Part shown: positions 1 through 64,000 of the stretch, one piece after another
How the letters are laid out: each line of letters opens with the position of its first letter
Position numbering within the stretch: the stretch's first letter is position 1
Assembly (NCBI RefSeq): GCF_015097055.1
Contig: NZ_AP023366.1
Coordinates: 3,189,001-3,253,000 of the forward strand
DNA from: Effusibacillus dendaii
GTDB lineage: Bacteria > Bacillota > Bacilli > Tumebacillales > Effusibacillaceae
Length of the DNA: 64,000 bases
Direction of reading: 5' to 3'
Notes under the pieces: model-generated
What the model was told of the DNA's origin: nothing
Database searches by the model: none
What the model saw: the letters and a program-made list of their open reading frames with translations, nothing else
Position numbers and translations under genes: made by a program

Positions 1-708
1 CGGGTGGCGGCAACCGCGGAACATGCTTCGAAAGCCTCTACAGAGGGACGGCAATCCATCAAATCTGCGATTGACCAGATGCATCTAATCAGCAATACGG
101 TTAATAATTTGGCGCAGGTCATCCGAGAGCTGGGTGATCGATCAAAAGAAATCGGAAATATTGTGGAAGTGATTACCGGCATTGCGGAACAGACCAACCT
201 GTTGGCTTTAAATGCTGCGATTGAGGCGGCAAGAGCCGGTGAACATGGACGCGGATTTGCGGTCGTAGCGGATGAAGTGCGTAAACTGGCGGAACAGTCT
301 GCTGAGTCGGCTCATCAGATTACCGATTTGATCAGCACCATCCAGGTAGAGACTGGGAAGGCGGTTGATTCTATGGAGTCGACAACGAAAGAAGTGGCGG
401 TCGGCATAGGAATTGTGAACTCGGCCGAAGAGTCATTCAACCGAATTCAAAATTCTGTTAACGACGTGACAGGACAGATTCAGGAGGTTTCCGCAGCTAC
501 GCAACAGATGTCACAAAGAGCCACCCAAGTGGTCCGTTCCATCGACCAGATCTCGGAAGTTTCAGAGGCGACTGCGGCAGGCACCCAAAATGTTTCGGCT
601 GCCGCAGAAGAACAATTGGCATCGATGCAGGAAATTACAGCTTCTGCCGCAGCTCTTGCCAAGATGGCAGGCGAACTGCAGCAGCATGTCAGCAGATTCA
701 GAGTGTAA
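1..708 (+). CDS. Methyl-accepting chemotaxis protein, C-terminal part
   Basis: The reading frame is open from the first base, so the 5' part (sensor, membrane segments, HAMP) lies outside the window. What remains is the cytoplasmic signalling domain: a long Ala/Glu/Gln-rich coiled coil with the highly conserved hairpin tip ([19 protein letters not shown] followed by [17 protein letters not shown]), the region that binds CheA and CheW. It ends in a typical C-terminal helix with no CheR-docking pentapeptide visible. The ligand cannot be told because the sensor is missing. A strong hairpin terminator follows directly, so it ends its transcription unit. Confidence 0.95.
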
Positions 709-729
709 CAGTAAGCTTGACGATAAGAG

Positions 730-765
730 GCCGCCTGTGCATTTGCGCAGGCGGCTTGCTTTTAG
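730..765 (+). terminator. Rho-independent terminator after chemotaxis receptor
   Basis: An 11-bp GC-rich stem (GCCGCCTGTGC pairing with GCGCAGGCGGC, one G-U pair) with a short loop is followed by TTGCTTTT. It lies 20 bp after the receptor stop codon. Confidence 0.85.
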
Positions 766-1141
766 TCGATAGGAATTAATAAACTTTATCCTATCGACAT
801 AAGTGCAAGAGGGTCCCACCAAAGTGCTTGCCACTTTGGTGGGTGGAACTTTGCTTCCGCCTGCGCCAAAGGCTCGGCGAAAGCCAAGTTTTCTTTATCC
901 TGTTTCAAAAGATTATTCCGTCAAATTGAGGGATTCACAATCCCCTCCACCCGGATTGGATGGATTGCATCCATCTGGGTCAAAAACCGCATTCGGGGTT
1001 TGTCTGTTTTGGATTCGCCGGATTCCTGGTGTTCTTACTGGATGATGGTCCATCGTTTAGTTGTTTTTGACCACTGCTCAGTAGGGGGATCTGATTTGCG
1101 TGAGGCGGAGGAGTGCTATGTCAGTTCAAAATATCTATTTC
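766..1141. other. Non-coding stretch with two near-perfect hairpins
   Basis: No convincing gene is seen here; the short frame at 803-1045 has no ribosome site and no recognisable protein. Two palindromes stand out. A perfect 12-bp stem lies at 815-843 (CCCACCAAAGTG, loop CTTGC). A second lies at 949-980 (ACCCGGAT, then GGATG-GATTG-CATCC, then ATCTGGGT). Neither is followed by a T-run, so they are not ordinary terminators. They may be part of a structured RNA or a small palindromic repeat. Only the structure is visible. Confidence 0.5.
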
Positions 1142-1185
1142 TTGACAGATAAACAGATTAGGTCGTAAACTTACCCCTATAGGTA
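1142..1185 (+). promoter_or_regulatory. Promoter with CsoR-like operator for RND efflux operon
   Basis: TTGACA at 1142-1147 and TAAACT at 1166-1171 are spaced 18 bp, a plausible sigma-A promoter. Directly at the expected start site lies TACCCCTATAGGTA (1172-1185), a dyad resembling CsoR copper operators (TACCC...GGGTA). A repressor bound there would block transcription. A second similar box (ATACCCATAGGGGT, about 1241) lies just inside the gene. Confidence 0.5.
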
Positions 1186-1204
1186 TATGGCGGGAGGGAT
1201 TTGT

Positions 1205-2416
1205 GTGGCATTTGCAAAAAAAATTTTTTTGTTCCTCGTAATACCCATAGGGGTTTTTCTGGCCGTTCTGACAGGTGCTTTTTCTTCGAAAATAGCGCCC
1301 GGAATGACAGAGCCGGTAACACAAAAAGTTTCCGGGATCAAGTGGGAGGAAGCGCAGAAAGTTGCTGCCAAAAACGGTGTTACATTGCCGGGGACGATTG
1401 TGGCTGACAAAGAGGCAAAGGTGGCAAGCCGTATTTTGGCATCCGTAAAACAAATCCTGGTTGCCAAAGGGGACCGCGTCAAAAAAGGGGATCCCTTGAT
1501 TTTGCTGGATTCCGCACAAGTAGGCGCTTACTCAAATTTGGCCGAAGCGGCTGTACAGGAAGCGGTTGCAGCCAAGAGTCAAAGTGAGCAGTCGGTCAAA
1601 CAGGCGATGGCGAACGTTCAGTCAGCGGAAGCCAAATTTCAAAATGTAGAGTCCTCTTATCGGCGAATGCTGAATCTTTATCAAAACGGGGCTGTAAGCA
1701 AGCAAGATTTTGAAGACACGCAAATGGCTTATCAACAGGCACAGGCGCAACTGGATCAGGCGCAGGCTGCTTTAAAAGCAGAACAGGCTATGCAGCAGGC
1801 CGTTTCCGCCAAAATGGATCAGGCGCAAGCTTCCTATGGAGCGGCTGTGGACAATTTAAACCAGGCAACCATCACGGCGCCGTTTGATGGAGTTGTCACC
1901 AACAAACTGGTTGAAACGGGAGATATGGCGTCACCTGGCTCCCCGTTGATTGTGATCGAGAAAGAGCCCTATCTGCTGGAGGTCTATGCGGATGAAAGGT
2001 TGGCGAAATCGATTCGAACAGGCGACAAGGTGCCTGTCACGATCGATGCGTTGCAAAGCGAGTTGACCGGAGAAGTGACAGAAATAACACCGCGGGTGGA
2101 TCCGGCCAGCCGGACATTTACCGTCAAAATTCAGATTCCGAAGGATGACCGGGTGGTTCCGGGCATGTTTGGCAAGGTAATTTTTCCCGACGGGACTTCA
2201 AACGTGATGATGGTCCCGGTTTCGTCGATTGTGAAATGGTCACAGTTTACGGGAGTGTATGTAGTTGATTCGAAGAACAAAGCTCATCTGCGCTATGTTT
2301 CATTGGGTAAACAGCAAGGCGACCGAATTGAGGTGTTGAGCGGCCTCAATCCGCAAGACCAAATTGTGATAGAAGGAACAGACCGGTTAGCCGACGGAGT
2401 TGAGGTGACTAACTGA
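1205..2416 (+). CDS. RND efflux periplasmic adaptor (HlyD/MFP family)
   Basis: This is the membrane-fusion subunit that couples an RND pump to the envelope exterior. An N-terminal hydrophobic anchor is followed by the split biotinyl-lipoyl domain (VASRILASVKQILVAKGDRV near residue 60, and ITAPFDGVVTNKLVETGDM near 220). Between these halves is a long Ala/Gln-rich coiled-coil hairpin, and beta-barrel and membrane-proximal domains follow. I chose GTG 1205 because GGGAGGG lies 7 bp upstream; ATG 1187 would overlap the operator. The stop overlaps the ATG of the transporter gene by one base, so the two are translationally coupled. Confidence 0.9.
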   Translation: MAFAKKIFLFLVIPIGVFLAVLTGAFSSKIAPGMTEPVTQKVSGIKWEEAQKVAAKNGVTLPGTIVADKEAKVASRILASVKQILVAKGDRVKKGDPLILLDSAQVGAYSNLAEAAVQEAVAAKSQSEQSVKQAMANVQSAEAKFQNVESSYRRMLNLYQNGAVSKQDFEDTQMAYQQAQAQLDQAQAALKAEQAMQQAVSAKMDQAQASYGAAVDNLNQATITAPFDGVVTNKLVETGDMASPGSPLIVIEKEPYLLEVYADERLAKSIRTGDKVPVTIDALQSELTGEVTEITPRVDPASRTFTVKIQIPKDDRVVPGMFGKVIFPDGTSNVMMVPVSSIVKWSQFTGVYVVDSKNKAHLRYVSLGKQQGDRIEVLSGLNPQDQIVIEGTDRLADGVEVTN

Positions 2417-5400
2417 TGGGCAAAAATATGGGGTTATCAGGACGGCTGGCCAAACTGTTTATCAAATCAAAACTTACGCCGTTGCTTGTGGTGGCTTCTT
2501 TGCTGCTTGGCATATTTGCCGTAATGAATACGCCGAAAGAAGAAGAACCGCAAATTTCAGTTCCGATGGTTGACGTGTTCATTCCGTATCCCGGCGCTAC
2601 GGCGCAAGATGTCGAAGACCGGGTGACAAAACCGATTGAGAAAAAATTATGGGAAGTTGACGGTGTGGAATATGTGTATTCCACAACATCACCCGGTATC
2701 GCCATGGTTACGGCACGGTTTAAAGTCGGATCGAATCTCGATCAGTCGCTGGTTCGGTTATACAACAAGCTCATATCCAATCAGGACCAATTTCCGCCCG
2801 GCGTACTTCAGCCACTGGTCAAACCGAAGACGGTTGATGATGTGCCGATCTTATCATTGACGGTATGGAGCGGAAAGCAGGACGATTATGCGCTGCGCAG
2901 GATGACAGCCGTCATCGCCGACGAAATCAGCAAAATCCAAAATGTCTCAAAGGTCCAGTTGATTGGCGGCAAGCAACGGCAGGTTCGGGTGCAATTGGAT
3001 CCGAACAAATTGTCCGCTTATGGAATCTCTCCGCTATCGCTTGCAGAGACTTTGAAACATTCAAACGTTTCCCTGCCTGCCGGAGAATTTGCCCACAATA
3101 ATGAGCAGTTTAAAGTCCAGGCCGGGACTTATTTGGCTGATGCGGATGAAGTTACGAATCTGGTTGTGGGCGTCTATCAAAACCGTCCCGTGTTTCTGAA
3201 AGATGTGACGAATATAATCGATGGCCCCGCCGAGACAGACAATTACGTGTTGTTCGGCACCGGACAGCAGGCACCAAAAAAAGGGATCACGCAACCAGCG
3301 GGGAGTATGTTTCCGGCAGTCACCATTGCGGTTTCCAAAAAACCAGGCACGAATGCGGTCTGGATTGCCAATGACGTGGAGCGGAAAGTGCAGGATTTGA
3401 AAGGGAAAGTCATACCGGATGATGTGCAGGTAACGATTACGCGCGATTATGGCGCTACCGCAGCCGAAAAATCGAATGAGCTGATCGAGCATCTTCTGAT
3501 TGCTACTGTCTCTGTCATTCTGCTGATCGGGGTCGTGCTTGGCATCCGTGAATCGTTTGTTGTCGGAATTGCCGTGCCGGTGACGCTGGCACTAGCTTTA
3601 TTCCTAAGTTACATGTACGGATATACGCTCAATCGTGTCACGTTATTTGCGTTGATTTTTGCAATCGGTATCCTGGTGGACGATGCGATTGTCGTGGTGG
3701 AAAACATTCACCGCTGGTTTACAGTCGGGAAACTGCCTCCCTGGGAAGCAGCCGTGCGTGCGGTCGATGAAGTGGGCAACCCGACCATTCTGGCGACCTT
3801 TACAGTAATCGCCACTTTGATGCCTATGGCGTTTGTCGGCGGTATGATGGGGCCTTATATGTCACCGATTCCGATCAACGCTTCGGTGGCGATGTTTTTC
3901 TCCTTGCTGGTGGCGTTTATTGTAACACCTTGGTTTGCTTTGCGGTTTCTGAAGAAAAGTGTACCGCACGGCGCTTCCTTCGTATCCAACGAAGCGGGAA
4001 AACAGAGCCGGTGGGTGGTTGGATACATCAGAACCATTTCGAAACTTTTGCACAATCGAAAAAAGAGGTACCTGTTCGTATTTGGTGTGACCGGGCTGAT
4101 GCTTGTGTCGATGCTGTTTTTCTATACAAAAGCGGTTCCGATGAAGATGATGCCGTTTGACAACAAGAGCGAATTTCAAGTCGTGGTTGATATGCCGGAA
4201 GGAAGCACGCTGGAAAAGACGGCGGCAGCTACAAAAGCGATCGGGGAATATCTGTCGACGGTCAATGAGGTAAGCGATTATCAGATATATGTCGGAACGG
4301 CCTCGCCATTTAATTTTAACGGTCTGGTGCGTCATTATTTTCTGCGCGACAAGGCCAATCAGGCTGATATTCAGGTCAACCTTGTCGATAAAAAGGAAAG
4401 AAAACAGCAAAGCCATGAGATTGCCAAACGGATCCGGCCCGAGGTTCAAAAGATAGGTTCCGCTTATGGCGCAAACGTGAAAGTGGTGGAGGTGCCGCCA
4501 GGGCCGCCTGTTATGTCGACGATTGTGCTTGAAATTTACGGAAATGACCGGCAGCAGCAGATGGCGGCCGCGCAACAGGCCGAGCAGATTTTTAAAGATA
4601 CAAAAGGGGTCGTTGACGTGGACACGTCGATCGAATCCCAGCAGACGGAATATCGGTTTGTAATCAATGAAAAGGCACGTCTAAACGGGATTACTGACCA
4701 GCAAGTCGTGCAAACCTTGCAGACGATGCTTGACGGAACGGAAGTGGGGTTGCTGCACCCGCCAAACGAACTGGAACCGGTTGTGATCAAGCTACAGCCG
4801 CCGCGCGACAAACGTTCCAGCCTGACCGATCTGCAAAACATTCAGATCCCGACGCCGACCGGAAAACTGATTCCGTTAAGGGAAATTGCCACCATCAAAC
4901 AGGGGGCGGCGGAGCAGACGTTATACCGCAAGAATCTGCAACCGGTTGTGTATGTATTCGGGGATGTAGCGGGGGGAACGGAAAGTCCTGCCTATTCGAT
5001 GGCTGATATGTGGAACCGCATCGCCAACATCAAAACCGCAAACGGTGTAAAAGTGGAGCAGTATTTGACGCATCAGCCGTGGCTGGAAAACGGAGTCAAA
5101 ATGAAGTGGGATGGAGAATGGCAGATCACTTATGAAGTATTTCGTGATTTGGGAGCTGCGTTTGCGGTTGCAATGGTGGTTATGTACCTGCTGATTGTCG
5201 GTTGGTTTCAATCGTTTATCAAACCGCTGGTCATTATGTCACCCATTCCGTTGACGTTAATCGGGGTCATACCGGGTCATTGGATATTCGGCGCATTCTT
5301 TACGGCTACCTCGATGATCGGTGTGATTGCGCTGGCTGGAATTATTGTTCGCAATTCGATTTTGCTTGTGGAATTTTCCATTCGCCGCCGGGAAGAAGGA

Positions 5401-5682
5401 GCCACTCTGGCGGAAGCGGTGATGGAAGCGGGTGTGGTTCGGGCAAAGCCGATCGTTTTGACGGCAGCCGCCGTTGTGGCAGGCTCGTTCGTGATTCTGT
5501 TTGATCCGATTTTTCAGGGATTGGCTATTTCCATGATGTTTGGAACGGTCGCGGCTACCGGATTGACCTTATTCGTTGTACCGGTTCTATTTTACGCAGT
5601 CGAAAGCAGACGGGAAAGGCGCGGAGCGAAACGGGAAGCAGTGGCGGAGGTCTCTCGTTCCGGACCGGACCTTGGGGCTTAA
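2416..5682 (+). CDS. RND efflux transporter permease (AcrB family)
   Basis: At 1088 residues it has the full length of an RND pump: one N-terminal membrane helix, a large porter loop, five helices, a second loop and five more helices. The fourth helix carries GILVDDAIVVVEN, the proton-relay Asp pair of hydrophobe/amphiphile exporters, rather than the pattern of metal-exporting CusA. The substrate is therefore probably an organic compound, although the upstream operator looks copper-responsive. It is coupled to the adaptor gene. No outer-membrane channel gene is present, as expected for a monoderm. A broken csoR-like gene follows. Confidence 0.93.
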   Translation: MGKNMGLSGRLAKLFIKSKLTPLLVVASLLLGIFAVMNTPKEEEPQISVPMVDVFIPYPGATAQDVEDRVTKPIEKKLWEVDGVEYVYSTTSPGIAMVTARFKVGSNLDQSLVRLYNKLISNQDQFPPGVLQPLVKPKTVDDVPILSLTVWSGKQDDYALRRMTAVIADEISKIQNVSKVQLIGGKQRQVRVQLDPNKLSAYGISPLSLAETLKHSNVSLPAGEFAHNNEQFKVQAGTYLADADEVTNLVVGVYQNRPVFLKDVTNIIDGPAETDNYVLFGTGQQAPKKGITQPAGSMFPAVTIAVSKKPGTNAVWIANDVERKVQDLKGKVIPDDVQVTITRDYGATAAEKSNELIEHLLIATVSVILLIGVVLGIRESFVVGIAVPVTLALALFLSYMYGYTLNRVTLFALIFAIGILVDDAIVVVENIHRWFTVGKLPPWEAAVRAVDEVGNPTILATFTVIATLMPMAFVGGMMGPYMSPIPINASVAMFFSLLVAFIVTPWFALRFLKKSVPHGASFVSNEAGKQSRWVVGYIRTISKLLHNRKKRYLFVFGVTGLMLVSMLFFYTKAVPMKMMPFDNKSEFQVVVDMPEGSTLEKTAAATKAIGEYLSTVNEVSDYQIYVGTASPFNFNGLVRHYFLRDKANQADIQVNLVDKKERKQQSHEIAKRIRPEVQKIGSAYGANVKVVEVPPGPPVMSTIVLEIYGNDRQQQMAAAQQAEQIFKDTKGVVDVDTSIESQQTEYRFVINEKARLNGITDQQVVQTLQTMLDGTEVGLLHPPNELEPVVIKLQPPRDKRSSLTDLQNIQIPTPTGKLIPLREIATIKQGAAEQTLYRKNLQPVVYVFGDVAGGTESPAYSMADMWNRIANIKTANGVKVEQYLTHQPWLENGVKMKWDGEWQITYEVFRDLGAAFAVAMVVMYLLIVGWFQSFIKPLVIMSPIPLTLIGVIPGHWIFGAFFTATSMIGVIALAGIIVRNSILLVEFSIRRREEGATLAEAVMEAGVVRAKPIVLTAAAVVAGSFVILFDPIFQGLAISMMFGTVAATGLTLFVVPVLFYAVESRRERRGAKREAVAEVSRSGPDLGA

Positions 5683-5761
5683 TTTGGGTGAAATCATACC
5701 GGAGGGTCGCATTAAATACCAGGGGGAGCACGATCACCTGATGTTGCTGTTTTGCAAAGTT

Positions 5762-5777
5762 ATACCGGATGGGGTAT
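5762..5777 (+). promoter_or_regulatory. CsoR-type operator before broken regulator gene
   Basis: ATACCGGATGGGGTAT, followed by GG, closely resembles CsoR boxes of Bacillales copZA operons (ATACC...GGGGTATGG). It lies 33 bp before the start of the csoR-like pseudogene, suggesting former autoregulation. Confidence 0.45.
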
Positions 5778-5810
5778 GGAGCGGAAAAATAGACTAAAAG
5801 GGTGTAGAAC

Positions 5811-6071
5811 ATGGAATATACGAATCCAATGAAAAATCGTCTGTGACGTATTGAAGGTCAGGTGCGTGGCGTCATCAGCATGATGGAGCGGGAGAAAAAC
5901 TGCCGGGAAGTGGTCACCCAACCGACCGCTATCCGTTCCGCCGTGGATGGTACTGTAGGGCTGATGGTGGCAAGCAATCTGGAAGAGTGCGTCCGGCTTG
6001 AGATTGAGCAGGGACATGTGCCGGATCATGTCATCAAGGAAGCGGTCGATCTGTTGGTTAAAAGTCGGTGA
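5811..6071 (+). pseudogene. CsoR/FrmR-family metal-sensing repressor, broken by TGA
   Basis: The ATG at 5811 opens a CsoR-family protein (MEYTNPMKNRL, then RIEGQVRGV). An in-frame TGA at 5844-5846 stands where family members have Arg, so a CGA to TGA change is likely. The rest is readable to the natural end and keeps KNCREVVTQ and NLEECVR, which hold the metal-sensing Cys positions. VDG replaces the usual VDR, another sign of decay. Restart at GTG 5862 would give a 69-residue protein lacking helix 1, unlikely to bind DNA. A CsoR-like operator remains upstream. Confidence 0.8.
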
Positions 6072-6198
6072 TCCCCAAAATTCAGAAAGAGAGGCTTCCT
6101 ATGTTTCATTAGTCATTGGTCGTTTTCACATATAAATTTCAACAATAAAGTGCTATAATTTACATGCTTACATTACTATGAAAATCGAGAAGGAATTT

Positions 6199-7032
6199 AT
6201 GCGCAAAATTCGGTTTGTCACTCTCACATCTGTATCCGTTCTCGGAGCAATGATTTTACTGGTCGGATGCAGCAACAAGAAAGCAGTTCCGGTCCCCTCC
6301 CCGGAAACCACGGCACAAGCGGTTTACTCAGCCAACCTGCCGACAAACGACTCCTCTACCGCAAAGCAAGGTTCGACGCAGGAGGAGAAGCAGGGGGGGG
6401 CAGATCACCAAATTGTTCATCTTGAAAATGGGGTGGAAATCGCCGCCAAGCCGGACGATATTGCCGTATTGGTAAACAAGCAGGTAAAATTGCCTGACGA
6501 TTACAATCCGCCCGACTTGGTCGAACCGAAGATCCCGTTTATTTTTACGGAGAAAGACGATAGACGATTGATGCGAAAGGTAGCGGCAGAAGCACTTGAG
6601 AAGTTGGTGGCGGACGCTAAGAACGAAGGGATCCATTTAGCGGGAGTTTCCGGCTACCGTTCGTATCAAACGCAAAAAACGCTGTTTAATTATTACATCA
6701 GTGTGCAAGGTCAAGAATTGGCACGTAAATACAGCGCTGAACCAGGCCATAGCGAGCATGAGACGGGACTCGCTATGGATCTTTCCGACACCAAAGGTAC
6801 ATGTGCGGCAGAGGACTGTTTCGCCAATACGCCGGAAGCCAAATGGTTGGCCGACCACGCGGCTGATTACGGATTCATTATCCGGTACCCGAAAGGAAAA
6901 GAATCGATCACCGGGTATAATTATGAGCCGTGGCACATTCGTTATGTGGGGACGCAGTTGGCCAAGGAATTGACTTCGAAAGGTTTGACTTTGGAAGAAT
7001 ATTACGATCACAAAGCGATGGTTTCGAATTGA
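6199..7032 (+). CDS. D-alanyl-D-alanine carboxypeptidase, VanY/DacB type lipoprotein
   Basis: This is a zinc peptidase that trims the terminal D-Ala from peptidoglycan stem peptides outside the cell. A lipoprotein signal peptide (LGAMILLVGC, lipobox Cys near residue 24) is followed by a low-complexity linker and the VanY domain. Its metal-binding motifs are visible: PGHSEHETGLAMDLSD (SxHxxGxAxD) and the C-terminal EPWHIRYVG. I chose ATG 6199 because AGAAGGA lies just upstream; ATG 6178 lacks a site. A TATAAT box near 6153 probably belongs to its promoter. A piece of this gene is copied at 34.25 kb. Confidence 0.9.
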   Translation: MRKIRFVTLTSVSVLGAMILLVGCSNKKAVPVPSPETTAQAVYSANLPTNDSSTAKQGSTQEEKQGGADHQIVHLENGVEIAAKPDDIAVLVNKQVKLPDDYNPPDLVEPKIPFIFTEKDDRRLMRKVAAEALEKLVADAKNEGIHLAGVSGYRSYQTQKTLFNYYISVQGQELARKYSAEPGHSEHETGLAMDLSDTKGTCAAEDCFANTPEAKWLADHAADYGFIIRYPKGKESITGYNYEPWHIRYVGTQLAKELTSKGLTLEEYYDHKAMVSN

Positions 7033-7045
7033 CAGAATCAATAAT

Positions 7046-7083
7046 TGAAAGCTGCCGGGTGTAAGCTTCCGTCAGCTTTTTTG
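7046..7083 (+). terminator. Terminator after vanY-like gene
   Basis: AAAGCTG and CAGCTTTTTT form a stem closed by a GC-rich loop, 14 bp after the stop codon. Confidence 0.7.
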
Positions 7084-7089
7084 GTCGAT

Positions 7090-7142
7090 AGAGGATGTAG
7101 GAAATTTGCAGCGACTCAGCTTGCCGGAAAGAGGGACGCAGC
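7090..7142. repeat. 53-bp intergenic repeat, copy 1
   Basis: The stretch containing TGTAGGAAATTTGCAGCGAC and CCGGAAAGAGGGACGCAGC recurs at 30870-30922 with one mismatch. Both copies lie beside peptidoglycan-hydrolase genes. It is non-coding and GC-rich, perhaps a fragment of a structured RNA; I cannot assign a class. Confidence 0.8.
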
Positions 7143-7173
7143 AACTGCGCTTTTATGTCTGTCCCATGTAACA

Positions 7174-7389
7174 ATGTCTCTACAAGAGCTTGGGTGGATT
7201 TTGCTGCTTGACCAAACCGCATGGGATTTTAGCGGATGTATTCCCGATGAAAGTCTGCCAGGCAAGCTGCTGCACGCTTTTACCGGTTATATGGCTGCCC
7301 CCACTATTCTCCAATTGGTTAGGTATGTGCTATACATTGCAATGATGTTGCATTTGTTGTGGAAAGGAACCCGTACTCTTGCCAGTTAA
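7174..7389 (+). pseudogene. FTR1-type iron permease, C-terminal remnant
   Basis: The 71 residues from ATG 7174 resemble the last part of FTR1/EfeU iron permeases: SLQELGWILLLDQTAWDFS, then LPGKLLHAFTGY, a PTILQ motif and a final membrane helix. Full-length family members have seven membrane helices and 250 or more residues, so nearly all of the gene is missing. There is no clear ribosome site and no frame upstream. The match is from memory of the family pattern and needs a profile search. It probably marks a deletion junction between the vanY-like gene and the pspA operon. Confidence 0.5.
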
Positions 7390-7711
7390 ATCAAAGAGGC
7401 AAACCGCCTAAAGAAGGTTTCACAAATTTTGCCTTTATCCTGCAAGGGTTACTTTTTTATCCGTATTTTCAACTCTTATGATTTTCTAAGGTTTGACTCA
7501 TAAGAATTCAGTCAATTTCTTTACTCTTAGTGAAGAAACATAGCGCTGATAGGGGAAGATCGGGGATGAGGGATTTCATAACTTCTTTATAAGTCGTATA
7601 TAAGTTTTTTATTAACGATCCAACTTACTTCATTGGTTCTTCATAATTTTTTATTAGAATGTGATTGTGGGGACAGATTTTCACTAATTTCGATTTGAAG
7701 GAGGAACTACG
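7390..7711 (+). promoter_or_regulatory. Long AT-rich leader of the pspA operon
   Basis: These 320 bp contain no gene. The region is AT-rich, with several TTTATA/TTATTA runs and a strong ribosome site (GAAGGAGGAAC) just before the pspA ATG. The length suggests regulated promoters, but I cannot fix a -35/-10 pair. No riboswitch core is recognisable. Confidence 0.4.
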
Positions 7712-8374
7712 ATGTCATTGTTTAAACGTTTGCGGGATCTGACATTGTCTAATGTGTATGCCTTGATTGAAAAAGCGGAAGATCCGGTGAAAATGACCGA
7801 TCAGTATCTGCGTGACATGCAGGATGATTTGGAAGAAGCGGAAAAAGCGGTGGCTGCGCAAATCGCTTTGGAAAAGAAATTTAAGCAGTTGTTTGAAGAG
7901 CAGGAAGCATTGGTCAAGAAACGCGATGAGCAGGCGCATCTGGCGGCACAGGCGAAAAATGTCGATCTTGCCCGGCGCGCCTTGGAAGAGAAAAAAACTG
8001 CCGAACGGAAAATGAACGAATACAAGCTGAGCTATGAACAAAACAGAATGGCGGCCGACAATCTGCGCGGGAAGCTGGAAGATATGCGCAAGCAGATTAC
8101 GGAGCTGAAAAACAAACGGGAAACGCTGGTGGCGCGGGCCAATGCGGCCAAAGCGCAAAAAGACATCAACAAAGCAATGGCGGGACTTGGCTCGGACACC
8201 GCAATGGCGGGCCTGAAGCGGATGGAGGAAAAGGTCCTCCAGATGGAAGCGGAAGCGGAGGCCAGCGGTGAAATCTATAAGACAGAAAAATCGCTCGACG
8301 AAGAATTCACCAAGCTGAGCAAAGACAAGCAAGTTGAGGACGAGTTGGCCGAGTTGATGAAGAAATACGAATAA
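7712..8374 (+). CDS. pspA: PspA/IM30 envelope-stress protein
   Basis: At 220 residues this is a full-length PspA/IM30/LiaH-type protein. It is almost entirely helical coiled coil, rich in Glu, Lys, Ala and Gln, starting with the amphipathic helix MSLFKRLRDLTLSNVYALIE that attaches to stressed membranes. These proteins form ESCRT-III-like assemblies on the inner face of the membrane. The ribosome site is optimal. It heads a co-directional set with DUF350, DUF4178 and DUF4247 genes, a partnership repeatedly seen in Bacillales, which supports a membrane-maintenance role. Confidence 0.95.
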   Translation: MSLFKRLRDLTLSNVYALIEKAEDPVKMTDQYLRDMQDDLEEAEKAVAAQIALEKKFKQLFEEQEALVKKRDEQAHLAAQAKNVDLARRALEEKKTAERKMNEYKLSYEQNRMAADNLRGKLEDMRKQITELKNKRETLVARANAAKAQKDINKAMAGLGSDTAMAGLKRMEEKVLQMEAEAEASGEIYKTEKSLDEEFTKLSKDKQVEDELAELMKKYE

Positions 8375-8441
8375 GGGGCAAACCGCTTGCGGCGGTTCTC
8401 CTTTTCTACTGGGTTGAATGAAGGCGGGGGAGGAATCTTGC

Positions 8442-8846
8442 TTGACTTGGATTAATGTGCAGGCCATGTTTGTTTGGACAGCCGCCGGAGCTCTGCTGTT
8501 GTTCATTCTGATGTCGATCGATTCCCTGTTCACAAAGTACAAAGATATTGCGGAGATTCGCAACGGGAATGTGGCTGTAACGACCCGGTTCGTGATGAAG
8601 CTGTTTGCGCAAGGGTATATTCTGTCACATTCGATTGCCAAATCGAATGACTTGTGGCAAGCGCTGCTGGCTTCGGCGGTCTCATTTGTGATTTTATTTA
8701 TTGTTGAAATGGCCGTTCGTTTTGCGCTGAAAAAGGGTGTGTCGCTGGATCTTGACCAGGGTACGCAGAAAGGAAAAGTGGCCTATGCGCTTTTCGCAGG
8801 ATCGTTGCATGTTGCGGGTGCCTCCATTCTGGCGGCCACCTTGTAA
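8442..8846 (+). CDS. DUF350 membrane protein of pspA operon
   Basis: This small integral membrane protein of about 134 residues has four hydrophobic segments and matches the DUF350 pattern (FVWTAAGALLLFILMSIDSL, then NGNVAVTTRF and a C-terminal GSLHVAGASILAATL). TTG 8442 sits 8 bp after GGGGGAGGA and is preferred over ATG 8418. It lies between pspA and a DUF4178 gene with short spacing, so co-transcription is likely. The biochemical function of DUF350 is not known; association with envelope-stress and polyamine-related genes is the only clue. Confidence 0.8.
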   Translation: MTWINVQAMFVWTAAGALLLFILMSIDSLFTKYKDIAEIRNGNVAVTTRFVMKLFAQGYILSHSIAKSNDLWQALLASAVSFVILFIVEMAVRFALKKGVSLDLDQGTQKGKVAYALFAGSLHVAGASILAATL

Positions 8847-8869
8847 GTCAAAGGAAGGGAGAACGGATT

Positions 8870-9376
8870 GTGAGTCTGTTCAATCGCATCAAAAATATCC
8901 TGAAACAACCGGAACCGCCAAAGTCTGAGAAAAACATCCTGACGGTGGGACCTGGCGATGTGATCGAAGTTTCCCTGATAACTTACCAGATCACCGGCCG
9001 TACCCGGAATACGCATCGCAATTCGGTTTTTCTGACTTTACAGGACGGGAATAGCATTCGGTATTTGAGTATAGAAGAGCGGGAACGAACATCTTTTGCT
9101 TTGTACAGCCCGATTGACGGCCGTTTGGACTCCTTCAACGAAGTGCCCACAACGATTGAGATGGAGGGTACCGCTTACCACCTGGAGGAACAGTATTCCG
9201 GGAATGTAACGGTGGTGGGGAGGACCCCTTTTTCAAATGGGGGAGAGCAGTACGTTTGGCAGTTTCAGTCGGATGATCGCAAGCTGCTGCGTATCGAGTG
9301 GCAAGATGGTCGGTCCATGTTATACGAAGGAGAGTCGGTGCTTCCTGCAGACGTGCAGGTCCTACGTGGAAGCTAG
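8870..9376 (+). CDS. DUF4178 domain protein
   Basis: This is a soluble protein of 168 residues starting at GTG 8870 with a good ribosome site (GGAAGGGAGA). After a short basic N-terminal helix (MSLFNRIKNILKQ) it is predicted mostly beta: GPGDVIEVSLITYQITGR, SVFLTLQDGN, then YVWQFQSDDRKLLRIEWQDG. This fits the DUF4178 family that accompanies PspA, DUF350 and DUF4247 in Bacillales. No catalytic motif is seen. It is followed after 11 bp by the DUF4247 lipoprotein gene. Confidence 0.8.
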   Translation: MSLFNRIKNILKQPEPPKSEKNILTVGPGDVIEVSLITYQITGRTRNTHRNSVFLTLQDGNSIRYLSIEERERTSFALYSPIDGRLDSFNEVPTTIEMEGTAYHLEEQYSGNVTVVGRTPFSNGGEQYVWQFQSDDRKLLRIEWQDGRSMLYEGESVLPADVQVLRGS

Positions 9377-9387
9377 GGGGTGTCATC

Positions 9388-10080
9388 ATGCAGCGGCTGT
9401 CTAAATATCTGAAGTTATTGGTTGCCTTCGCCCTATCGGTCTCCCTTCTTAGCGGATGCGGAAGCCAACCGGTCAGCGCCTCATATCCATTGGAATCGGT
9501 CACGCAAAATGGGGCGGAAGCTTCCCGGGTTTACCGCGCCGAGAACAAGACGGTCCCGCAAGTGGCGCAGGAACTTGCAGAACAACGGAAGCCGCAGGAG
9601 ATTTCCAAAGAAGATCCTGATCGGATGTTTCTTGTGTACCCGGATGAGTGGTACCATCTGCAGAAAGACCCCCAGAAACCAAGCGATACGCTGATTGAGG
9701 TCGACAGCAAGGAATTCGTCCGCCAGAATTACGCCCCATCCTTCCTGGAGGGGTACATTGTTGGAAGCGTTCTAAGTAATCTGTTTGATTCCTGGAATCG
9801 GTATCCGGGGACGTACCGTGGATACACAAGTAAAGACATTTACAAGCCAAACGTTGACTATCGCTCGCCTACAACACAGGAGAAAAAAGCAATTCCTCCG
9901 ATCACGGTCGAACGAGGTGGATCAATCATCAAGCGTAGCGACAAGCTGAGCGGATCCGGAATATCAATTGGAGCAGACGGGAATGTTTTGAAAAAATCCC
10001 CGAGTACAACTGTTCCGCGCAACAACTCACCCCCGAAAACCAGGGTAGGGGGATTTGGGAAAATCACAAAAAGAAGATAG
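9388..10080 (+). CDS. DUF4247 lipoprotein of pspA operon
   Basis: From ATG 9388 (site AGGGGG) the 230-residue product begins with a lipoprotein signal (ALSVSLLSGC), so it is anchored outside the membrane. The middle fits DUF4247 and the C-terminus is rich in Ser, Thr, Pro and Lys (for example SIIKRSDKLSGSGIS), probably disordered and wall-facing. As the outer member of the PspA-DUF350-DUF4178 set it may report envelope state inward; that role is inference. The frame could extend upstream to 9298, but this would overlap the previous gene. Confidence 0.8.
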   Translation: MQRLSKYLKLLVAFALSVSLLSGCGSQPVSASYPLESVTQNGAEASRVYRAENKTVPQVAQELAEQRKPQEISKEDPDRMFLVYPDEWYHLQKDPQKPSDTLIEVDSKEFVRQNYAPSFLEGYIVGSVLSNLFDSWNRYPGTYRGYTSKDIYKPNVDYRSPTTQEKKAIPPITVERGGSIIKRSDKLSGSGISIGADGNVLKKSPSTTVPRNNSPPKTRVGGFGKITKRR

Positions 10081-10099
10081 GGGACAACTTGAAGCAACC

Positions 10100-10167
10100 G
10101 ACCTCTCCGTGTTTATCGGAGAGGTCCAGCCTGTAGACAAAGTTCCGCAAGGAACAAGGTCTACAGG
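10100..10167. repeat. Two adjacent hairpins at IS remnant boundary
   Basis: GACCTCTCC...GGAGAGGTC (10100-10126) is followed by a nested palindrome: CCTGTAGAC (10130-10138), inner GTTCC-GCAA-GGAAC, then GTCTACAGG (10159-10167). The first probably terminates the pspA operon. The second borders a transposase remnant and may be the end of the element. Confidence 0.6.
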
Positions 10168-10169
10168 TT

Positions 10170-10395
10170 TCTTGACCCATACTTGGAGTGCAACCACGGT
10201 AAAGCTCGTTTGTGCGAGGCGTGCCCGGATCCGGTTGAGTCCATATTTGCGCTTTTCCTCGCCAAACTTGCCTTCTATGGCATTTCTCTTCGTTGCATCT
10301 TGATAGGCAATCCGTTTCAGTTCCTTTGCCTCTTCGTTTCTTGACGGACGCCCCCGTTTAGGGCCTCTGAGCCGGATCTTGCGCCTTTTCCTCAA
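10170..10395 (-). pseudogene. IS5/IS1182-type transposase, C-terminal remnant
   Basis: On the minus strand about 75 residues resemble the end of DDE transposases of the IS5/IS1182 type: KIRLRGPKRGRPSRNEE, then the family signature IEGKFGEEKRKYGLNRIRA with its Glu, and ALQVWVKK. The rest of the gene is missing and the frame runs on into hairpin sequence. It is therefore a dead fragment, marking past insertion between the pspA operon and the zinc-ribbon gene. Confidence 0.75.
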
Positions 10396-10829
10396 CTTTT
10401 CAACTTATAGCCACAATTTGGACAAAAGGTAGCATCTTTCGGTACAGATGCATTGCAGTTGGGGCAGGTTGCCGGTTGCGGTTGAAGATTTGAACCGCAG
10501 TTGTAACAAAACTTATGAGTCGAACCATTTTCTTCCCCGCAATTTGGACAGATAATGGTCGAACCCGTTTTCGGGATGGAAGCAGGTGGTTGGGGCGGCG
10601 CATAATCGGGTTCTCGATAATGATCATTATCGTGTCCGTAATTATGACCTCCATGACCAACTAAATGACGGGAAAAATCTGATATTGCTAGCACCTCTTC
10701 TCTCACATTATGATAAGTGTTTTTAATACAATTTAGTATCTCCTTGTGTTTGATTCGTTTAACATATCTTTCTTGGGATCTTTTGAATTCGGCATGTTCA
10801 ATCAGTTTGTTGTGAGCGGTCCATTCCAT
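10392..10829 (-). CDS. Double zinc-ribbon protein
   Basis: About 145 residues. The N-terminal half is basic and helical. A His/Gly/Asp-rich linker (GHGGHNYGHDNDHY) leads to two C-terminal zinc ribbons, CPNCG...CYNCG and CPNCN...CPNCG, which together form a double zinc ribbon of the DZANK type. Such modules usually mediate protein or nucleic-acid contacts; no enzyme domain is present. The start at 10829 overlaps the upstream rhodanese gene by 28 bp and has a weak site, so the true N-terminus is uncertain and may be truncated. Confidence 0.65.
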   Translation of the reverse strand: MEWTAHNKLIEHAEFKRSQERYVKRIKHKEILNCIKNTYHNVREEVLAISDFSRHLVGHGGHNYGHDNDHYREPDYAPPQPPASIPKTGSTIICPNCGEENGSTHKFCYNCGSNLQPQPATCPNCNASVPKDATFCPNCGYKLKS

Positions 10830-11221
10830 GCCGCCATTCCGCCTTTCAGATTGGAGACATTCTGACCCCCTCGTTGCACCAGCATCTGACTGGCCACATC
10901 GCCCATCGGTCCTGTGTGGCAAACAAAGACGACTGGCTTGTTCGAGGAAACTTCGTTTATGCGTTTCTCGAAATCTTGAAACGGTATATTGATAGCACCT
11001 GGAATATGACCCTTTGCATACAGGAATGGCTCACGAAGGTCGATGATTTGCATGTCCTTCTTTTGATTCACTAAGGGAACCAACTCAGCAGAGGTCACCA
11101 TCGCATATCCTTCCCCGGAAACAGACTTCGCTTCCTGTGAACTCGACCATTGATTCCACCCGACGATTGCCCCTCCACCAAGAACCACAACCAATCCAAG
11201 AATCACTGCACTGCGTTTCAC
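10802..11221 (-). CDS. Membrane-anchored rhodanese-like protein
   Basis: The product has 139 residues, an N-terminal membrane anchor or uncleaved signal (AVILGLVVVLGGGAIVGWNQW) and one rhodanese domain. Its landmarks are LREPFLYAKGHIPGAINIP and the active-site loop VCHTGPMG, whose Cys would carry a persulfide. This places sulfur transfer or thiol redox chemistry on the outer face of the membrane. A MerT-like gene with an in-frame TGA lies just upstream on the same strand, so this may be a small metal/thiol operon. Confidence 0.85.
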   Translation of the reverse strand: MKRSAVILGLVVVLGGGAIVGWNQWSSSQEAKSVSGEGYAMVTSAELVPLVNQKKDMQIIDLREPFLYAKGHIPGAINIPFQDFEKRINEVSSNKPVVFVCHTGPMGDVASQMLVQRGGQNVSNLKGGMAAWNGPLTTN

Positions 11222-11257
11222 GGTCTTCCACTCCTTCCATCTATTATGGGCGAGGCT

Positions 11258-11575
11258 TTATCCCCTGAATACCCCATTTGCATAGGCAAGATAACCAATC
11301 GAAAATAATGTCATAATCGTTGACAGTATGAGCGTTACCAAGCCGGACTTCCGTTTCCACGATTTTGATTTCCACGCCATCATATACGCCAGAAGAAGAG
11401 ATCCGATCGAAAGCCCCAAAAACCAATATTGATATTGAAAGAAAAATGCTGTCGTAGCAAATGCTATACCACTCAGACCGAGCGGCAAAATCAATAGGGG
11501 GGCAAGTCATGCCAGACAAGAAAACCATGACAAAACAAGCGCCATCTTGGAGACAAATTGATTTTTCGGTTTCAA
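11258..11575 (-). pseudogene. MerT-like small membrane protein with in-frame TGA
   Basis: TTG 11575 has a good ribosome site (GAGGCGGTGAG). It opens a frame reading MKPKNQFVSKMALVLSWFS, then CLA, a TGA at 11507-11509, then LAPLLILPLGLSGIAFA and two more membrane helices. The architecture resembles MerT-type transporters, in which Cys residues occur in the first helix at this place. The reading on both sides of the TGA is clean. It is either a pseudogene or a UGA-decoded (Sec/Cys) protein; restart at TTG 11494 would give a 78-residue two-helix protein. The Cys assignment is inference. Confidence 0.5.
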
Positions 11576-11762
11576 GAATCTCACCGCCTCACATTTCGAT
11601 TTGGACTATTTAGTAACGGAATGCTTTAGTTTCAGTATAATAAACAAATATGAAGATTCTATGATCAAAAATGATTTCTTAACACTATCACCTTGGTCAA
11701 ACATAGGAATTCTGTACAACGTACCCAATTACAGAAAGGAATGTGAGAACATAACCCCCGAA

Positions 11763-12147
11763 ATGACCATGGTTTCCACTGAAAAGTATCAGGCCTGAAT
11801 TGAGGCATGTAGAGCGTGCCTCACCGAATGTGAAAAATGCGCTACGTCCTGTTGCCGAATGCTTCCCACTTTAGCGCCTGTGTTGAACTCTGCCGGGATT
11901 GCGCTGACATCTGCCAGTTGTCGACCCAGTTCATGTCAAGACACAGTCGCTTTGCGAAACAGGTCTGCCAACTTTGCGCAACCATCTGCGATGCCTATGC
12001 GGTTGAATGTGGCAAACAGACAATTCGACTTGCCAAAGCTGTGCGGAGGCGTGTCGGCGGTGTGCGGAAGAATGCCGTAAAATGGCGTGCCAAAACTGTC
12101 ACCGGTTTGCACGCCATTTTCATTACAATATGTGTATTGAACCCTAA
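11763..12147 (+). pseudogene. Four-helix copper storage protein (Csp/DUF326), broken
   Basis: The remnant is homologous to the intact gene at 21217-21564. The first frame reads EKYQA, TGA (11796-11798), IEACRACLTECEKCATSC. A second frame continues CVELCRDCADICQLSTQFMS to CQLCATICDAYAVEC. A third gives CQSCAEACRRCAEECRKMA. At least two indels plus the TGA, which lies at the first conserved Cys, break the gene; one further core Cys is Tyr. Intact relatives bind many Cu(I) ions through Cys lining a four-helix bundle. Confidence 0.85.
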
Positions 12148-12202
12148 AACGGAACCCCTTAGAAGTTACGCTCTGCCTTATATTTCGCAGTTCGTCGCTC
12201 AC

Positions 12203-13070
12203 TCATTTCACATATTTAACCACTACCATCAGCCCTCCCGGCTCTACATCGGTGTTTGTCGTATGATGGGGTTCGTGGCAGTGGAACACCCACTAGCCTG
12301 GATGTCGGCAATAAAGTCAATATCATAGGTTTCCCCCGGATTCACCGAGCTGTATTTACAATTAGTGGATTTTTCAAAGCATGCCCGTCCTTTGCAATCA
12401 TTCGAAAATCAGGCCTGTGCAGGTGCATAGGATGGATGCCATTACTGATATTGGCCAGACGGATCCGAACCAGTTCCCCTTCTTTCACTTCAAAGGGAGT
12501 CGTATCCGGGAAAGACTTTCCGTTGATGGTCCAATAATTGTAATTCATTCCCGAGATTGAGCTTCCTGCATTTTCACCAGGCTGCTTCGAGGGCATATTC
12601 ATGCCGCCTAACGGAGGTTTCTGGGGATCTTTGTTTTCCATACTGTGTTCGATCATACTGCGAATATCGCCTTTCTTTTTCAGCGGATCGAGTTGTCCCT
12701 TTGACATGCTAGGCATTCGTTCTTGACCTGTTCGTTGTCCAGCGGGCTGGTTTGGAATGTTCCATCCCCCAAATAACATGATATACTCCCGGTCGTGTTT
12801 CAACCGCTGGGTTTCATTTTGCGGATCGATGATCAGAAGGCCCCTATAACTCCTTGTCAATCTGTGGAATACTCCTAAAGTGCGAATGATACATATATGT
12901 CTTAGCAATAAATTTATATGTAAACGTCTCACCGGGTTTGATTGCATTCTGCGTGAAGGAAGGCACACCATCCATCTTGTTCGGAACATGCAAACCGTGC
13001 CAGTGAATTGCAGTCTCTTCCGGTAAACTGTTTTTTAGGATAACTCGTATGATATCTCCTTCGGAACTCC
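12203..13070 (-). pseudogene. Two-domain multicopper oxidase, broken
   Basis: Read on the minus strand in pieces, it shows all four copper motifs of the family: IHWHG, MYHSH, HPMHLH and FHCHEPHH. It resembles the intact oxidase at 21661-22617. The frame changes after the YHSH region (about 12850) and again near 12310, where a TAG also occurs before WVFHCH; the N-terminus is missing. It ends in VVVKYVK at 12203. It is clearly a decayed copper or phenol oxidase gene, lying with the broken copper storage protein gene in one decaying block. Confidence 0.88.
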
Positions 13071-13124
13071 CTTTCTTACTTGGGCATCAAATCTAAACTC
13101 ACACATTGAGTGTGGGCGAGTACA

Positions 13125-13238
13125 TTATTTTTTCTGGTTCTGGTTCTGATCCTGATTCATATCCATACCCGCCATGTTTTTATCCATTTTTTGATCATTT
13201 GTTCGCACATAAATTTGCACGAAAAACAGTGATCCCAT
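13125..13238 (-). CDS. Short Met/Gln/Asn-rich ORF, possible remnant
   Basis: A 37-residue frame ends in MDKNMAGMDMNQDQNQNQ, the same Met-Asp-Met style as the lipoprotein at 18745-18993 and the Met-rich insert of the large multicopper oxidase. There is no signal peptide and the ribosome site is poor, so it is most likely the tail of a lost copper-binding lipoprotein that stood upstream of the broken oxidase. The composition is unusual for random sequence. Confidence 0.35.
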   Translation of the reverse strand: MGSLFFVQIYVRTNDQKMDKNMAGMDMNQDQNQNQKK

Positions 13239-13458
13239 ACAGTACCCTTTTGCGTTGATCCGGGAGAACGCTACGTTGGCTGACCGAACAAACAAAGACC
13301 CGAAAAGATCGGCATAATTACTGTGAATCTGTAGTGAATATATTGTGAATTCACACGAGTCTTCATAATTTCTACATATAGTGATTCTATAATAAAAAAT
13401 ATTTTACACACTGAGACGTATACATGTTCGGATGCGATGGGAAGGAGCGAACGCGAAT

Positions 13459-13665
13459 ATGAAGGGAATAGTAAAATGGTTCTGTCCAGACAAGGGATAC
13501 GGATTCATACGTTCAAATAGTGGCGATGATGTGTTTGTTCATCTGCGGGAAGTGAAGAAAAGCGGAATGCGTCAGCTTGACGAAGGCCAAAAGATTGAGT
13601 TCGAGTTGCAACAGAGTAAGAAGGGGAAATTTGCTGTCAACCTTGTGAATTTATGGCCAATCTAA
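13459..13665 (+). CDS. Cold-shock domain protein
   Basis: The product has 68 residues and one cold-shock (OB-fold) domain: MKGIVKWFCPDKGYGFIRS (RNP1-like KGYGFI), then DVFVHLREV (RNP2-like VFVH). It binds single-stranded RNA or DNA and acts as an RNA chaperone. Basic and aromatic surface residues are kept, although the usual FNAEKG is replaced by FCPDKG. ATG 13459 has the site GGAAGGAG. It stands alone between the decayed copper block and a DedA gene. Confidence 0.9.
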   Translation: MKGIVKWFCPDKGYGFIRSNSGDDVFVHLREVKKSGMRQLDEGQKIEFELQQSKKGKFAVNLVNLWPI

Positions 13666-13847
13666 TCCAACTGATGGTGTCAGAGATGACAAGGGTCAAA
13701 GCGCAAATGGAAAACAAGGTATTTATTTTATGAAAAGAGCCATACAATCATTTTCTGTCTTCCTTTACAATTGCAGGAGATCTTTCGAAAACCATCATTT
13801 GAAGGATCCCTTTTATTTTGGGGATTCAGGTATGACACATCCAGGCG

Positions 13848-14468
13848 ATGGAGGACAATCATTTGATCCAAGACCTGCTATTGCGTTTCTTTGCTGACTA
13901 TGGATATATCGGATTATTTGCGGCTCTCATTCTTGGCATTGTCGGACTTCCTTTGCCAGACGAGTTGTTGATGCTGTTTGCCGGTTTTATGGTTTCGAAA
14001 GGTGAACTCCGATTTGTTCCCACAGTGCTGGTTGCGCTTTCCGGAAGCATGATTGGGATATCCCTCAGCTATTTTATCGGATATCGGTTTGGCTTTCCCC
14101 TTCTTGAGAAGTATGGCCGGAGAATTCATTTGACCCCGGAGAAACTTGAGAAAGCCGAGCGGTGGTTCAGTCGCTTTGGCAAATTCACGGTCACCTTCGG
14201 TTACTTTTTCCCTGGCATTCGTCATATCACTTCGTTGTCTGCGGGAATCAGCAAGTGGTCTTACGGTACATTATTTCTTTATGCTTTCCCAGGGGCGCTG
14301 ATTTGGGTGTTCACTTTTATTCCACTGGGCATCCACTTGCAAGAAGATTGGCGTATTGTTGCGGGAATTGTCCGGAAATTCACTTGGGGGATTGTGATTG
14401 TTGTGGTGGCTCTGGCCATGGTCGGATGGAGAATACAAAGGCGGTTAAAAAAACGACGTGCCGGATAA
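13848..14468 (+). CDS. DedA-family membrane protein
   Basis: A polytopic membrane protein of 206 residues. It shows DedA features: GIVGLPLPDELLMLFAGF with the acidic re-entrant motif, GSMIGISLSYFIGYRFG, and the conserved Arg/Gly segment FFPGIRHITSLSAGIS. DedA proteins are proton-dependent lipid flippases or membrane-homeostasis factors (C55-phosphate or phosphatidylethanolamine scrambling in known members). The ATG follows a weak GGCGATGGAGG site. It appears monocistronic. Confidence 0.88.
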   Translation: MEDNHLIQDLLLRFFADYGYIGLFAALILGIVGLPLPDELLMLFAGFMVSKGELRFVPTVLVALSGSMIGISLSYFIGYRFGFPLLEKYGRRIHLTPEKLEKAERWFSRFGKFTVTFGYFFPGIRHITSLSAGISKWSYGTLFLYAFPGALIWVFTFIPLGIHLQEDWRIVAGIVRKFTWGIVIVVVALAMVGWRIQRRLKKRRAG

Positions 14469-14640
14469 TTTTTATTCGGAAACAGCCATTTGGTTTGCCT
14501 GAATTGTGACTGGTCTAACGTTCGGACTGTTTGTGGCGTTTTAGAAACGCTCTTACATTGTTGAAGAAGAAGGGATTGGGCCGCAAGGTCTTATTTATAG
14601 CCGTTTCGGTGAATCTCAAATGACTCGGGGTATCAGATAT

Positions 14641-14682
14641 AAAAAAGCCGCCTTTGTCGCAGGTGCCTGCGCGCAAAGGCGG
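14641..14682 (-). terminator. Terminator of large multicopper oxidase gene
   Basis: On the minus strand CCGCCTTTG...CAAAGGCGG forms a 9-bp stem with a GC-rich inner loop, followed by a run of six T. It lies 15 bp after the stop of the oxidase gene. Confidence 0.88.
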
Positions 14683-14696
14683 TTGTTTGTCATCAT

Positions 14697-16403
14697 TTAT
14701 TCCGGGATATTGCCCGCGTTGGGATCGACTGTAAAATTAGGTTTGTATCCTGAATACTTGACTTCTGTTACCATGCCGTTTGCCGCATGGCCGAGATCAT
14801 GACAGTGGAACATCCAGTCGCCGGGGTTGTCTGCTTTAAACGCGATCACGTACTCTTCGCCCGGCAGCACGTTAAGCGTGTCTTTCATTAACGGAGCGCC
14901 TGTCACCGGTTGGCCGTTTTTGCTCAACACCTGGAAGAAGTGACCGTGCAAGTGCATCGGGTGAATGTCTTTCGGTGATTTATTGACCAATGTCACTTTG
15001 ACCAGATCCCCCTCTTTTACATTGACGGGTGGAGCGTCCGGGAATGTTTTTCCGTTAATCGTAAATTTCATTCCGTTCGGCCCCGTAGCAGTGTTTAGTT
15101 CCATATTGTACTCGACGTCAAATTTGTCGTTCAGACTGAATTGACCTTTGCTTGCTTCTCCGTATTTGGTAATGTCCAAGACTGGAATTTCTGTATTATC
15201 AGGCTTTGCTTGTTGTCCGCTTACGCCTTCATACATAATCGGAATCGCCAATCCTTTTGCGCCCGGGTTTTTGCTGTGTTCTTCCAACAACCAGTTACCG
15301 GGGTTATCGGCGGTAAATTCGATGTCATACCGTTCGCCTGGTGCAATGTTCAACAATTGCCCGCCCACCAAGGGAGGATTGTTGACCGGCTGCCCGTCGG
15401 TGGATACGATTTTAAAATCGTGACCCTGCAGGTGCAGCGGATGTGAAATGTATCCGGCGTTGATCAGACGGATTCGGACTTTATCGCCTTTTTTCACTTG
15501 CAACGGTTGAATGGCAGAGCCCGACTTGCCGTTCGCCGTGTAAATGGTATACATCAGGGGCATCATTTCGGAATCGCTCATGCCGCTCATGTCCATGCCC
15601 CCCATGTTCATGCCGCCATGACCGCCTTTTGCAGTGGAACCGCCGCTGTTCATATTCATGCCTGATTGGGAGTTACCACCCATGTTCATATTGCTGTGAT
15701 CCATGTTCATGCCGCCCATGTTAGTGCTACCTTTTGAATCGTTGGAGCCTGACTGGGAGGTTCCCATGTTCATTCCGCCGTGGCTCATTCCCGGCATGCC
15801 ATTGCCCGGCATCCACTCATCAAGTACAACTGTGTAGTCGCGGTCCACTTTCGGTTCGTTTTTCGGCTCGACAATAAACGAGCCGTACAGGCCCATGTCC
15901 ACCTGGTTCAGAGAGTCCTGATGTGAGTGGTACCAGTAGGTGCCCGGTACGTCCGCCTTGAATTGATACGTAAAGCTTTGTCCCGGCTGCACCGCGTTCA
16001 TGGTCACGCCTGGAATTCCGTCCTGACTATTGGGGACAGGCACACCGTGCCAGTGGATGGTCACTGGCACGCTTAACTCGTTTTTCAGAACGACTTGAAT
16101 CTGTTCCCCTTGTTTGACCCTGATTTGCGGTCCAGGAACAGTTCCGTTAAACGTCCATACGTCTTTTGTTGTCTGACCGTCGATTTGCAATTTGGCCGGT
16201 TTCGCTGTCAGCGTAAATTTGTTGCCGGTCAAAACGTCAAACGGCGGCTTTGTGGAAACGTTCTGCAATCCAGGCGTGGTCATACTGCCGCCCATGCCCG
16301 CCATTTTGGCCGACTGTACTTGTTTGTTACCGAAATAGATGGCAACGACTGCAAGGACCAAGACGGCCACAATCGTATAAATAATCGGTTTCTTTTTGTT
16401 CAT
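14697..16403 (-). CDS. Multicopper oxidase with Met-rich insert
   Basis: The 568-residue product has an N-terminal membrane anchor or signal (PIIYTIVAVLVLAVVAIYF) and three cupredoxin domains. Copper ligands appear in order: IHWHG, WYHSH, HPLHLQGH, HPMHLHGHFF and the type 1 site FHCHDLGH. A Met/Gly/Asn/His-rich insert near residues 205-275 (repeated GGMNMG, MDHSNMNM) resembles the Met-rich element of CueO, which binds Cu(I). It probably oxidises Cu(I) to less toxic Cu(II) outside the cell. Divergent from a two-component system, with a shared box between them. Confidence 0.95.
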   Translation of the reverse strand: MNKKKPIIYTIVAVLVLAVVAIYFGNKQVQSAKMAGMGGSMTTPGLQNVSTKPPFDVLTGNKFTLTAKPAKLQIDGQTTKDVWTFNGTVPGPQIRVKQGEQIQVVLKNELSVPVTIHWHGVPVPNSQDGIPGVTMNAVQPGQSFTYQFKADVPGTYWYHSHQDSLNQVDMGLYGSFIVEPKNEPKVDRDYTVVLDEWMPGNGMPGMSHGGMNMGTSQSGSNDSKGSTNMGGMNMDHSNMNMGGNSQSGMNMNSGGSTAKGGHGGMNMGGMDMSGMSDSEMMPLMYTIYTANGKSGSAIQPLQVKKGDKVRIRLINAGYISHPLHLQGHDFKIVSTDGQPVNNPPLVGGQLLNIAPGERYDIEFTADNPGNWLLEEHSKNPGAKGLAIPIMYEGVSGQQAKPDNTEIPVLDITKYGEASKGQFSLNDKFDVEYNMELNTATGPNGMKFTINGKTFPDAPPVNVKEGDLVKVTLVNKSPKDIHPMHLHGHFFQVLSKNGQPVTGAPLMKDTLNVLPGEEYVIAFKADNPGDWMFHCHDLGHAANGMVTEVKYSGYKPNFTVDPNAGNIPE

Positions 16404-16475
16404 AACGATCCCCTTTCTGATTGATCTGGTTAATTGGTTTTACCCATCAAACACATGATAAGGAGAAAGTATGCA

Positions 16476-16486
16476 AAAATTGTGCA
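16476..16486. promoter_or_regulatory. Shared box TGCACAATTTT (minus) between oxidase and regulator
   Basis: The minus strand reads TGCACAATTTT, followed in the same phase by TGCATACTTTC, giving an 11-bp direct repeat as bound by OmpR-type regulators. The same 11-mer occurs upstream of the Met-rich lipoprotein gene at 18665-18675. Confidence 0.5.
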
Positions 16487-16550
16487 GAACCTTTAAAAAA
16501 TCTGTTAACATAAAAGCCAGTCAGTAATCTAATGGGTGGAGAGTTGATCG

Positions 16551-17225
16551 ATGGCACGTATACTGATTGTCGATGACGAACAACCGATGCGAGAATTGAT
16601 CCAATTTTATCTAGTTCAAAACGGATTTGAAACGGTTTTGGCGGCTAGCGGCAAGGAAGCGCTGTCGCAGTTGCTGGAAAATGCGTACGATCTGATGATC
16701 GTGGACTGGATGATGCCGGAGATGGATGGTCTTGAATTGTGCCAACAAATTCGACGCTTCAGTCAGATCCCGATCATTATGCTGACAGCCCGCAACCAAT
16801 TGGAAGATAAGGTGGAAGGATTTGAAAAAGGGGCGGATGATTATCTGTCGAAACCGTTTGAAGAAGCGGAGCTGATCGCCCGCATTAAAGCGTTGTTGCG
16901 ACGCGCTCGATCCCAACAAGCTGAGCAGGATCCGATCCTTCGTTATAAGGATCTGACGCTGAACGAGAAATCTTATGAAGTCGTTTATCGTAATCAAGTT
17001 GTTTTATTGACCGCCCATGAGTTCGAGTTGTTAAAATTTATGATGAAACATGTAGGACAAGTTTTGAGCCGGGAGCAGATGATTGAAAATGTGTGGGGAT
17101 TTGATTTTGAAGGGGACAATCGAACGGTGGATTCTCACATTCGTAATTTGCGATCGAAACTGAAAAGTGCTGGAGGAGCCGATTTTATCAAAACGGTGTG
17201 GGGAGTGGGCTATAAACTGAAATGA
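16551..17225 (+). CDS. OmpR-family response regulator
   Basis: The product has 224 residues. The receiver domain (1-115) has the acidic pocket VDDEQP, the phospho-acceptor Asp in LMIVDWMMPEMDG and the Lys in LSKPFE. The winged-helix DNA-binding domain (125-224) has LTAHEFELLKFMMKH and VGYKLK. The gene overlaps its histidine kinase by 4 bp. The surrounding oxidase, Met-rich lipoprotein and thiol-redox genes suggest a response to copper or envelope oxidative stress; this is inference from context. Confidence 0.95.
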   Translation: MARILIVDDEQPMRELIQFYLVQNGFETVLAASGKEALSQLLENAYDLMIVDWMMPEMDGLELCQQIRRFSQIPIIMLTARNQLEDKVEGFEKGADDYLSKPFEEAELIARIKALLRRARSQQAEQDPILRYKDLTLNEKSYEVVYRNQVVLLTAHEFELLKFMMKHVGQVLSREQMIENVWGFDFEGDNRTVDSHIRNLRSKLKSAGGADFIKTVWGVGYKLK

Positions 17226-18628
17226 AAAACAGACTGTTGCTGCCGCATGTATATCATGTCCACCATAAATTAGGACTCCTCTTTTTTGCTCTCTTCCTGA
17301 TTTTGATTCTGGTTCTCGGGCTGGTCCTCTATCCTCTGATTCTGAAATTTTATTTCCAGCAGGTTGTTAATGAATTGATACACAGAGGCCATTCCTATGC
17401 TTCCGTTTTAAGTCAGGATTTTACGCCCGAAACACTGCATCATGTGGAGATGATGGAAAAGTATTCCGTCAGTTCTGTAGCGGTAGTCGATGCTGCTGGT
17501 GCCGTTATCGCACAATCGCAACCGGTTACAGATGCGAAACGCCCTTATCTGCAACCGATTCAAAATGGAAAGAAAGGTTCGTATGAATTGGTCGCAGCGG
17601 ATTGGATCAACAACCCCTATTTGGTTGCCAAATCGCCCGCCGTCTTAGACGATAAAACAGTGGCTACGGTAGTGATGTTCACGCCAACCGAACCGATTCG
17701 TTCTGCCGTTCAATCCATGCAGCAGGTTTTGTTTGGCATCACATTGGCGGCTTTGCTTGCCTCTGCTTTGCTGATCTTTGTAATTGCAAAGGGAATTACC
17801 CGGCCGCTCGTCAATATGAAAAATGCCGTACAGCGATTGACGCATAACTCCTACCAGTTGTCCCTGACGATAAAAGGGAAAGACGAAATTGCGGAATTAA
17901 ACCGCTCGCTTTTGGAGTTGGCGGACGAGTTAAAGCATTATCGGACGGAGCGGCAGGAATTCTTGGCGGAAGTGTCACATGAACTGCGGACTCCCATCAC
18001 GTACATCAAAGGATATGCGGATGTTCTGAGTAAAGGCGTGATTGATGATGAAAACGAGCGGAGCAAATATATAGGATTCATTCAGGATGCGACAAATCGG
18101 CTTTACCAACTGACAAACGAACTATTTGAACTGATTCAACTGGATCAGGTGAACTACCGGGTCCATAAGCAGAAAACGGATCTGATCCAGCTTGTCAAGC
18201 AGGTGGTCAATGAAATGCAGAACGGTTTTGCCGATTCGAAGGTGGCGCTGACTGCGACATATCCGGATAAAAAAGAGTCGATTATTTTTGCGGATGCGAT
18301 GCGGATTCGGCAGGTCATTTTCAACCTGCTTGACAATGCCCGAAAATATACACTTGCTGGCGGTCGTGTTGAGGTGGAAATGGCTGATTTGCCGCACGAA
18401 GTCGAAATTACAGTACGGGATACGGGAAACGGCATTCCGCCTGAAGCGTTGAAGCAGATTTGGCAGCGGTTTTATCGGGTGGAAAAATCCCGTTCACGCG
18501 AATATGGCGGAGCCGGATTGGGGTTGTCGATCAGCAAACGAATTGTGGAGTTGCATAACGGGACAATCGAAGTAGACAGTCAATTGGGTAAAGGCAGTGT
18601 GTTTACTGTCAGATTGCCGAAAGATTAA
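17222..18628 (+). CDS. Membrane sensor histidine kinase
   Basis: The product has 468 residues. Two membrane helices (about 20-42 and 175-195) enclose an extracytoplasmic sensor of about 130 residues, followed by a HAMP domain, the H box (EVSHELRTPITYIKGYA), and N, G1 and G2 boxes (NLLDNARKYT, DTGNGIP, GAGLGLSI). It is a complete kinase partnered with the regulator it overlaps. The sensor has no obvious metal motif of the CusS type, so the signal is not known. Confidence 0.95.
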   Translation: MKNRLLLPHVYHVHHKLGLLFFALFLILILVLGLVLYPLILKFYFQQVVNELIHRGHSYASVLSQDFTPETLHHVEMMEKYSVSSVAVVDAAGAVIAQSQPVTDAKRPYLQPIQNGKKGSYELVAADWINNPYLVAKSPAVLDDKTVATVVMFTPTEPIRSAVQSMQQVLFGITLAALLASALLIFVIAKGITRPLVNMKNAVQRLTHNSYQLSLTIKGKDEIAELNRSLLELADELKHYRTERQEFLAEVSHELRTPITYIKGYADVLSKGVIDDENERSKYIGFIQDATNRLYQLTNELFELIQLDQVNYRVHKQKTDLIQLVKQVVNEMQNGFADSKVALTATYPDKKESIIFADAMRIRQVIFNLLDNARKYTLAGGRVEVEMADLPHEVEITVRDTGNGIPPEALKQIWQRFYRVEKSRSREYGGAGLGLSISKRIVELHNGTIEVDSQLGKGSVFTVRLPKD

Positions 18629-18653
18629 GATCGCGAGATTATTTCTCTTGATC

Positions 18654-18675
18654 TTCACAAAAAATGCACAATTTT
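18654..18675 (+). promoter_or_regulatory. Tandem 11-mer box upstream of Met-rich lipoprotein operon
   Basis: TTCACAAAAAA (18654-18664) and TGCACAATTTT (18665-18675) are in 11-bp phase. The second is identical to the box before the large multicopper oxidase. This suggests that the adjacent response regulator controls both units. Confidence 0.5.
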
Positions 18676-18744
18676 ATTTTATCCTAATTGTCGCGAGCAA
18701 TGATTTTAAATAAACCCTAATCTGAAGTACAGGAGGTTCATTAT

Positions 18745-18993
18745 ATGAGAAAAGGAAAAGGAATTTTCTCGATTCTGCTTGTTTTTGTTGTGGCAGGAGC
18801 TCTGACTGCTTGTTCCGGAAAAACACCTGCTACGAACAACCAGAATCAGCAGCAGAATTCGAACAACTCACCCGCGACCAATCAACCACAACAAAAACAA
18901 CAGGACATGAACAATATGCCGGGCATGAACAACAATAATATGCCAGGTATGGATCACAGCAAAATGCCGGGTATGAACAACAATTCAAAATAA
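18745..18993 (+). CDS. Met-rich lipoprotein, putative copper-binding
   Basis: The 82-residue lipoprotein has signal and lipobox VVAGALTAC. It continues with an Asn/Gln-rich spacer and a C-terminal half of repeated Met-Pro-Gly-Met units (NMPGMNN, MPGMDHSKMPGM). Met and His side chains of this kind bind Cu(I) or Ag(I), so an extracytoplasmic copper buffer is likely; no characterised homologue is recalled. The ribosome site AGGAGG is strong. A terminator follows, so it may be made in excess over the downstream genes. Confidence 0.8.
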   Translation: MRKGKGIFSILLVFVVAGALTACSGKTPATNNQNQQQNSNNSPATNQPQQKQQDMNNMPGMNNNNMPGMDHSKMPGMNNNSK

Positions 18994-19007
18994 CTTCGTT
19001 GAGTCGA

Positions 19008-19032
19008 CCCACACTTTTTTGTGTGGGCTTTT
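19008..19032 (+). terminator. Terminator after Met-rich lipoprotein
   Basis: CCCACAC-TTTTTT-GTGTGGG followed by CTTTTC. It probably gives partial read-through into the CcdA-like gene. Confidence 0.8.
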
Positions 19033-19062
19033 CATTACGATAACCGGGGGATTTGAACGATT

Positions 19063-19833
19063 ATGAAATGGACTGATTTCTATATCTGGTATTCGCAATT
19101 TGCAAACTCGATTGTGGGCCCGATCGCGCAGATTTCAAGGGGAATTCCGATTCCGATTTTGGCTGCGTTGCTGCTGGGATTGGCCGGTGCGACGGCGCCC
19201 TGCCAGATTTCAACGAATATCGGCGCGATCGGTTATATCGCGCGTTATACGGGGGATGAGCAGGCCACGTTCAGGCAAACGTTCGCTTTTGTGATAGGCA
19301 AGATTCTGGCTTATACATTGATCGGCGGTACCGTAATCTTGCTTGGAACCAAAATGAATGTGATCTCCCAAAATTTGATTCCGGTGATTGGCGTGATCCG
19401 AAAAGGCATGGGACCATTGTTTGTGCTGAGCGGACTGGTCATGCTCGGCGTCTTTTCGTTTCGGAAAACGGTGGGGGAAGGGATTAAAAACAAGCTGCTG
19501 CAAAAAGTGCCGAAACAGGGGGCGTGGGGAGCTCTCTTGTTGGGGATCATATTTTCGCTTGCTTTTTGTCCCACTTTGTTTTTACTGTTCTTTGGATTGT
19601 TGGTTCCATTGGGTATTCAATCAAATGGGGGCGTTCTATTTCCGGCGGTGTTCGCGCTTGGAACCGCACTTCCGCTCTTGTTGCTGGCTTATTTCCTGGC
19701 GATAGGCGGCGATGCGCTAAAGAGGAAGTTTGTCAGACAGGCGGGCAAAATCAATCGAATCGTTGTTAAAGTGGTGGCTATCATTTTTATTCTGGTAGGG
19801 ATTAATGATACATTCTTATACTGGATGTTGTGA
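19063..19833 (+). CDS. CcdA/DsbD-like thiol-reductant membrane transporter
   Basis: An integral membrane protein of 256 residues with six or more helices. Two Cys lie in matching positions of the two halves (GATAPCQISTNIG and LAFCPTLF), the arrangement by which CcdA/DsbD proteins pass electrons across the membrane. The next gene encodes a TlpA-type thioredoxin, the expected outer partner. Together they would keep extracytoplasmic Cys proteins or copper sites reduced. The family could also be described as the DsbD_2/TauE-like group; the Cys pair favours redox transfer. Confidence 0.82.
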   Translation: MKWTDFYIWYSQFANSIVGPIAQISRGIPIPILAALLLGLAGATAPCQISTNIGAIGYIARYTGDEQATFRQTFAFVIGKILAYTLIGGTVILLGTKMNVISQNLIPVIGVIRKGMGPLFVLSGLVMLGVFSFRKTVGEGIKNKLLQKVPKQGAWGALLLGIIFSLAFCPTLFLLFFGLLVPLGIQSNGGVLFPAVFALGTALPLLLLAYFLAIGGDALKRKFVRQAGKINRIVVKVVAIIFILVGINDTFLYWML

Positions 19834-19847
19834 GGAGGGAAAAGGAA

Positions 19848-20438
19848 TTGGAACGGAAAAAATGGGGTCGTCTGTCGATCGGCATCCTATTTGCCGCTGT
19901 GTTGATCTTAATAGTCGGGGCCGGATGGCAGAATTCATCGAAAACAAAGGGTGGGGTTTCTTCCTCTGCCGATTCAAAGTCTGGCAAATCGCAGCAGGAA
20001 GTTGCCGCGATGCCCCGGCCGGGTTATCGGGCACCTGATTTTACATTGCACGATCTGAACGGGACTGCTGTGAAGTTAAGCGACCTGAAAGGCAAAAAAG
20101 TTTTGATCAACTTCTGGGCTTCCTGGTGTCCGCCTTGCAAAGCGGAAACACCGGATTTGGTCGAAATGAGTCAGAAATACAAGGATAAAGTTGCTTTTTA
20201 CGGTGTCAATCTGACAGTGACGGATGATGAGGAATCGGTTAGAAGGTTTGTCAGTCAGTATCAGATCCAATATCCGATTTTGTTGGATCAGGATGGTCGG
20301 GTGGGAACACAGTATCAGACCAACGCCATTCCGATGACTGTCACAATCGATCAAAATGGTATGATTGTGGACCGACGCGACGGACAATTGTCACGGGCAG
20401 CGATGGAAGGCATGATACAGAAACTGGTAGAGAGGTAA
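19848..20438 (+). CDS. TlpA/ResA-type extracytoplasmic thioredoxin
   Basis: About 196 residues. An N-terminal membrane anchor is followed by a Ser/Lys-rich linker and a TlpA domain with the active site WASWCPPCKAETP. Relatives reduce disulfides in apocytochrome c or metal-binding proteins outside the membrane. It follows the CcdA-like gene directly and precedes an Lgt-like gene by 2 bp, forming a tight operon. The start could be TTG 19848 or the upstream GTG 19830. Confidence 0.88.
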   Translation: MERKKWGRLSIGILFAAVLILIVGAGWQNSSKTKGGVSSSADSKSGKSQQEVAAMPRPGYRAPDFTLHDLNGTAVKLSDLKGKKVLINFWASWCPPCKAETPDLVEMSQKYKDKVAFYGVNLTVTDDEESVRRFVSQYQIQYPILLDQDGRVGTQYQTNAIPMTVTIDQNGMIVDRRDGQLSRAAMEGMIQKLVER

Positions 20439-20440
20439 GC

Positions 20441-21154
20441 ATGGCGATTCTAAACAGTTATGTGAAATTGGGATTGTTGACAATCCCTGCGGCATGGCTT
20501 GGATTAATCATAGGACTTATTGGCGCGCTCTGGTTTATCAAACGGCAAATAAATGGGGCCGGATTTGACGGAGGGAAAGTTTCGGATACCATTTTTAACA
20601 GTATATTTTACGGTTTTCTGGCTGCTCTCCTGTTGCCGCTGTTCGTCATGCCGCAAGCAGTTTGGCAGCGGCCTTTTCAGGTTCTGCTTGGCGGTTTTAT
20701 TCCTTACGCCGGATGGATCGGTGCGGGAGTTGGCATTGCCTATTTCGCATTCCGATTGCGCACAAAACAGGTTCCGTTACTTGTGCTGATGGATGCGTTA
20801 GTACCGGCATTTTTGTTCGGGTGGAGTTTGTACTCCTTGCTGGTGGCCGATTACGGAACACGCACCAATCTGTTTTGGGGTGTGCCTTTATCGGATGGAA
20901 TCTACCACCCTGTCAATCTCTATCGGGCAATCCTGTACACAGTAACCGTTTGGTTTCTTGTCAAAAAAATACCCTTGCAGCCATTCGGGCTGAGAGCCGC
21001 ATTCGGCCTTGTCTGTTTAGGGTTGGTGGGATTCCTTATTTCCTTGGCGGATTATAATCCAACCGTTTGGTTATTTTTGACTCCTGTCCAATGGGGATAT
21101 TTGGTTTGCGCAGTGGTAGGGGGATTATTATATAGTAGGACAGCCCAGGTTTAG
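20441..21154 (+). CDS. Lgt-like polytopic membrane protein
   Basis: The product has 237 residues and about seven membrane helices. The overall pattern, length and the segment SDGIYHPVNLYRAIL recall prolipoprotein diacylglyceryl transferase (RHPxQLYE region). The central Lgt signature GRxxCFxNGD found in the gene at 33409-34191 is absent, so transferase activity is doubtful. It is in one operon with the CcdA-like and TlpA genes, and a terminator overlaps its end. It may be an Lgt-derived protein with another role in the envelope. Confidence 0.65.
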   Translation: MAILNSYVKLGLLTIPAAWLGLIIGLIGALWFIKRQINGAGFDGGKVSDTIFNSIFYGFLAALLLPLFVMPQAVWQRPFQVLLGGFIPYAGWIGAGVGIAYFAFRLRTKQVPLLVLMDALVPAFLFGWSLYSLLVADYGTRTNLFWGVPLSDGIYHPVNLYRAILYTVTVWFLVKKIPLQPFGLRAAFGLVCLGLVGFLISLADYNPTVWLFLTPVQWGYLVCAVVGGLLYSRTAQV

Positions 21155-21172
21155 ATACTGTCCTACTTTTTT
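21134..21172 (+). terminator. Terminator overlapping end of Lgt-like gene
   Basis: AGTAGGACAG and CTGTCCTACT form a 10-bp stem followed by a T-run. The stem begins inside the last codons of the gene. Confidence 0.85.
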
Positions 21173-21216
21173 CACAGTTTAATGTGTAGCAGGTCACATG
21201 CTAAGCTTGCGACACA

Positions 21217-21564
21217 TTACGCTGTCATCTTACGACAATTCTCCGCGCACTTACGGCATGCTTCTGCACATTTCTGGCAGTGAGCGTCCTGGAACTTTGC
21301 ACATTCGGTTGCACAAGCGTCACAGATGGTTGCGCAGAGATTGCAGAGTTGATGGGCATACTCGCTGTTGCGGGACATGAACCGAGATGCCATGGAGCAG
21401 ATGTCCGCACAGTCGCGCAAAAGCTGGATGCAACGCGTTCTCGCTTGCATGTCAGCTTCATTGAGACAAGCGGTCAAACATGCTTCACAAGCCTCTACGC
21501 AAGTATTGCAAGTTTCGATACAGGATTGCATGGCCGTCATGTTCATCGTTGTTGCTTCGGGCAT
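21217..21564 (-). CDS. Four-helix bundle copper storage protein (Csp/DUF326)
   Basis: The 115-residue product has about 20 Cys regularly spaced in CxxxC/CxxC patterns: CIETCNTCVEACEACLTAC, CADIC, CNLCATICDACATEC, CQKCAEACRKCAENC. This is the pattern of Csp3-type cytosolic proteins that store many Cu(I) ions inside a four-helix bundle. No signal peptide is present, so it acts in the cytosol. ATG 21564 has the site GAAGGAGGG. It is convergent with the thiol-redox operon and downstream of a multicopper oxidase on the same strand. A broken paralogue lies at 11.8 kb. Confidence 0.92.
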   Translation of the reverse strand: MPEATTMNMTAMQSCIETCNTCVEACEACLTACLNEADMQARTRCIQLLRDCADICSMASRFMSRNSEYAHQLCNLCATICDACATECAKFQDAHCQKCAEACRKCAENCRKMTA

Positions 21565-21660
21565 GAATTTCCCTCCTTCAATGGTAGGTTGTGTTTGAAC
21601 ACGTTTTATGGTTTGCAATTACAGGAGGGCTATTCACCCGTTTAAATCGAAAATAATTCA

Positions 21661-22617
21661 TCACCTGGTGTACCGCACGATGGTAAACATCCCTCCCATG
21701 TCGGATTGATGTTCATTTGTCATATGATGCGGTTTGTGACAGTGAAACGCCCAAGTACCAGGGTTATTGGCCTTAAATTCAATATCGTACGTTTCCCCGG
21801 GAGCTACATTGATCGTGTTTTTGTAGTAGGGGATCGATAGGGGCATACCGTCCGATTCAACGACTTGAAATACGTGCCCATGCAGGTGCATTGGATGGGA
21901 GTCCATACTCAGGTTGGCCAGCCGGATTCGAACCGTTTCCCCGTATTTTACAGGGAGAGGGGCTGTAGCCGGGTATGCTTTGCCGTTCATCGTAAAATAG
22001 TTAAAATCCATGCTGGTCGGGTCAATATCAAAAATACCCGATGCTGGTTCGGAAACAGCGGGCTTCATGTCCATTTGCCTCATTTGCGTATCGCCCATTT
22101 GCATTCCACCCATCTGCATGTCGGCCATTTGTTTTCCCGTTTTTACACTCCATTCCTGCAGCAGGATCAGATACTCGCGATCGGACAGTTTGCGGTTGCG
22201 CGGGAGTGAAACCAGCATGCCCACCAAGCCCATCATCTCCTGCTTGGCGTCGATTGCGTGGGAGTGGTACATGTACGTGCCAGCCTGGTTCACTACAAAA
22301 TCATATACGTACGTTTCACCAGACTTTACAACCGGACCGGCACCAATATCAGGTACGCCATCGACCGATTCAGGAACCACAAGTCCGTGCCAATGGATGG
22401 AGGTTGCTTCTGGCAGGCGATTTTCCAGTGCAATCTGGACGCGGTCCCCTTCGTTGATGAGAATGACCGGACCGGGTGTTGAACCATTATATCCCCAAGC
22501 ACGAATGGTTACCCCCTTTGTCAAGGTTTGGTGAATCTCTTCCGCAATCAGATGAAATCGTTTAATCCCGTAATACGTTTGAAACGGGAGGAAGGATAAA
22601 TTGGGCGCCACAATCAT
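21661..22617 (-). CDS. Two-domain multicopper oxidase
   Basis: At 318 residues it is much shorter than the three-domain oxidase at 14.7 kb. It has copper motifs IHWHG, MYHSH, HPMHLHGHVF and FHCHKPHH, and a short Met-rich insert (MADMQMGGMQMGDTQM). The C-terminal site has HCHKPHH rather than the usual HCHxxxH. No signal peptide is seen, so it may act inside or be exported by another route. The ribosome site AGGAGG is strong. Trimeric small laccases have a similar size; that assembly is inference. Confidence 0.88.
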   Translation of the reverse strand: MIVAPNLSFLPFQTYYGIKRFHLIAEEIHQTLTKGVTIRAWGYNGSTPGPVILINEGDRVQIALENRLPEATSIHWHGLVVPESVDGVPDIGAGPVVKSGETYVYDFVVNQAGTYMYHSHAIDAKQEMMGLVGMLVSLPRNRKLSDREYLILLQEWSVKTGKQMADMQMGGMQMGDTQMRQMDMKPAVSEPASGIFDIDPTSMDFNYFTMNGKAYPATAPLPVKYGETVRIRLANLSMDSHPMHLHGHVFQVVESDGMPLSIPYYKNTINVAPGETYDIEFKANNPGTWAFHCHKPHHMTNEHQSDMGGMFTIVRYTR

Positions 22618-22777
22618 TGATGAAACCTCCTTTTGATTTACATCTATGCAAAAGATCTGACAGTGGCCTATTTATTAACCGAAAACACCAGCCCATTTTT
22701 GGAAAATAGGATAATGAAGGGGAGATTAAGTCAAAGGTGTATGCGTATGGGTAACTTTTTATTTGATAAGTCAGTCG

Positions 22778-22816
22778 TCATCACAAATTCATCACAAATC
22801 TGGACTACAATATAAA
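22778..22816 (+). promoter_or_regulatory. Perfect tandem 11-mers at promoter of second two-component system
   Basis: TCATCACAAAT occurs twice head to tail (22778-22788 and 22789-22799), one helical turn apart. They are followed by TACAAT/TATAAA at 22806-22816. This is the classic site for activation by an OmpR-type regulator, probably autoregulation by the gene at 23031. The rest of the 410-bp gap (22618-23030) shows no gene I can support. Confidence 0.6.
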
Positions 22817-23030
22817 AAACGATATACGGGTTCTTATTTCGGTTGATGATCACGCTGTATTCGGTTGCCCCGGTTCCTCCATGAATTTATGAGGGGGACT
22901 GATTTGCTTTACATTTATCGATTTGCGTACGACATAGGTGGCAAGTGTGGTCGTATCTTGATCACCACTGGACTGATGGTGATTTGAAATAACGAGGTCG
23001 GCAATGCGGTGATCTAGAAGAGGAGTTGTC

Positions 23031-23738
23031 ATGAACAAGGTACGAGTGCTTGTCGTTGATGATGAATGGAATATGCGAAACCTGCTGCGAATTTATCTTG
23101 CAAAGAACGGGTTTGAAGTGACAGATGCGACAAATGGAGAGGAAGCGCTGGAATGGATCGGCAAACAATCCTTTGATTTGGTGGTTTTGGATGTAATGAT
23201 GCCGAATATGGACGGATGGCAGGTCTGCAGCAAGATCCGCGAGACAGAAAATATCCCGATTTTAATGCTGACGGCCCGTACGGAAACGAAAGACAAGGTG
23301 CATGGACTGCGGCTTGGGGCGGATGATTATCTAACGAAGCCGTTCGATCCGGAAGAGTTGGTCGCCCGTGTATTCGCTTTGTTAAGAAGAAGCCGTGTGA
23401 CGGAAACTGACGATTCACAGGCGAGAACAATCCTGCATCCGGATTTGAAAATTGATCTGGAAGGCCGTAAGGTGTTAGTAAAAAATAAACCTGTCGAATT
23501 TACGCCAAAAGAATTTGACCTTCTGTATGTGCTGGCCGCCAATCCGCAGCGAGTATTCACCCGCGACAATCTGCTGGAAAGGATCTGGGATCTCGACTAT
23601 TTGGGAGACGTCCGGACAATCGATACACATGTCAAAAATGTACGGGAAAAAGTCAGAAGGGCAGGCTTGTCTTATGTTCCGATTCAGACCGTGTGGGGGG
23701 TCGGGTACAAATTTCAAGAACCTGAGGACAGCAGATGA
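23031..23738 (+). CDS. OmpR-family response regulator
   Basis: The product has 235 residues. The receiver domain has VDDEWNMR, LVVLDVMMPNMDGW (phospho-Asp) and LTKPFDPEEL. The winged-helix domain has FTPKEFDLLYVLAANPQRVF and VGYKF. The site AGAGGAG precedes the ATG. It overlaps the kinase gene by 4 bp. Together with the kinase, a small membrane protein and a lipoprotein it forms an operon next to the copper genes; tandem 11-bp repeats upstream are a plausible binding site. Confidence 0.95.
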   Translation: MNKVRVLVVDDEWNMRNLLRIYLAKNGFEVTDATNGEEALEWIGKQSFDLVVLDVMMPNMDGWQVCSKIRETENIPILMLTARTETKDKVHGLRLGADDYLTKPFDPEELVARVFALLRRSRVTETDDSQARTILHPDLKIDLEGRKVLVKNKPVEFTPKEFDLLYVLAANPQRVFTRDNLLERIWDLDYLGDVRTIDTHVKNVREKVRRAGLSYVPIQTVWGVGYKFQEPEDSR

Positions 23739-25159
23739 GATGGAACCGAATCGTTTTTAAAATAAGCGGTCTCATTTTGCTTCTTTTCTTTGTTGTGCTG
23801 CTGCCTTTGGAATTTGTTATGGACCGGATCTTTACCGGATTCTATGCAGGTCAAGTCCAATCGGAAATCGACCGGCTGGCAGGCCGATATGCGCAATCTA
23901 TTGCTGCTTCCGGTGAGATGATGACGGTTAGCATGATTGAAATGATGGCCGGATTTTCCGATATTAAACTGTATATTACCGATTCGGATGGACAAGTAGT
24001 TGCGAATTCCGGTGTACCAGGCATGCCGAAAGGAAGCGTTTTGCCTGATGCAGACAGGAAAACGTTGTTGGCTGGCGGAACGGTACATAAAGAGTATGAA
24101 GATCCCGTATTGAAAACCCGGTTCCTCGTATCTGGAAAACCGATCATGGCTGGAACCCACTTTTACGGGAGTGTATATGTGCTGGCATCTGTGGAAGGGA
24201 TTGACCAATCACTCACAAAAGTGCGAGGGCTGATCATTCTTTCCGGTATCGGGGCCGTTTTTTTGGCACTCGGATTCACGTATGTCCTTTCGCGCAAATT
24301 GTCCGATCCGCTGGTTCAGATGGAGCAGGCTACTCGGCGGATCGCGAAAGGAGATTTGAACGCACGGGTGGAAGTGCTGTCTCGGGATGAGGTGGGTTCG
24401 CTTGCACACGCGATTAATGATTTGGCAAAGGATTTGCAGATGTATCGTGACACTCGGAGCGAGTTTTTTGCCAACATTTCCCATGAGTTGCGAACGCCGG
24501 TAACCTATCTGGAAGGATATGCAAAAGTGTTGAAAGAAGGTCTGTACCAGACAGAGCAGGAGAAGGAACAGTACCTGGATATCATGTATCAGGAATCGCT
24601 CCGGTTGTCCCGGCTGATTCATGACCTGTCCGAGCTTTCCAAGATGGAAGAAGGAAAAATCGAACTGCAGCTGGAGTGGATTGATCTGGGAGAAGTTCTG
24701 GAAAACTCGCTTCGCAAAACGGCCTTGAAAGCGAGACAAAAAGGGCTTTTAATAAATAGGCACATGGAAGGCGATTTGCCGTTGGTTTATGCGGACGGTT
24801 TACGAATGGAACAGATTTTTATCAATCTGATTGACAATGCGGTTCGATATACGGAAGCAGGCAGTATTCAAATCCAACTGAAACGGATTGAGCCAAATCA
24901 ATTGATGGTTACGGTGGCGGACACTGGCATGGGGATTTCGGAAAGCGAACTTCCCCATATTTTTGAACGGTTTTATCGGGTTGAAAAATCCCGTTCCAGA
25001 GAGTATGGTGGAAGCGGATTGGGATTGGCGATTGTCAAAAATTTGGTTGAACTGCAAGGCGGAACCATCACGGTATCCAGTCAGGAGGGACTTGGCACCT
25101 GTTTTGAGATGCGGTTTCCCACTGAATCTGACAATCAAACGGGGGAGGGGTCCGCGTGA
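23735..25159 (+). CDS. Membrane sensor histidine kinase
   Basis: The product has 474 residues. The first helix starts near residue 10, an extracytoplasmic sensor of about 135 residues includes a Met-rich stretch (MMTVSMIEMMAG), and a second helix (about 165-185) and HAMP domain follow. The H box is NISHELRTPVTYLEGYAKV, and the N, G1 and G2 boxes (NLIDNAVRYT, DTGMGIS, GSGLGLAI) are intact. The Met-rich patch could sense Cu(I) or Ag(I), which is inference. It overlaps the regulator gene and the small gene downstream by 4 bp each. Confidence 0.95.
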   Translation: MRWNRIVFKISGLILLLFFVVLLPLEFVMDRIFTGFYAGQVQSEIDRLAGRYAQSIAASGEMMTVSMIEMMAGFSDIKLYITDSDGQVVANSGVPGMPKGSVLPDADRKTLLAGGTVHKEYEDPVLKTRFLVSGKPIMAGTHFYGSVYVLASVEGIDQSLTKVRGLIILSGIGAVFLALGFTYVLSRKLSDPLVQMEQATRRIAKGDLNARVEVLSRDEVGSLAHAINDLAKDLQMYRDTRSEFFANISHELRTPVTYLEGYAKVLKEGLYQTEQEKEQYLDIMYQESLRLSRLIHDLSELSKMEEGKIELQLEWIDLGEVLENSLRKTALKARQKGLLINRHMEGDLPLVYADGLRMEQIFINLIDNAVRYTEAGSIQIQLKRIEPNQLMVTVADTGMGISESELPHIFERFYRVEKSRSREYGGSGLGLAIVKNLVELQGGTITVSSQEGLGTCFEMRFPTESDNQTGEGSA

Positions 25160-25359
25160 AACGCATGGAATGGTTGTTTGTGCTCATCCTCGTTGCCATC
25201 GGGCTGTCCTGTCTGACCATGTCGGCAAACGTTATAAGTGGTCTTAATTCGTTTCACGCCTATTTGCACACGATGCTTCAAATTTGCGTCTGGGCGGTTA
25301 TTCCGGTGATTGTTGCAGTCGTAATTTATCTGATTATCCGAAAGAAAGGGGATTCTTAA
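25156..25359 (+). CDS. Small two-helix membrane protein
   Basis: The 67-residue product has two hydrophobic segments (WLFVLILVAIGLSCLTM and VIPVIVAVVIYLIIRKK) joined by a short loop with His. It overlaps the kinase stop codon (GTGA), so translation is coupled. The family is not recognised. Its place between a kinase and a secreted lipoprotein suggests an accessory role in that signalling unit. Confidence 0.7.
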   Translation: MKRMEWLFVLILVAIGLSCLTMSANVISGLNSFHAYLHTMLQICVWAVIPVIVAVVIYLIIRKKGDS

Positions 25360-25360
25360 C

Positions 25361-26326
25361 ATGCAGAAATCCAGACGGGTTTTTCATTTGTTTACAGCGA
25401 TGTTGCTGGGAGGTGCCATCCTGTTGGCGGGCTGCGGGACAAGCAGCACGAACACAGGAAACAATGCTGCTGCAGGCAACAATACAGGTACGGGCAGCGG
25501 CGGGGATATGACTTTGCAAGATATTCACGGACTTGCCTTTTCTTCTGATGGGAAACAACTGTGGGTTCCCTCTCATGACGGGATTAAAATTTATGAGAAT
25601 GGTCAGTGGAAACAAGCGGAGGGTCCCAAAAACGATTACATGGGGTTTTCGATAGTAGATAAAGGTTTTTACAGCAGCGGTCATCCGGGGACCAGATCCG
25701 ATCTGAAGAATCCGTTGGGGATTGTGAAAAGCACAGATGACGGAAAAACGGTTGAAACGTTAGGCATGTCGGGGGAATCGGATTTTCACGTTATGAGTGT
25801 CGGCTACCAAACGCATGCGATTTATGTGGATAATGAGCATCCGAATTCAAAAATGAAAGGATCCGGACTCTTTTATTCAAAGGATGAAGCCAAAACATGG
25901 ACACAAAGCGAAGCACAAGGCGCAACCGGAACATTAACCAGTATGGCAGTACATCCTGCAAAGGAATCGGTTGTTGCGTTGGGGACCGATAAAGGTGTTT
26001 ATCTGTCAAAAGATTATGGACAAACGTTCGAACAAATTCTTTCGGATGTACAGGTAACCACGCTATATTTCAATAAACAAGGAAATCTGTATGTGGGAGG
26101 AACTAAAACAAAAGCTGTTCTCCTGCTGTTGAACCCGGACACGAAGCAAACCACTGAAATAAATATCCCGGAACTGAACAATGACGCTGTCGCTTATGTT
26201 GCGGAAAATCAGAAGAACGAACAGCAGATCGCATTTGCCACCTACAACAAAAATGTCTACACTTCTTCCGACGCCGGAAAAAGTTGGACCAAAATCGCAA
26301 ACCTCGGGAAAACGGTTTCGAAATAA
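25361..26326 (+). CDS. Secreted beta-propeller-like lipoprotein (BNR-repeat type)
   Basis: The 321-residue lipoprotein has lipobox AILLAGC and an Asn/Gly/Thr linker. Several repeats of BNR/sialidase type follow (STDDGKTVETL, SKDEAKTWTQ, LSKDYGQTFEQI, SSDAGKSWTKI), each a blade of a predicted beta-propeller. It fits the F510_1955-type 'glycosylhydrolase' group, though no catalytic residues are assignable, so binding rather than hydrolysis is equally possible. It follows the two-component genes after 1 bp and is probably in the same operon. Confidence 0.8.
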   Translation: MQKSRRVFHLFTAMLLGGAILLAGCGTSSTNTGNNAAAGNNTGTGSGGDMTLQDIHGLAFSSDGKQLWVPSHDGIKIYENGQWKQAEGPKNDYMGFSIVDKGFYSSGHPGTRSDLKNPLGIVKSTDDGKTVETLGMSGESDFHVMSVGYQTHAIYVDNEHPNSKMKGSGLFYSKDEAKTWTQSEAQGATGTLTSMAVHPAKESVVALGTDKGVYLSKDYGQTFEQILSDVQVTTLYFNKQGNLYVGGTKTKAVLLLLNPDTKQTTEINIPELNNDAVAYVAENQKNEQQIAFATYNKNVYTSSDAGKSWTKIANLGKTVSK

Positions 26327-26412
26327 AACTTCATAAATACCACTCAGAATCATCAAAGATTAAACAAACTCGTTTTCTATACTGAAACTGCGAAGGAAAA
26401 TTTAAATTCAAT

Positions 26413-26589
26413 GTGAATGGTATGCAGAATATGATGCAAAATAGTGGCAACATGCAGAACATGATGAATGCGATGAATACACCGGAAGGGCAAAACATGA
26501 TGAACGCATGTGTTAAATTCATGCAGTCGTATAATGCAAGCAACGGCAACCAAACGCTGAATAACCAGCCGCAAAACAATCAACAGTAA
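26413..26589 (+). CDS. Short Met/Asn-rich ORF
   Basis: This 58-residue frame from GTG 26413 is full of Met, Asn and Gln (MQNMMQNSGNMQNMMNAMN, then NMMNACVKFMQSY). The only Shine-Dalgarno-like site (GAAGGA) is 15 bp upstream, too far for comfort, and an in-frame stop lies at 26383. It may be a small Met-rich copper-related protein or the tail of a lost secreted protein. The composition matches other Met-rich products in this window. Confidence 0.4.
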   Translation: MNGMQNMMQNSGNMQNMMNAMNTPEGQNMMNACVKFMQSYNASNGNQTLNNQPQNNQQ

Positions 26590-26657
26590 AACCGACAAAA
26601 GCCGAGCAAGCCGCCATTTCGTATGGCGGTTTTGCTGCAGGAAGGGCAGGTGATGGT

Positions 26658-27251
26658 ATGAGCAAATGGTTTCCTAAACTGTATGATACGCTGATGAATC
26701 CTCTGGAAGAACGGGCGTTTCGCGCCATTCGTAAAAATTTGATTGAAAAGGCGCGGGGACATGTACTGGAGATCGGTTCCGGCACCGGTTTCAATTTCCC
26801 TTTTTATCAACAGGCGGAACAGGTTGTGGCGATTGAACCGGAACCGTTGATGCGGCAACAATCAATACAACGTGCGGCAGAGGCACATGTACCAATCGAA
26901 GTGCTGGCAGCCGGAGCGGAGAAGTTGCCTTTTCGCGATGACTCGTTCGATACGGTTGTTGGAACTTTGGTGTTATGCACCATCCCGGATCCTCTTCTGA
27001 CATTGAAAGAGATCAGGCGGGTATGCAAGCCGCAAGGACAGGTCCTGTTTTTTGAACATGTTCGATTGGACCATGCGGTTCTTGGACGATTGCAGGATTG
27101 GTTGACACCCGTCTGGAAACGGCTGTGTGACAACTGTCATCTGAATCGGCAGACGCTGGAATTGATTCGGCAGTCCGGGCTTAAGGTGGTATCTGTTGAA
27201 AAACATTTAAAGGACATTTTTCTGGTGATTGAAGCTGTGAACAGTAAATAA
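26658..27251 (+). CDS. Class I SAM-dependent methyltransferase
   Basis: The 197-residue product has a Rossmann methyltransferase fold. Motif I is VLEIGSGTGFNFPFY, the acidic residue after strand 2 is in VVAIEPEP, and motif IV is in FDTVVGTLVLCTIPD. It belongs to the UbiE/Methyltransf_11 group that methylates small molecules or lipids; the substrate is not evident. The ATG follows GGAAGGGCAGGTG. It stands between the Met-rich ORF and the copper operon and may be monocistronic. Confidence 0.88.
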   Translation: MSKWFPKLYDTLMNPLEERAFRAIRKNLIEKARGHVLEIGSGTGFNFPFYQQAEQVVAIEPEPLMRQQSIQRAAEAHVPIEVLAAGAEKLPFRDDSFDTVVGTLVLCTIPDPLLTLKEIRRVCKPQGQVLFFEHVRLDHAVLGRLQDWLTPVWKRLCDNCHLNRQTLELIRQSGLKVVSVEKHLKDIFLVIEAVNSK

Positions 27252-27364
27252 CCGGTGGTATGCCCGTATTGTGATTTTGTGAACGGGGAACCATATAAAT
27301 GCCATTTGCCCCATCCGGGCGAAAGCCTTATATGAGGATTTTGCAGATTTTGGGCGAATGGCGG

Positions 27365-27419
27365 TTGACTGATTTGAATTAGTTGAATATAATTTTATAC
27401 ACATACAGGGTATGGGTAT
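27365..27419 (+). promoter_or_regulatory. Strong sigma-A promoter with copper-type operator for copZ
   Basis: TTGACT (27365-27370) and TATAAT (27388-27393) are spaced exactly 17 bp. Ten bases after the -10 box lies ATACAGGGTATGGGTAT (27403-27419), resembling half-sites of CsoR operators, placed to block initiation. Confidence 0.7.
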
Positions 27420-27456
27420 TGTGTGTGAGGAAAAAGATTATGAGGAGGCGATTGGA

Positions 27457-27675
27457 ATGGCAGACGTTGTAACATTGAAGGTAGAGGGCATGACTTGAGG
27501 CCACTGCAAGGCTTCCGTGGAGAAGTCTCTGAATGAATTGAATGGGGTTGCTTCCGTAAACGTCGATCTGGAAAACAAATCGGTTAAAGTGGAATATGAT
27601 GCGTCAAAAGTGAAAGTGGATGCCATGAAAGCAGCGATCGAGGATGCGGGGTACGACGTGGTCGGCAACGTGTAA
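27457..27675 (+). pseudogene. copZ: CopZ copper chaperone with TGA at the first metal-ligand Cys
   Basis: ATG 27457 has a good site (GAGGAGG). The frame reads MADVVTLKVEGMT, TGA (27496-27498), GHCKASVEKSL and on to DAGYDVVGNV, a normal HMA-domain length of about 72 residues. CopZ has GMTCxxC, so the TGA falls exactly on the first Cu(I) ligand; nothing else is damaged, and the promoter, operator and terminator are intact. A hairpin can be drawn around the codon: GACTT (27492-27496) with AAGTC (27523-27527) and CCAC with GTGG. It is either a recent nonsense mutation or a selenocysteine/UGA-decoded chaperone. An intact copZ lies at 30527. Confidence 0.7.
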
Positions 27676-27683
27676 CGTTGGAG

Positions 27684-27707
27684 GCGGCCGCTGGAAGGCC
27701 GCTTTTT
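27684..27707 (+). terminator. Terminator after copZ
   Basis: GCGGCC-GCTGGAA-GGCCGC followed by TTTTTC, 9 bp after the stop codon. Confidence 0.85.
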
Positions 27708-27749
27708 CTATCATAATGCGACAATGAGATATATTTTTTTACGCAATAA

Positions 27750-27765
27750 AACCCTAGGGGGGTAA
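27750..27765 (+). promoter_or_regulatory. CsoR operator upstream of csoR-copA-copZ
   Basis: AACCCTAGGGGGGTAA fits the Bacillales CsoR box (TACCC.A.GGGGTA). It lies 26 bp before the csoR start and implies autoregulation of csoR and copper-induced expression of copA. Confidence 0.65.
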
Positions 27766-27790
27766 GGTAGTCAAAGAGGTGAATCAAGCG

Positions 27791-28069
27791 ATGTACAACT
27801 ATCACAGCGATAAAGATCAATTGCTGCGCAACCTTCGGAAAATCGAAGGGCAGGTTCGAGGCGTGCAGAAGATGATTGAGGAAGACCGCTACTGCGTGGA
27901 CATTTTGACACAGTTGGCGGCAATCAAGGCAGCTACCAACAAAATCGGGCTAACGCTTTTGGAACATCATACGCGGGGCTGCGTAACCAAAGCGATTCAA
28001 AACAACGACGATGGCGGGGAACACCATATTCAGGAATTGATGGATGTAGTCCGGGCTTTTACCAAGTGA
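27791..28069 (+). CDS. csoR: Copper-sensing repressor CsoR
   Basis: From ATG 27791 the product has 92 residues and is all-helical. It carries the Cu(I) ligand set of CsoR: Cys in RYCVDIL, His and Cys in LLEHHTRGCV (pattern C...H...C). RKIEGQVRGVQKMIE is the conserved first helix, and the Tyr and Glu second-shell residues are present. Apo-CsoR represses; Cu(I) releases it. The upstream frame would allow GTG 27779, but ATG fits the family. It lies 27 bp before copA, with an operator in front. Confidence 0.93.
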   Translation: MYNYHSDKDQLLRNLRKIEGQVRGVQKMIEEDRYCVDILTQLAAIKAATNKIGLTLLEHHTRGCVTKAIQNNDDGGEHHIQELMDVVRAFTK

Positions 28070-28096
28070 TATTGCATAAGTGTGGAGGTGATTTTG

Positions 28097-30508
28097 ATGA
28101 GCACTGCAGTTCAAGAGAAAACCGGGTCCACAGCCAGCCTGAAAATTGAAGGGATGACTTGTGCGGCATGCGCCAACCGGATCGAAAAGGGGCTTGCCAA
28201 GCTGGATGGAGTCGAACAGGCAAACGTCAATTTTGCGTTGGAAAAAGCAACTGTAGTATACGATGCAGACAAAATCAATTTGCAGGATTTACAGAAAAAG
28301 GTGGTTGACCTTGGGTACGGCGTATCGATCGACAAGCTGGAGCTTGACATTACGGGGATGACCTGTGCGGCATGCGCCAACCGGATTGAAAAAGGCCTTA
28401 ACAAGCTTCCGGGAGTCACCCAGGCTAACGTCAATTTGGCATTGGAGCGGGCGACTGTTCAGTATAATCCTGGCGAAATCAGTGCAGCCGATATGATCCA
28501 GAAAGTGAAGGATCTTGGATATGGGGCTGCTCTGCACAAAGATGCGGAACAGCAGGAGGACAGCCGGGAAAAGGAAATTCGCCGTCAGAAACTGCGGTTT
28601 ACCGTGTCGGCCATCCTTTCCTTGCCGCTTTTGTATACGATGTTTGCCCATTTTGGCTGGAGCGGTGTGTACATGCCGCATGTTCTGATGAATCCGTGGG
28701 TGCAGTTTGCGCTTGCGACACCGGTACAGTTTGTCATCGGCTGGCCATTTTATCGAGGCGCGTACAAAGCGTTGAAAAACGGCAGCGCCAATATGGATGT
28801 TCTGGTGGCGCTGGGCACGTCGGCCGCTTATTTTTACAGTCTGGCGGCGATTCTTACAGGGAACACGGAAAAACTTTATTTTGAAACAAGTGCGATTCTA
28901 ATTACGCTGATCATTCTCGGCAAACTGTTTGAAGCCGTTGCGAAAGGGCGCACTTCGGAAGCGATCAAAAAACTGATGGGGATGCAGGCGAAAACGGCAC
29001 TCGTAGTGCGGGACGGCAAGGAAACGGTGATTCCAGTAGAAGAAGTGCTGGTCGGCGATACCGTGATCGTCAAACCGGGAGAAAAAATTCCGGTGGACGG
29101 GGTGGTTCTGTCCGGCACATCCGCTGTGGATGAATCGATGTTGACCGGTGAGAGCGTTCCTGTCGATAAAACAACCGGTGGTTCGGTGATTGGTTCGACG
29201 ATCAACAAGAACGGTTCGCTTACATTCAAAGCGACAAAAGTCGGAAAAGATACGGCGTTGGCACAGATTATCCGCGTGGTGGAACAGGCGCAGGGGTCGA
29301 AAGCTCCGATTCAGCGGACAGCGGATGTGATCTCGGGTATCTTCGTGCCGATTGTGGTCGGGATTGCAATTATTGTCTTTTTCATCTGGTATTTGGCCGT
29401 TGATGCAGGCAACTTCACGCATGCGTTGGAAAATGCGATTGCCGTTCTTGTGATCGCCTGCCCTTGCGCGTTAGGGCTGGCCACTCCCACCTCCATTATG
29501 GTGGGAACAGGGAAAGGCGCTGAATTGGGCATTCTGTTTAAAGGCGGCGAGCATCTTGAGGCGGCCCATAAATTGAACACCATTATTCTTGATAAAACAG
29601 GCACCATTACCAAAGGGGAGCCTGCATTGACCGACGTGGTCGTACTTGCGGATATCCCGGCAGACAAGCTGCTCGCGCTTGCCGCCAGCGCCGAAAAAAA
29701 TTCGGAACATCCGCTGGCCCAGGCGATTGTCAATGGAGCAAAAGAGAAAAATCTCGATTTGTCTCAATCCGAACAGTTTGAGGCAATCCCGGGATACGGA
29801 TTGTCTGCAACAGTCTACGGACGGAAGCTCTTCATCGGCACGCGCAAACTGATGGAACGCGAACAGATTAATGCAAGCAACGCGCAAGCCAGCATGGAAC
29901 GGCTGGAAGACGAAGGGAAAACAGCCATGCTGGTGGCTGTTGACGGAAAGCTGGCGGGTATTGTGGCAGTTGCCGATACGGTCAAGGAAAGTTCCAGACA
30001 GGCGATCGCCAAATTGAAAGAGCTGGGTCTGGAAGTGGTTATGATCACAGGAGACAATCGGCGTACCGCTGAAGCGATTGGCAAACAGGTCGGCATTTCG
30101 GAAATCCGGGCGGAAGTTCTGCCGGAAGGCAAGGCAAAGGAAGTGGAATCTTTTAAGGCGCAGGGCAAAAAGGTGGCCATGGTGGGAGACGGTGTAAACG
30201 ATGCGCCCGCTTTGGCAACAGCCGATGTGGGTATGGCGATCGGCACCGGTACCGACGTCGCGATGGAAGCGGCCGATGTCACACTGATGCGGGGAGAACT
30301 GACCAGCATTGCAGACGCGATTTCACTCAGCCATAAGACAATGAACAATATCAAGCAAAATCTGTTCTGGGCACTGTTCTACAATTCGATCGGCATTCCG
30401 GTAGCGGCTGCCGGGTTGTTGGCACCCTGGGTGGCGGGAGCGGCGATGGCGTTCAGCTCCGTGTCGGTTGTATTGAATGCATTGCGATTAAAACGGGTAA
30501 AAATATAA
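28097..30508 (+). CDS. copA: Cu(I)-exporting P1B-type ATPase CopA
   Basis: The product has 803 residues. Two N-terminal HMA domains each contain GMTCAAC (Cys 22/25 and 90/93). Eight membrane helices are predicted, with the ion-path motif CPC (Cys 455/457), the phosphorylation site DKTGT (Asp 499), TGES, the SEHPLA HP motif and [10 protein letters not shown]. These together define a Cu(I) exporter of the P1B-1 class. ATG 28097 follows GGAGGTG. The operon is csoR-copA-copZ, with CopZ delivering Cu(I) to the pump. Confidence 0.97.
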
Positions 30509-30526
30509 AACAGCGGAGGAGAATAT

Positions 30527-30733
30527 ATGAGTACTATCACTCTAAACGTTCAAGGTATGTCTTGTAATCATTGTGTCAATTCAGTGGAGGGTGCGCTGGG
30601 AAAATTGGTAGGCGTTAGCTCCGCAAAAGTGGATCTCTCAGCTAACCAAGTGACTGTTTCATTTGATGACACGGTCGTGAGTGTAGATCAATTAAAAGAA
30701 ACAATTGAGGATCAAGGATACGATGTAGTGTAA
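30527..30733 (+). CDS. copZ: Copper chaperone CopZ (intact copy)
   Basis: This is a single HMA domain of 68 residues with the Cu(I) motif GMSCNHC and the C-terminal DQGYDVV typical of CopZ. It carries Cu(I) in the cytosol to CopA and CsoR. The site GGAGGAG precedes ATG, 18 bp after copA. It differs considerably from the TGA-containing copy 3 kb upstream (GVSSAKVDLS against GVASVNVDLE), so the two are not a recent duplication. Confidence 0.95.
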   Translation: MSTITLNVQGMSCNHCVNSVEGALGKLVGVSSAKVDLSANQVTVSFDDTVVSVDQLKETIEDQGYDVV

Positions 30734-30745
30734 CACACGAGATGG

Positions 30746-30781
30746 AAAAAGGGGCATACATATCAAATGTATCCCCTTTTT
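30746..30781 (+). terminator. Terminator of copper operon
   Basis: AAAAAGGGGCATACAT pairs with ATGTATCCCCTTTTT around ATCAA. The A- and T-runs make it work in both directions. Confidence 0.88.
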
Positions 30782-30869
30782 AATCCCCATTGCCCCAAAA
30801 CTCAAGGGGACTGTTCAGTTGTTAGACGTTTGTGATACATAGCGTCACAATCACATCGACGGTCAGAGA

Positions 30870-30922
30870 AGAGGGTGTAGGAAATTTGCAGCGACTCAGC
30901 TTGCCGGAAAGAGGGACGCAGC
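30870..30922. repeat. 53-bp intergenic repeat, copy 2
   Basis: Identical to 7090-7142 except one base (GAGGGTG for GAGGATG). It lies between the copper operon and the NlpC/P60 gene. Flanks do not match outside this block. Confidence 0.8.
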
Positions 30923-30955
30923 TTCAATGGCTAACACAGAGCTCGAAATACGAGT

Positions 30956-31510
30956 TTAGTACATCCGTTTTACGGACGTAATGTGGTTGTACCAGTAGGA
31001 ACCGGGTTTCAGCGGCAAATAACCCACTTTCTTAAGTCCGCCGCCTTCTTGGATCATTTGTCCATTACCAGCATAAATCCCGATGTGTGCTCCGTTGTCG
31101 AAGATGACAAGGTCTCCTACTTCCATCTGACTTTTCGGGACAGGATTCCCGACCGAAGATGCCTGTACTCTGGATGCCCCGCTCATTTTATAGCCCAATG
31201 CATGGCGGTACACATAGGCAGTGTAGTTTGAACAGTCAAACCCGCTGCCGCCTCGGTCTTTGCTGGTTCCCCAAATGTAAGGAGTACCCAGTTGGCTTTT
31301 TGCCACCATCAGTACCGCATTTGTTTTATCCTCCCGCGTTGCATCGAGCGGTGCAATTGGTTGAATCGACGGGTCATATGTGACACCAGGCGGCAAATTG
31401 AATGATGCTGATTGGGTGGCCGTCGTTTGCGCAGACACAAAAGACGGGCTAACAAATGCCGCACTGAGCATTCCGATGGTCAACAAAGAAACAACTTTCT
31501 TTTTAAACAT
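30956..31510 (-). CDS. Secreted NlpC/P60 cell-wall endopeptidase
   Basis: The 184-residue product has a cleavable signal peptide (SLLTIGMLSAAFVSPSFVSA). Its NlpC/P60 domain shows the catalytic Cys in GFDCSNYTAYVYRHALG and the His in FDNGAHIGIYAGNG. It cleaves peptide stems of peptidoglycan. No binding repeats (LysM, SH3) are present. ATG 31510 has the site GGGAGG. A ydaO-type riboswitch in its leader ties expression to c-di-AMP, a known link for cell-wall hydrolases. Confidence 0.93.
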   Translation of the reverse strand: MFKKKVVSLLTIGMLSAAFVSPSFVSAQTTATQSASFNLPPGVTYDPSIQPIAPLDATREDKTNAVLMVAKSQLGTPYIWGTSKDRGGSGFDCSNYTAYVYRHALGYKMSGASRVQASSVGNPVPKSQMEVGDLVIFDNGAHIGIYAGNGQMIQEGGGLKKVGYLPLKPGSYWYNHITSVKRMY

Positions 31511-31515
31511 GAAGT

Positions 31516-31706
31516 ACCTCCCTTGTAAAGCCTGCGAGGTTAGCTGACGGGTTCGGATAAAAGGGATTACCCGACTGAACTGCAAAGTGTTTCTTCAAGG
31601 TGTTGTTTCAAAAACACAAAACTGTGAATAGCACTTGCAGTCTGATTTCACCCCAGATAACTGGTTCCCCCGCGCCCAGTTTTTGGGCTTCGGCTGATGT
31701 AGGACA
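31516..31706 (-). ncRNA. ydaO/yuaA-type (c-di-AMP) riboswitch
   Basis: The minus-strand leader of the NlpC/P60 gene contains ydaO hallmarks in order: CAGCCGAAGCCC...GGGCGCGGGGGAACC, CTGGGGTGAAATC, GGGTAATCCC, and the highly conserved CCGTCAGCTAACCTCGCAGG near the 3' end. The last segment lies only about 15 bases before the ribosome site. Known ydaO elements switch hydrolase genes off at high c-di-AMP. No separate terminator is visible, so control may be translational. Confidence 0.88.
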
Positions 31707-31769
31707 ACCTTAACATAGTTTCCAACCGATTTCATCCTGTAAATTGTGGTAAACTGCTACAAAACCAAT

Positions 31770-31793
31770 AAAAAAGCCGCCTCACGGCGGCTT
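31770..31793. terminator. Bidirectional terminator hairpin
   Basis: AAAAAAGCCGCC-TCAC-GGCGGCTTTT between the NlpC/P60 leader and the small ORF at 31820. Confidence 0.75.
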
Positions 31794-31819
31794 TTGACTA
31801 TGTTCAAAAGCTCACTTTT

Positions 31820-31954
31820 TTAAGCCATTTTTGAATATTTTTCCTGCAACTCTCTTGTGGAGATGACGATGAATTCGGGAATTAGTTCCTTTTTTCCGGG
31901 GTGAATCTGAGTCTTCTCGTAAAGCGAAAAACACCACCTATGGAAGAATCGCAT
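31820..31954 (-). CDS. Hypothetical 44-residue ORF or gene remnant
   Basis: A minus-strand frame reads MRFFHRWCFSLYEKTQIHPG, continues through an IPEFIVIST segment and ends EKYSKMA. The composition is protein-like, but I recognise no family and see no good ribosome site. A terminator lies 27 bp after its stop, which argues for a real or formerly real gene end. It may be the C-terminal remnant of a longer lost gene. Confidence 0.3.
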   Translation of the reverse strand: MRFFHRWCFSLYEKTQIHPGKKELIPEFIVISTRELQEKYSKMA

Positions 31955-32028
31955 CAGGATTTTTTATACTTCATGACCTGATAATTGTCAGTCTATTTCG
32001 CATCATGAAACTAATTTGAAACAGGTTC

Positions 32029-32751
32029 CTAAAACCCTGTGAATCCGCCAAATAGTTTAATCATATAGATCGTGATTACCGTCATTGCATTCGTTAGAAG
32101 TAAAAAGCCCATAATTACCATCACAATGCCTCCGATACGGCTGATTACGGAAGAATACTTCAACAGCCAACGTACGGAGCCAAGACTATATGCCAAAATA
32201 AGGAATGGTATCGCAAACCCTAACGAATAAGCGCTCATCAATCCTACTCCGTTGGCCGGGTCGGTTGCTGCTATGGCTAACACAGATGCCAAAATTGGTC
32301 CAATACAAGGTGTCCATCCAGCGGAAAAACTAACCCCAACTAGTACTGAACCAATGTATCCGGCCGGTTTGTTTCGTAAATGCCATTTTCTCTCCTTCAG
32401 TAAGGATTCCCACTTAATTGCCCCCGTAAGGAACAGCCCCATAACAATGATTATAATTCCACCGATTTGACGTATCAGGTCTTTATACTGGTTAAATATT
32501 TTCCCGACCGCCCCTGCTCCAAATCCAAGTGCTACAAAAATTATTGAAAAGCCAATTACAAAGAAAATCGAATGGACGAGTGCCGTTCGTCTTATTCGAA
32601 AATTGTCTCGTTCTCCTTGCAATTTCTCATAAGAAATTCCTGTCAAATAAGAAATATAGGAGGGATACAAAGGCAGACAGCAGGGGGACAAAAAGGACAG
32701 AACTCCTGCTACAAATGCCATTAGCATATTCGGATTACTCGTATCGAACAC
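32029..32751 (-). CDS. ccdA: Cytochrome c biogenesis protein CcdA
   Basis: From GTG 32751 (site AAAGAGGTGG) the product has 240 residues and six membrane helices. The paired redox Cys lie in FLSPCCLPLYPSYISYLTG and in SAGWTPCIGPILAS, the CcdA signature. It passes electrons from cytosolic thioredoxin to extracytoplasmic thiol proteins such as ResA. SCO1 and TlpA-type genes occur elsewhere in the window, so cytochrome or copper-centre assembly is the likely use. Confidence 0.94.
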   Translation of the reverse strand: MFDTSNPNMLMAFVAGVLSFLSPCCLPLYPSYISYLTGISYEKLQGERDNFRIRRTALVHSIFFVIGFSIIFVALGFGAGAVGKIFNQYKDLIRQIGGIIIIVMGLFLTGAIKWESLLKERKWHLRNKPAGYIGSVLVGVSFSAGWTPCIGPILASVLAIAATDPANGVGLMSAYSLGFAIPFLILAYSLGSVRWLLKYSSVISRIGGIVMVIMGFLLLTNAMTVITIYMIKLFGGFTGF

Positions 32752-32938
32752 TATGAGCCACCTCTTTAATTCGAGTTCGACCCAATTATACAATGACAAA
32801 GTGACGAGTTTGTGAAGATACAAGAGATAGAGATTTTAAACAGGATGCATGGACGTATGCATGAGGAGCCTTTTTGTTGTTTCTTCATTGAAACTACACA
32901 TTTTTGTTTTATCTTAGTTCCATGAGAGGAGTAGTTTC

Positions 32939-33067
32939 ATGGAAGATAAAGATTGGTTCAGTACTTTTCTAAAAATAGCATTCGCTGCCTTTGGTCTATT
33001 GATGATCATTATCCTACTCATGATCATCTTTGCAGGCAATGGAATGCACAATATGAGCAATATGTAA
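32939..33067 (+). CDS. Small single-pass membrane protein
   Basis: A 42-residue product with a clear ribosome site (GAGAGGAG). A short charged N-terminus (MEDKDWFSTFLK) is followed by one long hydrophobic helix (IAFAAFGLLMIIILLMIIF) and a Met/His/Asn tail (NGMHNMSNM). The tail resembles copper-binding Met motifs of neighbouring genes. It belongs to no family I recognise. The length and strong site suggest it is expressed. Confidence 0.65.
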   Translation: MEDKDWFSTFLKIAFAAFGLLMIIILLMIIFAGNGMHNMSNM

Positions 33068-33139
33068 GGGTGGTGAGCCCAGCGAAAAAGAATAGTTTGA
33101 ACAACCGTCACTTCTAGTAGACAAAGGGACTAAGTAAAA

Positions 33140-33385
33140 GTGATTATTCAACAGATCGAAACAGGTGTAGACTTTGCCAAACTTGGCAAGGAGAAATTGA
33201 AAGATAAAGGATCGGCCGCAAGTTGTATTTTAGCCTCAACCCGGAGAGGTTTCAGACCTGTAAACCTTGGCCAGATATCACATTTTTGAGCAGTTGCCAT
33301 CCGAACTACAAAGCAGTACGAAATACAGATCCGTGATATCAAATATAAAGATGTGTTAGTGGAACACCGTTTCCGAAGACACTAA
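33140..33385 (+). pseudogene. Unrecognised ORF interrupted by TGA
   Basis: A frame from GTG 33140 reads IQQIETGVDFAKLGKEKLKD to NLGQISHF, then TGA at 33287-33289, then AVAIRTTKQYEIQIRDIKYK up to a TAA at 33385. Both halves look protein-like and end just before lgt. I do not recognise the family. It may be a decayed gene; with several other in-frame TGA cases nearby I record it but claim nothing about recoding. Confidence 0.35.
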
Positions 33386-33408
33386 ATTTTTTAATGTGAG
33401 GAGAAATT

Positions 33409-34191
33409 ATGCGAGTTATCTTATTTGAATTTTGGGGGATTCCGATTCGATCCTACGGTCTAGTCGTAGCAGTTGCTGTTTTGATGGGAATTGGAGTGAC
33501 TTTGCATTTTGCAAAGCAAGCGAACAAACAAAGTGAACAGATTCTAAACCTTTCCCTCATCGCCGTACTAGGGGGCTTAGTGGGTGCTCGACTTTGGGAA
33601 GTTCTGTTCTTCCAACCTGAATACTATTTGAGCCACCCTATTGATATTGTTGCCATCTGGAAGGGCGGCATGTCAATTCAGGGAGGACTAGCAGGCGGTG
33701 TTATAACGGCTGTCTGGTACATCCGAAAACTCGGATGGAAATTCTGGGATACAGCTGACTTATTTGCACCTGGTTTGATTTTAGGACAAGCGGTTGGACG
33801 TATTGCCTGTTTCCTGAATGGTGATGCATATGGTTCACCGACGGGCAGTTCCTTTGGTATCGTTTACCCGCCCGGAACTGTAGCCTACGATCAATACGGG
33901 AATCAGCCGTTGTGGCCAGCCGAAGTCTGGGAGGGTCAGTGGAACCTGATTGTTTTCGCTGTTCTGCTTATTTTAAAAAGTCGAACCCGGTCGAAAGGAT
34001 TTCTATTTCTGTCTTACATAGGCTTGTATTCTGTAGGACGGTTTGCTCTCGAGTTTTTAAGAGGGGACAGCCCGCATTACTTGTTTGGATGGACAGCTGC
34101 TCAATGGACAAGTGTAGTTGCTTTCGCGGTGACAATTCTTGGTTTGCTGGTGACAAGAAAAGAGGTTACAAAACATGCAGCAGGTGTTTGA
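33409..34191 (+). CDS. lgt: Prolipoprotein diacylglyceryl transferase
   Basis: The 260-residue, seven-helix membrane enzyme transfers diacylglycerol from phosphatidylglycerol to the lipobox Cys. Key segments are present: IPIRSYGLVVAVAVLMG, GARLWEVLF, GGMSIQGGLAGG and the signature GQAVGRIACFLNGDAYG. The family residues Arg, Asn and Gly of that motif are intact, unlike the Lgt-like protein at 20.4 kb. The start has the site GTGAGGAG. It stands alone and may be a second copy of the housekeeping gene. Confidence 0.92.
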   Translation: MRVILFEFWGIPIRSYGLVVAVAVLMGIGVTLHFAKQANKQSEQILNLSLIAVLGGLVGARLWEVLFFQPEYYLSHPIDIVAIWKGGMSIQGGLAGGVITAVWYIRKLGWKFWDTADLFAPGLILGQAVGRIACFLNGDAYGSPTGSSFGIVYPPGTVAYDQYGNQPLWPAEVWEGQWNLIVFAVLLILKSRTRSKGFLFLSYIGLYSVGRFALEFLRGDSPHYLFGWTAAQWTSVVAFAVTILGLLVTRKEVTKHAAGV

Positions 34192-34248
34192 GATTCTTGA
34201 AGAAAAAACTTGACGTTTCAACCCCTGCACCATCCTCTCTCCAGTATT

Positions 34249-34380
34249 GATCTTTCCGCCACCAAAGGTACATGTGCGGCAGAGGACTGTTTCGCCAATA
34301 CGCCTGAAGCCAAATGGTTGGCCGACCACGCGCGGATTACGGATTCATTATCCGGTATCCGAAAGGAAAAGAGTCGGTCG
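34249..34380 (+). pseudogene. Fragment copied from the vanY-like gene
   Basis: These 130 bp match about 6778-6908 of the carboxypeptidase gene almost base for base (for example CACCAAAGGTACATGTGCGG and GAAGCCAAATGGTTGGCCG). There are a few substitutions and an indel where the original has GCGGCTGATTACG. No start or end of the gene is included. It is a dead partial duplication; the rest of the gap 34192-34584 holds nothing I can support. Confidence 0.9.
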
Positions 34381-34584
34381 CCGCATGCTTTTTCTGCTGA
34401 ATGTTTTAATGGACGATCAAATCGAGCGACATAGCCACCCTCAACTTTTTGTATGGAAGCTAACATTTGTGATTCCTCATCTAAAAAATGGTTCATTACC
34501 ACGCGGTTACTTGTGAAAGTAGATCACCGAGCAAATGTCAGCGAGTACCATGGGCATCTCTAGATAGATTCGGTGGAGGCCAAT

Positions 34585-34606
34585 AAAAAAGAGCCTTTCG
34601 GCTCTG
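34585..34606 (-). terminator. Terminator of EthD-family gene
   Basis: On the minus strand CAGAGCCGAAAGGCTCTTTTTT: a stem of GAGCC with a run of six T. Confidence 0.8.
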
Positions 34607-34630
34607 AGAAAAACATATGCAGGTAGTTGC

Positions 34631-34933
34631 CTATTCTGCGATCAAAATGATCGGGGGCTTGTTTAGGAATGGAACTAAATTTGCGACATCTCCCTGTACT
34701 TCTTGCCCTTCAGCCGAGGACAATGATTGATTCAATGTGTCTACGTCCTCAAATTCCAACTCCGCCACTAAATACATGTTTTGGTCGGTGTTCTCGCCAT
34801 GCAACACTCGATTAATCGCTGCATTTTTAAGAGTGGGGAGTTTTTTGGCAAGAGGAATATGCACATCAAAATAATGCTTTTCGAATCCTTCTTTGTCTTT
34901 CGGCTCTTCATAAATTACAATTACTTTCGCCAT
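34631..34933 (-). CDS. EthD-family small protein
   Basis: The 100-residue product has a ferredoxin-like dimeric alpha-beta barrel of the EthD family: KVIVIYEEPKDKEGFEKHYF with HIPLAKKLP, then LVAELEFEDVDTLNQSL. Members accompany degradative oxidation systems but their reaction is unclear. ATG 34933 has the site AGGAGGG; an upstream extension to 35011 lacks one. It is flanked by terminators and appears monocistronic. Confidence 0.8.
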   Translation of the reverse strand: MAKVIVIYEEPKDKEGFEKHYFDVHIPLAKKLPTLKNAAINRVLHGENTDQNMYLVAELEFEDVDTLNQSLSSAEGQEVQGDVANLVPFLNKPPIILIAE

Positions 34934-35087
34934 TTCTAATGCCCTCCTATTAACGTCCTCATAGAAGGTATATGCGATATATTCCCGTTTTAGTATGAAC
35001 TGCATCAACAATTGCAGGCACTGGAAGAATTCTCAGAGTTATTCGTGAGTCAAATATTGTGAAGCTGCTTCCGGCATCACTGTATTT

Positions 35088-35126
35088 GTAGAGTAAAGGG
35101 CTGGTAAGCCCAGCCCTTTACTCTAC
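35088..35126. terminator. Long perfect hairpin between two minus-strand genes
   Basis: GTAGAGTAAAGGGCTGG pairs with CCAGCCCTTTACTCTAC around a short loop. No T-run longer than three follows, so it may be a strong transcript-end or RNA-stabilising structure for the gene at 35177. Confidence 0.7.
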
Positions 35127-35176
35127 ATTTAAATTTTGAGACTGAGGCTGAACCCATCGTCCCCGGTAGGCTAGGC

Positions 35177-35350
35177 TTATTCTTCGCTATTCGTTACTTT
35201 CTGTTCGTAATGTTTACTCAAATAGCTGTTTTCCCCTGGTGAAAAATTGACCGACTGAAGGCTCAATTTAGGATTTTTTCCGTACAGACCTTTGGCCTTG
35301 TCTTTTACATCCTCGCCAACCTGAAACAACGGCTCTTTTTCCGCCATCAT
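35177..35350 (-). CDS. Small soluble hypothetical protein
   Basis: About 57 residues from ATG 35350 or 35347, with a strong site (GCAGGAGG). The sequence is hydrophilic and charged (MAEKEPLFQVGEDVKDKAKG, then KHYEQKVTNSEE), without Cys, signal or membrane segment. The start QVGEDVKDKAKGLYGKNP could form a short beta-rich KOW/SH3-like unit, but I recognise no family. It has its own terminator hairpins on both sides, suggesting a separately transcribed, possibly abundant protein. Confidence 0.65.
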   Translation of the reverse strand: MMAEKEPLFQVGEDVKDKAKGLYGKNPKLSLQSVNFSPGENSYLSKHYEQKVTNSEE

Positions 35351-35423
35351 GACACCTCCTGCAAAATGTAGGCATAGTTTTTCCACTGGAAACAATGATC
35401 ATCCACATTGCAGTATTTGCCCA

Positions 35424-35460
35424 GCAGAAAACAGGCTGCCCTTGGCGGCCTGTTTTCTGC
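35424..35460. terminator. Terminator hairpin after SCO1 gene
   Basis: GCAGAAAACAGGC pairs with GCCTGTTTTCTGC. On the minus strand it directly follows the SCO1 stop codon. Confidence 0.75.
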
Positions 35461-36087
35461 TTAACTTGATTTGGTTAATTCCAAAATATCTTCCAGAATT
35501 TGTTGATTGTCCATATTTTTTCCCATCGTATAGATTTTCCGGATGTTGTTGTTCTGGTCGATCAGGAAAAGGGATTTGGTGGGATGCGTGAAAAATCCGT
35601 CGTCTTGTTTTTCGGCAAATAGGTTATAGCTTTTCAAAACTTCCTGAATTTCTTGTTCCGTTCCGGTATAAAAATTCCATCCGCTCCAATCGACCTTCAG
35701 CTTGTTGCCGTAATTTTTCAGATTGGCCGGTGTATCCCGTGTTGGGTCAAACGTAATGGTGACAAATTCCGTTTTGTTTCCGAACAGGTGGCGTTTTTTC
35801 AACTGTTCCTGGATCGATACCATATTGATCGTGGTAGTCGGGCAAATATCCGGACAGTTCAGGTAGATAAACTCCACCAGTTTGACTTTTGGCGCGAGAT
35901 CCTGAAACGATTGCCGCTGTCCGTTAATATTTTGCAACGTCCAGTTGGGCGCCGCGTTGACCACGGGCAGCCGCGTGAATCCCCACGCAATCCAATAAGC
36001 CAGGCCGCCTGCAAATGCGAGGCTAAGAATAACAATGATGAGGGTCAAAATTCGTTTGTTCGCAATTCGTGTAAGGTTTCCCCGCAT
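35461..36087 (-). CDS. SCO1/SenC copper chaperone
   Basis: The 208-residue product has an N-terminal membrane anchor (ILTLIIVILSLAFAGGLAYWI) and a thioredoxin-like SCO domain. The copper ligands are CPDIC and the His in GFFTHPTKSLFLID. TFDPTRDTPANL is a further family signature. SCO proteins deliver copper to the CuA site of cytochrome c oxidase or act as thiol-redox proteins outside the membrane. A broken YtkA-like lipoprotein gene lies just upstream, a common partner. Confidence 0.95.
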   Translation of the reverse strand: MRGNLTRIANKRILTLIIVILSLAFAGGLAYWIAWGFTRLPVVNAAPNWTLQNINGQRQSFQDLAPKVKLVEFIYLNCPDICPTTTINMVSIQEQLKKRHLFGNKTEFVTITFDPTRDTPANLKNYGNKLKVDWSGWNFYTGTEQEIQEVLKSYNLFAEKQDDGFFTHPTKSLFLIDQNNNIRKIYTMGKNMDNQQILEDILELTKSS

Positions 36088-36120
36088 TAAAAAACGAACT
36101 CCTTTCCCCTGAAGATGGTC

Positions 36121-36445
36121 CTACTTTACAACGTCAATCTTCATGTCCTTCATAGAATGTTGGTCTCTTGCCGTGACGTGATACATCACATGGTAAGTAC
36201 CTGCATCGGAAAACACATGTTTCACGTAATATTCGCCGGAAGCCCCTTTTGTCGCTTCGAGCATTTGACTTTCTTAACGGACAATGTAACCGGTTGCCCG
36301 ATTTTTACGGGGGAAGCAGGTTGCGGTTGAAACGTGACCTGAATGGGAGTGGCTGACTGTGGCTGCTGATTCGTGCAGCAGCCGCTTGTTGCAAGCGCCG
36401 CAGCTAAGACCGCAATAGCTATAAGTGAGCGTCGAAGCCTTAGTT
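36121..36445 (-). pseudogene. YtkA-like lipoprotein, frameshifted
   Basis: The minus strand shows a lipoprotein signal (AVLAAALATSGCC), QPASPVKIGQPVTLSVKK, then a change of frame with loss of about 25 residues. It continues QMLEATKGASGEYYVKHVFS, DAGTYHVMYHVTARDQHSM and KIDVVK. This is a YtkA domain (immunoglobulin-like, found with SCO1 and copper proteins). The frame shift, internal deletion and absence of a start codon after AAGGAG show that it is dead. Confidence 0.75.
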
Positions 36446-36613
36446 GAAATTCTCCTTGTAGTAAATGTTAATTCTATTATATTTGACCGGACAAGAAATG
36501 ATAAGCAACAAAAGTGTGAATGAAACAATCAGCGAGCAGGAGTTCTGGGAAGCTGCGAAAGTTTTGTCTCTGGCATGACAGGGAGGGTATATAATGTGGA
36601 GAAAGGGGGCGAT

Positions 36614-36847
36614 ATGTATATGATCGTACACATTCTTTTAGGGCTTCTATTAGCCTTTGTTCTTTGGAAATTGTTGAAGATTTCATTTAAAACGATCGTA
36701 TGGCTGGTTCTGATCGGTTTGATAGTGGCGTTGATTGCTCCCGGGATGTTGTTTGTGGTAGGCGGAATCGGTTTCGTAATCCTAAGCGTGCTGGGAGGAC
36801 TGGTGCTGCTCACTTTGTTTGGATTTTTCTTTTTGGATGGAGATTGA
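36614..36847 (+). CDS. Small hydrophobic membrane protein
   Basis: The 77-residue product consists almost wholly of three hydrophobic stretches (MYMIVHILLGLLLAFVLW, IVWLVLIGLIVALIAPGML, FVILSVLGGLVLLTLFGFFF) ending in Asp-Gly-Asp. ATG 36614 has the site AAAGGGGG. No family is recognised. It stands alone upstream of an IS607 element whose insertion could have separated it from former neighbours. Confidence 0.65.
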   Translation: MYMIVHILLGLLLAFVLWKLLKISFKTIVWLVLIGLIVALIAPGMLFVVGGIGFVILSVLGGLVLLTLFGFFFLDGD

Positions 36848-36918
36848 CAGGTATCCCCCTTAAGGAACTTCGCCGCTGTGACGGGGAGTGTCTCGTAAAG
36901 GGGCTTGAACTGTAAACA

Positions 36919-36947
36919 TTGATTCTGCCTAAAACTGACTGTATACT
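36919..36947 (+). promoter_or_regulatory. Promoter of IS607 resolvase, giving a leaderless mRNA
   Basis: TTGATT (36919-36924) and TATACT (36942-36947) are spaced 17 bp. The ATG of tnpA is only 7 bp after the -10 box, so transcription should start at or next to the start codon. No ribosome site is present. Confidence 0.6.
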
Positions 36948-36953
36948 ATCAAT

Positions 36954-37583
36954 ATGGACAGATTAGTAACGATAGGCGAAGCTTCAAAGGTGTTGGGAGT
37001 ATCGATTACAACACTCCGGCGATGGGAAAAAGAAGGCCGTTTGCAACCGGATGAAATTACCCCCGGCGGCCATCGGCGATACGATCTTGTGAAACTGCGG
37101 CCTGAATTGTTCCGGCTTCAGCGCAGCGACAGAACAACCGTGGCCTATGCCAGAGTATCAAGCCACGATCAGAAAGAGGATTTGGAGCGACAGAAACAAG
37201 TCCTTGAAATGTACTGCGCTTCGCAAGGGTGGACGTTTGAAGTGGTTTCTGACCTTGGATCGGGAATGAACTACCACAAAAAAGGTTTGAAACGCCTCTT
37301 ACACGCCATCTTGCAGGACGAAGTAGGCAGACTGGTCATCACACACAAAGATCGTCTCCTTCGTTTTGGTGCGGAGCTGGTCTTCGCCATTTGTGAGGCG
37401 AAAGAGGTGGAAGTGGTGATTCTCAACCAGGGCGAAGACACTACGTTTGAAGAAGATCTTGCCAAGGATGTTTTGGAGATTATCACGGTGTTTTCTGCAC
37501 GGCTCTACGGTTCGCGTTTACGCAAGAACCAGAAGCTCATAGAAGGGATGAAGCGGGTGGTTGAGGATGCTGAGAAGCCATAA
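36954..37583 (+). CDS. tnpA: IS607 serine resolvase/transposase TnpA
   Basis: The product has 209 residues. The N-terminal MerR-type helix-turn-helix (TIGEASKVLGVSITTLRRWE, with PGGHRRYD) is followed by a small serine-recombinase domain with the catalytic Ser in AYARVSSHDQKEDLERQ and the motif GSGMNYHKKGLKRLL. It cuts and rejoins DNA through a Ser-DNA bond and needs no target inverted repeat. It is intact and overlaps tnpB by 17 bp. Translation probably starts on a leaderless transcript. Confidence 0.95.
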   Translation: MDRLVTIGEASKVLGVSITTLRRWEKEGRLQPDEITPGGHRRYDLVKLRPELFRLQRSDRTTVAYARVSSHDQKEDLERQKQVLEMYCASQGWTFEVVSDLGSGMNYHKKGLKRLLHAILQDEVGRLVITHKDRLLRFGAELVFAICEAKEVEVVILNQGEDTTFEEDLAKDVLEIITVFSARLYGSRLRKNQKLIEGMKRVVEDAEKP

Positions 37584-38733
37584 GATTGCGCTTCAACCGA
37601 ATAACAAGCAGTCCACCTACTTCGCAAAAGCGTGTGGTGTGGCTCGCTTTGCCTTCAATTGGGGCTTGGCAGAATGGAAGCGACAGTATGAAGCAGGTGA
37701 AAAGCCGACAGAAGCGTCACTTCGCCGTCAACTGAACTCGATTAAAAGAGATCAGTTTCCGTGGATGCTCGAAGTGACGAAAAACGCCCCGCAAATGGCG
37801 ATCATCCATTTGGGGCAGGCGTTCAGGAACTTTTTTTCTGGTCGCGCGAAGTATCCCACATTCAAAAAGAAAGGCGTCCATGACAGTTTTACGTTGACCA
37901 ACGATCAGTTTGCGGTCAGTGGCAAGCGAATCCGCATCCCGAATCTTGGTTGGGTACGGATGCGGGAAGCGTTGAGGTTTTCCGGCAAAATCATGTCTGC
38001 CACCATTTCGCGTAAGGCGGGCAAGTGGTTTGTCAGTATTACGGTAGACACCGAAGACGTACCGCCGATGAGCGAAAGCCAAGCCATCGTCGGTGTGGAT
38101 TTGGGAATCAATCGTCTGGCCACCTTGTCGGACGGGACGATGGTGTCGGGAGCGAAGCCGCATAAGACTCTTTTGAAACGGTTGCGCCGTCTGTCCCGCT
38201 CTCTATCGCGTAAGCAAAAAGGTTCAAAGAACAGAGCGAAGGCGAAACAGAAATTAGCGAAGCTCCACGTGCGGATCGCCAACATTCGCCATGATGAGTT
38301 GCACAAGCTGACGACCAACCTGGCGAGCCAATATGGCGTGATCGTGATCGAGGACCTAAACGTCAAAGGTATGATGACGAATCATCGCTTGGCGCGAGCG
38401 GTTGGCGACATGGGTTTTCATGAATTTCGCAGGCAGTTGGAGTATAAGACGGCGATGCGAGGCGGACGGGTGATTGTCGCAGACAGGTGGTTTGCATCGA
38501 GCAAGGCATGCTCAGATTGTGGCACAAAGGAAGAGGACATGCCACTGTCGATACGCGAGTGGACATGCCCTGAGTGCGGAATCCATCATGATCGAGACTT
38601 GAATGCTGCAAGGAATCTGATGAAATTGGCCGTGAGTTCCACGGCGACAGCCTGTGGAGAGAGCGTAAGACCTGCTAACACAGGGGCAGCCTCAACGAAG
38701 CAGGAATTCAACGTCAAAGCTACCTATGTGTAG
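37567..38733 (+). CDS. tnpB: TnpB RNA-guided nuclease of IS607
   Basis: The 388-residue product has the RuvC-like triad: Asp 178 in IVGVDLGINRLAT, Glu 262 in VIEDLNVKG, and Asp 344 in HHDRDLNAARN. The zinc finger CSDCG...CPECG lies between the last two. The N-terminal REC/WED part is complete (KIALQPNNKQSTYFAKACGV). TnpB cuts DNA next to a target-adjacent motif using an RNA made from the element end, which helps the element to persist. All catalytic residues are intact. Confidence 0.95.
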   Translation: MLRSHKIALQPNNKQSTYFAKACGVARFAFNWGLAEWKRQYEAGEKPTEASLRRQLNSIKRDQFPWMLEVTKNAPQMAIIHLGQAFRNFFSGRAKYPTFKKKGVHDSFTLTNDQFAVSGKRIRIPNLGWVRMREALRFSGKIMSATISRKAGKWFVSITVDTEDVPPMSESQAIVGVDLGINRLATLSDGTMVSGAKPHKTLLKRLRRLSRSLSRKQKGSKNRAKAKQKLAKLHVRIANIRHDELHKLTTNLASQYGVIVIEDLNVKGMMTNHRLARAVGDMGFHEFRRQLEYKTAMRGGRVIVADRWFASSKACSDCGTKEEDMPLSIREWTCPECGIHHDRDLNAARNLMKLAVSSTATACGESVRPANTGAASTKQEFNVKATYV

Positions 38734-38776
38734 ATTTGAGTAAGTTTGGAGGAACGGATGAGAACTTCCTTCTTTT

Positions 38777-38959
38777 TCAGGACTTGCTATCGGTTGATTC
38801 GCTTTCTTTATCTTTATTGATGCCTTGCATGGAATCCTTGAATTCTTTAATGCTTTTCCCCATAGCCTGCCCAATCTGCGGCAGTTTGTTGGGACCGAAC
38901 ACAATCAGTGCAATTACCAGAATCAGGATTAAACCAGGGATACCGATATCAGAGAACAT
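38777..38959 (-). CDS. tatA: Twin-arginine translocase subunit TatA
   Basis: The 60-residue product begins with a short transmembrane helix ([21 protein letters not shown]), the FGPxKLP hinge and an amphipathic helix ([16 protein letters not shown]), then a charged tail. It is the pore-forming component of Tat export of folded proteins. No tatC lies nearby. ATG 38959 has the site GAGGAGG. Confidence 0.93.
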
Positions 38960-39065
38960 AAATCTACCTCCTCTCATCTACTCTATTAGTTTACCTCTTC
39001 AAGCCGGAAAAACGGAATAGTTAATTTGTGACAGAGTGAATGTCCCGAAACAGTAAGCAAACAGA

Positions 39066-39236
39066 TCATTTTACTGAGATTTGGGCCAATTCAAGCAGAT
39101 TGCGTACTTCGTAATCCGGCCTTGCGTCAAGCTCCTCAAAAGTTTGATGTGTCCGGTTAATCCAACCGACCGTAAAACCGAACGATTTGGAACCGGCTAC
39201 GTCCCAAGCGTTTGATGAAACAAATAAAATGTTTTG
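39066..39236 (-). pseudogene. Haloacid dehalogenase type II, C-terminal remnant
   Basis: A minus-strand frame without a start reads NILFVSSNAWDVAGSKSFGF, TVGWINR, THQTFEELDARPDYEVRNL and LLELAQISVK. It matches the end of L-2-haloacid dehalogenases (SSNxWDxxGAKxFGxxxxWxNR, then PD). The N-terminal two thirds with the nucleophile Asp are gone. It marks a rearrangement directly upstream of the P-type ATPase cluster. Confidence 0.8.
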
Positions 39237-39398
39237 TCTGGAGGTTTAGGCCTGTTCAAGGCCTAATTGGTACAACGTCACCGCCCCCTATGAGTGTAAT
39301 GGTTCGAATTTGGTGACCGCGCTGCGACATTTTGTTGTTGTATAAAAAACGGTTCAATCCCCAAAATAACCCTATGTTGTTTGGGAAAGGGGGATTCG

Positions 39399-42300
39399 AT
39401 GTTTGGGCGTGCAATTCCCGGTCGTATTCGGATACAAGTACATAGTTTAAAGCACAACCATTTTTTGAAAAGGGAATGGGAGCGGAAGCTCCTTCAACTG
39501 GCCGGTGTGATGGGGGTAGAGGCCAATCCAATTACAGGACGTGTACTGATTCTGTTTGACGAATCGGCTGTGACAGCGGATCAGATTGGTGAATGGGTGG
39601 AAGAAATCGAAGAAATATATGCGATGGCAGAAGAGTCTGGCGAGTTGACAAAAGCGGCGGCAGAAGCTGCTTCAACGGCAGAAGCGTGGCTTGAGGCAGG
39701 TGAGTATCAGGAGTGGCATGCCCGGCCGATCGAAGCGGCGATTGAACTGTTGAGAACGAACGAAAACGGCCTTCCATCGTCCGAAATCAATCAAAGGTTG
39801 GCTCGTCACGGGCCGAACGCTTTGCAGGAGGCCCCGCGCCCAGGTTGGTGGCGCTTATTTTTTCGTCAATTTGCCAACTTTATGACGATTGCGTTGATGG
39901 CATCCGCTTTTGCGACGCTGCTGCTGGGACGGGTGATGGATGCGGCCAGTATTTTTGCCGTACTTCTGTTGAATGCGTCACTGGGAACGTTTCAAGAGCG
40001 AAAGGCGGAAGACGAAGCGCAGGCGCTCCGCAAACTGACTGCGCCAACCGCAAAGGTGCTGCGTGACGGACAGGAAGTGGAAGTCCCGGCAAATACACTG
40101 GTGCCTGGCGATGTGATTGTCGTTGATCCAGGCGACCAAATTCCGGCGGATGCGAGATTGATCGACTGTTGGAATTTGGAAGTGGACGAGTCTTCGCTCA
40201 CAGGCGAATCCGTTCCTGTCCGGAAAAAATCCGGCTTGTGCAACAATGATACCGCTCTTGCGGATCGCACCAATATGCTGTTTATGGGAAGCCATGTGAC
40301 TCGGGGCCGTGCCCGCAGCGTGGTGGTGGCCACAGGCATGGAAACCGAACTGGGACGATTGTTCGCGCTGATTCAGAAGCAGCCGGAAGAATCCACTCCG
40401 CTGCAGAAAAAGTTAAATGTATTGGGGCAGTATCTGGTCTACGTGTCTTTAGGCATCAGTCTGTTTGTGATGCTGATTGGGCTTTTGCGCGGCAATCCGT
40501 TTGCCGATATGTTGATGACCGCCATCAGTCTCGCCACATCGGCGATACCGGAAGGATTGCCAATCATGATCACAATTGCGTTAGCGGTCGGCATGCGGCG
40601 GATGGTCGGCAAAAATGCGTTGGTCCGCAAACTGTCCGCGTTGGAAACGCTCGGTCGTGCCACCGTGATCTGTACAGATAAAACGGGCACGCTAACGAAA
40701 AACGAGATGACTGTACGTGCGGTATCCACTGCGGTGAAAACATGGGATGTGAGCGGGAACGGTTTTGCGCCGATCGGTCAATTTACGGAAAACGAACAAC
40801 TTACGGATGTAAAGAAAGAAGCCGATTTGGAATGGCTGCTGAGGGCGGCCACGCTCTGCAGTGATGCAAAACTGCTTCATAATGGGACGGAAGAGTGGGA
40901 AGCGGCACTGGCGCAAGGAGGTTTGTCCAGTTTTGATGAGGGGTGGACGATTCAGGGCGATCCGACCGAAGGATCGATTCTGGTCGCGGCGGCAAAAGCG
41001 GGTATCCTGCCGGAAAGCTGCCGGAAACCGTGGGAACGGCTGAAAGAAACACCATTTGAATCAGAAAGAAGGCGTATGTCTGTCGTTTGCCGGGATTCTG
41101 GCAATCAATGCAAGCTGATTGTGAAAGGTGCGATTGAAGATTTGCTTATGTTGTGTGATCGAGTGCAGGTGGACGGGCAGCTGGAAACACTCACAGAATC
41201 CCATAAAAACCTGATTATGGAGAAAAATGATCAGTTTGCTTCGCGTGCCCTGCGTGTATTGGCGGTGGCTTATCGTCCTCTGCCGGATGATTATGACCCG
41301 GTTGGCGAAGAAGGGGAAATGGATGAGCAAAATCTGATTTTTCTCGGCATCATCGGAATGATCGACCCGCCGCGTGATCAGGTAAAAGAAAGTATCGCCC
41401 ACTGTCAAAAAGCGGGCATCAAAGTCGTAATGATTACCGGCGATCATCCGCAAACGGCTGCCGCTATTGCGCGTGAGCTAAACCTTTTATCCGATGGCGG
41501 CCGGGTGTTGACCGGACCTGAACTGGACCAATTAACCGATGATGAATTGGTGGAGCTTGTACCAAGTGTGGACGTTTATGCTCGCGTCTCGCCTCACCAC
41601 AAGCTGCGGATTGTCGCTTCCTTCAAAAAAAGGGGTGAAATTGTGGTGATGACGGGGGACGGTGTCAACGACTCGCCTGCCGTCAAACAGGCCGATGTCG
41701 GAATCGCAATGGGAAGAGCCGGCGTGGATGTAACCAAACAGGCGTCCTCGATGATTATTACCGATGATAATTTTGTCACGATTTGCAAGGGTGTACAGGA
41801 AGGCCGCTCGATACTCGGAAATATTCGCAAATCATTAGGGTATCTGTTAAGCGGAAATCTGGGGGAAGTGATTTATGCCACACTGGCTGTTTTAATTGGC
41901 ATGCCGCTGCCGCTCGTGCCTATCCAGATTTTGCTGATTAATCTGTTTACTGACGCCCTTCCTTCGATTGCGCTTGCGATGGGCAATTCAATCGGGGATC
42001 AGAACGCATTGTCTTTGCGAAGCGCGCGCGATGTGACAGATCGCAATCTGATTACGCAAATTGTTGCGCGCGGCGTCGTGATTGGTCTGACGACCATGGC
42101 CGTATTTTCCGGAACATTGGCACTGACCGGCAATCTGATGTTGGCTCGTACCATGGCTTTCATGACCGTTTGCGCCAGCGAGCTGATACAGGCGGTTGAT
42201 TGGTGGCGAAACGACGAAGCTGACAAGAAACACAGCAGTCTGTTGCTGCAAGACCGATTTATGACAGGAACTTTAGCGGTTTCCTGGGCGGGATTGTTAT

Positions 42301-42521
42301 CGATTGTATACCTGCCGCCGTTGCAGGGTGTATTCCAAACGGTTGCCTTATCACCGTTGCACTGGCTGATTATTCTTGCCATCGGAGGGTCGATTTCGAT
42401 GCTCACCCGACCGGTTGCCCGGCTTGTTGCGATCACCGGTCAAAAACTCCAGGTCCTGATTCAGGCGTCAGCCGCCAACAGAATATCGGGCCGTTTTCAG
42501 CAACCGCAGACTGCCGCATGA
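39399..42521 (+). CDS. Large P-type ATPase, type-IIA core with N-terminal HMA-like domain (1)
   Basis: The product has 1040 residues. Residues 1-60 form an HMA-like fold without CxxC (IPGRIRIQVHSL, then NPITGRVLILFDE). The rest is a complete P-type pump: TGES (Thr 268), PEGLP (Glu 385), DKTGT (Asp 427) and GDGVND (Asp 754), with ion-site residues in helices 5 and 6 as in Ca2+-ATPase (NLGEVIYA, NLFTDALPS). Catalysis should be intact. The ion could be Ca2+, Mn2+ or Mg2+; this is not decidable here. ATG 39399 follows GAAAGGGGG. Confidence 0.92.
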   Translation: MFGRAIPGRIRIQVHSLKHNHFLKREWERKLLQLAGVMGVEANPITGRVLILFDESAVTADQIGEWVEEIEEIYAMAEESGELTKAAAEAASTAEAWLEAGEYQEWHARPIEAAIELLRTNENGLPSSEINQRLARHGPNALQEAPRPGWWRLFFRQFANFMTIALMASAFATLLLGRVMDAASIFAVLLLNASLGTFQERKAEDEAQALRKLTAPTAKVLRDGQEVEVPANTLVPGDVIVVDPGDQIPADARLIDCWNLEVDESSLTGESVPVRKKSGLCNNDTALADRTNMLFMGSHVTRGRARSVVVATGMETELGRLFALIQKQPEESTPLQKKLNVLGQYLVYVSLGISLFVMLIGLLRGNPFADMLMTAISLATSAIPEGLPIMITIALAVGMRRMVGKNALVRKLSALETLGRATVICTDKTGTLTKNEMTVRAVSTAVKTWDVSGNGFAPIGQFTENEQLTDVKKEADLEWLLRAATLCSDAKLLHNGTEEWEAALAQGGLSSFDEGWTIQGDPTEGSILVAAAKAGILPESCRKPWERLKETPFESERRRMSVVCRDSGNQCKLIVKGAIEDLLMLCDRVQVDGQLETLTESHKNLIMEKNDQFASRALRVLAVAYRPLPDDYDPVGEEGEMDEQNLIFLGIIGMIDPPRDQVKESIAHCQKAGIKVVMITGDHPQTAAAIARELNLLSDGGRVLTGPELDQLTDDELVELVPSVDVYARVSPHHKLRIVASFKKRGEIVVMTGDGVNDSPAVKQADVGIAMGRAGVDVTKQASSMIITDDNFVTICKGVQEGRSILGNIRKSLGYLLSGNLGEVIYATLAVLIGMPLPLVPIQILLINLFTDALPSIALAMGNSIGDQNALSLRSARDVTDRNLITQIVARGVVIGLTTMAVFSGTLALTGNLMLARTMAFMTVCASELIQAVDWWRNDEADKKHSSLLLQDRFMTGTLAVSWAGLLSIVYLPPLQGVFQTVALSPLHWLIILAIGGSISMLTRPVARLVAITGQKLQVLIQASAANRISGRFQQPQTAA

Positions 42522-42567
42522 TTCCATTGGAGATGGTGATACTACAGGCTAGAAAGGGGGATGTTAC

Positions 42568-42747
42568 ATGGAACCGTTAGAATGGATTCTGGCAGGCGCA
42601 GTGGTATATGCTCTATTCCCCGGCGTTCGGCGGGCCGTAGGAAAAACATGGAACGGTCTGCAGTCGGCAACCAACCAGGCGATGGAGGGTGTGGGGCAGA
42701 CTGCACAAAAGAAGATGAATACCATGGATTCGCCGGAAAATCGTTAA
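42568..42747 (+). CDS. Small single-helix protein between P-type ATPase genes
   Basis: The 59-residue product has the strong site GAAAGGGGG. One short membrane segment (WILAGAVVYALFPGV) is followed by a basic turn (RRAVGKTW) and a hydrophilic helix (LQSATNQAMEGVGQTAQKKM). The hydrophobic-Pro-xx-Arg pattern is shared with the small protein at 50313-50507. It may be a regulatory subunit of the neighbouring pump, as small membrane peptides are for other P-type ATPases; that is inference. Confidence 0.7.
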   Translation: MEPLEWILAGAVVYALFPGVRRAVGKTWNGLQSATNQAMEGVGQTAQKKMNTMDSPENR

Positions 42748-42753
42748 ATGCAA

Positions 42754-42792
42754 TGGGCCTTCTGCCGGATTTTTCCGCTTGGAAGGCCCTTT
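42754..42792 (+). terminator. Hairpin between small protein and pseudo-ATPase genes
   Basis: GGGCCTT (42755-42761) pairs with AAGGCCC (42783-42789), followed by TTT. It is probably an attenuating or weak terminator inside the cluster. Confidence 0.6.
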
Positions 42793-42836
42793 CTCTAAGA
42801 TGGTGTGCCTATTTTCCAAACAAAGAGGTGATCCAT

Positions 42837-45620
42837 TTGCCAGGCGCGATTGGAACCATAGGAATTTTCGCTATACGGTTGGCAGCTATACCAGGACTGT
42901 TTATCCGTCACATGTTGCAAAACGGATCGTCTGCTGCATCCTCGATGATGGGGCAACAGGTGCAGGAGCGGGAGGAACGGGCAAGCGCACGGCGTCCGGA
43001 AGAAGTTCCATTGGCCGATGGGTGGGAAACCGGACTTACTGAGCAGGAGGCCAAGCGACGGCTGGCAGCGCACGGTTCTAACGAATATCGACCGATACCG
43101 AGCCATATCCAGTTGTTGGGACAAACGTTGAAAAGTGCATCCACCCTCAGTTTGCTGGGGCTAGCCGTGTTCGCTCTTGTAATGGGCAAATATGTTGATG
43201 CGGCAATCGTCTTTGTCACATTTGCCGTATTGGGGGCTGTTTCTGTACGTGTAAAGGTGAAGGCGGCGCAAAATCATCGCCGTATGTTGGAAACGGAAGC
43301 AACAGCGTCCGTTCTCCGGGATGGAAAAATTTGCGAGATTGCTCCCGCATATGTCGTGCCCGGTGATCTGATATTTGTACGGCAGGGTGATGTGGTGCCC
43401 GCTGACGCGGTCGTTTTACGATCCGAACATCTGAAGGTCCGCGAAAAGCAGGTTCGGGGAAATGGGAACCGTGCCGATTTTTATCTGGTTGCAAAAGCAG
43501 CCCTTGATAATGGCCATTTGCCGCAGGTTCTGCCGCTTCATAACGTGGCCGAGGCAAACAGGCTGTATGCGGGATCGATGGTAGTTGGCGGATCTGCAAA
43601 GGCGTTGGTGACCTCAACAGGAAGAGCCACTCACCATTGGCAGCTGCATCAACATCCAAAACAACATGAAACATTCACAGAACAACGGTATTTCAAGTTT
43701 GCCGAAAAATTGACGAAGTACGGGTGGCTGGCTATTTTGGCGGTAGGGGTCTTGGTGCTTGCAGTCAGATGGTCCGGCTCAGCAGCATTGGAGACAGCTA
43801 TAGCAATTGGCACATCTGTAATTCCTGGCGGATTTTCGCTGCCGATCGTATTGGCGTTCTGGACGGCCATGCATCGAACAAGCCGAAAAGCTCAGGATCT
43901 TCCCGATTTACACGCGGCAGACCGGCTGGAAGACACCAAACTGGTCATCCTGTCTGAACAGGCAGTCACACGAAGGATACAGATCAAAAAGCTGTTCTGT
44001 CCGCAATCTCGCTGGCAGGTAAAACCGGATCTGCAGGATCATATGCACACCGGCAGGCTTCGTTTCTACCAAAATGGGATTTTGCAGGAGCCAAGCGGCA
44101 GACCGGAATGTAAAGCCCTTGTGCAGGCCGCCAAGCTGTTTGCAAGGGCGGAAGGGGATTGCGGTCCTTATGATCAAGCGGTTAACCGCTTGTACGACAA
44201 TTTCGGCTTGTCAGGTGCTCAGCGGACCGATTGGGAGTGGATCGGGCAAGGTGTTTTGGAATCGCACGGTCTGTTTGAATCACGGATGTTTAAGGATCCA
44301 ACAGGACGTGTGGTGGAAGTGGTGCGCGGACCTGCAGAACGTTTGTATGAAAGCTGCAGCCGAGTCATCTCTCCCTTGCACGATCTTGCAAATCTGGATG
44401 TGACAGGGAGTTCCCTTGCTGATGACCAAGCAGCGGAAGCGCTGCAAAGTTGGCTGGAAACTACCCGGCGGCATTATGAACAAACGATCGGTTTCGCCTG
44501 TCGGGTACATGCGGATTCGCTTGGGGAAGCAGGTTCTCTGATTTGGCTGGGAGCCATCTCTTACCAAACCGAATATGAAACGTCCGCTCCTTTATTGGAA
44601 CGGTTCGTAAAATTGGGCCTGCCAGTCCTGTTGACCGTTCAGGAGCATGTGTTAAGCGACCCGGCATTTCGAAGGTCGGTTTCATTCGATGGTATTAGGT
44701 GCAAGGTGGTCTCCGCCGGGGAATTGGGCCGGACGATGGAGCAGGAAGCAATAGACAATTACGATTTGTGGATCGTGTCTGCCCATTCGGAGGAACGGTT
44801 GAAATTGATCCAGAAACTGAGGGAAGTCTTCTCGCATATCTGTTTTGTCGGTTGCCGCGATCAGGAGAGAGCTTATTTTGGCGCCGCCTGGACAGCGGTG
44901 GAACAGGGGATTAGACGCGGATTGCATGACGTATTGGAAGCGATTGAGGAAGCACGTCACGCGAAATCGCGGATCAGCCATGCAAACGGATTTATCCTCA
45001 GCGGAAATGTCGGTGAAGCGGTGTTTTCATTGCTCGCCGGTCTTACGGGTGCACAGCAGGCACTGACACCTATCAACATCAATCTGCTGACAAACGTATT
45101 CGCTTCGATTGGACTGGCAGCCGGTCGGCGAAAGATGGATCGGCAGCAACCGACGGAAGGAAAAAATCTGAGCAAACTGCACAAACCGATCGTAACACAC
45201 GGCTTGATGTCCGGTTCGGTTGCGATGCTCTCATACGCAGGAGGGCTGTTGATCAGCGGCGATCCGTTTTTTGCAAGCACGTTTGCGTTTGCAACGCTGA
45301 TTCTGTCCCAATTGTGGCAAGCCGTTCACTGGCGGCGGCAGTCACGAGTGGCAAAACTGAAGGATATGGTCGAGGATCGAGTGTTGGCAGTCAGCCTGCT
45401 GGGATCGCTGGCGATTTTAGTGGCAAGCGTTTATATGCCAGGGGTGACGCAACTGTTGCAGACAACGCCGCTTGCCCTGCAGGATTGGCTTGCAGCTATG
45501 GCGATTGCGGGCGCGGTGGGTCCGCTTGCTTCCAAAAGCGAAAATTCAGTTTGGCCAGTCGTCAAACGAATGGCGGGATGGTTGCAGGCAAAGGAAAGAA
45601 ACTTGCAGACAGCTGCCTGA
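42837..45620 (+). CDS. P-type ATPase paralogue lacking all catalytic motifs (pseudo-ATPase)
   Basis: The product has 927 residues from TTG 42837 (site AAAGAGGTGATCC); upstream frame to 42561 overlaps another gene. The layout copies the pumps on either side: N-terminal helix, actuator region, helix 4, nucleotide region, helices 5-10. However, PEGLP is PGGFSLP (Gly 331), DKTGT is SEQAVT (Glu 374), TGES is replaced by VRGNGN, and GDGVND is absent. GNVGEAVF (Glu 727) and NLLTN remain in helices 5 and 6. The frame is unbroken over 2.8 kb, so a non-catalytic role is more likely than recent decay. It lacks the HMA-like domain. Confidence 0.85.
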   Translation: MPGAIGTIGIFAIRLAAIPGLFIRHMLQNGSSAASSMMGQQVQEREERASARRPEEVPLADGWETGLTEQEAKRRLAAHGSNEYRPIPSHIQLLGQTLKSASTLSLLGLAVFALVMGKYVDAAIVFVTFAVLGAVSVRVKVKAAQNHRRMLETEATASVLRDGKICEIAPAYVVPGDLIFVRQGDVVPADAVVLRSEHLKVREKQVRGNGNRADFYLVAKAALDNGHLPQVLPLHNVAEANRLYAGSMVVGGSAKALVTSTGRATHHWQLHQHPKQHETFTEQRYFKFAEKLTKYGWLAILAVGVLVLAVRWSGSAALETAIAIGTSVIPGGFSLPIVLAFWTAMHRTSRKAQDLPDLHAADRLEDTKLVILSEQAVTRRIQIKKLFCPQSRWQVKPDLQDHMHTGRLRFYQNGILQEPSGRPECKALVQAAKLFARAEGDCGPYDQAVNRLYDNFGLSGAQRTDWEWIGQGVLESHGLFESRMFKDPTGRVVEVVRGPAERLYESCSRVISPLHDLANLDVTGSSLADDQAAEALQSWLETTRRHYEQTIGFACRVHADSLGEAGSLIWLGAISYQTEYETSAPLLERFVKLGLPVLLTVQEHVLSDPAFRRSVSFDGIRCKVVSAGELGRTMEQEAIDNYDLWIVSAHSEERLKLIQKLREVFSHICFVGCRDQERAYFGAAWTAVEQGIRRGLHDVLEAIEEARHAKSRISHANGFILSGNVGEAVFSLLAGLTGAQQALTPININLLTNVFASIGLAAGRRKMDRQQPTEGKNLSKLHKPIVTHGLMSGSVAMLSYAGGLLISGDPFFASTFAFATLILSQLWQAVHWRRQSRVAKLKDMVEDRVLAVSLLGSLAILVASVYMPGVTQLLQTTPLALQDWLAAMAIAGAVGPLASKSENSVWPVVKRMAGWLQAKERNLQTAA

Positions 45621-45662
45621 AAGTCGGCTGCTGCAGAGATTTGTTGAAAGAAGGGTTCCGTT

Positions 45663-48600
45663 TTGCAAGGTAACAGAGATATTTCCGTTCGTCCGACGGG
45701 GTGGACCGATTTTCCGTTTGGTCGCTTGATCCACCGGCTGCCTGGACGAGTGCGATTTCAAATAAACAGATTGCCAGGGAATCAGGCTATGGCCAATCTT
45801 ATCCGTGACATCTGCGGCCAGATCAACGGGGTCAAACAAGTAACCGTTAATCCTGTCACCGGCCGTATGTTGCTGCTGTTTGATGAAACGAAACTTACCG
45901 GAGACCAGTTGCTGGGGCTATTGCTCGAAGCAGACGTACTGTTTGTATCCCAACAGGCGGTAGCGGCTGCGAAAGAAACATCGGCCACAGACGGTCATCC
46001 TGTGACTGTAAAGGAGGCCCAAACGGACGCGGGCGCGTCAAACGCTGAGGGATCCGCTGCCGTAGACGGCAACCTTGCAGTCGAAACGGACTGGCATGCG
46101 CTTCCGCCGAGCGAAATTGTGGAACGGCTGCACAGTAACAGCAGCAGCGGGCTCGATCGCAACGAAGTGATGGAACGCCGTCGGTTTTTTGGAACGAACG
46201 AACTGCCGAAGGTGGAACGTCCAGCTTGGTATCGAACGCTGCTGCGCCAATTTTTTAATTTTACTACGTTTACCATGGTGGGGATCTCGGCGCTGCCTAT
46301 TTTCCTGGGTCGAATCCGCGATACGGCGGGCGTGCTGCTGGTGCTTGCCGTCAATGCGGTGATCGGCACCTATCAGGAACAGAAGGCGCAAAAAGATGTG
46401 GAGGCGTTAAAAAAACTGTCTGTGCATCATGCGAAAGCGATCCGTTCCGGTGAGGAAATCCGGATATTGGCCGATCAACTGGTGCCGGGTGACATTTTGC
46501 TGTTGGAAGCGGGTGATCGGGTTCCGGCCGATGCCATTTTGGTAGACAGTTCAAATGTCGAAGTTGACGAATCCGCTCTGACAGGTGAATCTCTGCCCGT
46601 TCCCAAAATGGCGGCGATTGTATGTGAAACGGAAACTCCCTTGGCGGAACGAAAAAATATGGTCTACATGGGCACCTTGCTGACGCGAGGGCGGGCCCGG
46701 GCGATTGTTGTCGCAACAGGCAGACAGACTGAAATGGGACGGTTGACCCACGTTTTGCAGAATGTGGAAAGCAGACCCACGCCACTGCAAAAAAAATTAA
46801 ACGTGGTGGCCCGAACGCTTGTCATCTCAGCTTTGGCGATTGCGGGCGCGGTAGGCGCCGCCCGCTTTATACAGGGATATTCGTTGATCGATACATTAAT
46901 GACAGGGGTATCGGTGGCCACAACAGCCATTTCAGAAGGATTGCCGATCATGATTACGGTTGCGCTGGTGACCGGCATGCGCCGGATGGTTCGTCACAAA
47001 GCGGTCGTACGGCAGCTGGCGGCACTGGAAACGTTGGCCAAAGTGGACATCATCTGTTGTGACAAAACAGGCACATTGACCACCAATCAAATGACTGTCA
47101 GGCAAGTGGTTTGCGGCGAACGGGAATGGAGCGTAACGGGCCACGGCTATCAACGGACAGGAAACTTTCTGGAAAACGGGCAGTCGGTCGAGTCCCGTAG
47201 CAACCGGAATTTGGGGTGGATTGCGACGATTGCCGCTGTCTGTAATGATGCATCGATTATGCCTGACGGTCACACATGGGAAATCAAAGGGGATCCGACG
47301 GAAGCGGCGCTCTTGGTGGCTGCTGCCAAAGCGGGAATTTTGCAGGATGTGTGCCGCAACGAATGGCAAAGATTGCACGAACTCCCATTTGATTCGGAAC
47401 GCCGCCGGATGAGCGTTGTTTGCCGAAATCAGATTGGCGAATATTACCTGTTCTGTAAAGGCGCGGTTGATGAATTATTGAAAATATGCGATCATGCATT
47501 GACCGAAGAATCGACTCGACCGCTTGATACCCGTTTGCGAACGAAACTGATCGAACAGGAATACAAGGCGGCGGAACAGGGGATGCGGGTGCTTGGGGTT
47601 GCCTACAAACGTCTCGATCATTTGCCGTCCACACCTCTTAACGAATGGGAGAGCGGCCTGGTTTTTGGCGGCATGTTTGCGATGATGGACCCGTTGCGGC
47701 AAGATGTGCAAACGAGTATCGAAACATGCAGACAATCGGGGATGGAAGTGGTGATGATTACGGGCGATCACCCAAAAACGGCTCAGGCCATCAGTCGGGA
47801 ACTGGGATTCGTGTGCAGTGATCAGCAGATTTTGTCCGGTACCGAATTGGATCGCATGTCAGATGAGGAACTGATGAAAGCCACCCGTCAAATCAAAATA
47901 TATAGCCGTGTTTCGCCAGCCGGAAAGCAGCGAATTGTGTCCGCCCTGCAAAAACGCGGCCTGGTCGTGGCGATGACCGGTGACGGTGTGAATGATGCGC
48001 CTGCGCTGAAACAAGCGGATGTTGGCATCGCGCTTGGTTCAGGCACGGATGTGGCAAAAGAATCATCCGCGCTGGTGCTCGCAAACGATCATTTCAGCGC
48101 GATTGTAAAAGCGATCCGGCAGGGCAGAACGGTGCTCAGCAATATTCGCAGCACCATCGGATACATATTTACAGGCAACTTGGCTGAAGTTTTGTACGCA
48201 TCGTTAGTAGTGGCAGCCGGATTGCCGTTGCCGCTGATGCCGCTGCAGATGATGCTGATGAACATTCTGACCGACTCGTTGCCGACCCTGATTATGACGC
48301 TTGGACAGCCATCGGCGAGACGCAACCAGCAATCGGTTGAACGGTTGCCTTCCGTTCGCGATGTATTCGATTCGACGCTGCTTACCCGTGTCACAGCAGG
48401 CGGGCTGCCTGTTGGTCTGGCTACAGCCGCTTTGTTTATCGGCGTACTGGCGATCACCCACAACCCGGCGCTCGCCAGTACGATGGCGTTGGCTGCTCTG
48501 GCGCTGGGAAAATTGGCTCTGGTGCCCGAGTGGCGGCGTGCCAGCGGCAGCGCAAGCTTGCGGCAGGATTACATGATGCTGACTACGCTTGCCGTTTCCT

Positions 48601-48842
48601 TGACCGGACTTTTGGCGTCGATCTATTTGCCGCAGCTGCGCGGCGTGTTCAACAGTGTTCCATTGGGTGTCCATCATTGGGCGGTGATTGCGGCATCCGT
48701 ATTTACGGCAAGGCGGCTGGCTGAGCCGTTAACCCGCATGGCATTGGGACTGGTTCGTTATGTGGCTCTACTGGGACAGTCGATTCGATTCAGCTCCGCT
48801 GTCGGTCGTTACACGGCTGCTTCGCATACCGGCTGCCAATAG
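45663..48842 (+). CDS. Large P-type ATPase, type-IIA core with N-terminal HMA-like domain (2)
   Basis: The product has 1059 residues from TTG 45663 (site AGAAGGG). The HMA-like domain (LPGRVRFQINRLPG, then NPVTGRMLLLFDE) lacks Cys. A linker rich in Ala, Thr and Glu leads to a full pump with TGES (Thr 307), EGLP in SEGLPIMIT (Ser replaces the usual Pro), DKTGT (Asp 467), [20 protein letters not shown] and ion-site helices NLAEVLYA and NILTDSLPT. It is probably active. It follows the pseudo-ATPase by 42 bp. Its last 75 bp overlap the convergent MFS gene. Confidence 0.92.
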   Translation: MQGNRDISVRPTGWTDFPFGRLIHRLPGRVRFQINRLPGNQAMANLIRDICGQINGVKQVTVNPVTGRMLLLFDETKLTGDQLLGLLLEADVLFVSQQAVAAAKETSATDGHPVTVKEAQTDAGASNAEGSAAVDGNLAVETDWHALPPSEIVERLHSNSSSGLDRNEVMERRRFFGTNELPKVERPAWYRTLLRQFFNFTTFTMVGISALPIFLGRIRDTAGVLLVLAVNAVIGTYQEQKAQKDVEALKKLSVHHAKAIRSGEEIRILADQLVPGDILLLEAGDRVPADAILVDSSNVEVDESALTGESLPVPKMAAIVCETETPLAERKNMVYMGTLLTRGRARAIVVATGRQTEMGRLTHVLQNVESRPTPLQKKLNVVARTLVISALAIAGAVGAARFIQGYSLIDTLMTGVSVATTAISEGLPIMITVALVTGMRRMVRHKAVVRQLAALETLAKVDIICCDKTGTLTTNQMTVRQVVCGEREWSVTGHGYQRTGNFLENGQSVESRSNRNLGWIATIAAVCNDASIMPDGHTWEIKGDPTEAALLVAAAKAGILQDVCRNEWQRLHELPFDSERRRMSVVCRNQIGEYYLFCKGAVDELLKICDHALTEESTRPLDTRLRTKLIEQEYKAAEQGMRVLGVAYKRLDHLPSTPLNEWESGLVFGGMFAMMDPLRQDVQTSIETCRQSGMEVVMITGDHPKTAQAISRELGFVCSDQQILSGTELDRMSDEELMKATRQIKIYSRVSPAGKQRIVSALQKRGLVVAMTGDGVNDAPALKQADVGIALGSGTDVAKESSALVLANDHFSAIVKAIRQGRTVLSNIRSTIGYIFTGNLAEVLYASLVVAAGLPLPLMPLQMMLMNILTDSLPTLIMTLGQPSARRNQQSVERLPSVRDVFDSTLLTRVTAGGLPVGLATAALFIGVLAITHNPALASTMALAALALGKLALVPEWRRASGSASLRQDYMMLTTLAVSLTGLLASIYLPQLRGVFNSVPLGVHHWAVIAASVFTARRLAEPLTRMALGLVRYVALLGQSIRFSSAVGRYTAASHTGCQ

Positions 48843-50087
48843 GAAACAAATCAACAGCAGTGCGGCTAAAAAGTAAAGTCCCGCTTCCACTTTTCCGGTG
48901 GAAGTCTTCAAGAATCCAATCGCGTAAGGCCCCAGGAAACCGCCCAGATTTCCTACCGAGTTAATAACGGCGATTCCCACTGCGGCGGCCGCTTCGCTGA
49001 GAAACAACGCCGGCAGGGACCAAAACGGGCCAAAGAAACTGAAAATGCCCACCGTCGCCAGACTCATCATCAGAATCGAAATAACAGGATCTGTTGTTAT
49101 TCCGCAACCGATCAATCCGATCGCGCCAATGAACGGAGGAATCGCTGTATGCCAGCGCCGTTCCCCCGTTCGGTCCGATCGACGGCCCCAGTAAATCATG
49201 GCGATCGCGCCGGCTATATAAGGAAGCATCGCGATTAAACCGACCTCAGTATTCGTCAGTAATTTGGAGAATGATTTAATAATCGTCGGCATCCAGAAAT
49301 TGATGCCGTATAATCCGGTGACCAGCGTAAAGTACACCAGGGCAAGATACCATACTCGCGGATTGGCCAAAACCTGTTTGGTAGACAGGGTGTTCCGATT
49401 CGCCTTTGCCTCTTGTTCCTTCCGCAATTCGGTCAGCAACCACTGTTTTTCTTCTTCTGTCAGCCAGTTGGCGTGTTCAGGGCGATCGGTCAAGTAGAAG
49501 TAGGTAATAATGCCAAAAATGACAGCCGGCAGCCCTTCGATAATAAACAGCCAGCGCCATCCCGGCATACCCGCCCAATGGATATGGTCCATAATCCAGG
49601 TGGAGAGGGGAGCGCCAATAATGTTGGAGACTGTCAGGGCGGTCATAAACAGAGCGAACGCGCGGGCCTGTTCCTTTCGCCGAAACCAATATGTGATATA
49701 CAGAATAATGCCGGGGAAAAACCCTGCTTCCGCCAACCCCAGTACAAATCGCAAAATGTACATGTGAGTCGCGTTTTGCGCCCAGGCGGTAATGATGACG
49801 ACAATTCCCCAACTGATCAAAATGCGCGCGATCCAAATGCGTGCTCCGATGCGGTGCATCAGAATATTGCTGGGAACTTCGAAAAGGAAATAGCCAATAA
49901 AGAAAATTCCGGAAATTAACCCCATAACGGTACTCGTTAAACCTAACGCCTTGTTCATGTCGAGCGCCGCATAGCCGATGTTCACCCGGTCCAAAAACGA
50001 AATGATGTACAACACAAAAATATACGGAATAATGCGGTAACTTATTTTTCTGATGGTACGCTGTTCAATTGTTTGCACGCTCTGCAC
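48768..50087 (-). CDS. MFS transporter, anion:cation symporter (ACS) family
   Basis: The product has 439 residues and twelve membrane helices. The first-helix motif SFLDRVNIGYAALDMNKALG and the loop RIGARIWIARILISWG fit the ACS group (organic and aromatic acid uptake, such as 4-hydroxyphenylacetate, phthalate or tartrate). The aromatic meta-cleavage operon 3 kb away suggests import of its substrate, which is inference. The gene is convergent with and overlaps the end of the preceding ATPase gene. Confidence 0.92.
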   Translation of the reverse strand: MQSVQTIEQRTIRKISYRIIPYIFVLYIISFLDRVNIGYAALDMNKALGLTSTVMGLISGIFFIGYFLFEVPSNILMHRIGARIWIARILISWGIVVIITAWAQNATHMYILRFVLGLAEAGFFPGIILYITYWFRRKEQARAFALFMTALTVSNIIGAPLSTWIMDHIHWAGMPGWRWLFIIEGLPAVIFGIITYFYLTDRPEHANWLTEEEKQWLLTELRKEQEAKANRNTLSTKQVLANPRVWYLALVYFTLVTGLYGINFWMPTIIKSFSKLLTNTEVGLIAMLPYIAGAIAMIYWGRRSDRTGERRWHTAIPPFIGAIGLIGCGITTDPVISILMMSLATVGIFSFFGPFWSLPALFLSEAAAAVGIAVINSVGNLGGFLGPYAIGFLKTSTGKVEAGLYFLAALLLICFLLAAGMRSSRVTTDSGAESNRLSQ

Positions 50088-50212
50088 CGGCGGTTCCCCC
50101 TACATAAAAAAATTGGCATACTTAAAAAATAAATATTCTGATAACAATATAATATTTCAACAATACGGAAAATAGCAAGCGGCCTTCTCGCGGTTCAGCT
50201 TGTTTGCATGGG

Positions 50213-50238
50213 AAAAAAGCCTTCACGAAAAGGCTTTC
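50213..50238 (-). terminator. Terminator of small membrane-protein gene
   Basis: On the minus strand AAAGCCTT-TTCGTG-AAGGCTTTTTT, downstream of the gene at 50313-50507. Confidence 0.75.
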
Positions 50239-50312
50239 GAATAGAGCTGCGAATTGTCTGATTCGCTGAAGTGTTTACTTAATGAGGTTTTCGAAAAAAG
50301 TAATGTGCCTGA

Positions 50313-50507
50313 TTATTGTAAAGGCGGTTCGTTCGGCGCGTTCGGATTTCCTCCCGCTTCCCGTACCTGATCGACCAAATCCAAAACTGCGGCAGTTCCT
50401 TTGACAGCGGCCCGCCGGGTAGCTTTCCGCGCTTCCGGGGAAACGGCCAGAATGACAGCCACCGCAGTCAGTGCGATACCGAATGGGGACCGAAAAAAAC
50501 GCATCAT
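50313..50507 (-). CDS. Small single-helix protein of P-type ATPase cluster
   Basis: The 64-residue product has the site TTGGAGGCG. One membrane segment (FGIALTAVAVILAVSPEAR) is followed by a basic helix (KATRRAAVKGTAAVLDLVDQV) and a polar tail ending NAPNEPPLQ. It shares the hydrophobic-Pro-xx-Arg-(Arg/Lys)-Ala pattern with the protein at 42568-42747. It is divergent from the HMA/P1B-like pseudo-ATPase, so the two share an upstream region. Confidence 0.68.
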   Translation of the reverse strand: MMRFFRSPFGIALTAVAVILAVSPEARKATRRAAVKGTAAVLDLVDQVREAGGNPNAPNEPPLQ

Positions 50508-50676
50508 GAACAAACGCCTCCAACAGGTAGATTCAACTGGCTGATTCAACCAATCGAGTAAAGCATTCCCGCTTATGACCAATTTATGCAGGGCAATTAC
50601 TCATAAAAATTGGTGGTGCCGTACATACTACCCGCTATTAAACAACCCTGCAAAATAATGGATAAGGAGAAAGCCG

Positions 50677-52578
50677 ATGCTGACCGTCTCTGAAAACGGG
50701 CGCTCGCTTCGCTGCCTGCCCGGGCGTGTTCGAATCGAAATCAATGGATTGAAGAACAATCCCCTGTTACGGGATCTTATCGCCCGGCGATTTGGCCAGA
50801 TAGAGGGAGTGACGACTGTAAAGGCGTGCCTGGTGACAGGGAGAGTGCTGCTCTGTTATGACGAAAATCGCGTTTCGTTCGGTAAACTGTATGAGACTGT
50901 ACAGGCGTTGGAAAACCAGCACGAGCAAGTAACAAAAATGGAGCAGGAAGTCGCGGTTGCCCGCCAGTCGATGGTGGCGGAAACAAGCTCCATTTTTATA
51001 CCGCAGCCGACCCATCCCCCCCTTCCAAACGGCGATCGTGTCCCGTCTGAAAAAAAAATTCCGGTGCCATTGATCGCATCTGTCGCCGGATTGGGAGTCA
51101 TCGGCATCAAACAGTTGTTGACCGGCGGAGCCTCCGCATTGGCGCAAAATCTGCCGCTTTTTTATCTGTCCGGCCTGGTTGCCATTGTCTCGGGCTATCC
51201 GTCGATCAGCCGAACCATCCAAAGAATCATGCCGGTTGCGGATCAGAAATTCAATCCGATTTTTGCAGGTGCGCTGATTCTTGCTCTGCTTCGCGAAAAT
51301 TTGCCTGTACTCGGTACGCTCAGTCTCATCCAATACCTCAATTGGAAACGGGAGTGCGCTTTACGAAACGGAACTTTGCAAACCACCCGTCCGGAGTCGG
51401 ACACGGCTGTGCAAAGATACTGTCAAACAGCCGAAAAAAGAGGATTTCTGTTAGCCGCAGCCACACTGCTTTTGACCCGCAGCCCGCTTGTCAGCCTGGC
51501 TGTCCTGTTGGCGTCGAATCCCCGACCGGCCGCCATGTCTGAAGAATATGCCTGGAACCAGGCAGCATTAACAGCGGCGGAACGGGAGTATCCACTGCCT
51601 GAAAACGGATCGATCGAGCAGATGGCACGTACCCGATTGCTTTTGGTCGAAGACACGTCGCTTCTTTTTCGTATTGATCCGGAAGCGGCAATTGAATGTG
51701 TTGCGGACGGCGATGATGAGGCAAAAATATGGTGCGAAACGGCCGCTCTTCTGCGCAAAAGCGATCATCCGTGGAAAGCGGAGGTGATTCGCAATGCGGA
51801 AGCAACCGGTCGGACGATGCGGACCGCTTTTTACGTGGAGGAAGAACCGCAAGGCGTCAAAGGCATGATTAACGGAACCGAGTTTTTGATAGGCGAGAAA
51901 CATTTCATAATAAAGAACCATGTGGATTGGAAAGAATATGAACAGACGAGCAGGCAGTTGGAAGAGGAAGGATACCAGATTCAGTTTGTGGCAAAACAGA
52001 TGGCCCGCCGGAAAGTATGCATGGGAGTGCTGTATCGCAAAACGGGGAACTGCACACCTGAATATTACAGGCTGACCGATTTGTGCCGCGAGCATCAAAT
52101 GCAGCTTGCCGTTTGGAAAAACAGTCTGCGCATCGACAGGCAAACGCTGCGCAAACATGGAATTCGGCACGGATGGTTATCCTGTCCGGAAGAATGGGCG
52201 ATCAGGCGAATCGCGCGGTTACGGCAGCGGGGGGAAGAAGTGATGCTCGTTTCGGGAAATGTATCCCCGTTTTTACCTGTGCGGGTTCCGACTGTCCCGA
52301 TCCGGCAAATCGGGGAAACCGGTCCGGTTTTCCAATATTCCCGCCGAATCGGGCGGATGATTCAGCATCATTTGGCTGCAACGAAATGTTGGAATCTGCT
52401 GGGGCTTTTGTCCATATTTTTTTACGGGGTTTCGGCTGTTGTAATAAATGCGCTGTCAGATGCGGTGATGCTGTTGTTTCTGGCCCGATCGAAATGGATT
52501 TGCGAAAAAGGCGGGCCGCGGTCGGGGGCTTCAGATGAAACGCTGCCACGAGCTGGCTTCAGCCAGTTAGCTATCTAA
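50677..52578 (+). CDS. HMA-containing P1B-like pseudo-ATPase
   Basis: The 633-residue product begins with the same Cys-less HMA-like domain as the two pumps (LPGRVRIEINGLKNN, then TGRVLLCYDE, residues 12-65). Four membrane segments and a degenerate P1B core follow: GYPSISRTI, a soluble domain with the HP motif KSDHPWKAE (His 364, Pro 365), VKGMINGTEFLIGEKHF, and two C-terminal helices. DKTGT is replaced by EDTSLL (residues 325-330), and CPC and GDGVND are missing. It cannot hydrolyse ATP by the P-type mechanism. The frame is intact, which suggests a structural or sensing role. Confidence 0.8.
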   Translation: MLTVSENGRSLRCLPGRVRIEINGLKNNPLLRDLIARRFGQIEGVTTVKACLVTGRVLLCYDENRVSFGKLYETVQALENQHEQVTKMEQEVAVARQSMVAETSSIFIPQPTHPPLPNGDRVPSEKKIPVPLIASVAGLGVIGIKQLLTGGASALAQNLPLFYLSGLVAIVSGYPSISRTIQRIMPVADQKFNPIFAGALILALLRENLPVLGTLSLIQYLNWKRECALRNGTLQTTRPESDTAVQRYCQTAEKRGFLLAAATLLLTRSPLVSLAVLLASNPRPAAMSEEYAWNQAALTAAEREYPLPENGSIEQMARTRLLLVEDTSLLFRIDPEAAIECVADGDDEAKIWCETAALLRKSDHPWKAEVIRNAEATGRTMRTAFYVEEEPQGVKGMINGTEFLIGEKHFIIKNHVDWKEYEQTSRQLEEEGYQIQFVAKQMARRKVCMGVLYRKTGNCTPEYYRLTDLCREHQMQLAVWKNSLRIDRQTLRKHGIRHGWLSCPEEWAIRRIARLRQRGEEVMLVSGNVSPFLPVRVPTVPIRQIGETGPVFQYSRRIGRMIQHHLAATKCWNLLGLLSIFFYGVSAVVINALSDAVMLLFLARSKWICEKGGPRSGASDETLPRAGFSQLAI

Positions 52579-52610
52579 ACGGTTGAATATGCATACAGGA
52601 GGTTTTCACT

Positions 52611-52874
52611 GTGCCATCGACAAAACTAAAGAAAGTTGTGACAGGTGTTGCGCTCACGCTGGCTGCACCGGTCGTCTTGCCGATCGCCAAAAACGTCCTG
52701 CAGCCTTTGTTGGTGCTCGGCCGCAAGGGAGCTTCCGAACTGGCGAACCGGACGCGGTATGCGATGGAATATACGCGCGAAGAAATTGAAGACTTCATTG
52801 CGGAAGCGCAATTCGAACGTATGAAAAGAAAATTTGACAGAGAACTGGGTTTGACACCGGAAGAAAATAAATAA
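52611..52874 (+). CDS. Small membrane-anchored protein (DUF5132-like)
   Basis: The 87-residue product from GTG 52611 has the site AGGAGG. It has one hydrophobic segment (GVALTLAAPVVLPIAKNVLQPLLVLG) and a charged C-terminal helix (EYTREEIEDFIAEAQFERMK). Size, helix and position beside HMA/P-type ATPase genes fit DUF5132, but I cannot confirm that without a profile search. It probably associates with the neighbouring pseudo-ATPase or pumps. Confidence 0.65.
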   Translation: MPSTKLKKVVTGVALTLAAPVVLPIAKNVLQPLLVLGRKGASELANRTRYAMEYTREEIEDFIAEAQFERMKRKFDRELGLTPEENK

Positions 52875-52891
52875 CGGAAGGATGCCGGAAA

Positions 52892-53143
52892 ATGGAAACT
52901 ACACAAACGATAGAAGCAGGCACGGAGCAAACGATTGACGATCATCTGCGCATTGCGCTCTTCCATTTGGAAACCGCTTTAGACAAAAGCCTCACGGAGG
53001 TATTGGCAAACCAGGACCGAAAAAAGGAAATCGGGCAAAAGTGGGAACAGTTTCTCGGCCATTTTTTTAATCAAATTCGGGAAAAGGGTAAGCAGCATCG
53101 TGTCAATCTGCTCAGTTGGATTTCTTTCCCGAGATTCCGCTAG
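52892..53143 (+). CDS. Small soluble helical protein of P-type ATPase cluster
   Basis: The 83-residue product has no signal or membrane segment. It is predicted helical and charged (DDHLRIALFHLETALDKSL, KKEIGQKWEQFLGHFFNQI) with a basic, aromatic tail (HRVNLLSWISFPRFR) that could contact the membrane. It follows the DUF5132-like gene by 17 bp and ends at a strong terminator, so it is the last gene of the cluster. No family is recognised. Confidence 0.65.
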   Translation: METTQTIEAGTEQTIDDHLRIALFHLETALDKSLTEVLANQDRKKEIGQKWEQFLGHFFNQIREKGKQHRVNLLSWISFPRFR

Positions 53144-53162
53144 GCAGGCGGGATTGACCTGA

Positions 53163-53218
53163 AAAACAGGACTGTTCCGGCAAGCGGTTTTCGCTGCTTG
53201 CCGAGACGGTCCTGTTTG
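53163..53218 (+). terminator. Terminator of P-type ATPase cluster
   Basis: AAACAGGAC and TCCGGCAAGC pair with GCTTGCCGAGA and GTCCTGTTT around GGTTTTC. A long, almost perfect stem separates the ATPase cluster from the aromatic operon. Confidence 0.8.
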
Positions 53219-53348
53219 CGTTGTAAGAGGAACTTACGTAAAGCGTTTCACATACAGGAACAAATCTATTCTGTTTAATGACCGCATTGTGTAATTTTAA
53301 AATATTACGACAGTTAGAATCGATTTATCAAAATGGGGAGGATGCCGA

Positions 53349-54173
53349 ATGACAATCGAATTAGGGGTACTGACAGCCCATGTGCCACGTATTTGCGACA
53401 AGGATAAAGTTCCGGATTTTCAAAAAGAGATGGTAGAGTCGATGAATCAGGTTGCGCAAACCATTTCCAATTTGAAACCGGACGTGATTGTGCTTGTTTC
53501 CACACATTGGACGGGAACCTTCCATCATTTTGTCGATGCGACTCCGCTTCATAAAGGAATTTTGACAGCGGTGGAATGTCCGGAATTGATTTCGGATGTT
53601 CATTATTTCTATCCGGGCGATCATCAGTTGGGCAGTCAACTGGCAGAAGCCGGCAAGGAATTGGGAATTCCGGTGGTTGCCATAAATGACCCTACTTATA
53701 TTTGGGATTACGGTACACTGGTTCCGCTTCGGTATCTGGTTCCCAATGAAGATATTCCGGTTGTCGAGCTGTCGATTAACTGGTCGGCCAGTTTGGATGA
53801 AACGTATGAGTGGGGAAAGGCGATCGGCAGGGTGATGCGGAACAGTGAGAAGCGGTGCGTGTTTGTATCGAGCGGCGCATTGGCGCACAATTTGGTGCGG
53901 GGTCCTGAGAAAATGCCGACATTGTCCGAACGGGCGTTGGAAAATCAGTTTATCGAGTATATGGTAAAAGGTGAGGCGATTTCTGCCAGGGAGATGCTTC
54001 CGCAGTTTGCCCGCGCCGCCGGAGTGGAATCGGGTGGACGCCACCTTGCCATGCTGCTTGGCGTGTTGGAGCCGGGATTCCGAGGGCAATTTCTGGGGTA
54101 TGGACCGTCATCCGGGAGCGGCAATGCGATTATGACTTTTTCACTGAACCAGGCCGCCGAGAAAGTTTCCTGA
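53349..54173 (+). CDS. Class III extradiol ring-cleavage dioxygenase (LigB superfamily)
   Basis: The 274-residue product has the LigB-fold hallmarks: His in LGVLTAHVPRICD, VIVLVSTHWTG, DHQLGSQLAEAG and a C-terminal VFVSSGALAHNL. Such enzymes use Fe(II) bound by two His and one Glu to open catechol-type rings beside the hydroxyls. It heads an operon in the order of the protocatechuate 2,3-cleavage (pra) genes of Paenibacillus, so protocatechuate or a related catechol is the likely substrate. Catechol or 2-aminophenol remain possible. The site GGGGAGG is strong. Confidence 0.85.
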   Translation: MTIELGVLTAHVPRICDKDKVPDFQKEMVESMNQVAQTISNLKPDVIVLVSTHWTGTFHHFVDATPLHKGILTAVECPELISDVHYFYPGDHQLGSQLAEAGKELGIPVVAINDPTYIWDYGTLVPLRYLVPNEDIPVVELSINWSASLDETYEWGKAIGRVMRNSEKRCVFVSSGALAHNLVRGPEKMPTLSERALENQFIEYMVKGEAISAREMLPQFARAAGVESGGRHLAMLLGVLEPGFRGQFLGYGPSSGSGNAIMTFSLNQAAEKVS

Positions 54174-54195
54174 TCGCAACTGGACAAAGGGGTAG

Positions 54196-55749
54196 ATGGG
54201 GATGACGCACAAATCGTTGTCTGCAGTAGCAGTAGCAGAAAAGACAACCGAACTGAGGGAGTTTGACATACCTGCCATTCCGTCTCACGCAGGGCTCTTG
54301 AAGGTAGAAATCGTGGGTGTCTGCGGTACGGACGTGTCCTATTACAAGATGGTGAAAGAGCCGAGAATCCTCGGTCACCATGTGGTGGGACACATTGAGC
54401 AAATCGGGGAAGAGGCAGCCAACAGATGGGGAGTAAAGGAAGGCGACCGGGTGGCGATGGAGGAGTATATCCCCTGCGGGCAATGCAGCCATTGCCGTAC
54501 CGGAATGTATCGGGCCTGCGTGTTTACCGATCCGCGGGCAGGCGGCATCCGCTATGGAGCTGCCCCCATATCGATCCCCCCTTCCCTATGGGGAGGTTTC
54601 AGCCAGTATATGTTTAAACGGAAGAGGGAGAACCTATTCAACAGTTGGAGGAGCGGTGATACGGTTATGGCAGCAGGTGAACCGGTTTTTGCGATACGTT
54701 ATTGTCCCGCTTTCGGACATTCCTTGCAGGACCCGAAAAGCTTTTGGAACGAATTCTGGGTTTCCCGCGATCCGCTTGATCCGGATCATTTTGGAAAACA
54801 GAATGTCGGTATCTACCGTTTGCAAGTGCAGGGCCCGGATCGTCTGTCGCTGATGACCATACCCAGCCATGATATGGGAAAGCAAATTATGCTGGCGGAA
54901 AAGCATGGCACACCGTTCAAAATTGCCATCATGCTGGGCAATCATCCGGCTATTACGCTGTTTGCAGGAACACCGCTTGGTTATGCCGAATCGGAATATG
55001 CATATGCAGCAGCCATGATGGGGGACTCGATCGAGTTGACCCAATCGGGCAATGGGTTGGATATTCTGGCAAACTCCGAAATGGTGATTGAAGCGGAGCT
55101 GGTTCATGGAGAGCGCATTTTGGAGGGACCGTTTGGCGAATTTCCGGGGAGTTACAGCGGTGTTCGACGCGCACCGGTTTTCTGCGTGACCGCTGTGTCG
55201 CATCGAAAAAATCCCATTTTTGAGAATATCTATATCGGCAAAGGATGGACGGAGCATGATACGTTGATTGGCCTTCATACGTCGGTTCCGATCTATTCCC
55301 AATTGCGCGAAACATTTCCGGAAGTGGTGGCTGTCAACGCCTTGTACCAGCACGGATTAACCGGCATCATTTCGGTTAAAAACCGGTTCGGCGGATTTGC
55401 CAAATCGGTCGCGCTGCGTGCTCTGGGCACTCCGCACGGCGTCATGTATTTGAAAAATCTGATTATGGTCGATGAAGATGTCGATCCGTTTGACCTGAAC
55501 CAGGTGATGTGGGCGTTGTCGACACGTACCCGGGCGAATGACATTATGGTGCTGCCCAATATGCCCTTGGTCCCGGTTGACCCTTCAGCGGAAGTATCCG
55601 GCAAGGGTCATCGATTGATTATTGATGCCACCAGTTTTGCGCCGCCTGATACCACCGGACATGATGCGCGGATTGTATCGCCGCCCAGCGGCCCTGAAAT
55701 CGATCGGTTGGTCAAACAGATCCGTTCGCTGCAGGAGGGAATTAGATGA
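54196..55749 (+). CDS. Chimeric protein: zinc alcohol dehydrogenase N-terminus fused to UbiD decarboxylase
   Basis: Residues 1 to about 140 are the GroES-like domain of a zinc dehydrogenase: GVCGTDVSYY with catalytic Cys, GHHVVGHIEQIG, the structural zinc site CGQCSHCRTGMYRAC, then LWGGFSQYM, but no Rossmann domain follows. From about residue 190 it is UbiD: SRDPLDPDHFGKQNVGIYR, LEGPFGEFPGSYSG (catalytic Glu pair) and VDEDVDPFDLNQVMWALST. UbiD lacks its first 145 or so residues. The roughly 50 residues between match neither. It looks like a deletion joining two genes; an assembly error is the alternative. Confidence 0.8.
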   Translation: MGMTHKSLSAVAVAEKTTELREFDIPAIPSHAGLLKVEIVGVCGTDVSYYKMVKEPRILGHHVVGHIEQIGEEAANRWGVKEGDRVAMEEYIPCGQCSHCRTGMYRACVFTDPRAGGIRYGAAPISIPPSLWGGFSQYMFKRKRENLFNSWRSGDTVMAAGEPVFAIRYCPAFGHSLQDPKSFWNEFWVSRDPLDPDHFGKQNVGIYRLQVQGPDRLSLMTIPSHDMGKQIMLAEKHGTPFKIAIMLGNHPAITLFAGTPLGYAESEYAYAAAMMGDSIELTQSGNGLDILANSEMVIEAELVHGERILEGPFGEFPGSYSGVRRAPVFCVTAVSHRKNPIFENIYIGKGWTEHDTLIGLHTSVPIYSQLRETFPEVVAVNALYQHGLTGIISVKNRFGGFAKSVALRALGTPHGVMYLKNLIMVDEDVDPFDLNQVMWALSTRTRANDIMVLPNMPLVPVDPSAEVSGKGHRLIIDATSFAPPDTTGHDARIVSPPSGPEIDRLVKQIRSLQEGIR

Positions 55750-55973
55750 ACAGTTGTCCGCGCTGTGAAAATTCCAATACAAGGATGGAACATCGAGGGA
55801 AAAAGGGGAACCGGGTGATTTGGACCGTTTACTGTTGCAACGACTGTTCTTTCAGTTGGCGGGACAGTGAACCACAGGAAACAATTAATCCCCAAAAGAG
55901 GGATCCGTTTTTTCAAGTCGACCTGGACCGTTTCGATAAATATCCGGTCGTTCTGCCGCCCGGATTGATTTAG
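55746..55973 (+). CDS. Hydroxyarylic acid decarboxylase subunit D (VdcD/BsdD type)
   Basis: The 75-residue product has an N-terminal zinc ribbon (CPRCENSNT...CCNDCSFSWRDSEP) and the conserved tail FQVDLDRFDKYPVVLPP. It matches the small D subunit found with UbiD-like C and UbiX-like B subunits in non-oxidative phenolic acid decarboxylases (vdcBCD, bsdBCD). Its ATG overlaps the stop of the chimeric gene (ATGA). The D subunit is probably structural. Confidence 0.85.
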   Translation: MNSCPRCENSNTRMEHRGKKGNRVIWTVYCCNDCSFSWRDSEPQETINPQKRDPFFQVDLDRFDKYPVVLPPGLI

Positions 55974-55975
55974 AC

Positions 55976-56560
55976 ATGAAAATCATCGTCGGAATGTCTG
56001 GTGCCACAGGCGCTATTTTTGGTATTCGAATGTTGGAAGAATTAAAGGCACAGGGTGTGGAAACGCATCTTGTCATGTCGAAATGGGCGGAGGCTACCAT
56101 CCGGTTAGAGACTTCGCACAGCGTGGAGGAAGTCAAGAAGCTGGCTTCTTATACGTATTCGCCGATGGATCAAGCGGCGCCCATTTCGAGCGGTTCCTTT
56201 CGGGTCGATGGGATGGTGATCGCCCCTTGCAGCATGAAAACACTCGCTTCGATCCGCACCGGTTATGCGGGAGATTTGCTCGGACGGGCGGCGGACGTCA
56301 TGCTGAAAGAAAGAAAAAAGCTGGTTCTGCTGGTAAGGGAAACGCCATTTAACGATATTCATCTGGAGAATATGCTGGCGTTGTCGCGCATGGGTGCTGT
56401 CATGCTGCCGCCAGTGCCTGCTTTTTATAATCGGCCGTCATCGATTGACGAGTTAGTCAACCATATTGTAGCCCGCACTTTGGATCAGTTTGGGATTGAC
56501 AGTCACCTGACAAAACGGTGGAAAAGCGGGGAAGATCAGAAGGAGTTGGAGAGAGGATGA
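55976..56560 (+). CDS. UbiX-type flavin prenyltransferase (VdcB/BsdB)
   Basis: The 194-residue product has the UbiX signature: IIVGMSGATGAIFGIRMLEE (FMN binding), VIAPCSMKTLASIRTGYAGD and RETPFNDIHLENML. It makes prenylated FMN, the cofactor of UbiD decarboxylases. It starts 2 bp after the D subunit, so translation is coupled. Its presence argues that a UbiD enzyme is or was used in this operon, either the chimeric protein here or another elsewhere. Confidence 0.94.
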   Translation: MKIIVGMSGATGAIFGIRMLEELKAQGVETHLVMSKWAEATIRLETSHSVEEVKKLASYTYSPMDQAAPISSGSFRVDGMVIAPCSMKTLASIRTGYAGDLLGRAADVMLKERKKLVLLVRETPFNDIHLENMLALSRMGAVMLPPVPAFYNRPSSIDELVNHIVARTLDQFGIDSHLTKRWKSGEDQKELERG

Positions 56561-56567
56561 ATGCCGC

Positions 56568-56885
56568 TTGTCGATTAAAGTGTTCGTGGAATATAAGGTG
56601 AAGCCGGAACGTCGGGAAGAATACTTGAACAGCCTGCCGCAGCTGAGACAGAAACTTGAAAGCAGCGGCGCTCTGAACGTCCGGTTTTTTGCCGGAACTG
56701 ACCAGCCGCTGTTGTATGTGGAAGAGTTCTTTGTAAGCGGGATGGAACAGTATGAAACGATGAAACAGGCGCGAATCAGCCAAGCAGATGATTTCTGGGT
56801 CGAACAATCGAAACATGTGGAAGGCGGTCTGCAGAAAATCCACATCTGGGCGTTTTCGGAAATCGAAACTGAAAATAGAAAATGA
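56568..56885 (+). CDS. Antibiotic-biosynthesis-monooxygenase (ABM)-like small protein
   Basis: The 105-residue product from TTG 56568 has the site GAGAGGA. IKVFVEYKVKPERREEYLNS, then VRFFAGTDQPLLYVEEFFV, and a C-terminal IHIWAFSEI suggest a ferredoxin-like ABM/NIPSNAP-type fold. Such proteins act as small oxygenases or as accessory dimers in aromatic catabolism. It lies 8 bp after ubiX. The function is uncertain. Confidence 0.65.
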   Translation: MSIKVFVEYKVKPERREEYLNSLPQLRQKLESSGALNVRFFAGTDQPLLYVEEFFVSGMEQYETMKQARISQADDFWVEQSKHVEGGLQKIHIWAFSEIETENRK

Positions 56886-56891
56886 TGGGGG

Positions 56892-57860
56892 ATGGGCGTG
56901 GGAGAATTACTGGCTATTTTGGCACTCGTGTTGTTCTCTTCAAACATTATTTTGACAAAGGTTGCTGCGTCCCGCTTAAGTCTCAACCTGGGTTTCCTGA
57001 TCTCCGTTTCGGTTAACGTACTGTTTTCCGCATTGATCTTACTGGTTCAGTTTTTGTTCAGACCTGATCAAATCAACTGGAACACGATCGGTTTTTTACT
57101 GTTTTTGTTGTCCGGTTTTTTTAATACGTATCTGGGGCGGTGGTTTTTCTTCGACTCGATTGACAAGTTGGGACCGGCCAAAGCGAGCGCTTTCCAGATC
57201 AGCAACCCCTTATTTACTGTCCTGATTGCATGTGTGTTTCTCGGCGAACGATTAACTCTGCTTGACGGGATTGCCATTCTGACCGTTTTGGCAGGGTTGT
57301 TTCTGATCAGCTACGTACCGCGCGCATTTGCCAAAAAAGAGGTGGCGGCAACCGATCAACACATCATGGATCTGGAGCCGGAGGCGCGTCAACCGGGAAC
57401 GATCAGCAGGAAAAAAACGGTGCTCATGCAATCTGGAATCTTCCTGGCTCTTTCCAGCACGTTTTCCTATGCGGTTGGAAATGTGTTGAGGGGAGCGGCG
57501 ATTCACGACTGGAACCAGCCGATTTTAGGAGCTTTATTGGGAGCTGTCAGCGGTCTGGCTTTGCATTTTTTGACCAATTCGGGCACGCGGACAATCTGGC
57601 GTGATGTGAAGCGGGCAGACCGAAAAGGGCTCGTCATGTATATTGTCAGCGGAATGATGACGATATCGGCGCAGATTTGCGTCATTGCCTCCATGTGGTA
57701 CATACCGGTATCGTTGGCCAACTTGATCACCATGTCGACACCTCTGTTGGTGACACCCATGAGCTATTTTCTGCTGAAAAACCAAGAGGGACTGACGGTC
57801 AGAACCGTAAGTGGAATCGGGCTGGTGTTGATTGGGATCACCGCCATTGTGCTGATGTAA
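56892..57860 (+). CDS. EamA-family (DMT) transporter
   Basis: The 322-residue product has ten membrane helices in two EamA repeats: LLAILALVLFSSNIILTKVA, GRWFFFDSIDKLGPAKASAF, and the second half SSTFSYAVGNVLRGAA, IPVSLANLITMSTPLLV. A charged cytosolic linker joins the halves. Members move small metabolites or amino-acid derivatives in or out. In this operon it may export an intermediate or import an aromatic acid. It starts 7 bp after the ABM-like gene. Confidence 0.88.
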   Translation: MGVGELLAILALVLFSSNIILTKVAASRLSLNLGFLISVSVNVLFSALILLVQFLFRPDQINWNTIGFLLFLLSGFFNTYLGRWFFFDSIDKLGPAKASAFQISNPLFTVLIACVFLGERLTLLDGIAILTVLAGLFLISYVPRAFAKKEVAATDQHIMDLEPEARQPGTISRKKTVLMQSGIFLALSSTFSYAVGNVLRGAAIHDWNQPILGALLGAVSGLALHFLTNSGTRTIWRDVKRADRKGLVMYIVSGMMTISAQICVIASMWYIPVSLANLITMSTPLLVTPMSYFLLKNQEGLTVRTVSGIGLVLIGITAIVLM

Positions 57861-58006
57861 AATGGAAGGTTTTCAGGCGTTGTTCCACATACGAGAACGA
57901 ACAGCTTCAGTTTGCAAGCCGCTTTTTGTATTTTGAAAAAAATGCCTGTGATCTTTCGGCTCGATTGCAGGTACAAAACTGTTACTTATCACGGGAGAGT
58001 GTTTCT

Positions 58007-59479
58007 ATGGCTACGCAAACTGCAGGAACAAAGGTAAAAGCAATTGATTGTCTGCACTTTATTGACGGGCAGTATGTTCCTTCCCGCAACGGAAAAACAT
58101 TTGCCAACATCAACCCGGCCACGGGTGAAGTATTGGGCACGGTGGCCGAAGGAGGCCGCGAAGAAGTCGATTTGGCCGTACAGGCGGCGAGAAAAGCGCT
58201 GAAGGGCCCCTGGAAAAAGATGACTGCCCATGATCGCGGTGCTGTTTTGCGTCGAATTGGTGACCTGATTTTGGAACGGAAAGATGAATTGGCGATGCTG
58301 GAGACGTTGGACACAGGAAAACCGCTGTGGCTCTCGAACAGTGTGGATATACCGAGAGCGGCCTATAACTTTCATTTTTTTGCGGATTATATCCGCGCAT
58401 TGGGAACGGAAGCGTTTCAACAGGATGATGTGGCAATCAACTATTCCATTCGCCGGCCGGTAGGCGTAGTAGGATTGATTAATCCCTGGAACCTGCCACT
58501 GCTGCTGCTGACTTGGAAGCTGGCACCCTGTTTGGCGGCTGGCAACACCACGGTGATGAAACCGGCTGAATTGACCCCTATGACGGCCACGGTTCTGGCT
58601 GAAATTTGCCGCGATGCAGGAGTGCCTGACGGTGTGGTCAACCTGGTGCACGGATTCGGACCGGATTCGGCAGGTGCCGCTTTGACTGAACATCCGGATG
58701 TGAATGCGATCTCCTTCACAGGAGAAACGACGACCGGTAAAATTATTATGTCGGCGGCCGCCAAAACACTGAAACGACTTTCCTACGAACTGGGCGGCAA
58801 AAATCCAAATATTATTTTCGCCGACTCCGATTTGGATGAAGTGATTGAAACCACCATCAAATCAAGCTTTATTAATCAAGGAGAAGTTTGCCTCTGCGGC
58901 TCCCGAATTTATGTGGAGCGTACCGCGTATGACCAATTTGTAGAAAAGTTTGTTGCAAAAACCAAACAGTTGACCGTTGGCGACCCGTTTGATCCCAATA
59001 CGAAGGTGGGCGCTTTGATCAGCGAGGAGCATTTTGACCGCGTCAACAGCTATATTCAGCTGGCGAAACAGGAAGGCGGCCAAATTCTGACGGGCGGCAA
59101 GCGTCCGGAGAGTTTGCAGCAGGGATATTATCTGGAACCGACGATCATTACCGGACTGGACAACAGCTGCCGGGTGGTACGGGAAGAGATTTTTGGACCG
59201 GTTGTGACGATTACGCCGTTTGACCGGGAAGAGGAAGTGATCGAGTTGGCGAACGATACCCACTACGGATTGAGCGCCAGTCTTTGGACGAACGATCTGC
59301 GGCGGGCGCACCGGGTAGCCGGGCAGATCGAAGCAGGGATTATCTGGGTGAACACCTGGTTCCTGCGCGATCTGCGTACACCGTTTGGCGGCATGAAGCA
59401 AAGTGGTATCGGCCGTGAGGGTGGAATGCACAGTTTCGAATTTTATTCCGAGCTTTCCAATATTTGTATTAAGTTGTAG
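58007..59479 (+). CDS. praB: 2-Hydroxymuconic semialdehyde dehydrogenase
   Basis: The 490-residue NAD-dependent aldehyde dehydrogenase has the N-terminal HFIDGQYVPSRNGKTFANIN typical of XylG/DmpC/PraB. NPWNLPLLLLTWK, ELGGKNPNII (general base Glu) and GEVCLCGSRIYVERT (nucleophile Cys) are present. It oxidises 2-hydroxymuconate semialdehyde to 2-hydroxymuconate (4-oxalocrotonate enol). I chose ATG 58007 (site GGGAGAG); the frame runs open to 57677 inside the transporter gene. The gene symbol is by analogy with Paenibacillus pra genes. Confidence 0.92.
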   Translation: MATQTAGTKVKAIDCLHFIDGQYVPSRNGKTFANINPATGEVLGTVAEGGREEVDLAVQAARKALKGPWKKMTAHDRGAVLRRIGDLILERKDELAMLETLDTGKPLWLSNSVDIPRAAYNFHFFADYIRALGTEAFQQDDVAINYSIRRPVGVVGLINPWNLPLLLLTWKLAPCLAAGNTTVMKPAELTPMTATVLAEICRDAGVPDGVVNLVHGFGPDSAGAALTEHPDVNAISFTGETTTGKIIMSAAAKTLKRLSYELGGKNPNIIFADSDLDEVIETTIKSSFINQGEVCLCGSRIYVERTAYDQFVEKFVAKTKQLTVGDPFDPNTKVGALISEEHFDRVNSYIQLAKQEGGQILTGGKRPESLQQGYYLEPTIITGLDNSCRVVREEIFGPVVTITPFDREEEVIELANDTHYGLSASLWTNDLRRAHRVAGQIEAGIIWVNTWFLRDLRTPFGGMKQSGIGREGGMHSFEFYSELSNICIKL

Positions 59480-59495
59480 GTTGGAGGGACGATTC

Positions 59496-60290
59496 GTGGC
59501 ACACATTGACGAGAATAAAATCAATCGATTTGCCGATCACCTGGCAGCGGCGGAAGAAACCCGCAGCGGGGTTTCCCCGTTGCTGGAACTGGATCCGCAG
59601 TTGACGACCGAAGAGGCGTACCGGGTGCAACTGGTTACGATCGAACGTAAAACAGCTACAGGGCAACGGATTGTCGGCAAGAAAATCGGCCTGACATCGC
59701 TTGCCATGCAGACGATGCTGGGAGTTGATCAGCCGGATTACGGACATCTGCTTGACGGCATGGTCGTCGAAAATGGCAGCTCCATTCCGTTTCATCGGGT
59801 TCTGCAGCCAAAGGTAGAAGCTGAAATTGCGTTTGTTTTAAAAAGGGATCTTACAGGACCCCGCGTGACAACGCTAGACGTGCTGCAGGCGACCGATTAT
59901 GTGCTGCCTGCGCTTGAGATTGTAGACAGCCGTATAAAAGATTGGAAGATCAAACTGCAGGACACGATCGCCGACAATGCATCATCCGGACTCTATGTGC
60001 TGGGCGGCAAGCCTGTTGCGGTAGATCGGGTAGATCTGGCGCAGATCGGCATGGCTTTGTACAAAAACGGCGAACTGATGAACACCGGCGTGGGTGCCGC
60101 CGCCCTCGGCCATCCCGCCTATTGTGTCGCTTGGCTGGCAAACAAACTGTCTGAGTTCGACATTGTGTTGAAAGCGGGCGAAGTGATTCTGTCAGGGGCT
60201 CTATCTGCAGCGGTCAACGCCGAACCGGGAGACCATTTTCAGGCCAGGCTGGCCCATTTGGGGGCTGTGTCGGTCAGTTTCACTGATTGA
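59496..60290 (+). CDS. praE: 2-Oxopent-4-enoate hydratase (2-keto-4-pentenoate hydratase)
   Basis: The 264-residue product from GTG 59496 (site TTGGAGGG) belongs to the hydratase/decarboxylase family: [32 protein letters not shown] with metal-binding Glu, [15 protein letters not shown] and [11 protein letters not shown]. It adds water to 2-hydroxypenta-2,4-dienoate to give 4-hydroxy-2-oxovalerate. The paralogue at 62266 is the decarboxylase; which is which follows the pra/dmp gene order and is likely but not proven. Confidence 0.88.
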
Positions 60291-60319
60291 GAAGGCAAAA
60301 CGGAGAGGGGATGTTTACA

Positions 60320-61204
60320 ATGGGCAAAATGAAAGCGGCTATCATCGGCTCTGGCAATATCGGGACGGACTTGATGATTAAATTGCAGCGGTCACCCGTT
60401 TTGGAAATGACGGCGATGATCGGGATTGATCCGGATTCGGACGGCTTGCGAAGAGCGAAAGAATTCGGGTATGCAGCGATTGATACGGGGATTGACGGTT
60501 TTTTGGAGCAGCCGGATCTGGCCGATATCGTATTTGACGCCACATCGGCAAAAGCGCACATGCATCATGCCAAACTGTTGCGGGAAGCGGGGAAACTGGC
60601 AATCGACCTGACTCCAGCTGCCATAGGGCCGTTTGTGGTGCCAACTGTCAATCTGGGATCGCATCTGGAAGAAATGAATATTAACATGATCACCTGCGGC
60701 GGTCAGGCTACAATCCCGATTGTGCACGCCATTAACCGCGTTTGTCCGGTTGAATACGCGGAGATCGTCGCCACCATTTCCAGTCGCAGCGCCGGTCCTG
60801 GTACGCGCGCCAACATTGACGAGTTTACGGAAACGACGGCACACGGCATCGAACAGATCGGCGGAGCCAAAAAAGGCAAAGCGATCATTATCTTGAATCC
60901 GGCGGAACCGCCTATTTTGATGCGGAATACGGTGCATGCCCTGGTGCAGGAGGGAGCCGTGGATCAGTCGGCAATTGCCCGCTCGATTGAGGAAATGGTG
61001 CAGTCGGTCCAGTCGTATGTTCCTGGCTATCGGCTGCGGACAGAGCCGATTTTTGATGGAAACAGGTTGACGGTATTCTTGGAAGTAGAGGGCGCAGGCG
61101 ATTATCTGCCGAAGTATTCCGGCAATCTGGACATCATGACGGCTGCAGCTGTGAAAGTGGCGGAAGAGTTTGCCAGACACCGGCTTGCAAAAGCGGTTGT
61201 TTAA
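60320..61204 (+). CDS. praG: Acetaldehyde dehydrogenase (acylating)
   Basis: The 294-residue product has an N-terminal NAD-binding segment [20 protein letters not shown], the catalytic Cys in [15 protein letters not shown] and [20 protein letters not shown], as in DmpF/MhpF. It converts acetaldehyde to acetyl-CoA and forms a complex with the aldolase encoded next, channelling the toxic aldehyde. ATG 60320 is 9 bp from GGAGAGGGG; the ATG at 60311 is too close. Confidence 0.95.
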
Positions 61205-61225
61205 CGCAAAGGGGGCGCAGTAGAG

Positions 61226-62254
61226 ATGACAAGGGAACGGGATATTGTAATCACGGAAGTGGCGCTGCGTGACGGCAGTCATGCAATTGCCCATCAATAC
61301 ACGGTTGATCAGGTAATCAGCGTGGCAAGAGCGCTCGATGAAGCCAACGTGCCCTATATTGAGGTTTCGCACGGTGACGGACTGGCTGGATCTTCGCTGC
61401 AGTACGGGTTGTCTCGTACGAATGAGATGGAATTGATTGAGGCAGCGGTCTCTGTGTGTAAACAGGCGCGCATTGCCGTACTGTTGTTGCCGGGCGTCGG
61501 CACGATGCAAGAACTGAAACAGGCGGCCGGATTGGGTGTCAAAATGGCACGCATTGCCACGCACGTGACAGAAGCGGATATTTCTGCTCAGCATATTGCG
61601 CTGGCGAAAGAGTTGGGCCTGGAAACGGTCGGATTTTTGATGATGGCGCATATGGCGCCGCCGGAAAAACTGGTCGAACAGGCGAAGTTGATGGAAAGTT
61701 ATGGAGCGGATACTGTCTATGTTGTGGATTCGGCTGGTGCGCTGCTGCCGCATGAAGTACGGGAACGGGTGCGGGCGTTACGGCAAAATCTGCGCGTCAA
61801 CGTCGGATTCCATGCGCACAACAACCTGTCGTTGGCGATGGCGAACACCTTGGTAGCGATTGAAGAAGGGGCTACCCGGATCGATGGCAGCGTTCGGTGT
61901 CTGGGGGCAGGCGCGGGAAATGCGCAGACAGAAGTGCTGGTTGCCGTGTTGGACCGGATGAACATTCAAACGGGTGTCAATGTATACAAAATGATGGATT
62001 TGGCGGAAGAAATCGTCGCCCCGATCCTTCAAAAACCGCAGGAAATTACACGCGACAGCCTGGTACTCGGCTACGCGGGGGTGTACTCCAGCTTCCTGCT
62101 GCACGCACAGCGGGCGGCCAAACAGTTTGGATTGGATGCACGCGATATTCTGATCGAGTTAGGAAAACGGAAAGTGGTGGGCGGCCAGGAAGACATGATT
62201 GTCGACGTAGCGGCTGCCATCTCGCATGACAAAACATCGGTTTCGGTCAGATAG
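61226..62254 (+). CDS. praF: 4-Hydroxy-2-oxovalerate aldolase
   Basis: The 342-residue DmpG/MhpE-type aldolase has [20 protein letters not shown] (catalytic Arg-Asp, His), [13 protein letters not shown]-like region, [20 protein letters not shown] (metal-binding HxH) and [17 protein letters not shown]. It splits 4-hydroxy-2-oxovalerate into pyruvate and acetaldehyde with Mn2+ and partners the acylating dehydrogenase. The site AAAGGGGGC precedes the ATG. Confidence 0.95.
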
Positions 62255-62265
62255 GGGAGCGGATT

Positions 62266-63051
62266 ATGGGAAATTATAACTACAGGCAAATCGCCGCTTT
62301 TTTAGAACGGGCAGAGTTGGAAAAAAAGGAAATAGGCCGCATAACAGCCGACTATACGGATCTGGATGTGGCGGCGGCCTACGAAATCCAGGCTGAACTG
62401 GTAAACCTGAAGTTGGAACAGGGATACCGGGTCATCGGCCCCAAAATGGGCTTGACCAGCCAGGCCAAAATGAAACAGATGAAGGTGGAAGAGCCGATAT
62501 ACGGGTATATTTTTGATTATATGGTGATACCCAACGGCGGCCAACTGCGTATGCGGGATCTCATTCATCCCAAAGTCGAAGCGGAAATCGCCTTCGTAAT
62601 GGGAAAAGATGTGAGCGGCCCAGGTGTAACGGGCGCACAGATCCTGGCTGCAACCGAATTTGTGACGTCCGCATTGGAAATTATCGACAGCCGCTACGAA
62701 AATTTCTCTTTTACATTGCCGGATGTAATAGCCGATAATGCGTCTTCTTCGCGAGTGATATTGGGCGATCGCCTGGTGCGGCCAGATGAAATGGAACTGG
62801 ATCTGGTCGGTGTTACGCTGTCAATCAATGGTCAAATCAAAGCGTTGGGGGCGGGGGCTGCCGTATTGGGACACCCGGCCCATTCGGTGGCGATGTTGGC
62901 CAATATGCTGGCACGCAAAGGGGAATCATTGAAAGCTGGCAGCGTCATTCTGACAGGCGGTGTGACAGAAGCCATCCTGTTGCATGTTGGCGATACGGTA
63001 AGCGCCAAGCTGGATGGATTGGGAGAAATCGGGTTTCAGGTGACCGAGTAA
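62266..63051 (+). CDS. praD: 4-Oxalocrotonate (2-oxo-3-hexenedioate) decarboxylase
   Basis: The 261-residue product belongs to the same family as the hydratase at 59496: [62 protein letters not shown]. By gene order it is the Mg2+-dependent decarboxylase that converts 2-oxo-3-hexenedioate to 2-oxopent-4-enoate. It starts 11 bp after the aldolase and precedes the tautomerase. Confidence 0.9.
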   Translation: MGNYNYRQIAAFLERAELEKKEIGRITADYTDLDVAAAYEIQAELVNLKLEQGYRVIGPKMGLTSQAKMKQMKVEEPIYGYIFDYMVIPNGGQLRMRDLIHPKVEAEIAFVMGKDVSGPGVTGAQILAATEFVTSALEIIDSRYENFSFTLPDVIADNASSSRVILGDRLVRPDEMELDLVGVTLSINGQIKALGAGAAVLGHPAHSVAMLANMLARKGESLKAGSVILTGGVTEAILLHVGDTVSAKLDGLGEIGFQVTE

Positions 63052-63090
63052 AATTTGAGCCAAAAATCCAATAAAAAGGGGCTGTGCGAT

Positions 63091-63285
63091 ATGCCATTTG
63101 TACAAATTCAGATGCTTGAGGGCAGACCGGAGGAAAAAATCAAGCAGATGATTCGTGACGTAACGGATACGATCGTAAACACGTTAGACGTACCGAAAGA
63201 AAACGTTCGCGTTGTGGTTTCGGAAGTTCCCAAAACGCACTGGGGAATCGCGGGTACGCCTGTTTCTGACATTCCTGGACGATAG
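63091..63285 (+). CDS. praC: 4-Oxalocrotonate tautomerase
   Basis: From ATG 63091 (site AAAAAGGGGC) the product is 64 residues; after Met removal the catalytic base is Pro 1 (PFVQIQMLEGR). Arg 11, Arg 39 (PKENVRVVVSEV) and Trp 50 (where Pseudomonas 4-OT has Phe) complete the active site. The small hexamer-forming enzyme ketonises 2-hydroxymuconate. An upstream start at 63055 would mask Pro 1 and is rejected. It is the last intact gene of the operon. Confidence 0.96.
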   Translation: MPFVQIQMLEGRPEEKIKQMIRDVTDTIVNTLDVPKENVRVVVSEVPKTHWGIAGTPVSDIPGR

Positions 63286-63324
63286 TTCCGTACCTCCCGG
63301 ACGATAGTTCCCTATCCGACTTAA

Positions 63325-63359
63325 AGACCGTCTGATCTGTTTTGATTGGACGGTTTTTA
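63325..63359 (+). terminator. Terminator of aromatic operon
   Basis: GACCGTC and GACGGT followed by TTTTTA form a stem-loop 40 bp after the tautomerase stop. Confidence 0.75.
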
Positions 63360-63780
63360 TCTGCCGATTGGCTCATCAGGCGGTTATCCGACATTGTTTC
63401 TGGCTGATGCCGCAAGAGCCAACGGGGGTAAGGTGTACACTTGCGAAAACGATTCTTTTAAGATTGAATTGGCCAAACAGACTTTTGAAAAGGCGGGACT
63501 CGACAAATACATTGAGTTGATTGAGGGAGATCTTTACAGACGGTGGCATCACTCGAGGGCCCGTGGGATTTTGTGTTTATCGATGCAGTGAAGGAAGAAT
63601 ACATTTTTTACCTCGCGATGGTATGGCCGAAACTCCGGTCAGGAGGACTGATAGTAGCGGATAACATGCTTTCTCATAAAGGAATATTGGGGATTACGGC
63701 CTATCAGGGATTTGTAAGACTGCAGGACGATGGAGCAACCGTAACGGTACCATCGGATCAAGCGATGAGTTCACTTGTAA
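63354..63780 (+). pseudogene. Class I O-methyltransferase remnant, frameshifted
   Basis: The first frame reads LPIGSSGGYPTLFLADAARA, continues KVYTCENDSFKIELAKQTFE and IELIEGD; the second, from about 63540, reads QTVASLEGPWDFVFIDAVK, then RSGGLIVADNMLSHKGI and TVTVP. Together they resemble the C-terminal two thirds of caffeoyl-CoA-type catechol O-methyltransferases (metal-binding Asp in DFVFIDA). About 60 N-terminal residues are missing and a one-base indel breaks the frame. It begins within the terminator of the aromatic operon, so a deletion joined them. Confidence 0.82.
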
Positions 63781-63789
63781 ATATTAGTG

Positions 63790-63930
63790 GAGGCTTAACT
63801 AGGCCGCTGAATTCCGAAAGGAAGCGGGGGAAACAATTTTGGGGTGAATCCGGTCGATCGATCGGTAGGGCAATCTCTTAAGCCCGAATCCGACAGCTAA
63901 CCTCGTAAGTGTTTAAGAGAGGAGTGAGGA
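63790..63930 (+). ncRNA. ydaO/yuaA-type (c-di-AMP) riboswitch
   Basis: Hallmarks in order: GCCGCTGAATTCCGAAAGGA with AAGCGGGGGAAAC, TTTTGGGGTGAATCC, GGTAGGGCAATC, and CCCGAATCCGACAGCTAACC followed by TCGTAAG. The last is the most conserved ydaO segment. The longest open frame here (to 63881) is just the RNA read as protein. A terminator 27 bases downstream completes a transcriptional switch. The controlled gene lies beyond the window, probably a cell-wall hydrolase or ion transporter as in other ydaO cases. Confidence 0.92.
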
Positions 63931-63956
63931 CATTGTTCCAATTTCTTAATTTTACG

Positions 63957-63987
63957 CCCCGTAGGGATTTTTCCTATGGGGGTTTTT
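63957..63987 (+). terminator. Expression-platform terminator of ydaO riboswitch
   Basis: CCCCGTAGG-GATTTTT-CCTATGGGG followed by GTTTTTT: a 9-bp stem with one G-U pair and a T-run. Confidence 0.85.
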
Positions 63988-64000
63988 TAACAGCTTAGAA

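Follow-up and report, generated by a model that had tools for sequence, protein, structure and literature searches.

A copper chaperone gene of Effusibacillus dendaii with UGA at its first copper ligand very probably encodes a selenocysteine form of CopZ

Is a copper chaperone gene with a stop codon at its metal site a broken gene or a selenoprotein gene? The question is raised by a small reading frame in a 64,000-nucleotide stretch (the window) of the genome of Effusibacillus dendaii, which is a single contig of 3.45 Mb. The frame, at positions 27457 to 27675 on the plus strand, translates as MADVVTLKVEGMT*GHCKASVEKSLNELNGVASVNVDLENKSVKVEYDASKVKVDAMKAAIEDAGYDVVGNV*, and its sole internal stop is the TGA at 27496 to 27498, at the first Cys of a GMTCxHC site (GMT-U-GHC). 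Translation thus bears out the initial annotation, which placed a TGA precisely on the first of the Cys ligands for Cu(I) in a CopZ protein and offered two readings, a selenoprotein candidate or a fresh nonsense mutation. With the TGA, which is kept in 12 other genomes, read as selenocysteine (Sec), the gene, here called copZ(Sec), would encode an HMA copper chaperone of 72 residues and 7.6 kDa, in which residue 14, Sec, is the first Cu(I) ligand of a UxHC motif. The evidence below makes us highly confident that it is a real selenoprotein gene.

When the TGA is read as Cys, the product scores 103.5 bits with the NCBIfam CopZ model NF033795 (cut-off, 91 bits) and 81.9 bits with Pfam HMA, the only domain matched in Pfam, and it matches the solved CopZ structures 6ff2, 1k0v, and 2qif. 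The AlphaFold2 model (pLDDT, 89.5) has a beta-alpha-beta-beta-alpha-beta order, with residue 14 in the loop before helix 1. The second Cys ligand is retained and the codon of the first is TGA; since the two-Cys GMxCxxC motif of CopZ is therefore incomplete, we class the protein as a Sec variant of CopZ and not as an ordinary CopZ.

Besides the TGA, there is no further lesion in the gene, and the elements that the initial annotation had described as intact (promoter, ribosome site, frame, and terminator) are all present on the plus strand. A sigma-70-type promoter, TTGACT-N17-TATAAT, lies at 27365 to 27393, with 11 of 12 consensus matches in a scan whose single hit is about the number that chance would give. 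On its 3' side, GGGTATGGGTAT (27408 to 27419) may contain half sites of a CsoR-type operator, as judged by inspection. The Shine-Dalgarno sequence GAGGAGG is at 27442 to 27448, and at about 27680 to 27711 the frame is followed by an intrinsic-terminator-like hairpin (GCGGCC...GGCCGC; fold, -16.6 kcal/mol; z, -2.25) and a run of five T's; a consensus terminator scan did not flag the hairpin near 27680 to 27707.

The gene has the linkage to csoR and copA by which a CopZ is recognized, the order on the plus strand being copZ(Sec), csoR, copA, copZ. The csoR-family gene for a copper-sensing repressor (27779 to 28069, start codon uncertain) scores 87.9 bits with NF052430, below the equivalog cut-off of 175, and is preceded by ACCCTAGGGGGGTA at 27751 to 27764, a CsoR-box-like sequence that may act as its operator. 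It is followed by copA, whose product is a P-type ATPase for copper export with both of its GMTCAAC domains intact (28082 to 30508; TIGR01511, 634 bits), and by the intact copZ that had been reported 3 kb away, found here at 30527 to 30733, with Cys at both ligand positions and 108.4 bits with NF033795. Near copZ(Sec), the window also has genes for a Csp1-like protein of copper storage and for a multicopper oxidase. The former is a Cys-rich four-helix protein (21217 to 21618, minus strand) that resembles Csp1, with a TIGR04401 score of 49 bits, below the cut-off; the latter, of CopA/CueO type (21661 to 22617, minus strand), has only 318 residues, compared with 593 and 529 positions in the family models. 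A second Cys-rich frame, without an NCBIfam match, is found at 11834 to 12325.

As the initial annotation had advised, we looked for selenocysteine genes in the same genome. We found selA (609.9 bits, 2e-183), selB (400.9 bits), selD, and tRNA-Sec (66.4 bits, above the gathering score), so the gene cannot be set aside for want of a decoding apparatus. selD adjoins selA at about 1.296 Mb and has its own in-frame TGA (KAG-TGA-GCKIGP); a TGA ahead of GCKIGP in selD is a known selenoprotein arrangement. A thioredoxin reductase gene lies directly 5' of selB in this genome (6968 to 9870 of locus L246), as it does in the clusters of the distant families f77 and f114 described below.

The closest homologues, at 80 named loci, all have Cys at the ligand position, with no case of TGA; the TGA thus aligns with a Cys of the homologues, a comparison that had also been proposed at the outset. 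Same-genus CopZ proteins likewise have Cys at the first ligand. We ran the pattern GMT-TGA-xxC over the order, class, and phylum, and the stricter GMT-TGA-xHC over the phylum. Across the 14 genomes of the order, the pattern matched the window gene, a MerP-like lipoprotein gene, and a P-type ATPase gene present twice. The class scan retrieved a second Sec-type CopZ from a different family (genome G035), MGQITLNVPGMT*GHCKSSVERALNGVNG..., with 61% identity over the aligned part; many other matches in Bacilli were rejected as chance or out-of-frame sites. Among 398 genomes of the phylum, the stricter pattern gave 10 matches, all 10 in HMA genes (the window gene and 9 in families f77, f114, and f129), compared with 1 match for a reversed-pattern control. 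A protein search of family f77 found the TGA in eight of eight genomes, in the only standalone CopZ of each; most of the other matches were to domains within large proteins, CopA for example.

Altogether, Sec-type standalone CopZ is present in at least 13 genomes of five families (the window genome and 12 from four other families), a lower bound because the scan covered Bacillota and the GMT form only. All 13 genomes have tRNA-Sec. An arrangement conserved to this extent does not point to a broken gene. In a CopZ protein tree, the distribution of Sec requires three to four changes, the 69 columns being too few to tell one origin from several.

The sequence 3' of the TGA is under purifying selection, with mainly synonymous substitutions. 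The dN/dS pairs are 0.15/0.56 (G531 versus G584), 0.09/0.62 (G560 versus G678), and 0.21/0.48 (G608 versus G655); between the window gene and that of G035, dN is 0.28 and dS is saturated. A dead frame would not show dN below dS. Conservation of the UGA among relatives and coding selection after it are expected of a bacterial selenoprotein, and both are seen here.

The gene neighborhoods of the relatives connect the chaperone to selenium as well as to copper. Both f77 and f114 have the gene order fur, csoR-like, copZ(Sec), trxB, selA, selB, tRNA-Sec (thioredoxin reductase, 381 bits; selA, 575 bits; selB, 388 bits), and in f77 the cluster continues with a LysR-type gene and then a selD with TGA. 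In f129, copZ(Sec) adjoins CopA. We found no earlier description of a copper chaperone gene linked to selAB and to a gene of csoR type.

Other HMA-type proteins of related genomes have a TGA at the same ligand. The MerP-like lipoprotein gene matched in the order (GMT-TGA-ASC; G001:C105:95892-96092, minus strand) belongs to a related species and sits in a copper island syntenic to that of the window, whose other genes encode a multicopper oxidase, CopA/CopZ, and a Csp1-like protein. The two P-type ATPase copies of G006 are identical and ZntA-like (GMT-TGA-AGC), and G035 has a ZntA-like ATPase gene (SGIT-TGA-ADC; L147:2388-4460) beside its Sec-CopZ gene; in both genomes, the N-terminal HMA site has TGA in place of its first Cys, and each gene follows an ArsR-family gene. 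Outside these proteins, a PCYCGC-motif protein of genome G203 (C24) that matches the known selenoprotein family OS_HP4/PF13798 has GMT-TGA-GIC, and its hairpin loop also reads CGUGA.

For a bacterial SECIS element, a stem of 4 to 16 bp, a loop of 3 to 9 nt located 16 to 37 nt from the UGA, a G in the first two loop positions, and a minimum free energy of at most -7.5 are expected (PMC13188914). The hairpin drawn in the initial annotation (GACTT with AAGTC and CCAC with GTGG) has the TGA inside its stem and its loop at about +7 to +18, which breaks the 16- to 37-nt spacing rule (PMC13188914), and the folding energy of 27490 to 27535 is ordinary (z, -0.3); that hairpin is probably not the SECIS. 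The likely element is a neighboring apical hairpin, AGGCTTC-CGTGGA-GAAGTCT, at 27509 to 27528 (plus strand). It has a 7-bp stem and a 6-nt loop spanning +18 to +23, whose second and third positions are G and U, in line with the rules for stem, loop, G, and spacing, and when folded alone it reaches -7.3 kcal/mol, just short of the limit. The loop G-U is weak evidence by itself, since these bases belong to a Val codon that is kept for the sake of the protein. A competing fold forms when the UGA-proximal bases are free, and a ribosome on the UGA would be expected to melt it.

In 14 of 15 UGA-type HMA genes, many of which are relatives, a hairpin loop starts at +16 to +20; among 134 Cys sites, the share is 37% (Mann-Whitney, p = 2e-5). 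No excess was seen at other offsets. When the window gene was recoded synonymously, an equal or better hairpin arose in 0.56% of the sequences with uniform codons and in 0.08% with local codon usage; overall, the synonymous-codon test of the hairpin gives p about 0.001 to 0.006.

Could the gene nonetheless be dead? If this were a redundant copZ with a recent nonsense mutation, or with a miscalled base, one base change from TGC or TGT would suffice, and the second copZ would do the work; with that intact Cys gene 3 kb away, loss of Sec-copZ would be tolerated. Because the closest same-genus relatives have Cys, the Sec form in E. dendaii rests on the distant relatives and on the hairpin. Chance mutation does not, however, account for an identical TGA codon in the CopZ of 12 genomes from four other families, all with tRNA-Sec, or for the TGA with which a related genus member encodes this ligand in a different HMA protein; the gene has no second lesion, and its hairpin is improbable under synonymous recoding. 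We consider a dead gene very unlikely, and of the two readings first offered the selenoprotein has strong support, from the Sec machinery and the 12 other tRNA-Sec genomes, and the fresh mutation is rejected. Nor do we give much credence to readthrough by a near-cognate tRNA or to a regulatory stop, in which case the chief product would be a peptide of 13 residues, and the full-length protein would be made in small amounts, with Trp or Cys and no selenium. Sequence alone cannot tell readthrough from Sec insertion, and the base after the UGA is a purine (G); but against this reading, which we regard as very unlikely, the UGA falls precisely on a metal-binding Cys in more than one HMA family, every Sec-type CopZ genome has tRNA-Sec, and readthrough would require neither the selAB linkage nor the positioned hairpin.

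A different doubt accepts the selenoprotein and concerns its metal: it might handle another soft metal (Hg, Ag, or Cd) or serve selenium metabolism instead of copper. The related HMA selenoproteins are MerP-like or ZntA-like, and in two families the gene lies within a sel gene cluster. We nevertheless find this rather unlikely, as the best family match is the copper chaperone CopZ, above the cut-off, and the gene adjoins csoR-copA-copZ in the window, CopA in f129, and a csoR-family gene in f77 and f114.

For the favored Sec form of the copper chaperone, the following course can be proposed. UGA codon 14 would be decoded as selenocysteine by SelB and tRNA-Sec, aided by the hairpin just 3', and the product would fold as a normal HMA domain. 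Cu(I) would be bound through the selenolate of Sec14 and the thiolate of Cys17 and then passed to CopA. Selenocysteine is deprotonated at lower pH than Cys and is a softer donor; the site should therefore hold Cu(I) more firmly and under more acid conditions, that is, be tighter or more acid stable. On oxidation, a Se-S bond may form, which the thioredoxin reductase linked to the gene in relatives could reduce. The Cys copZ that follows copA is probably used under selenium shortage.

HMA-domain selenoproteins have been recognized before. The Bacillus-type CopZ (NF033795; PDB 1k0v/2qif, 6ff2) shares with copZ(Sec) the HMA fold, the length, the GMTxGHC loop, and the csoR/copA neighborhood and differs in the first ligand, Cys instead of Sec (UGA). 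The cation-transporting ATPase E1-E2 selenoprotein (HMA UxxC; ABB15669.1; PMC13188914 Table 1), the type also found in G006 and G035, shows the same Cys-to-Sec exchange at UxxC, but it is a large membrane pump, whereas copZ(Sec) encodes a free chaperone. Two HMA-domain metal-binding selenoproteins are already named by NCBI: the UxxU metal-binding (seleno)protein NF041115, with which copZ(Sec) scores 57.7 bits (cut-off, 95) and from which its UxxC motif sets it apart, and the MerT/CopZ fusion selenoprotein NF045683, for which an NCBIfam model exists and with which the 72-residue protein scores 47 bits (cut-off, 375). A small mercury-binding MerP selenoprotein is reported from the GOS metagenome (PMC2398784); it is probably an HMA relative, but a MerP and not a CopZ, and a Sec MerP-like lipoprotein is encoded in G001 and absent from the window. 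The (2Fe-2S)-binding selenoprotein annotated as "copper chaperone CopZ family" (cd10141; motif GxUC or CU; PMC13188914) shares only the name, having a BFD-like 2Fe-2S domain where copZ(Sec) matches only HMA in Pfam.

Catalogued HMA-type or metal-handling selenoproteins include the UxxC ATPase, the UxxU protein, MerT, and, from marine metagenomes, MerP (PMC13188914, PMC9312934, PMC2398784). Plain CopZ is absent from the 2026 catalogue of 119 selenoprotein families, and no paper on Sec-CopZ was found in the literature. Neither catalogue lists a standalone HMA CopZ with UxHC, and none of the NCBIfam families matched is devoted to it; the chaperone thus adds a new form to a domain in which Sec was already known (ATPase, MerP, UxxU). 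The neighborhoods in f77 and f114 allow a more speculative thought, to which we assign a low probability, that copper and selenium handling are coupled: the csoR-like repressor, Sec-CopZ, trxB, selA, and selB might form one transcription unit through which copper induces Sec synthesis, with Sec-CopZ shielding selenide and selenoproteins from copper or reporting selenium status via copper.

CopZ/Atox1 is the textbook copper chaperone, with a CxxC site that is apparently fixed. A natural Sec-CopZ, in five families and linked to the Sec machinery, would make it possible to test directly what selenium contributes to the binding and transfer of Cu(I), the control being the Cys paralogue of the same genome. 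Some copper chaperone genes at present annotated as truncated or as pseudogenes may likewise be intact and encode selenoproteins.

Follow-up and report, generated by a model that had tools for sequence, protein, structure and literature searches.

In this work, we have analysed a window of 64,000 nucleotides from Effusibacillus dendaii and describe in it a gene, here called P, whose product is a protein of the P-type ATPase fold with a genuine loss of the catalytic motifs. Both the fold assignment, which rests on matches beyond chance, and the loss of motifs are confirmed, and the sequence strongly implies that P is non-catalytic. The gene is under purifying selection and is flanked by two genes for active pumps bearing an HMA_2 domain, A upstream and B downstream (Table 1). 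We consider it somewhat more probable than an even bet that P serves the adjacent active pump or pumps as a subunit without catalysis, either as partner or as sensor.

Table 1. Positions in the window of P, of its altered or retained motifs and of the genes clustered with it.
Feature	Position	Strand	Basis or remark
A, active-type P2 ATPase with HMA_2	39381..42521	+	DKTGT, TGES, GDGVND, PEGLP present
Micropeptide gene, 59 aa, directly after A	42568..42747	+	a homologue follows A at two of the three other loci
P, pseudo-P2-type ATPase, 927 aa	42837..45620	+	frame, Pfam, orthologues, alignment, fold model
M4 break IPGGFSLP (residues 329-336) for IPEGLP; PGGFSLP is 330-336	43821..43844	+	alignment; model helix break 329-333
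Glu 374 codon, at the phosphorylation position (E, E, D, E in four orthologues)	43956..43958	+	frame and alignment
GCRDQERA (672-679) for the GDGVND loop	44850..44873	+	C673, Q676, E677, R678 and A679 identical across the four orthologues
Retained M5 residues Asn 724 and Glu 727 (GNVGE, 723-727)	45006..45017	+	alignment
Retained M6 residues Asn 749 and Thr 752; position 753 no longer Asp	45081..45095	+	alignment
B, active-type P2 ATPase with HMA_2	45663..48842	+	DKTGT, TGES, GDGVND; SEGLP for PEGLP in M4
S, 633 aa, HMA_2 and degenerate P1B (heavy-metal) ATPase	50677..52578	+	NPRP for CPC, EDTS for DKTG, without TGES

The initial annotation had described P as a full-length, unbroken frame in which the catalytic motifs are replaced, and this description holds. 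All 927 codons are open, without an internal stop. Translation starts at a TTG codon with the strong Shine-Dalgarno-like sequence AGAGGTGATC directly 5' of it, and the orthologues of two other genomes, G002 and G004, start at about the same position. A longer frame that opens with an ATG at 42561 does no more than cross the small upstream gene in a different frame. None of DKTGT, TGES, GDGVND and PEGLP is present, and the alignment shows that TGD is likewise gone from the family. In place of DKTGT, P carries SEQAVT (residues 373-378), and an ungapped alignment of the loop places Glu 374 at the phosphorylation position; MAFFT puts a two-residue gap in the loop, and E374 then pairs with the Lys of DKTGT. 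The same loop reads SEQAVT, SEQALT, TDHGLT and SEHGIT across the four orthologues, position 374 being Asp in one of them (G004) and Glu in the other three. TGES is missing from all four, and in all four the GDGVND loop is replaced by GCx(D/E)QERA. The replacement of PEGLP and the retention of GNVGE and of the helix-6 Asn and Thr were also read correctly. In the Pfam search, PF00122, PF00689 and PF00690 were above their cut-offs in P (E1-E2_ATPase at 6e-24, Cation_ATPase_C at 1.5e-20), and the same three families were found in three orthologues. Neither a hydrolase nor a nucleotide-binding domain was recognised by Pfam in P, though both were in the neighbours A and B.

Structure prediction with AlphaFold2 from an alignment of the four orthologues and 20 active pumps gave a model of P with a pLDDT of 77.5 and a pTM of 0.73. 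This model is influenced by the active pumps that were aligned with P; from the four orthologues by themselves, the pLDDT was 41.4. The model has long membrane helices in P-type order, and its best neighbours in the PDB include SPCA1 in the E1-AMPPCP state (7yai; Z 39.3 over 801 residues, rmsd 6.3) as well as LMCA1 in the E1-Ca state (Z 34.2). The fold of P, including the broken M4 helix, is predicted to be intact. On this model P would resemble the P2-type Ca2+ ATPases (LMCA1 lmo0841, SPCA1, SERCA) in the order of its parts, in a ten-helix membrane domain, in A-, P- and N-like cytosolic domains and in the break of M4, and by sequence the match to LMCA1 lies mainly over the first third (E 1.8e-33). 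It differs from these pumps in that the catalytic motifs are absent, the P and N domains are unrecognised by sequence and the acids of M4 and M6 are lost.

These last losses bear on the ion site. The initial annotation had suggested that P may retain one, and this stands in part: N724, E727, N749 and T752 are invariant in the four orthologues, while the M4 acid is Gly and the M6 Asp (753) is Asn or Gly in all of them. The ion-site set of a Ca2+ pump (M4 Glu, M5 Asn/Glu, M6 Asn/Thr/Asp) is incomplete in P, where the M4 Glu and the M6 Asp are missing. Since both are lost in all four orthologues, a Ca2+-type site is unlikely to be intact; judged from the residues, an intact ion site in P is doubtful and the ion-binding reading is weakened. 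A different ligand site is possible.

Conservation was read from the alignment of the four orthologues with the 20 active pumps. Invariant in the four orthologues are 244 of the 927 positions of P (mean 26%), and at 95 of these the residue never occurs in the same column of the active pumps. The active pumps have 150 columns with a constancy of 95% or more; 37 of these keep their residue in all four P orthologues, and 27 of the remaining 113 carry one new residue that is invariant in the P family. This last proportion is about the family-wide rate of invariance, so the former catalytic columns are overall neither specially kept nor specially free. Among these 27, the M4 Glu has become Gly (331), the Lys of KGA (497) and that of the HKLRIV stretch (654) have both become Arg, and in GDGVND the Asp, Asn and Asp have become Cys, Gln and Glu (673, 676, 677). 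In windows that were chosen after seeing the data, the stretch replacing GDGVND (665-690; 14 of 26 residues invariant) and the M4 break (328-340; 10 of 13) are above the mean, and the phosphorylation loop (365-382; 5 of 18) is not. The best conserved windows of 26 residues lie in M7-M8.

Could P be an enzyme of altered chemistry, with Glu/Asp 374 together with R654, Q676 and E677 forming a HAD-like site for phosphoryl transfer or another reaction? Position 374 is acidic in all four orthologues, and the Arg, Gln and Glu at the former Lys, Asn and Asp positions are invariant. These are swaps of the N706-to-Q, D707-to-E and K684-to-R type in SERCA numbers. With these conservative-looking swaps and the Asp at 374 in G004, a changed chemistry is still conceivable. 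We hold it to be very improbable, as the stretch around 374 is conserved no better than the mean, the first Mg2+ Asp is Cys in all four orthologues, TGD and TGES are gone, and no HAD profile matches.

That the gene is maintained by selection, as the initial annotation had proposed, is supported by the comparison of the orthologues, which showed neither of the two outcomes named there as refuting it (a dN/dS near 1, or no orthologue with the same motif losses). Among them, pN by the NG86 method was 0.26-0.41 and pS 0.71-0.76, the identities at the three codon positions between the window and G002 were 0.64, 0.76 and 0.41, and a Muse-Gaut codon model gave an omega of 0.169, which is a rough measure of constraint only, since dS is saturated. 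Over the same three genome pairs, the dN of P is about 1.4-1.6 times that of pump A. Purifying selection thus acts on P, and is looser than on its live neighbour. In a tree of 32 rows, P falls beside A on a very long stem (SH-aLRT 95; 7.17 changes per column), a placement that is open to long-branch error. This long stem and the faster evolution relative to A are what one would cite for a young pseudogene that has not yet been hit by a stop codon. Such a reading has next to no probability left: P has four diverged and open orthologues, saturated synonymous sites at an omega of 0.17 and 95 family-specific invariant residues, and the orthologues refute it in substance. The three orthologues from other genomes, moreover, share with P both the motif losses and the replacement motifs.

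Matches to P of near-full length were found in four of the 14 genomes of the order, namely its own, G002 of the same genus (55% identity) and two of other families, G004 (52%) and G006 (43%). All four proteins lack internal stops as well as DKTGT, TGES, GDGVND and PEGLP. In G006 the longest frame of the orthologue (L054 3742-6882) has an N-terminal extension of more than 100 aa, and the true start may be further in. Two genomes of the same genus as the window, G001 and G003, are without P; in G005, frames related to pump A are cut off at contig ends, which makes the absence of the cluster there unsure. In the class, 13 of 398 genomes matched P at E 1e-30 or better. Nine of them lie outside the order and are 25-26% identical, and as all nine loci carry DKTGT, TGES and GDGVND, they encode ordinary pumps. 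A profile search in a phylum draw of 398 genomes returned the own genome only, the best two to three candidates per genome being scored in these large draws, and a search of 17 genomes of another class, run with no positive control, returned none. Two contig scans with short peptide patterns revealed no relatives outside the order; they gave 24 pattern matches, none confirmed, and 56 pattern matches, of which one was confirmed over 78 residues only. No plasmid record covers 80% of P or 80% of S, and with a fused pump of the kind described below as query, the pump half alone was seen among the plasmid matches listed. A fusion of P to a pump was found nowhere. The P family is known from four genomes only.

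In the window, 42 bases separate P from B, and an opposed MFS gene lies between B and S. The micropeptide encoded after A has a single hydrophobic stretch, no Pfam match and no NCBIfam match above cut-off; its homologue follows A in G002 and G004 and was not found in the G006 locus. Each of the four genomes has P clustered on one strand with B, S and a further active pump; the gene order is A, B, P, S in G002 and G004, and P, S, B with another active pump in G006. Within the order, frames homologous to A (1,039-1,104 aa) occur only in the four genomes with P. Just upstream of the pump cluster is an IS607-like element (36954-38733) coding for a MerR/resolvase protein and a TnpB/Cas12f-like protein. 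On the far side of S, a single frame at 54196-55749 combines the N-terminal domain of an alcohol dehydrogenase (residues 34-141) with a UbiD decarboxylase that lacks the start of its profile; it looks like a gene chimera and adjoins genes of the aromatic-ring-cleavage type. The damaged-looking genes noticed in the window are this chimera and one short piece of a multicopper oxidase.

S is a second pseudo-ATPase, of P1B descent. Its NPRP for CPC and EDT for DKT are invariant in the four S proteins, and TIGR01525 matches these with E values of 1e-5 to 1e-12, all far below the curated cut-off. When the four proteins were used as queries against 398 genomes of the class, 33 genomes matched at E 1e-25 or better. 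A stand-alone S of 630-700 aa is present in four of the 398, which are exactly those with P; in 24 others S occurs only inside frames of 1,400-1,661 aa, and in five its frames are shorter or broken. G004 and G006 carry a stand-alone as well as a fused S. Of 13 long frames inspected from 12 genomes (G230 was read twice), all 13 have the S part followed by TGES, PEGLP and DKTGT, 11 have NPRxA within the S part, and GDGVND is present in all five whose locus reaches that far. The fused form is a protein of about 1,500 aa with an S-like N-terminal half and an active pump as its C-terminal half. In a phylum draw of 393 genomes, S was found in its own genome only. An S-like stretch with an in-frame TGA was seen in G293, and S-like pieces in frames of 371-482 aa in G252, G279, G315 and G350 may be a further short form. 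Since S is mostly found inside long frames of active pumps, dead ATPases of the S type are usually tied covalently to a live pump; where this tie is cut, P is present.

The history of the cluster was examined by a distance quartet bootstrap with 500 resamples. G002 was grouped with G004 in 416 resamples for P, in 365 for B and, with weak support, in 257 for S; rpoB grouped G000 with G002 in 490, in line with the taxonomy. These groupings fit a movement of the cluster as a unit.

We propose that P goes back to a duplicated P2-type pump, of the kind with HMA_2 that the cluster contains, that it then lost phosphorylation by ATP, and that it was fixed and kept by purifying selection. P probably now serves the active pump or pumps encoded by the same cluster, as a partner or sensor without catalysis of its own. 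Its cytosolic P/N (HAD-like) domain, with GCx(D/E)QERA at the former Mg2+ loop, would contact the HAD domain of the active pump, and the reshaped M4 break would accommodate a ligand or lipid rather than an ion to be pumped. We infer each of these points, that is, the absence of catalysis, the physical partnership, the binding of a ligand and the choice of the partner pump. The role of subunit or sensor suggested in the initial annotation is plausible from the operon-like cluster, the co-occurrence and the fusion of S to a pump elsewhere, and the partnership itself is drawn from the neighbourhood, this co-occurrence, the S fusion and the dimers formed by MgtA. Because B, P and S stand together in all four genomes, B would be the best candidate for the partner. 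The faster evolution of P than of A, a family known from four genomes only, and the fact that P was nowhere found fused to a pump count against the partnership.

The MgtA pump dimerises through its N/P (HAD) domains, which its authors offer as a general feature (PMC10925321). This homodimer may provide a geometry for P and a pump, with the difference that MgtA pairs two active copies, and a pair of P and a pump would have one dead partner. A P4-ATPase linked to a guanylate cyclase in apicomplexans was also considered as a precedent and dropped, as the authors find evidence for a need of the Asp (PMC7858053).

By analogy, the nearest parallel to P would seem to be the human protein TMEM94/ERMA. 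According to the published descriptions, it too is of full length and P-type fold, is without TGES and has GDGVND replaced; it differs in being eukaryotic, in keeping the Asp in DKQGI and in having another M4 motif, and no tandem active pump is described for it in the studies cited here. A cryo-EM study reported a P-type fold, no ATPase activity and binding of AMPPCP with micromolar affinity (PMC12134183), and in a second report, ATP-dependent Mg2+ uptake is described and GDGVND is given as GSSANL (PMC13322241). As is debated for TMEM94, P could be a passive transporter, channel or scramblase on the scaffold of a P-type membrane domain, acting alone and independently of the neighbouring pumps, in which, without an ATP cycle, the reshaped M4 break would pass or bind a ligand or lipid. 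Conservation of IPGGFSLP far above the mean, the polar residues retained in M5-M6 and the position of the best conserved windows in M7-M8 would suit it, as would the fact that TMEM94, without TGES and inactive as an ATPase in one study, causes disease when lost (PMC12134183), and the Mg2+ uptake that the other group ascribes to it (PMC13322241). We think this unlikely, as it leaves unexplained why P is found only alongside B and S in the sampled genomes and why the cytosolic GCx(D/E)QERA is conserved.

Alternatively, P and S could be a membrane receptor or sensor that binds a metal or nucleotide and passes the signal on to a regulator or to the pumps, forming no stable pump complex. The loss of the catalytic motifs in a fold that is predicted to be kept would be compatible with such a receptor, and TMEM94 binds AMPPCP with no hydrolysis detected (PMC12134183). 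Also in its favour, genes of copper type are present in the window at 12342-30508 and 35461-36087, and comprise multicopper oxidases (one a short piece), SCO1 and a metal-sensitive repressor adjoining a P1B pump. These genes are 3 to 30 kb off and may be unrelated, and Pfam recognised no signalling domain on P or S; we give a free-standing receptor a low probability.

Returning to the partner or sensor subunit as the preferred role of P, a stronger form of it would make the product of the whole cluster one P-type pump of hetero-oligomeric make-up: two dead ATPases that arose independently, one from a P2 and one from a P1B ancestor, would be regulatory subunits that the live P2 pumps require. 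We put this forward tentatively, as a bolder proposal that is rather improbable as it stands. The fusions of S to a pump resemble in architecture, by description only, the mycobacterial FUPA24 proteins CtpH and CtpI, which are said to be of roughly doubled length, the N-terminal segment being long and the functional motifs all lying in the C-terminal half (PMC3573892), and which a 2023 review rates as uncharacterised (PMC10654040). To equate the two is at this stage a lead; in the window S is a separate gene, and P, of single length and without catalytic motifs, has no counterpart in that FUPA24 description.

What are the implications of a dead pump kept among live ones? Pseudo-kinases and other pseudo-enzymes are known regulators, and our searches of the open-licence literature brought up no account of a pseudo-P-type ATPase in bacteria. 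With its two dead and two live pumps, such a bacterial cluster would offer a tractable model for the disputed human TMEM94, and it suggests a hypothesis that can be tested about the N-terminal half, as yet unexplained, of proteins of the CtpH/CtpI type. If the hetero-oligomer is true, one half of this system would exist in covalently fused form as the CtpH/CtpI-type (FUPA24) proteins, and bacterial P-type ATPases would divide labour between live and dead subunits.
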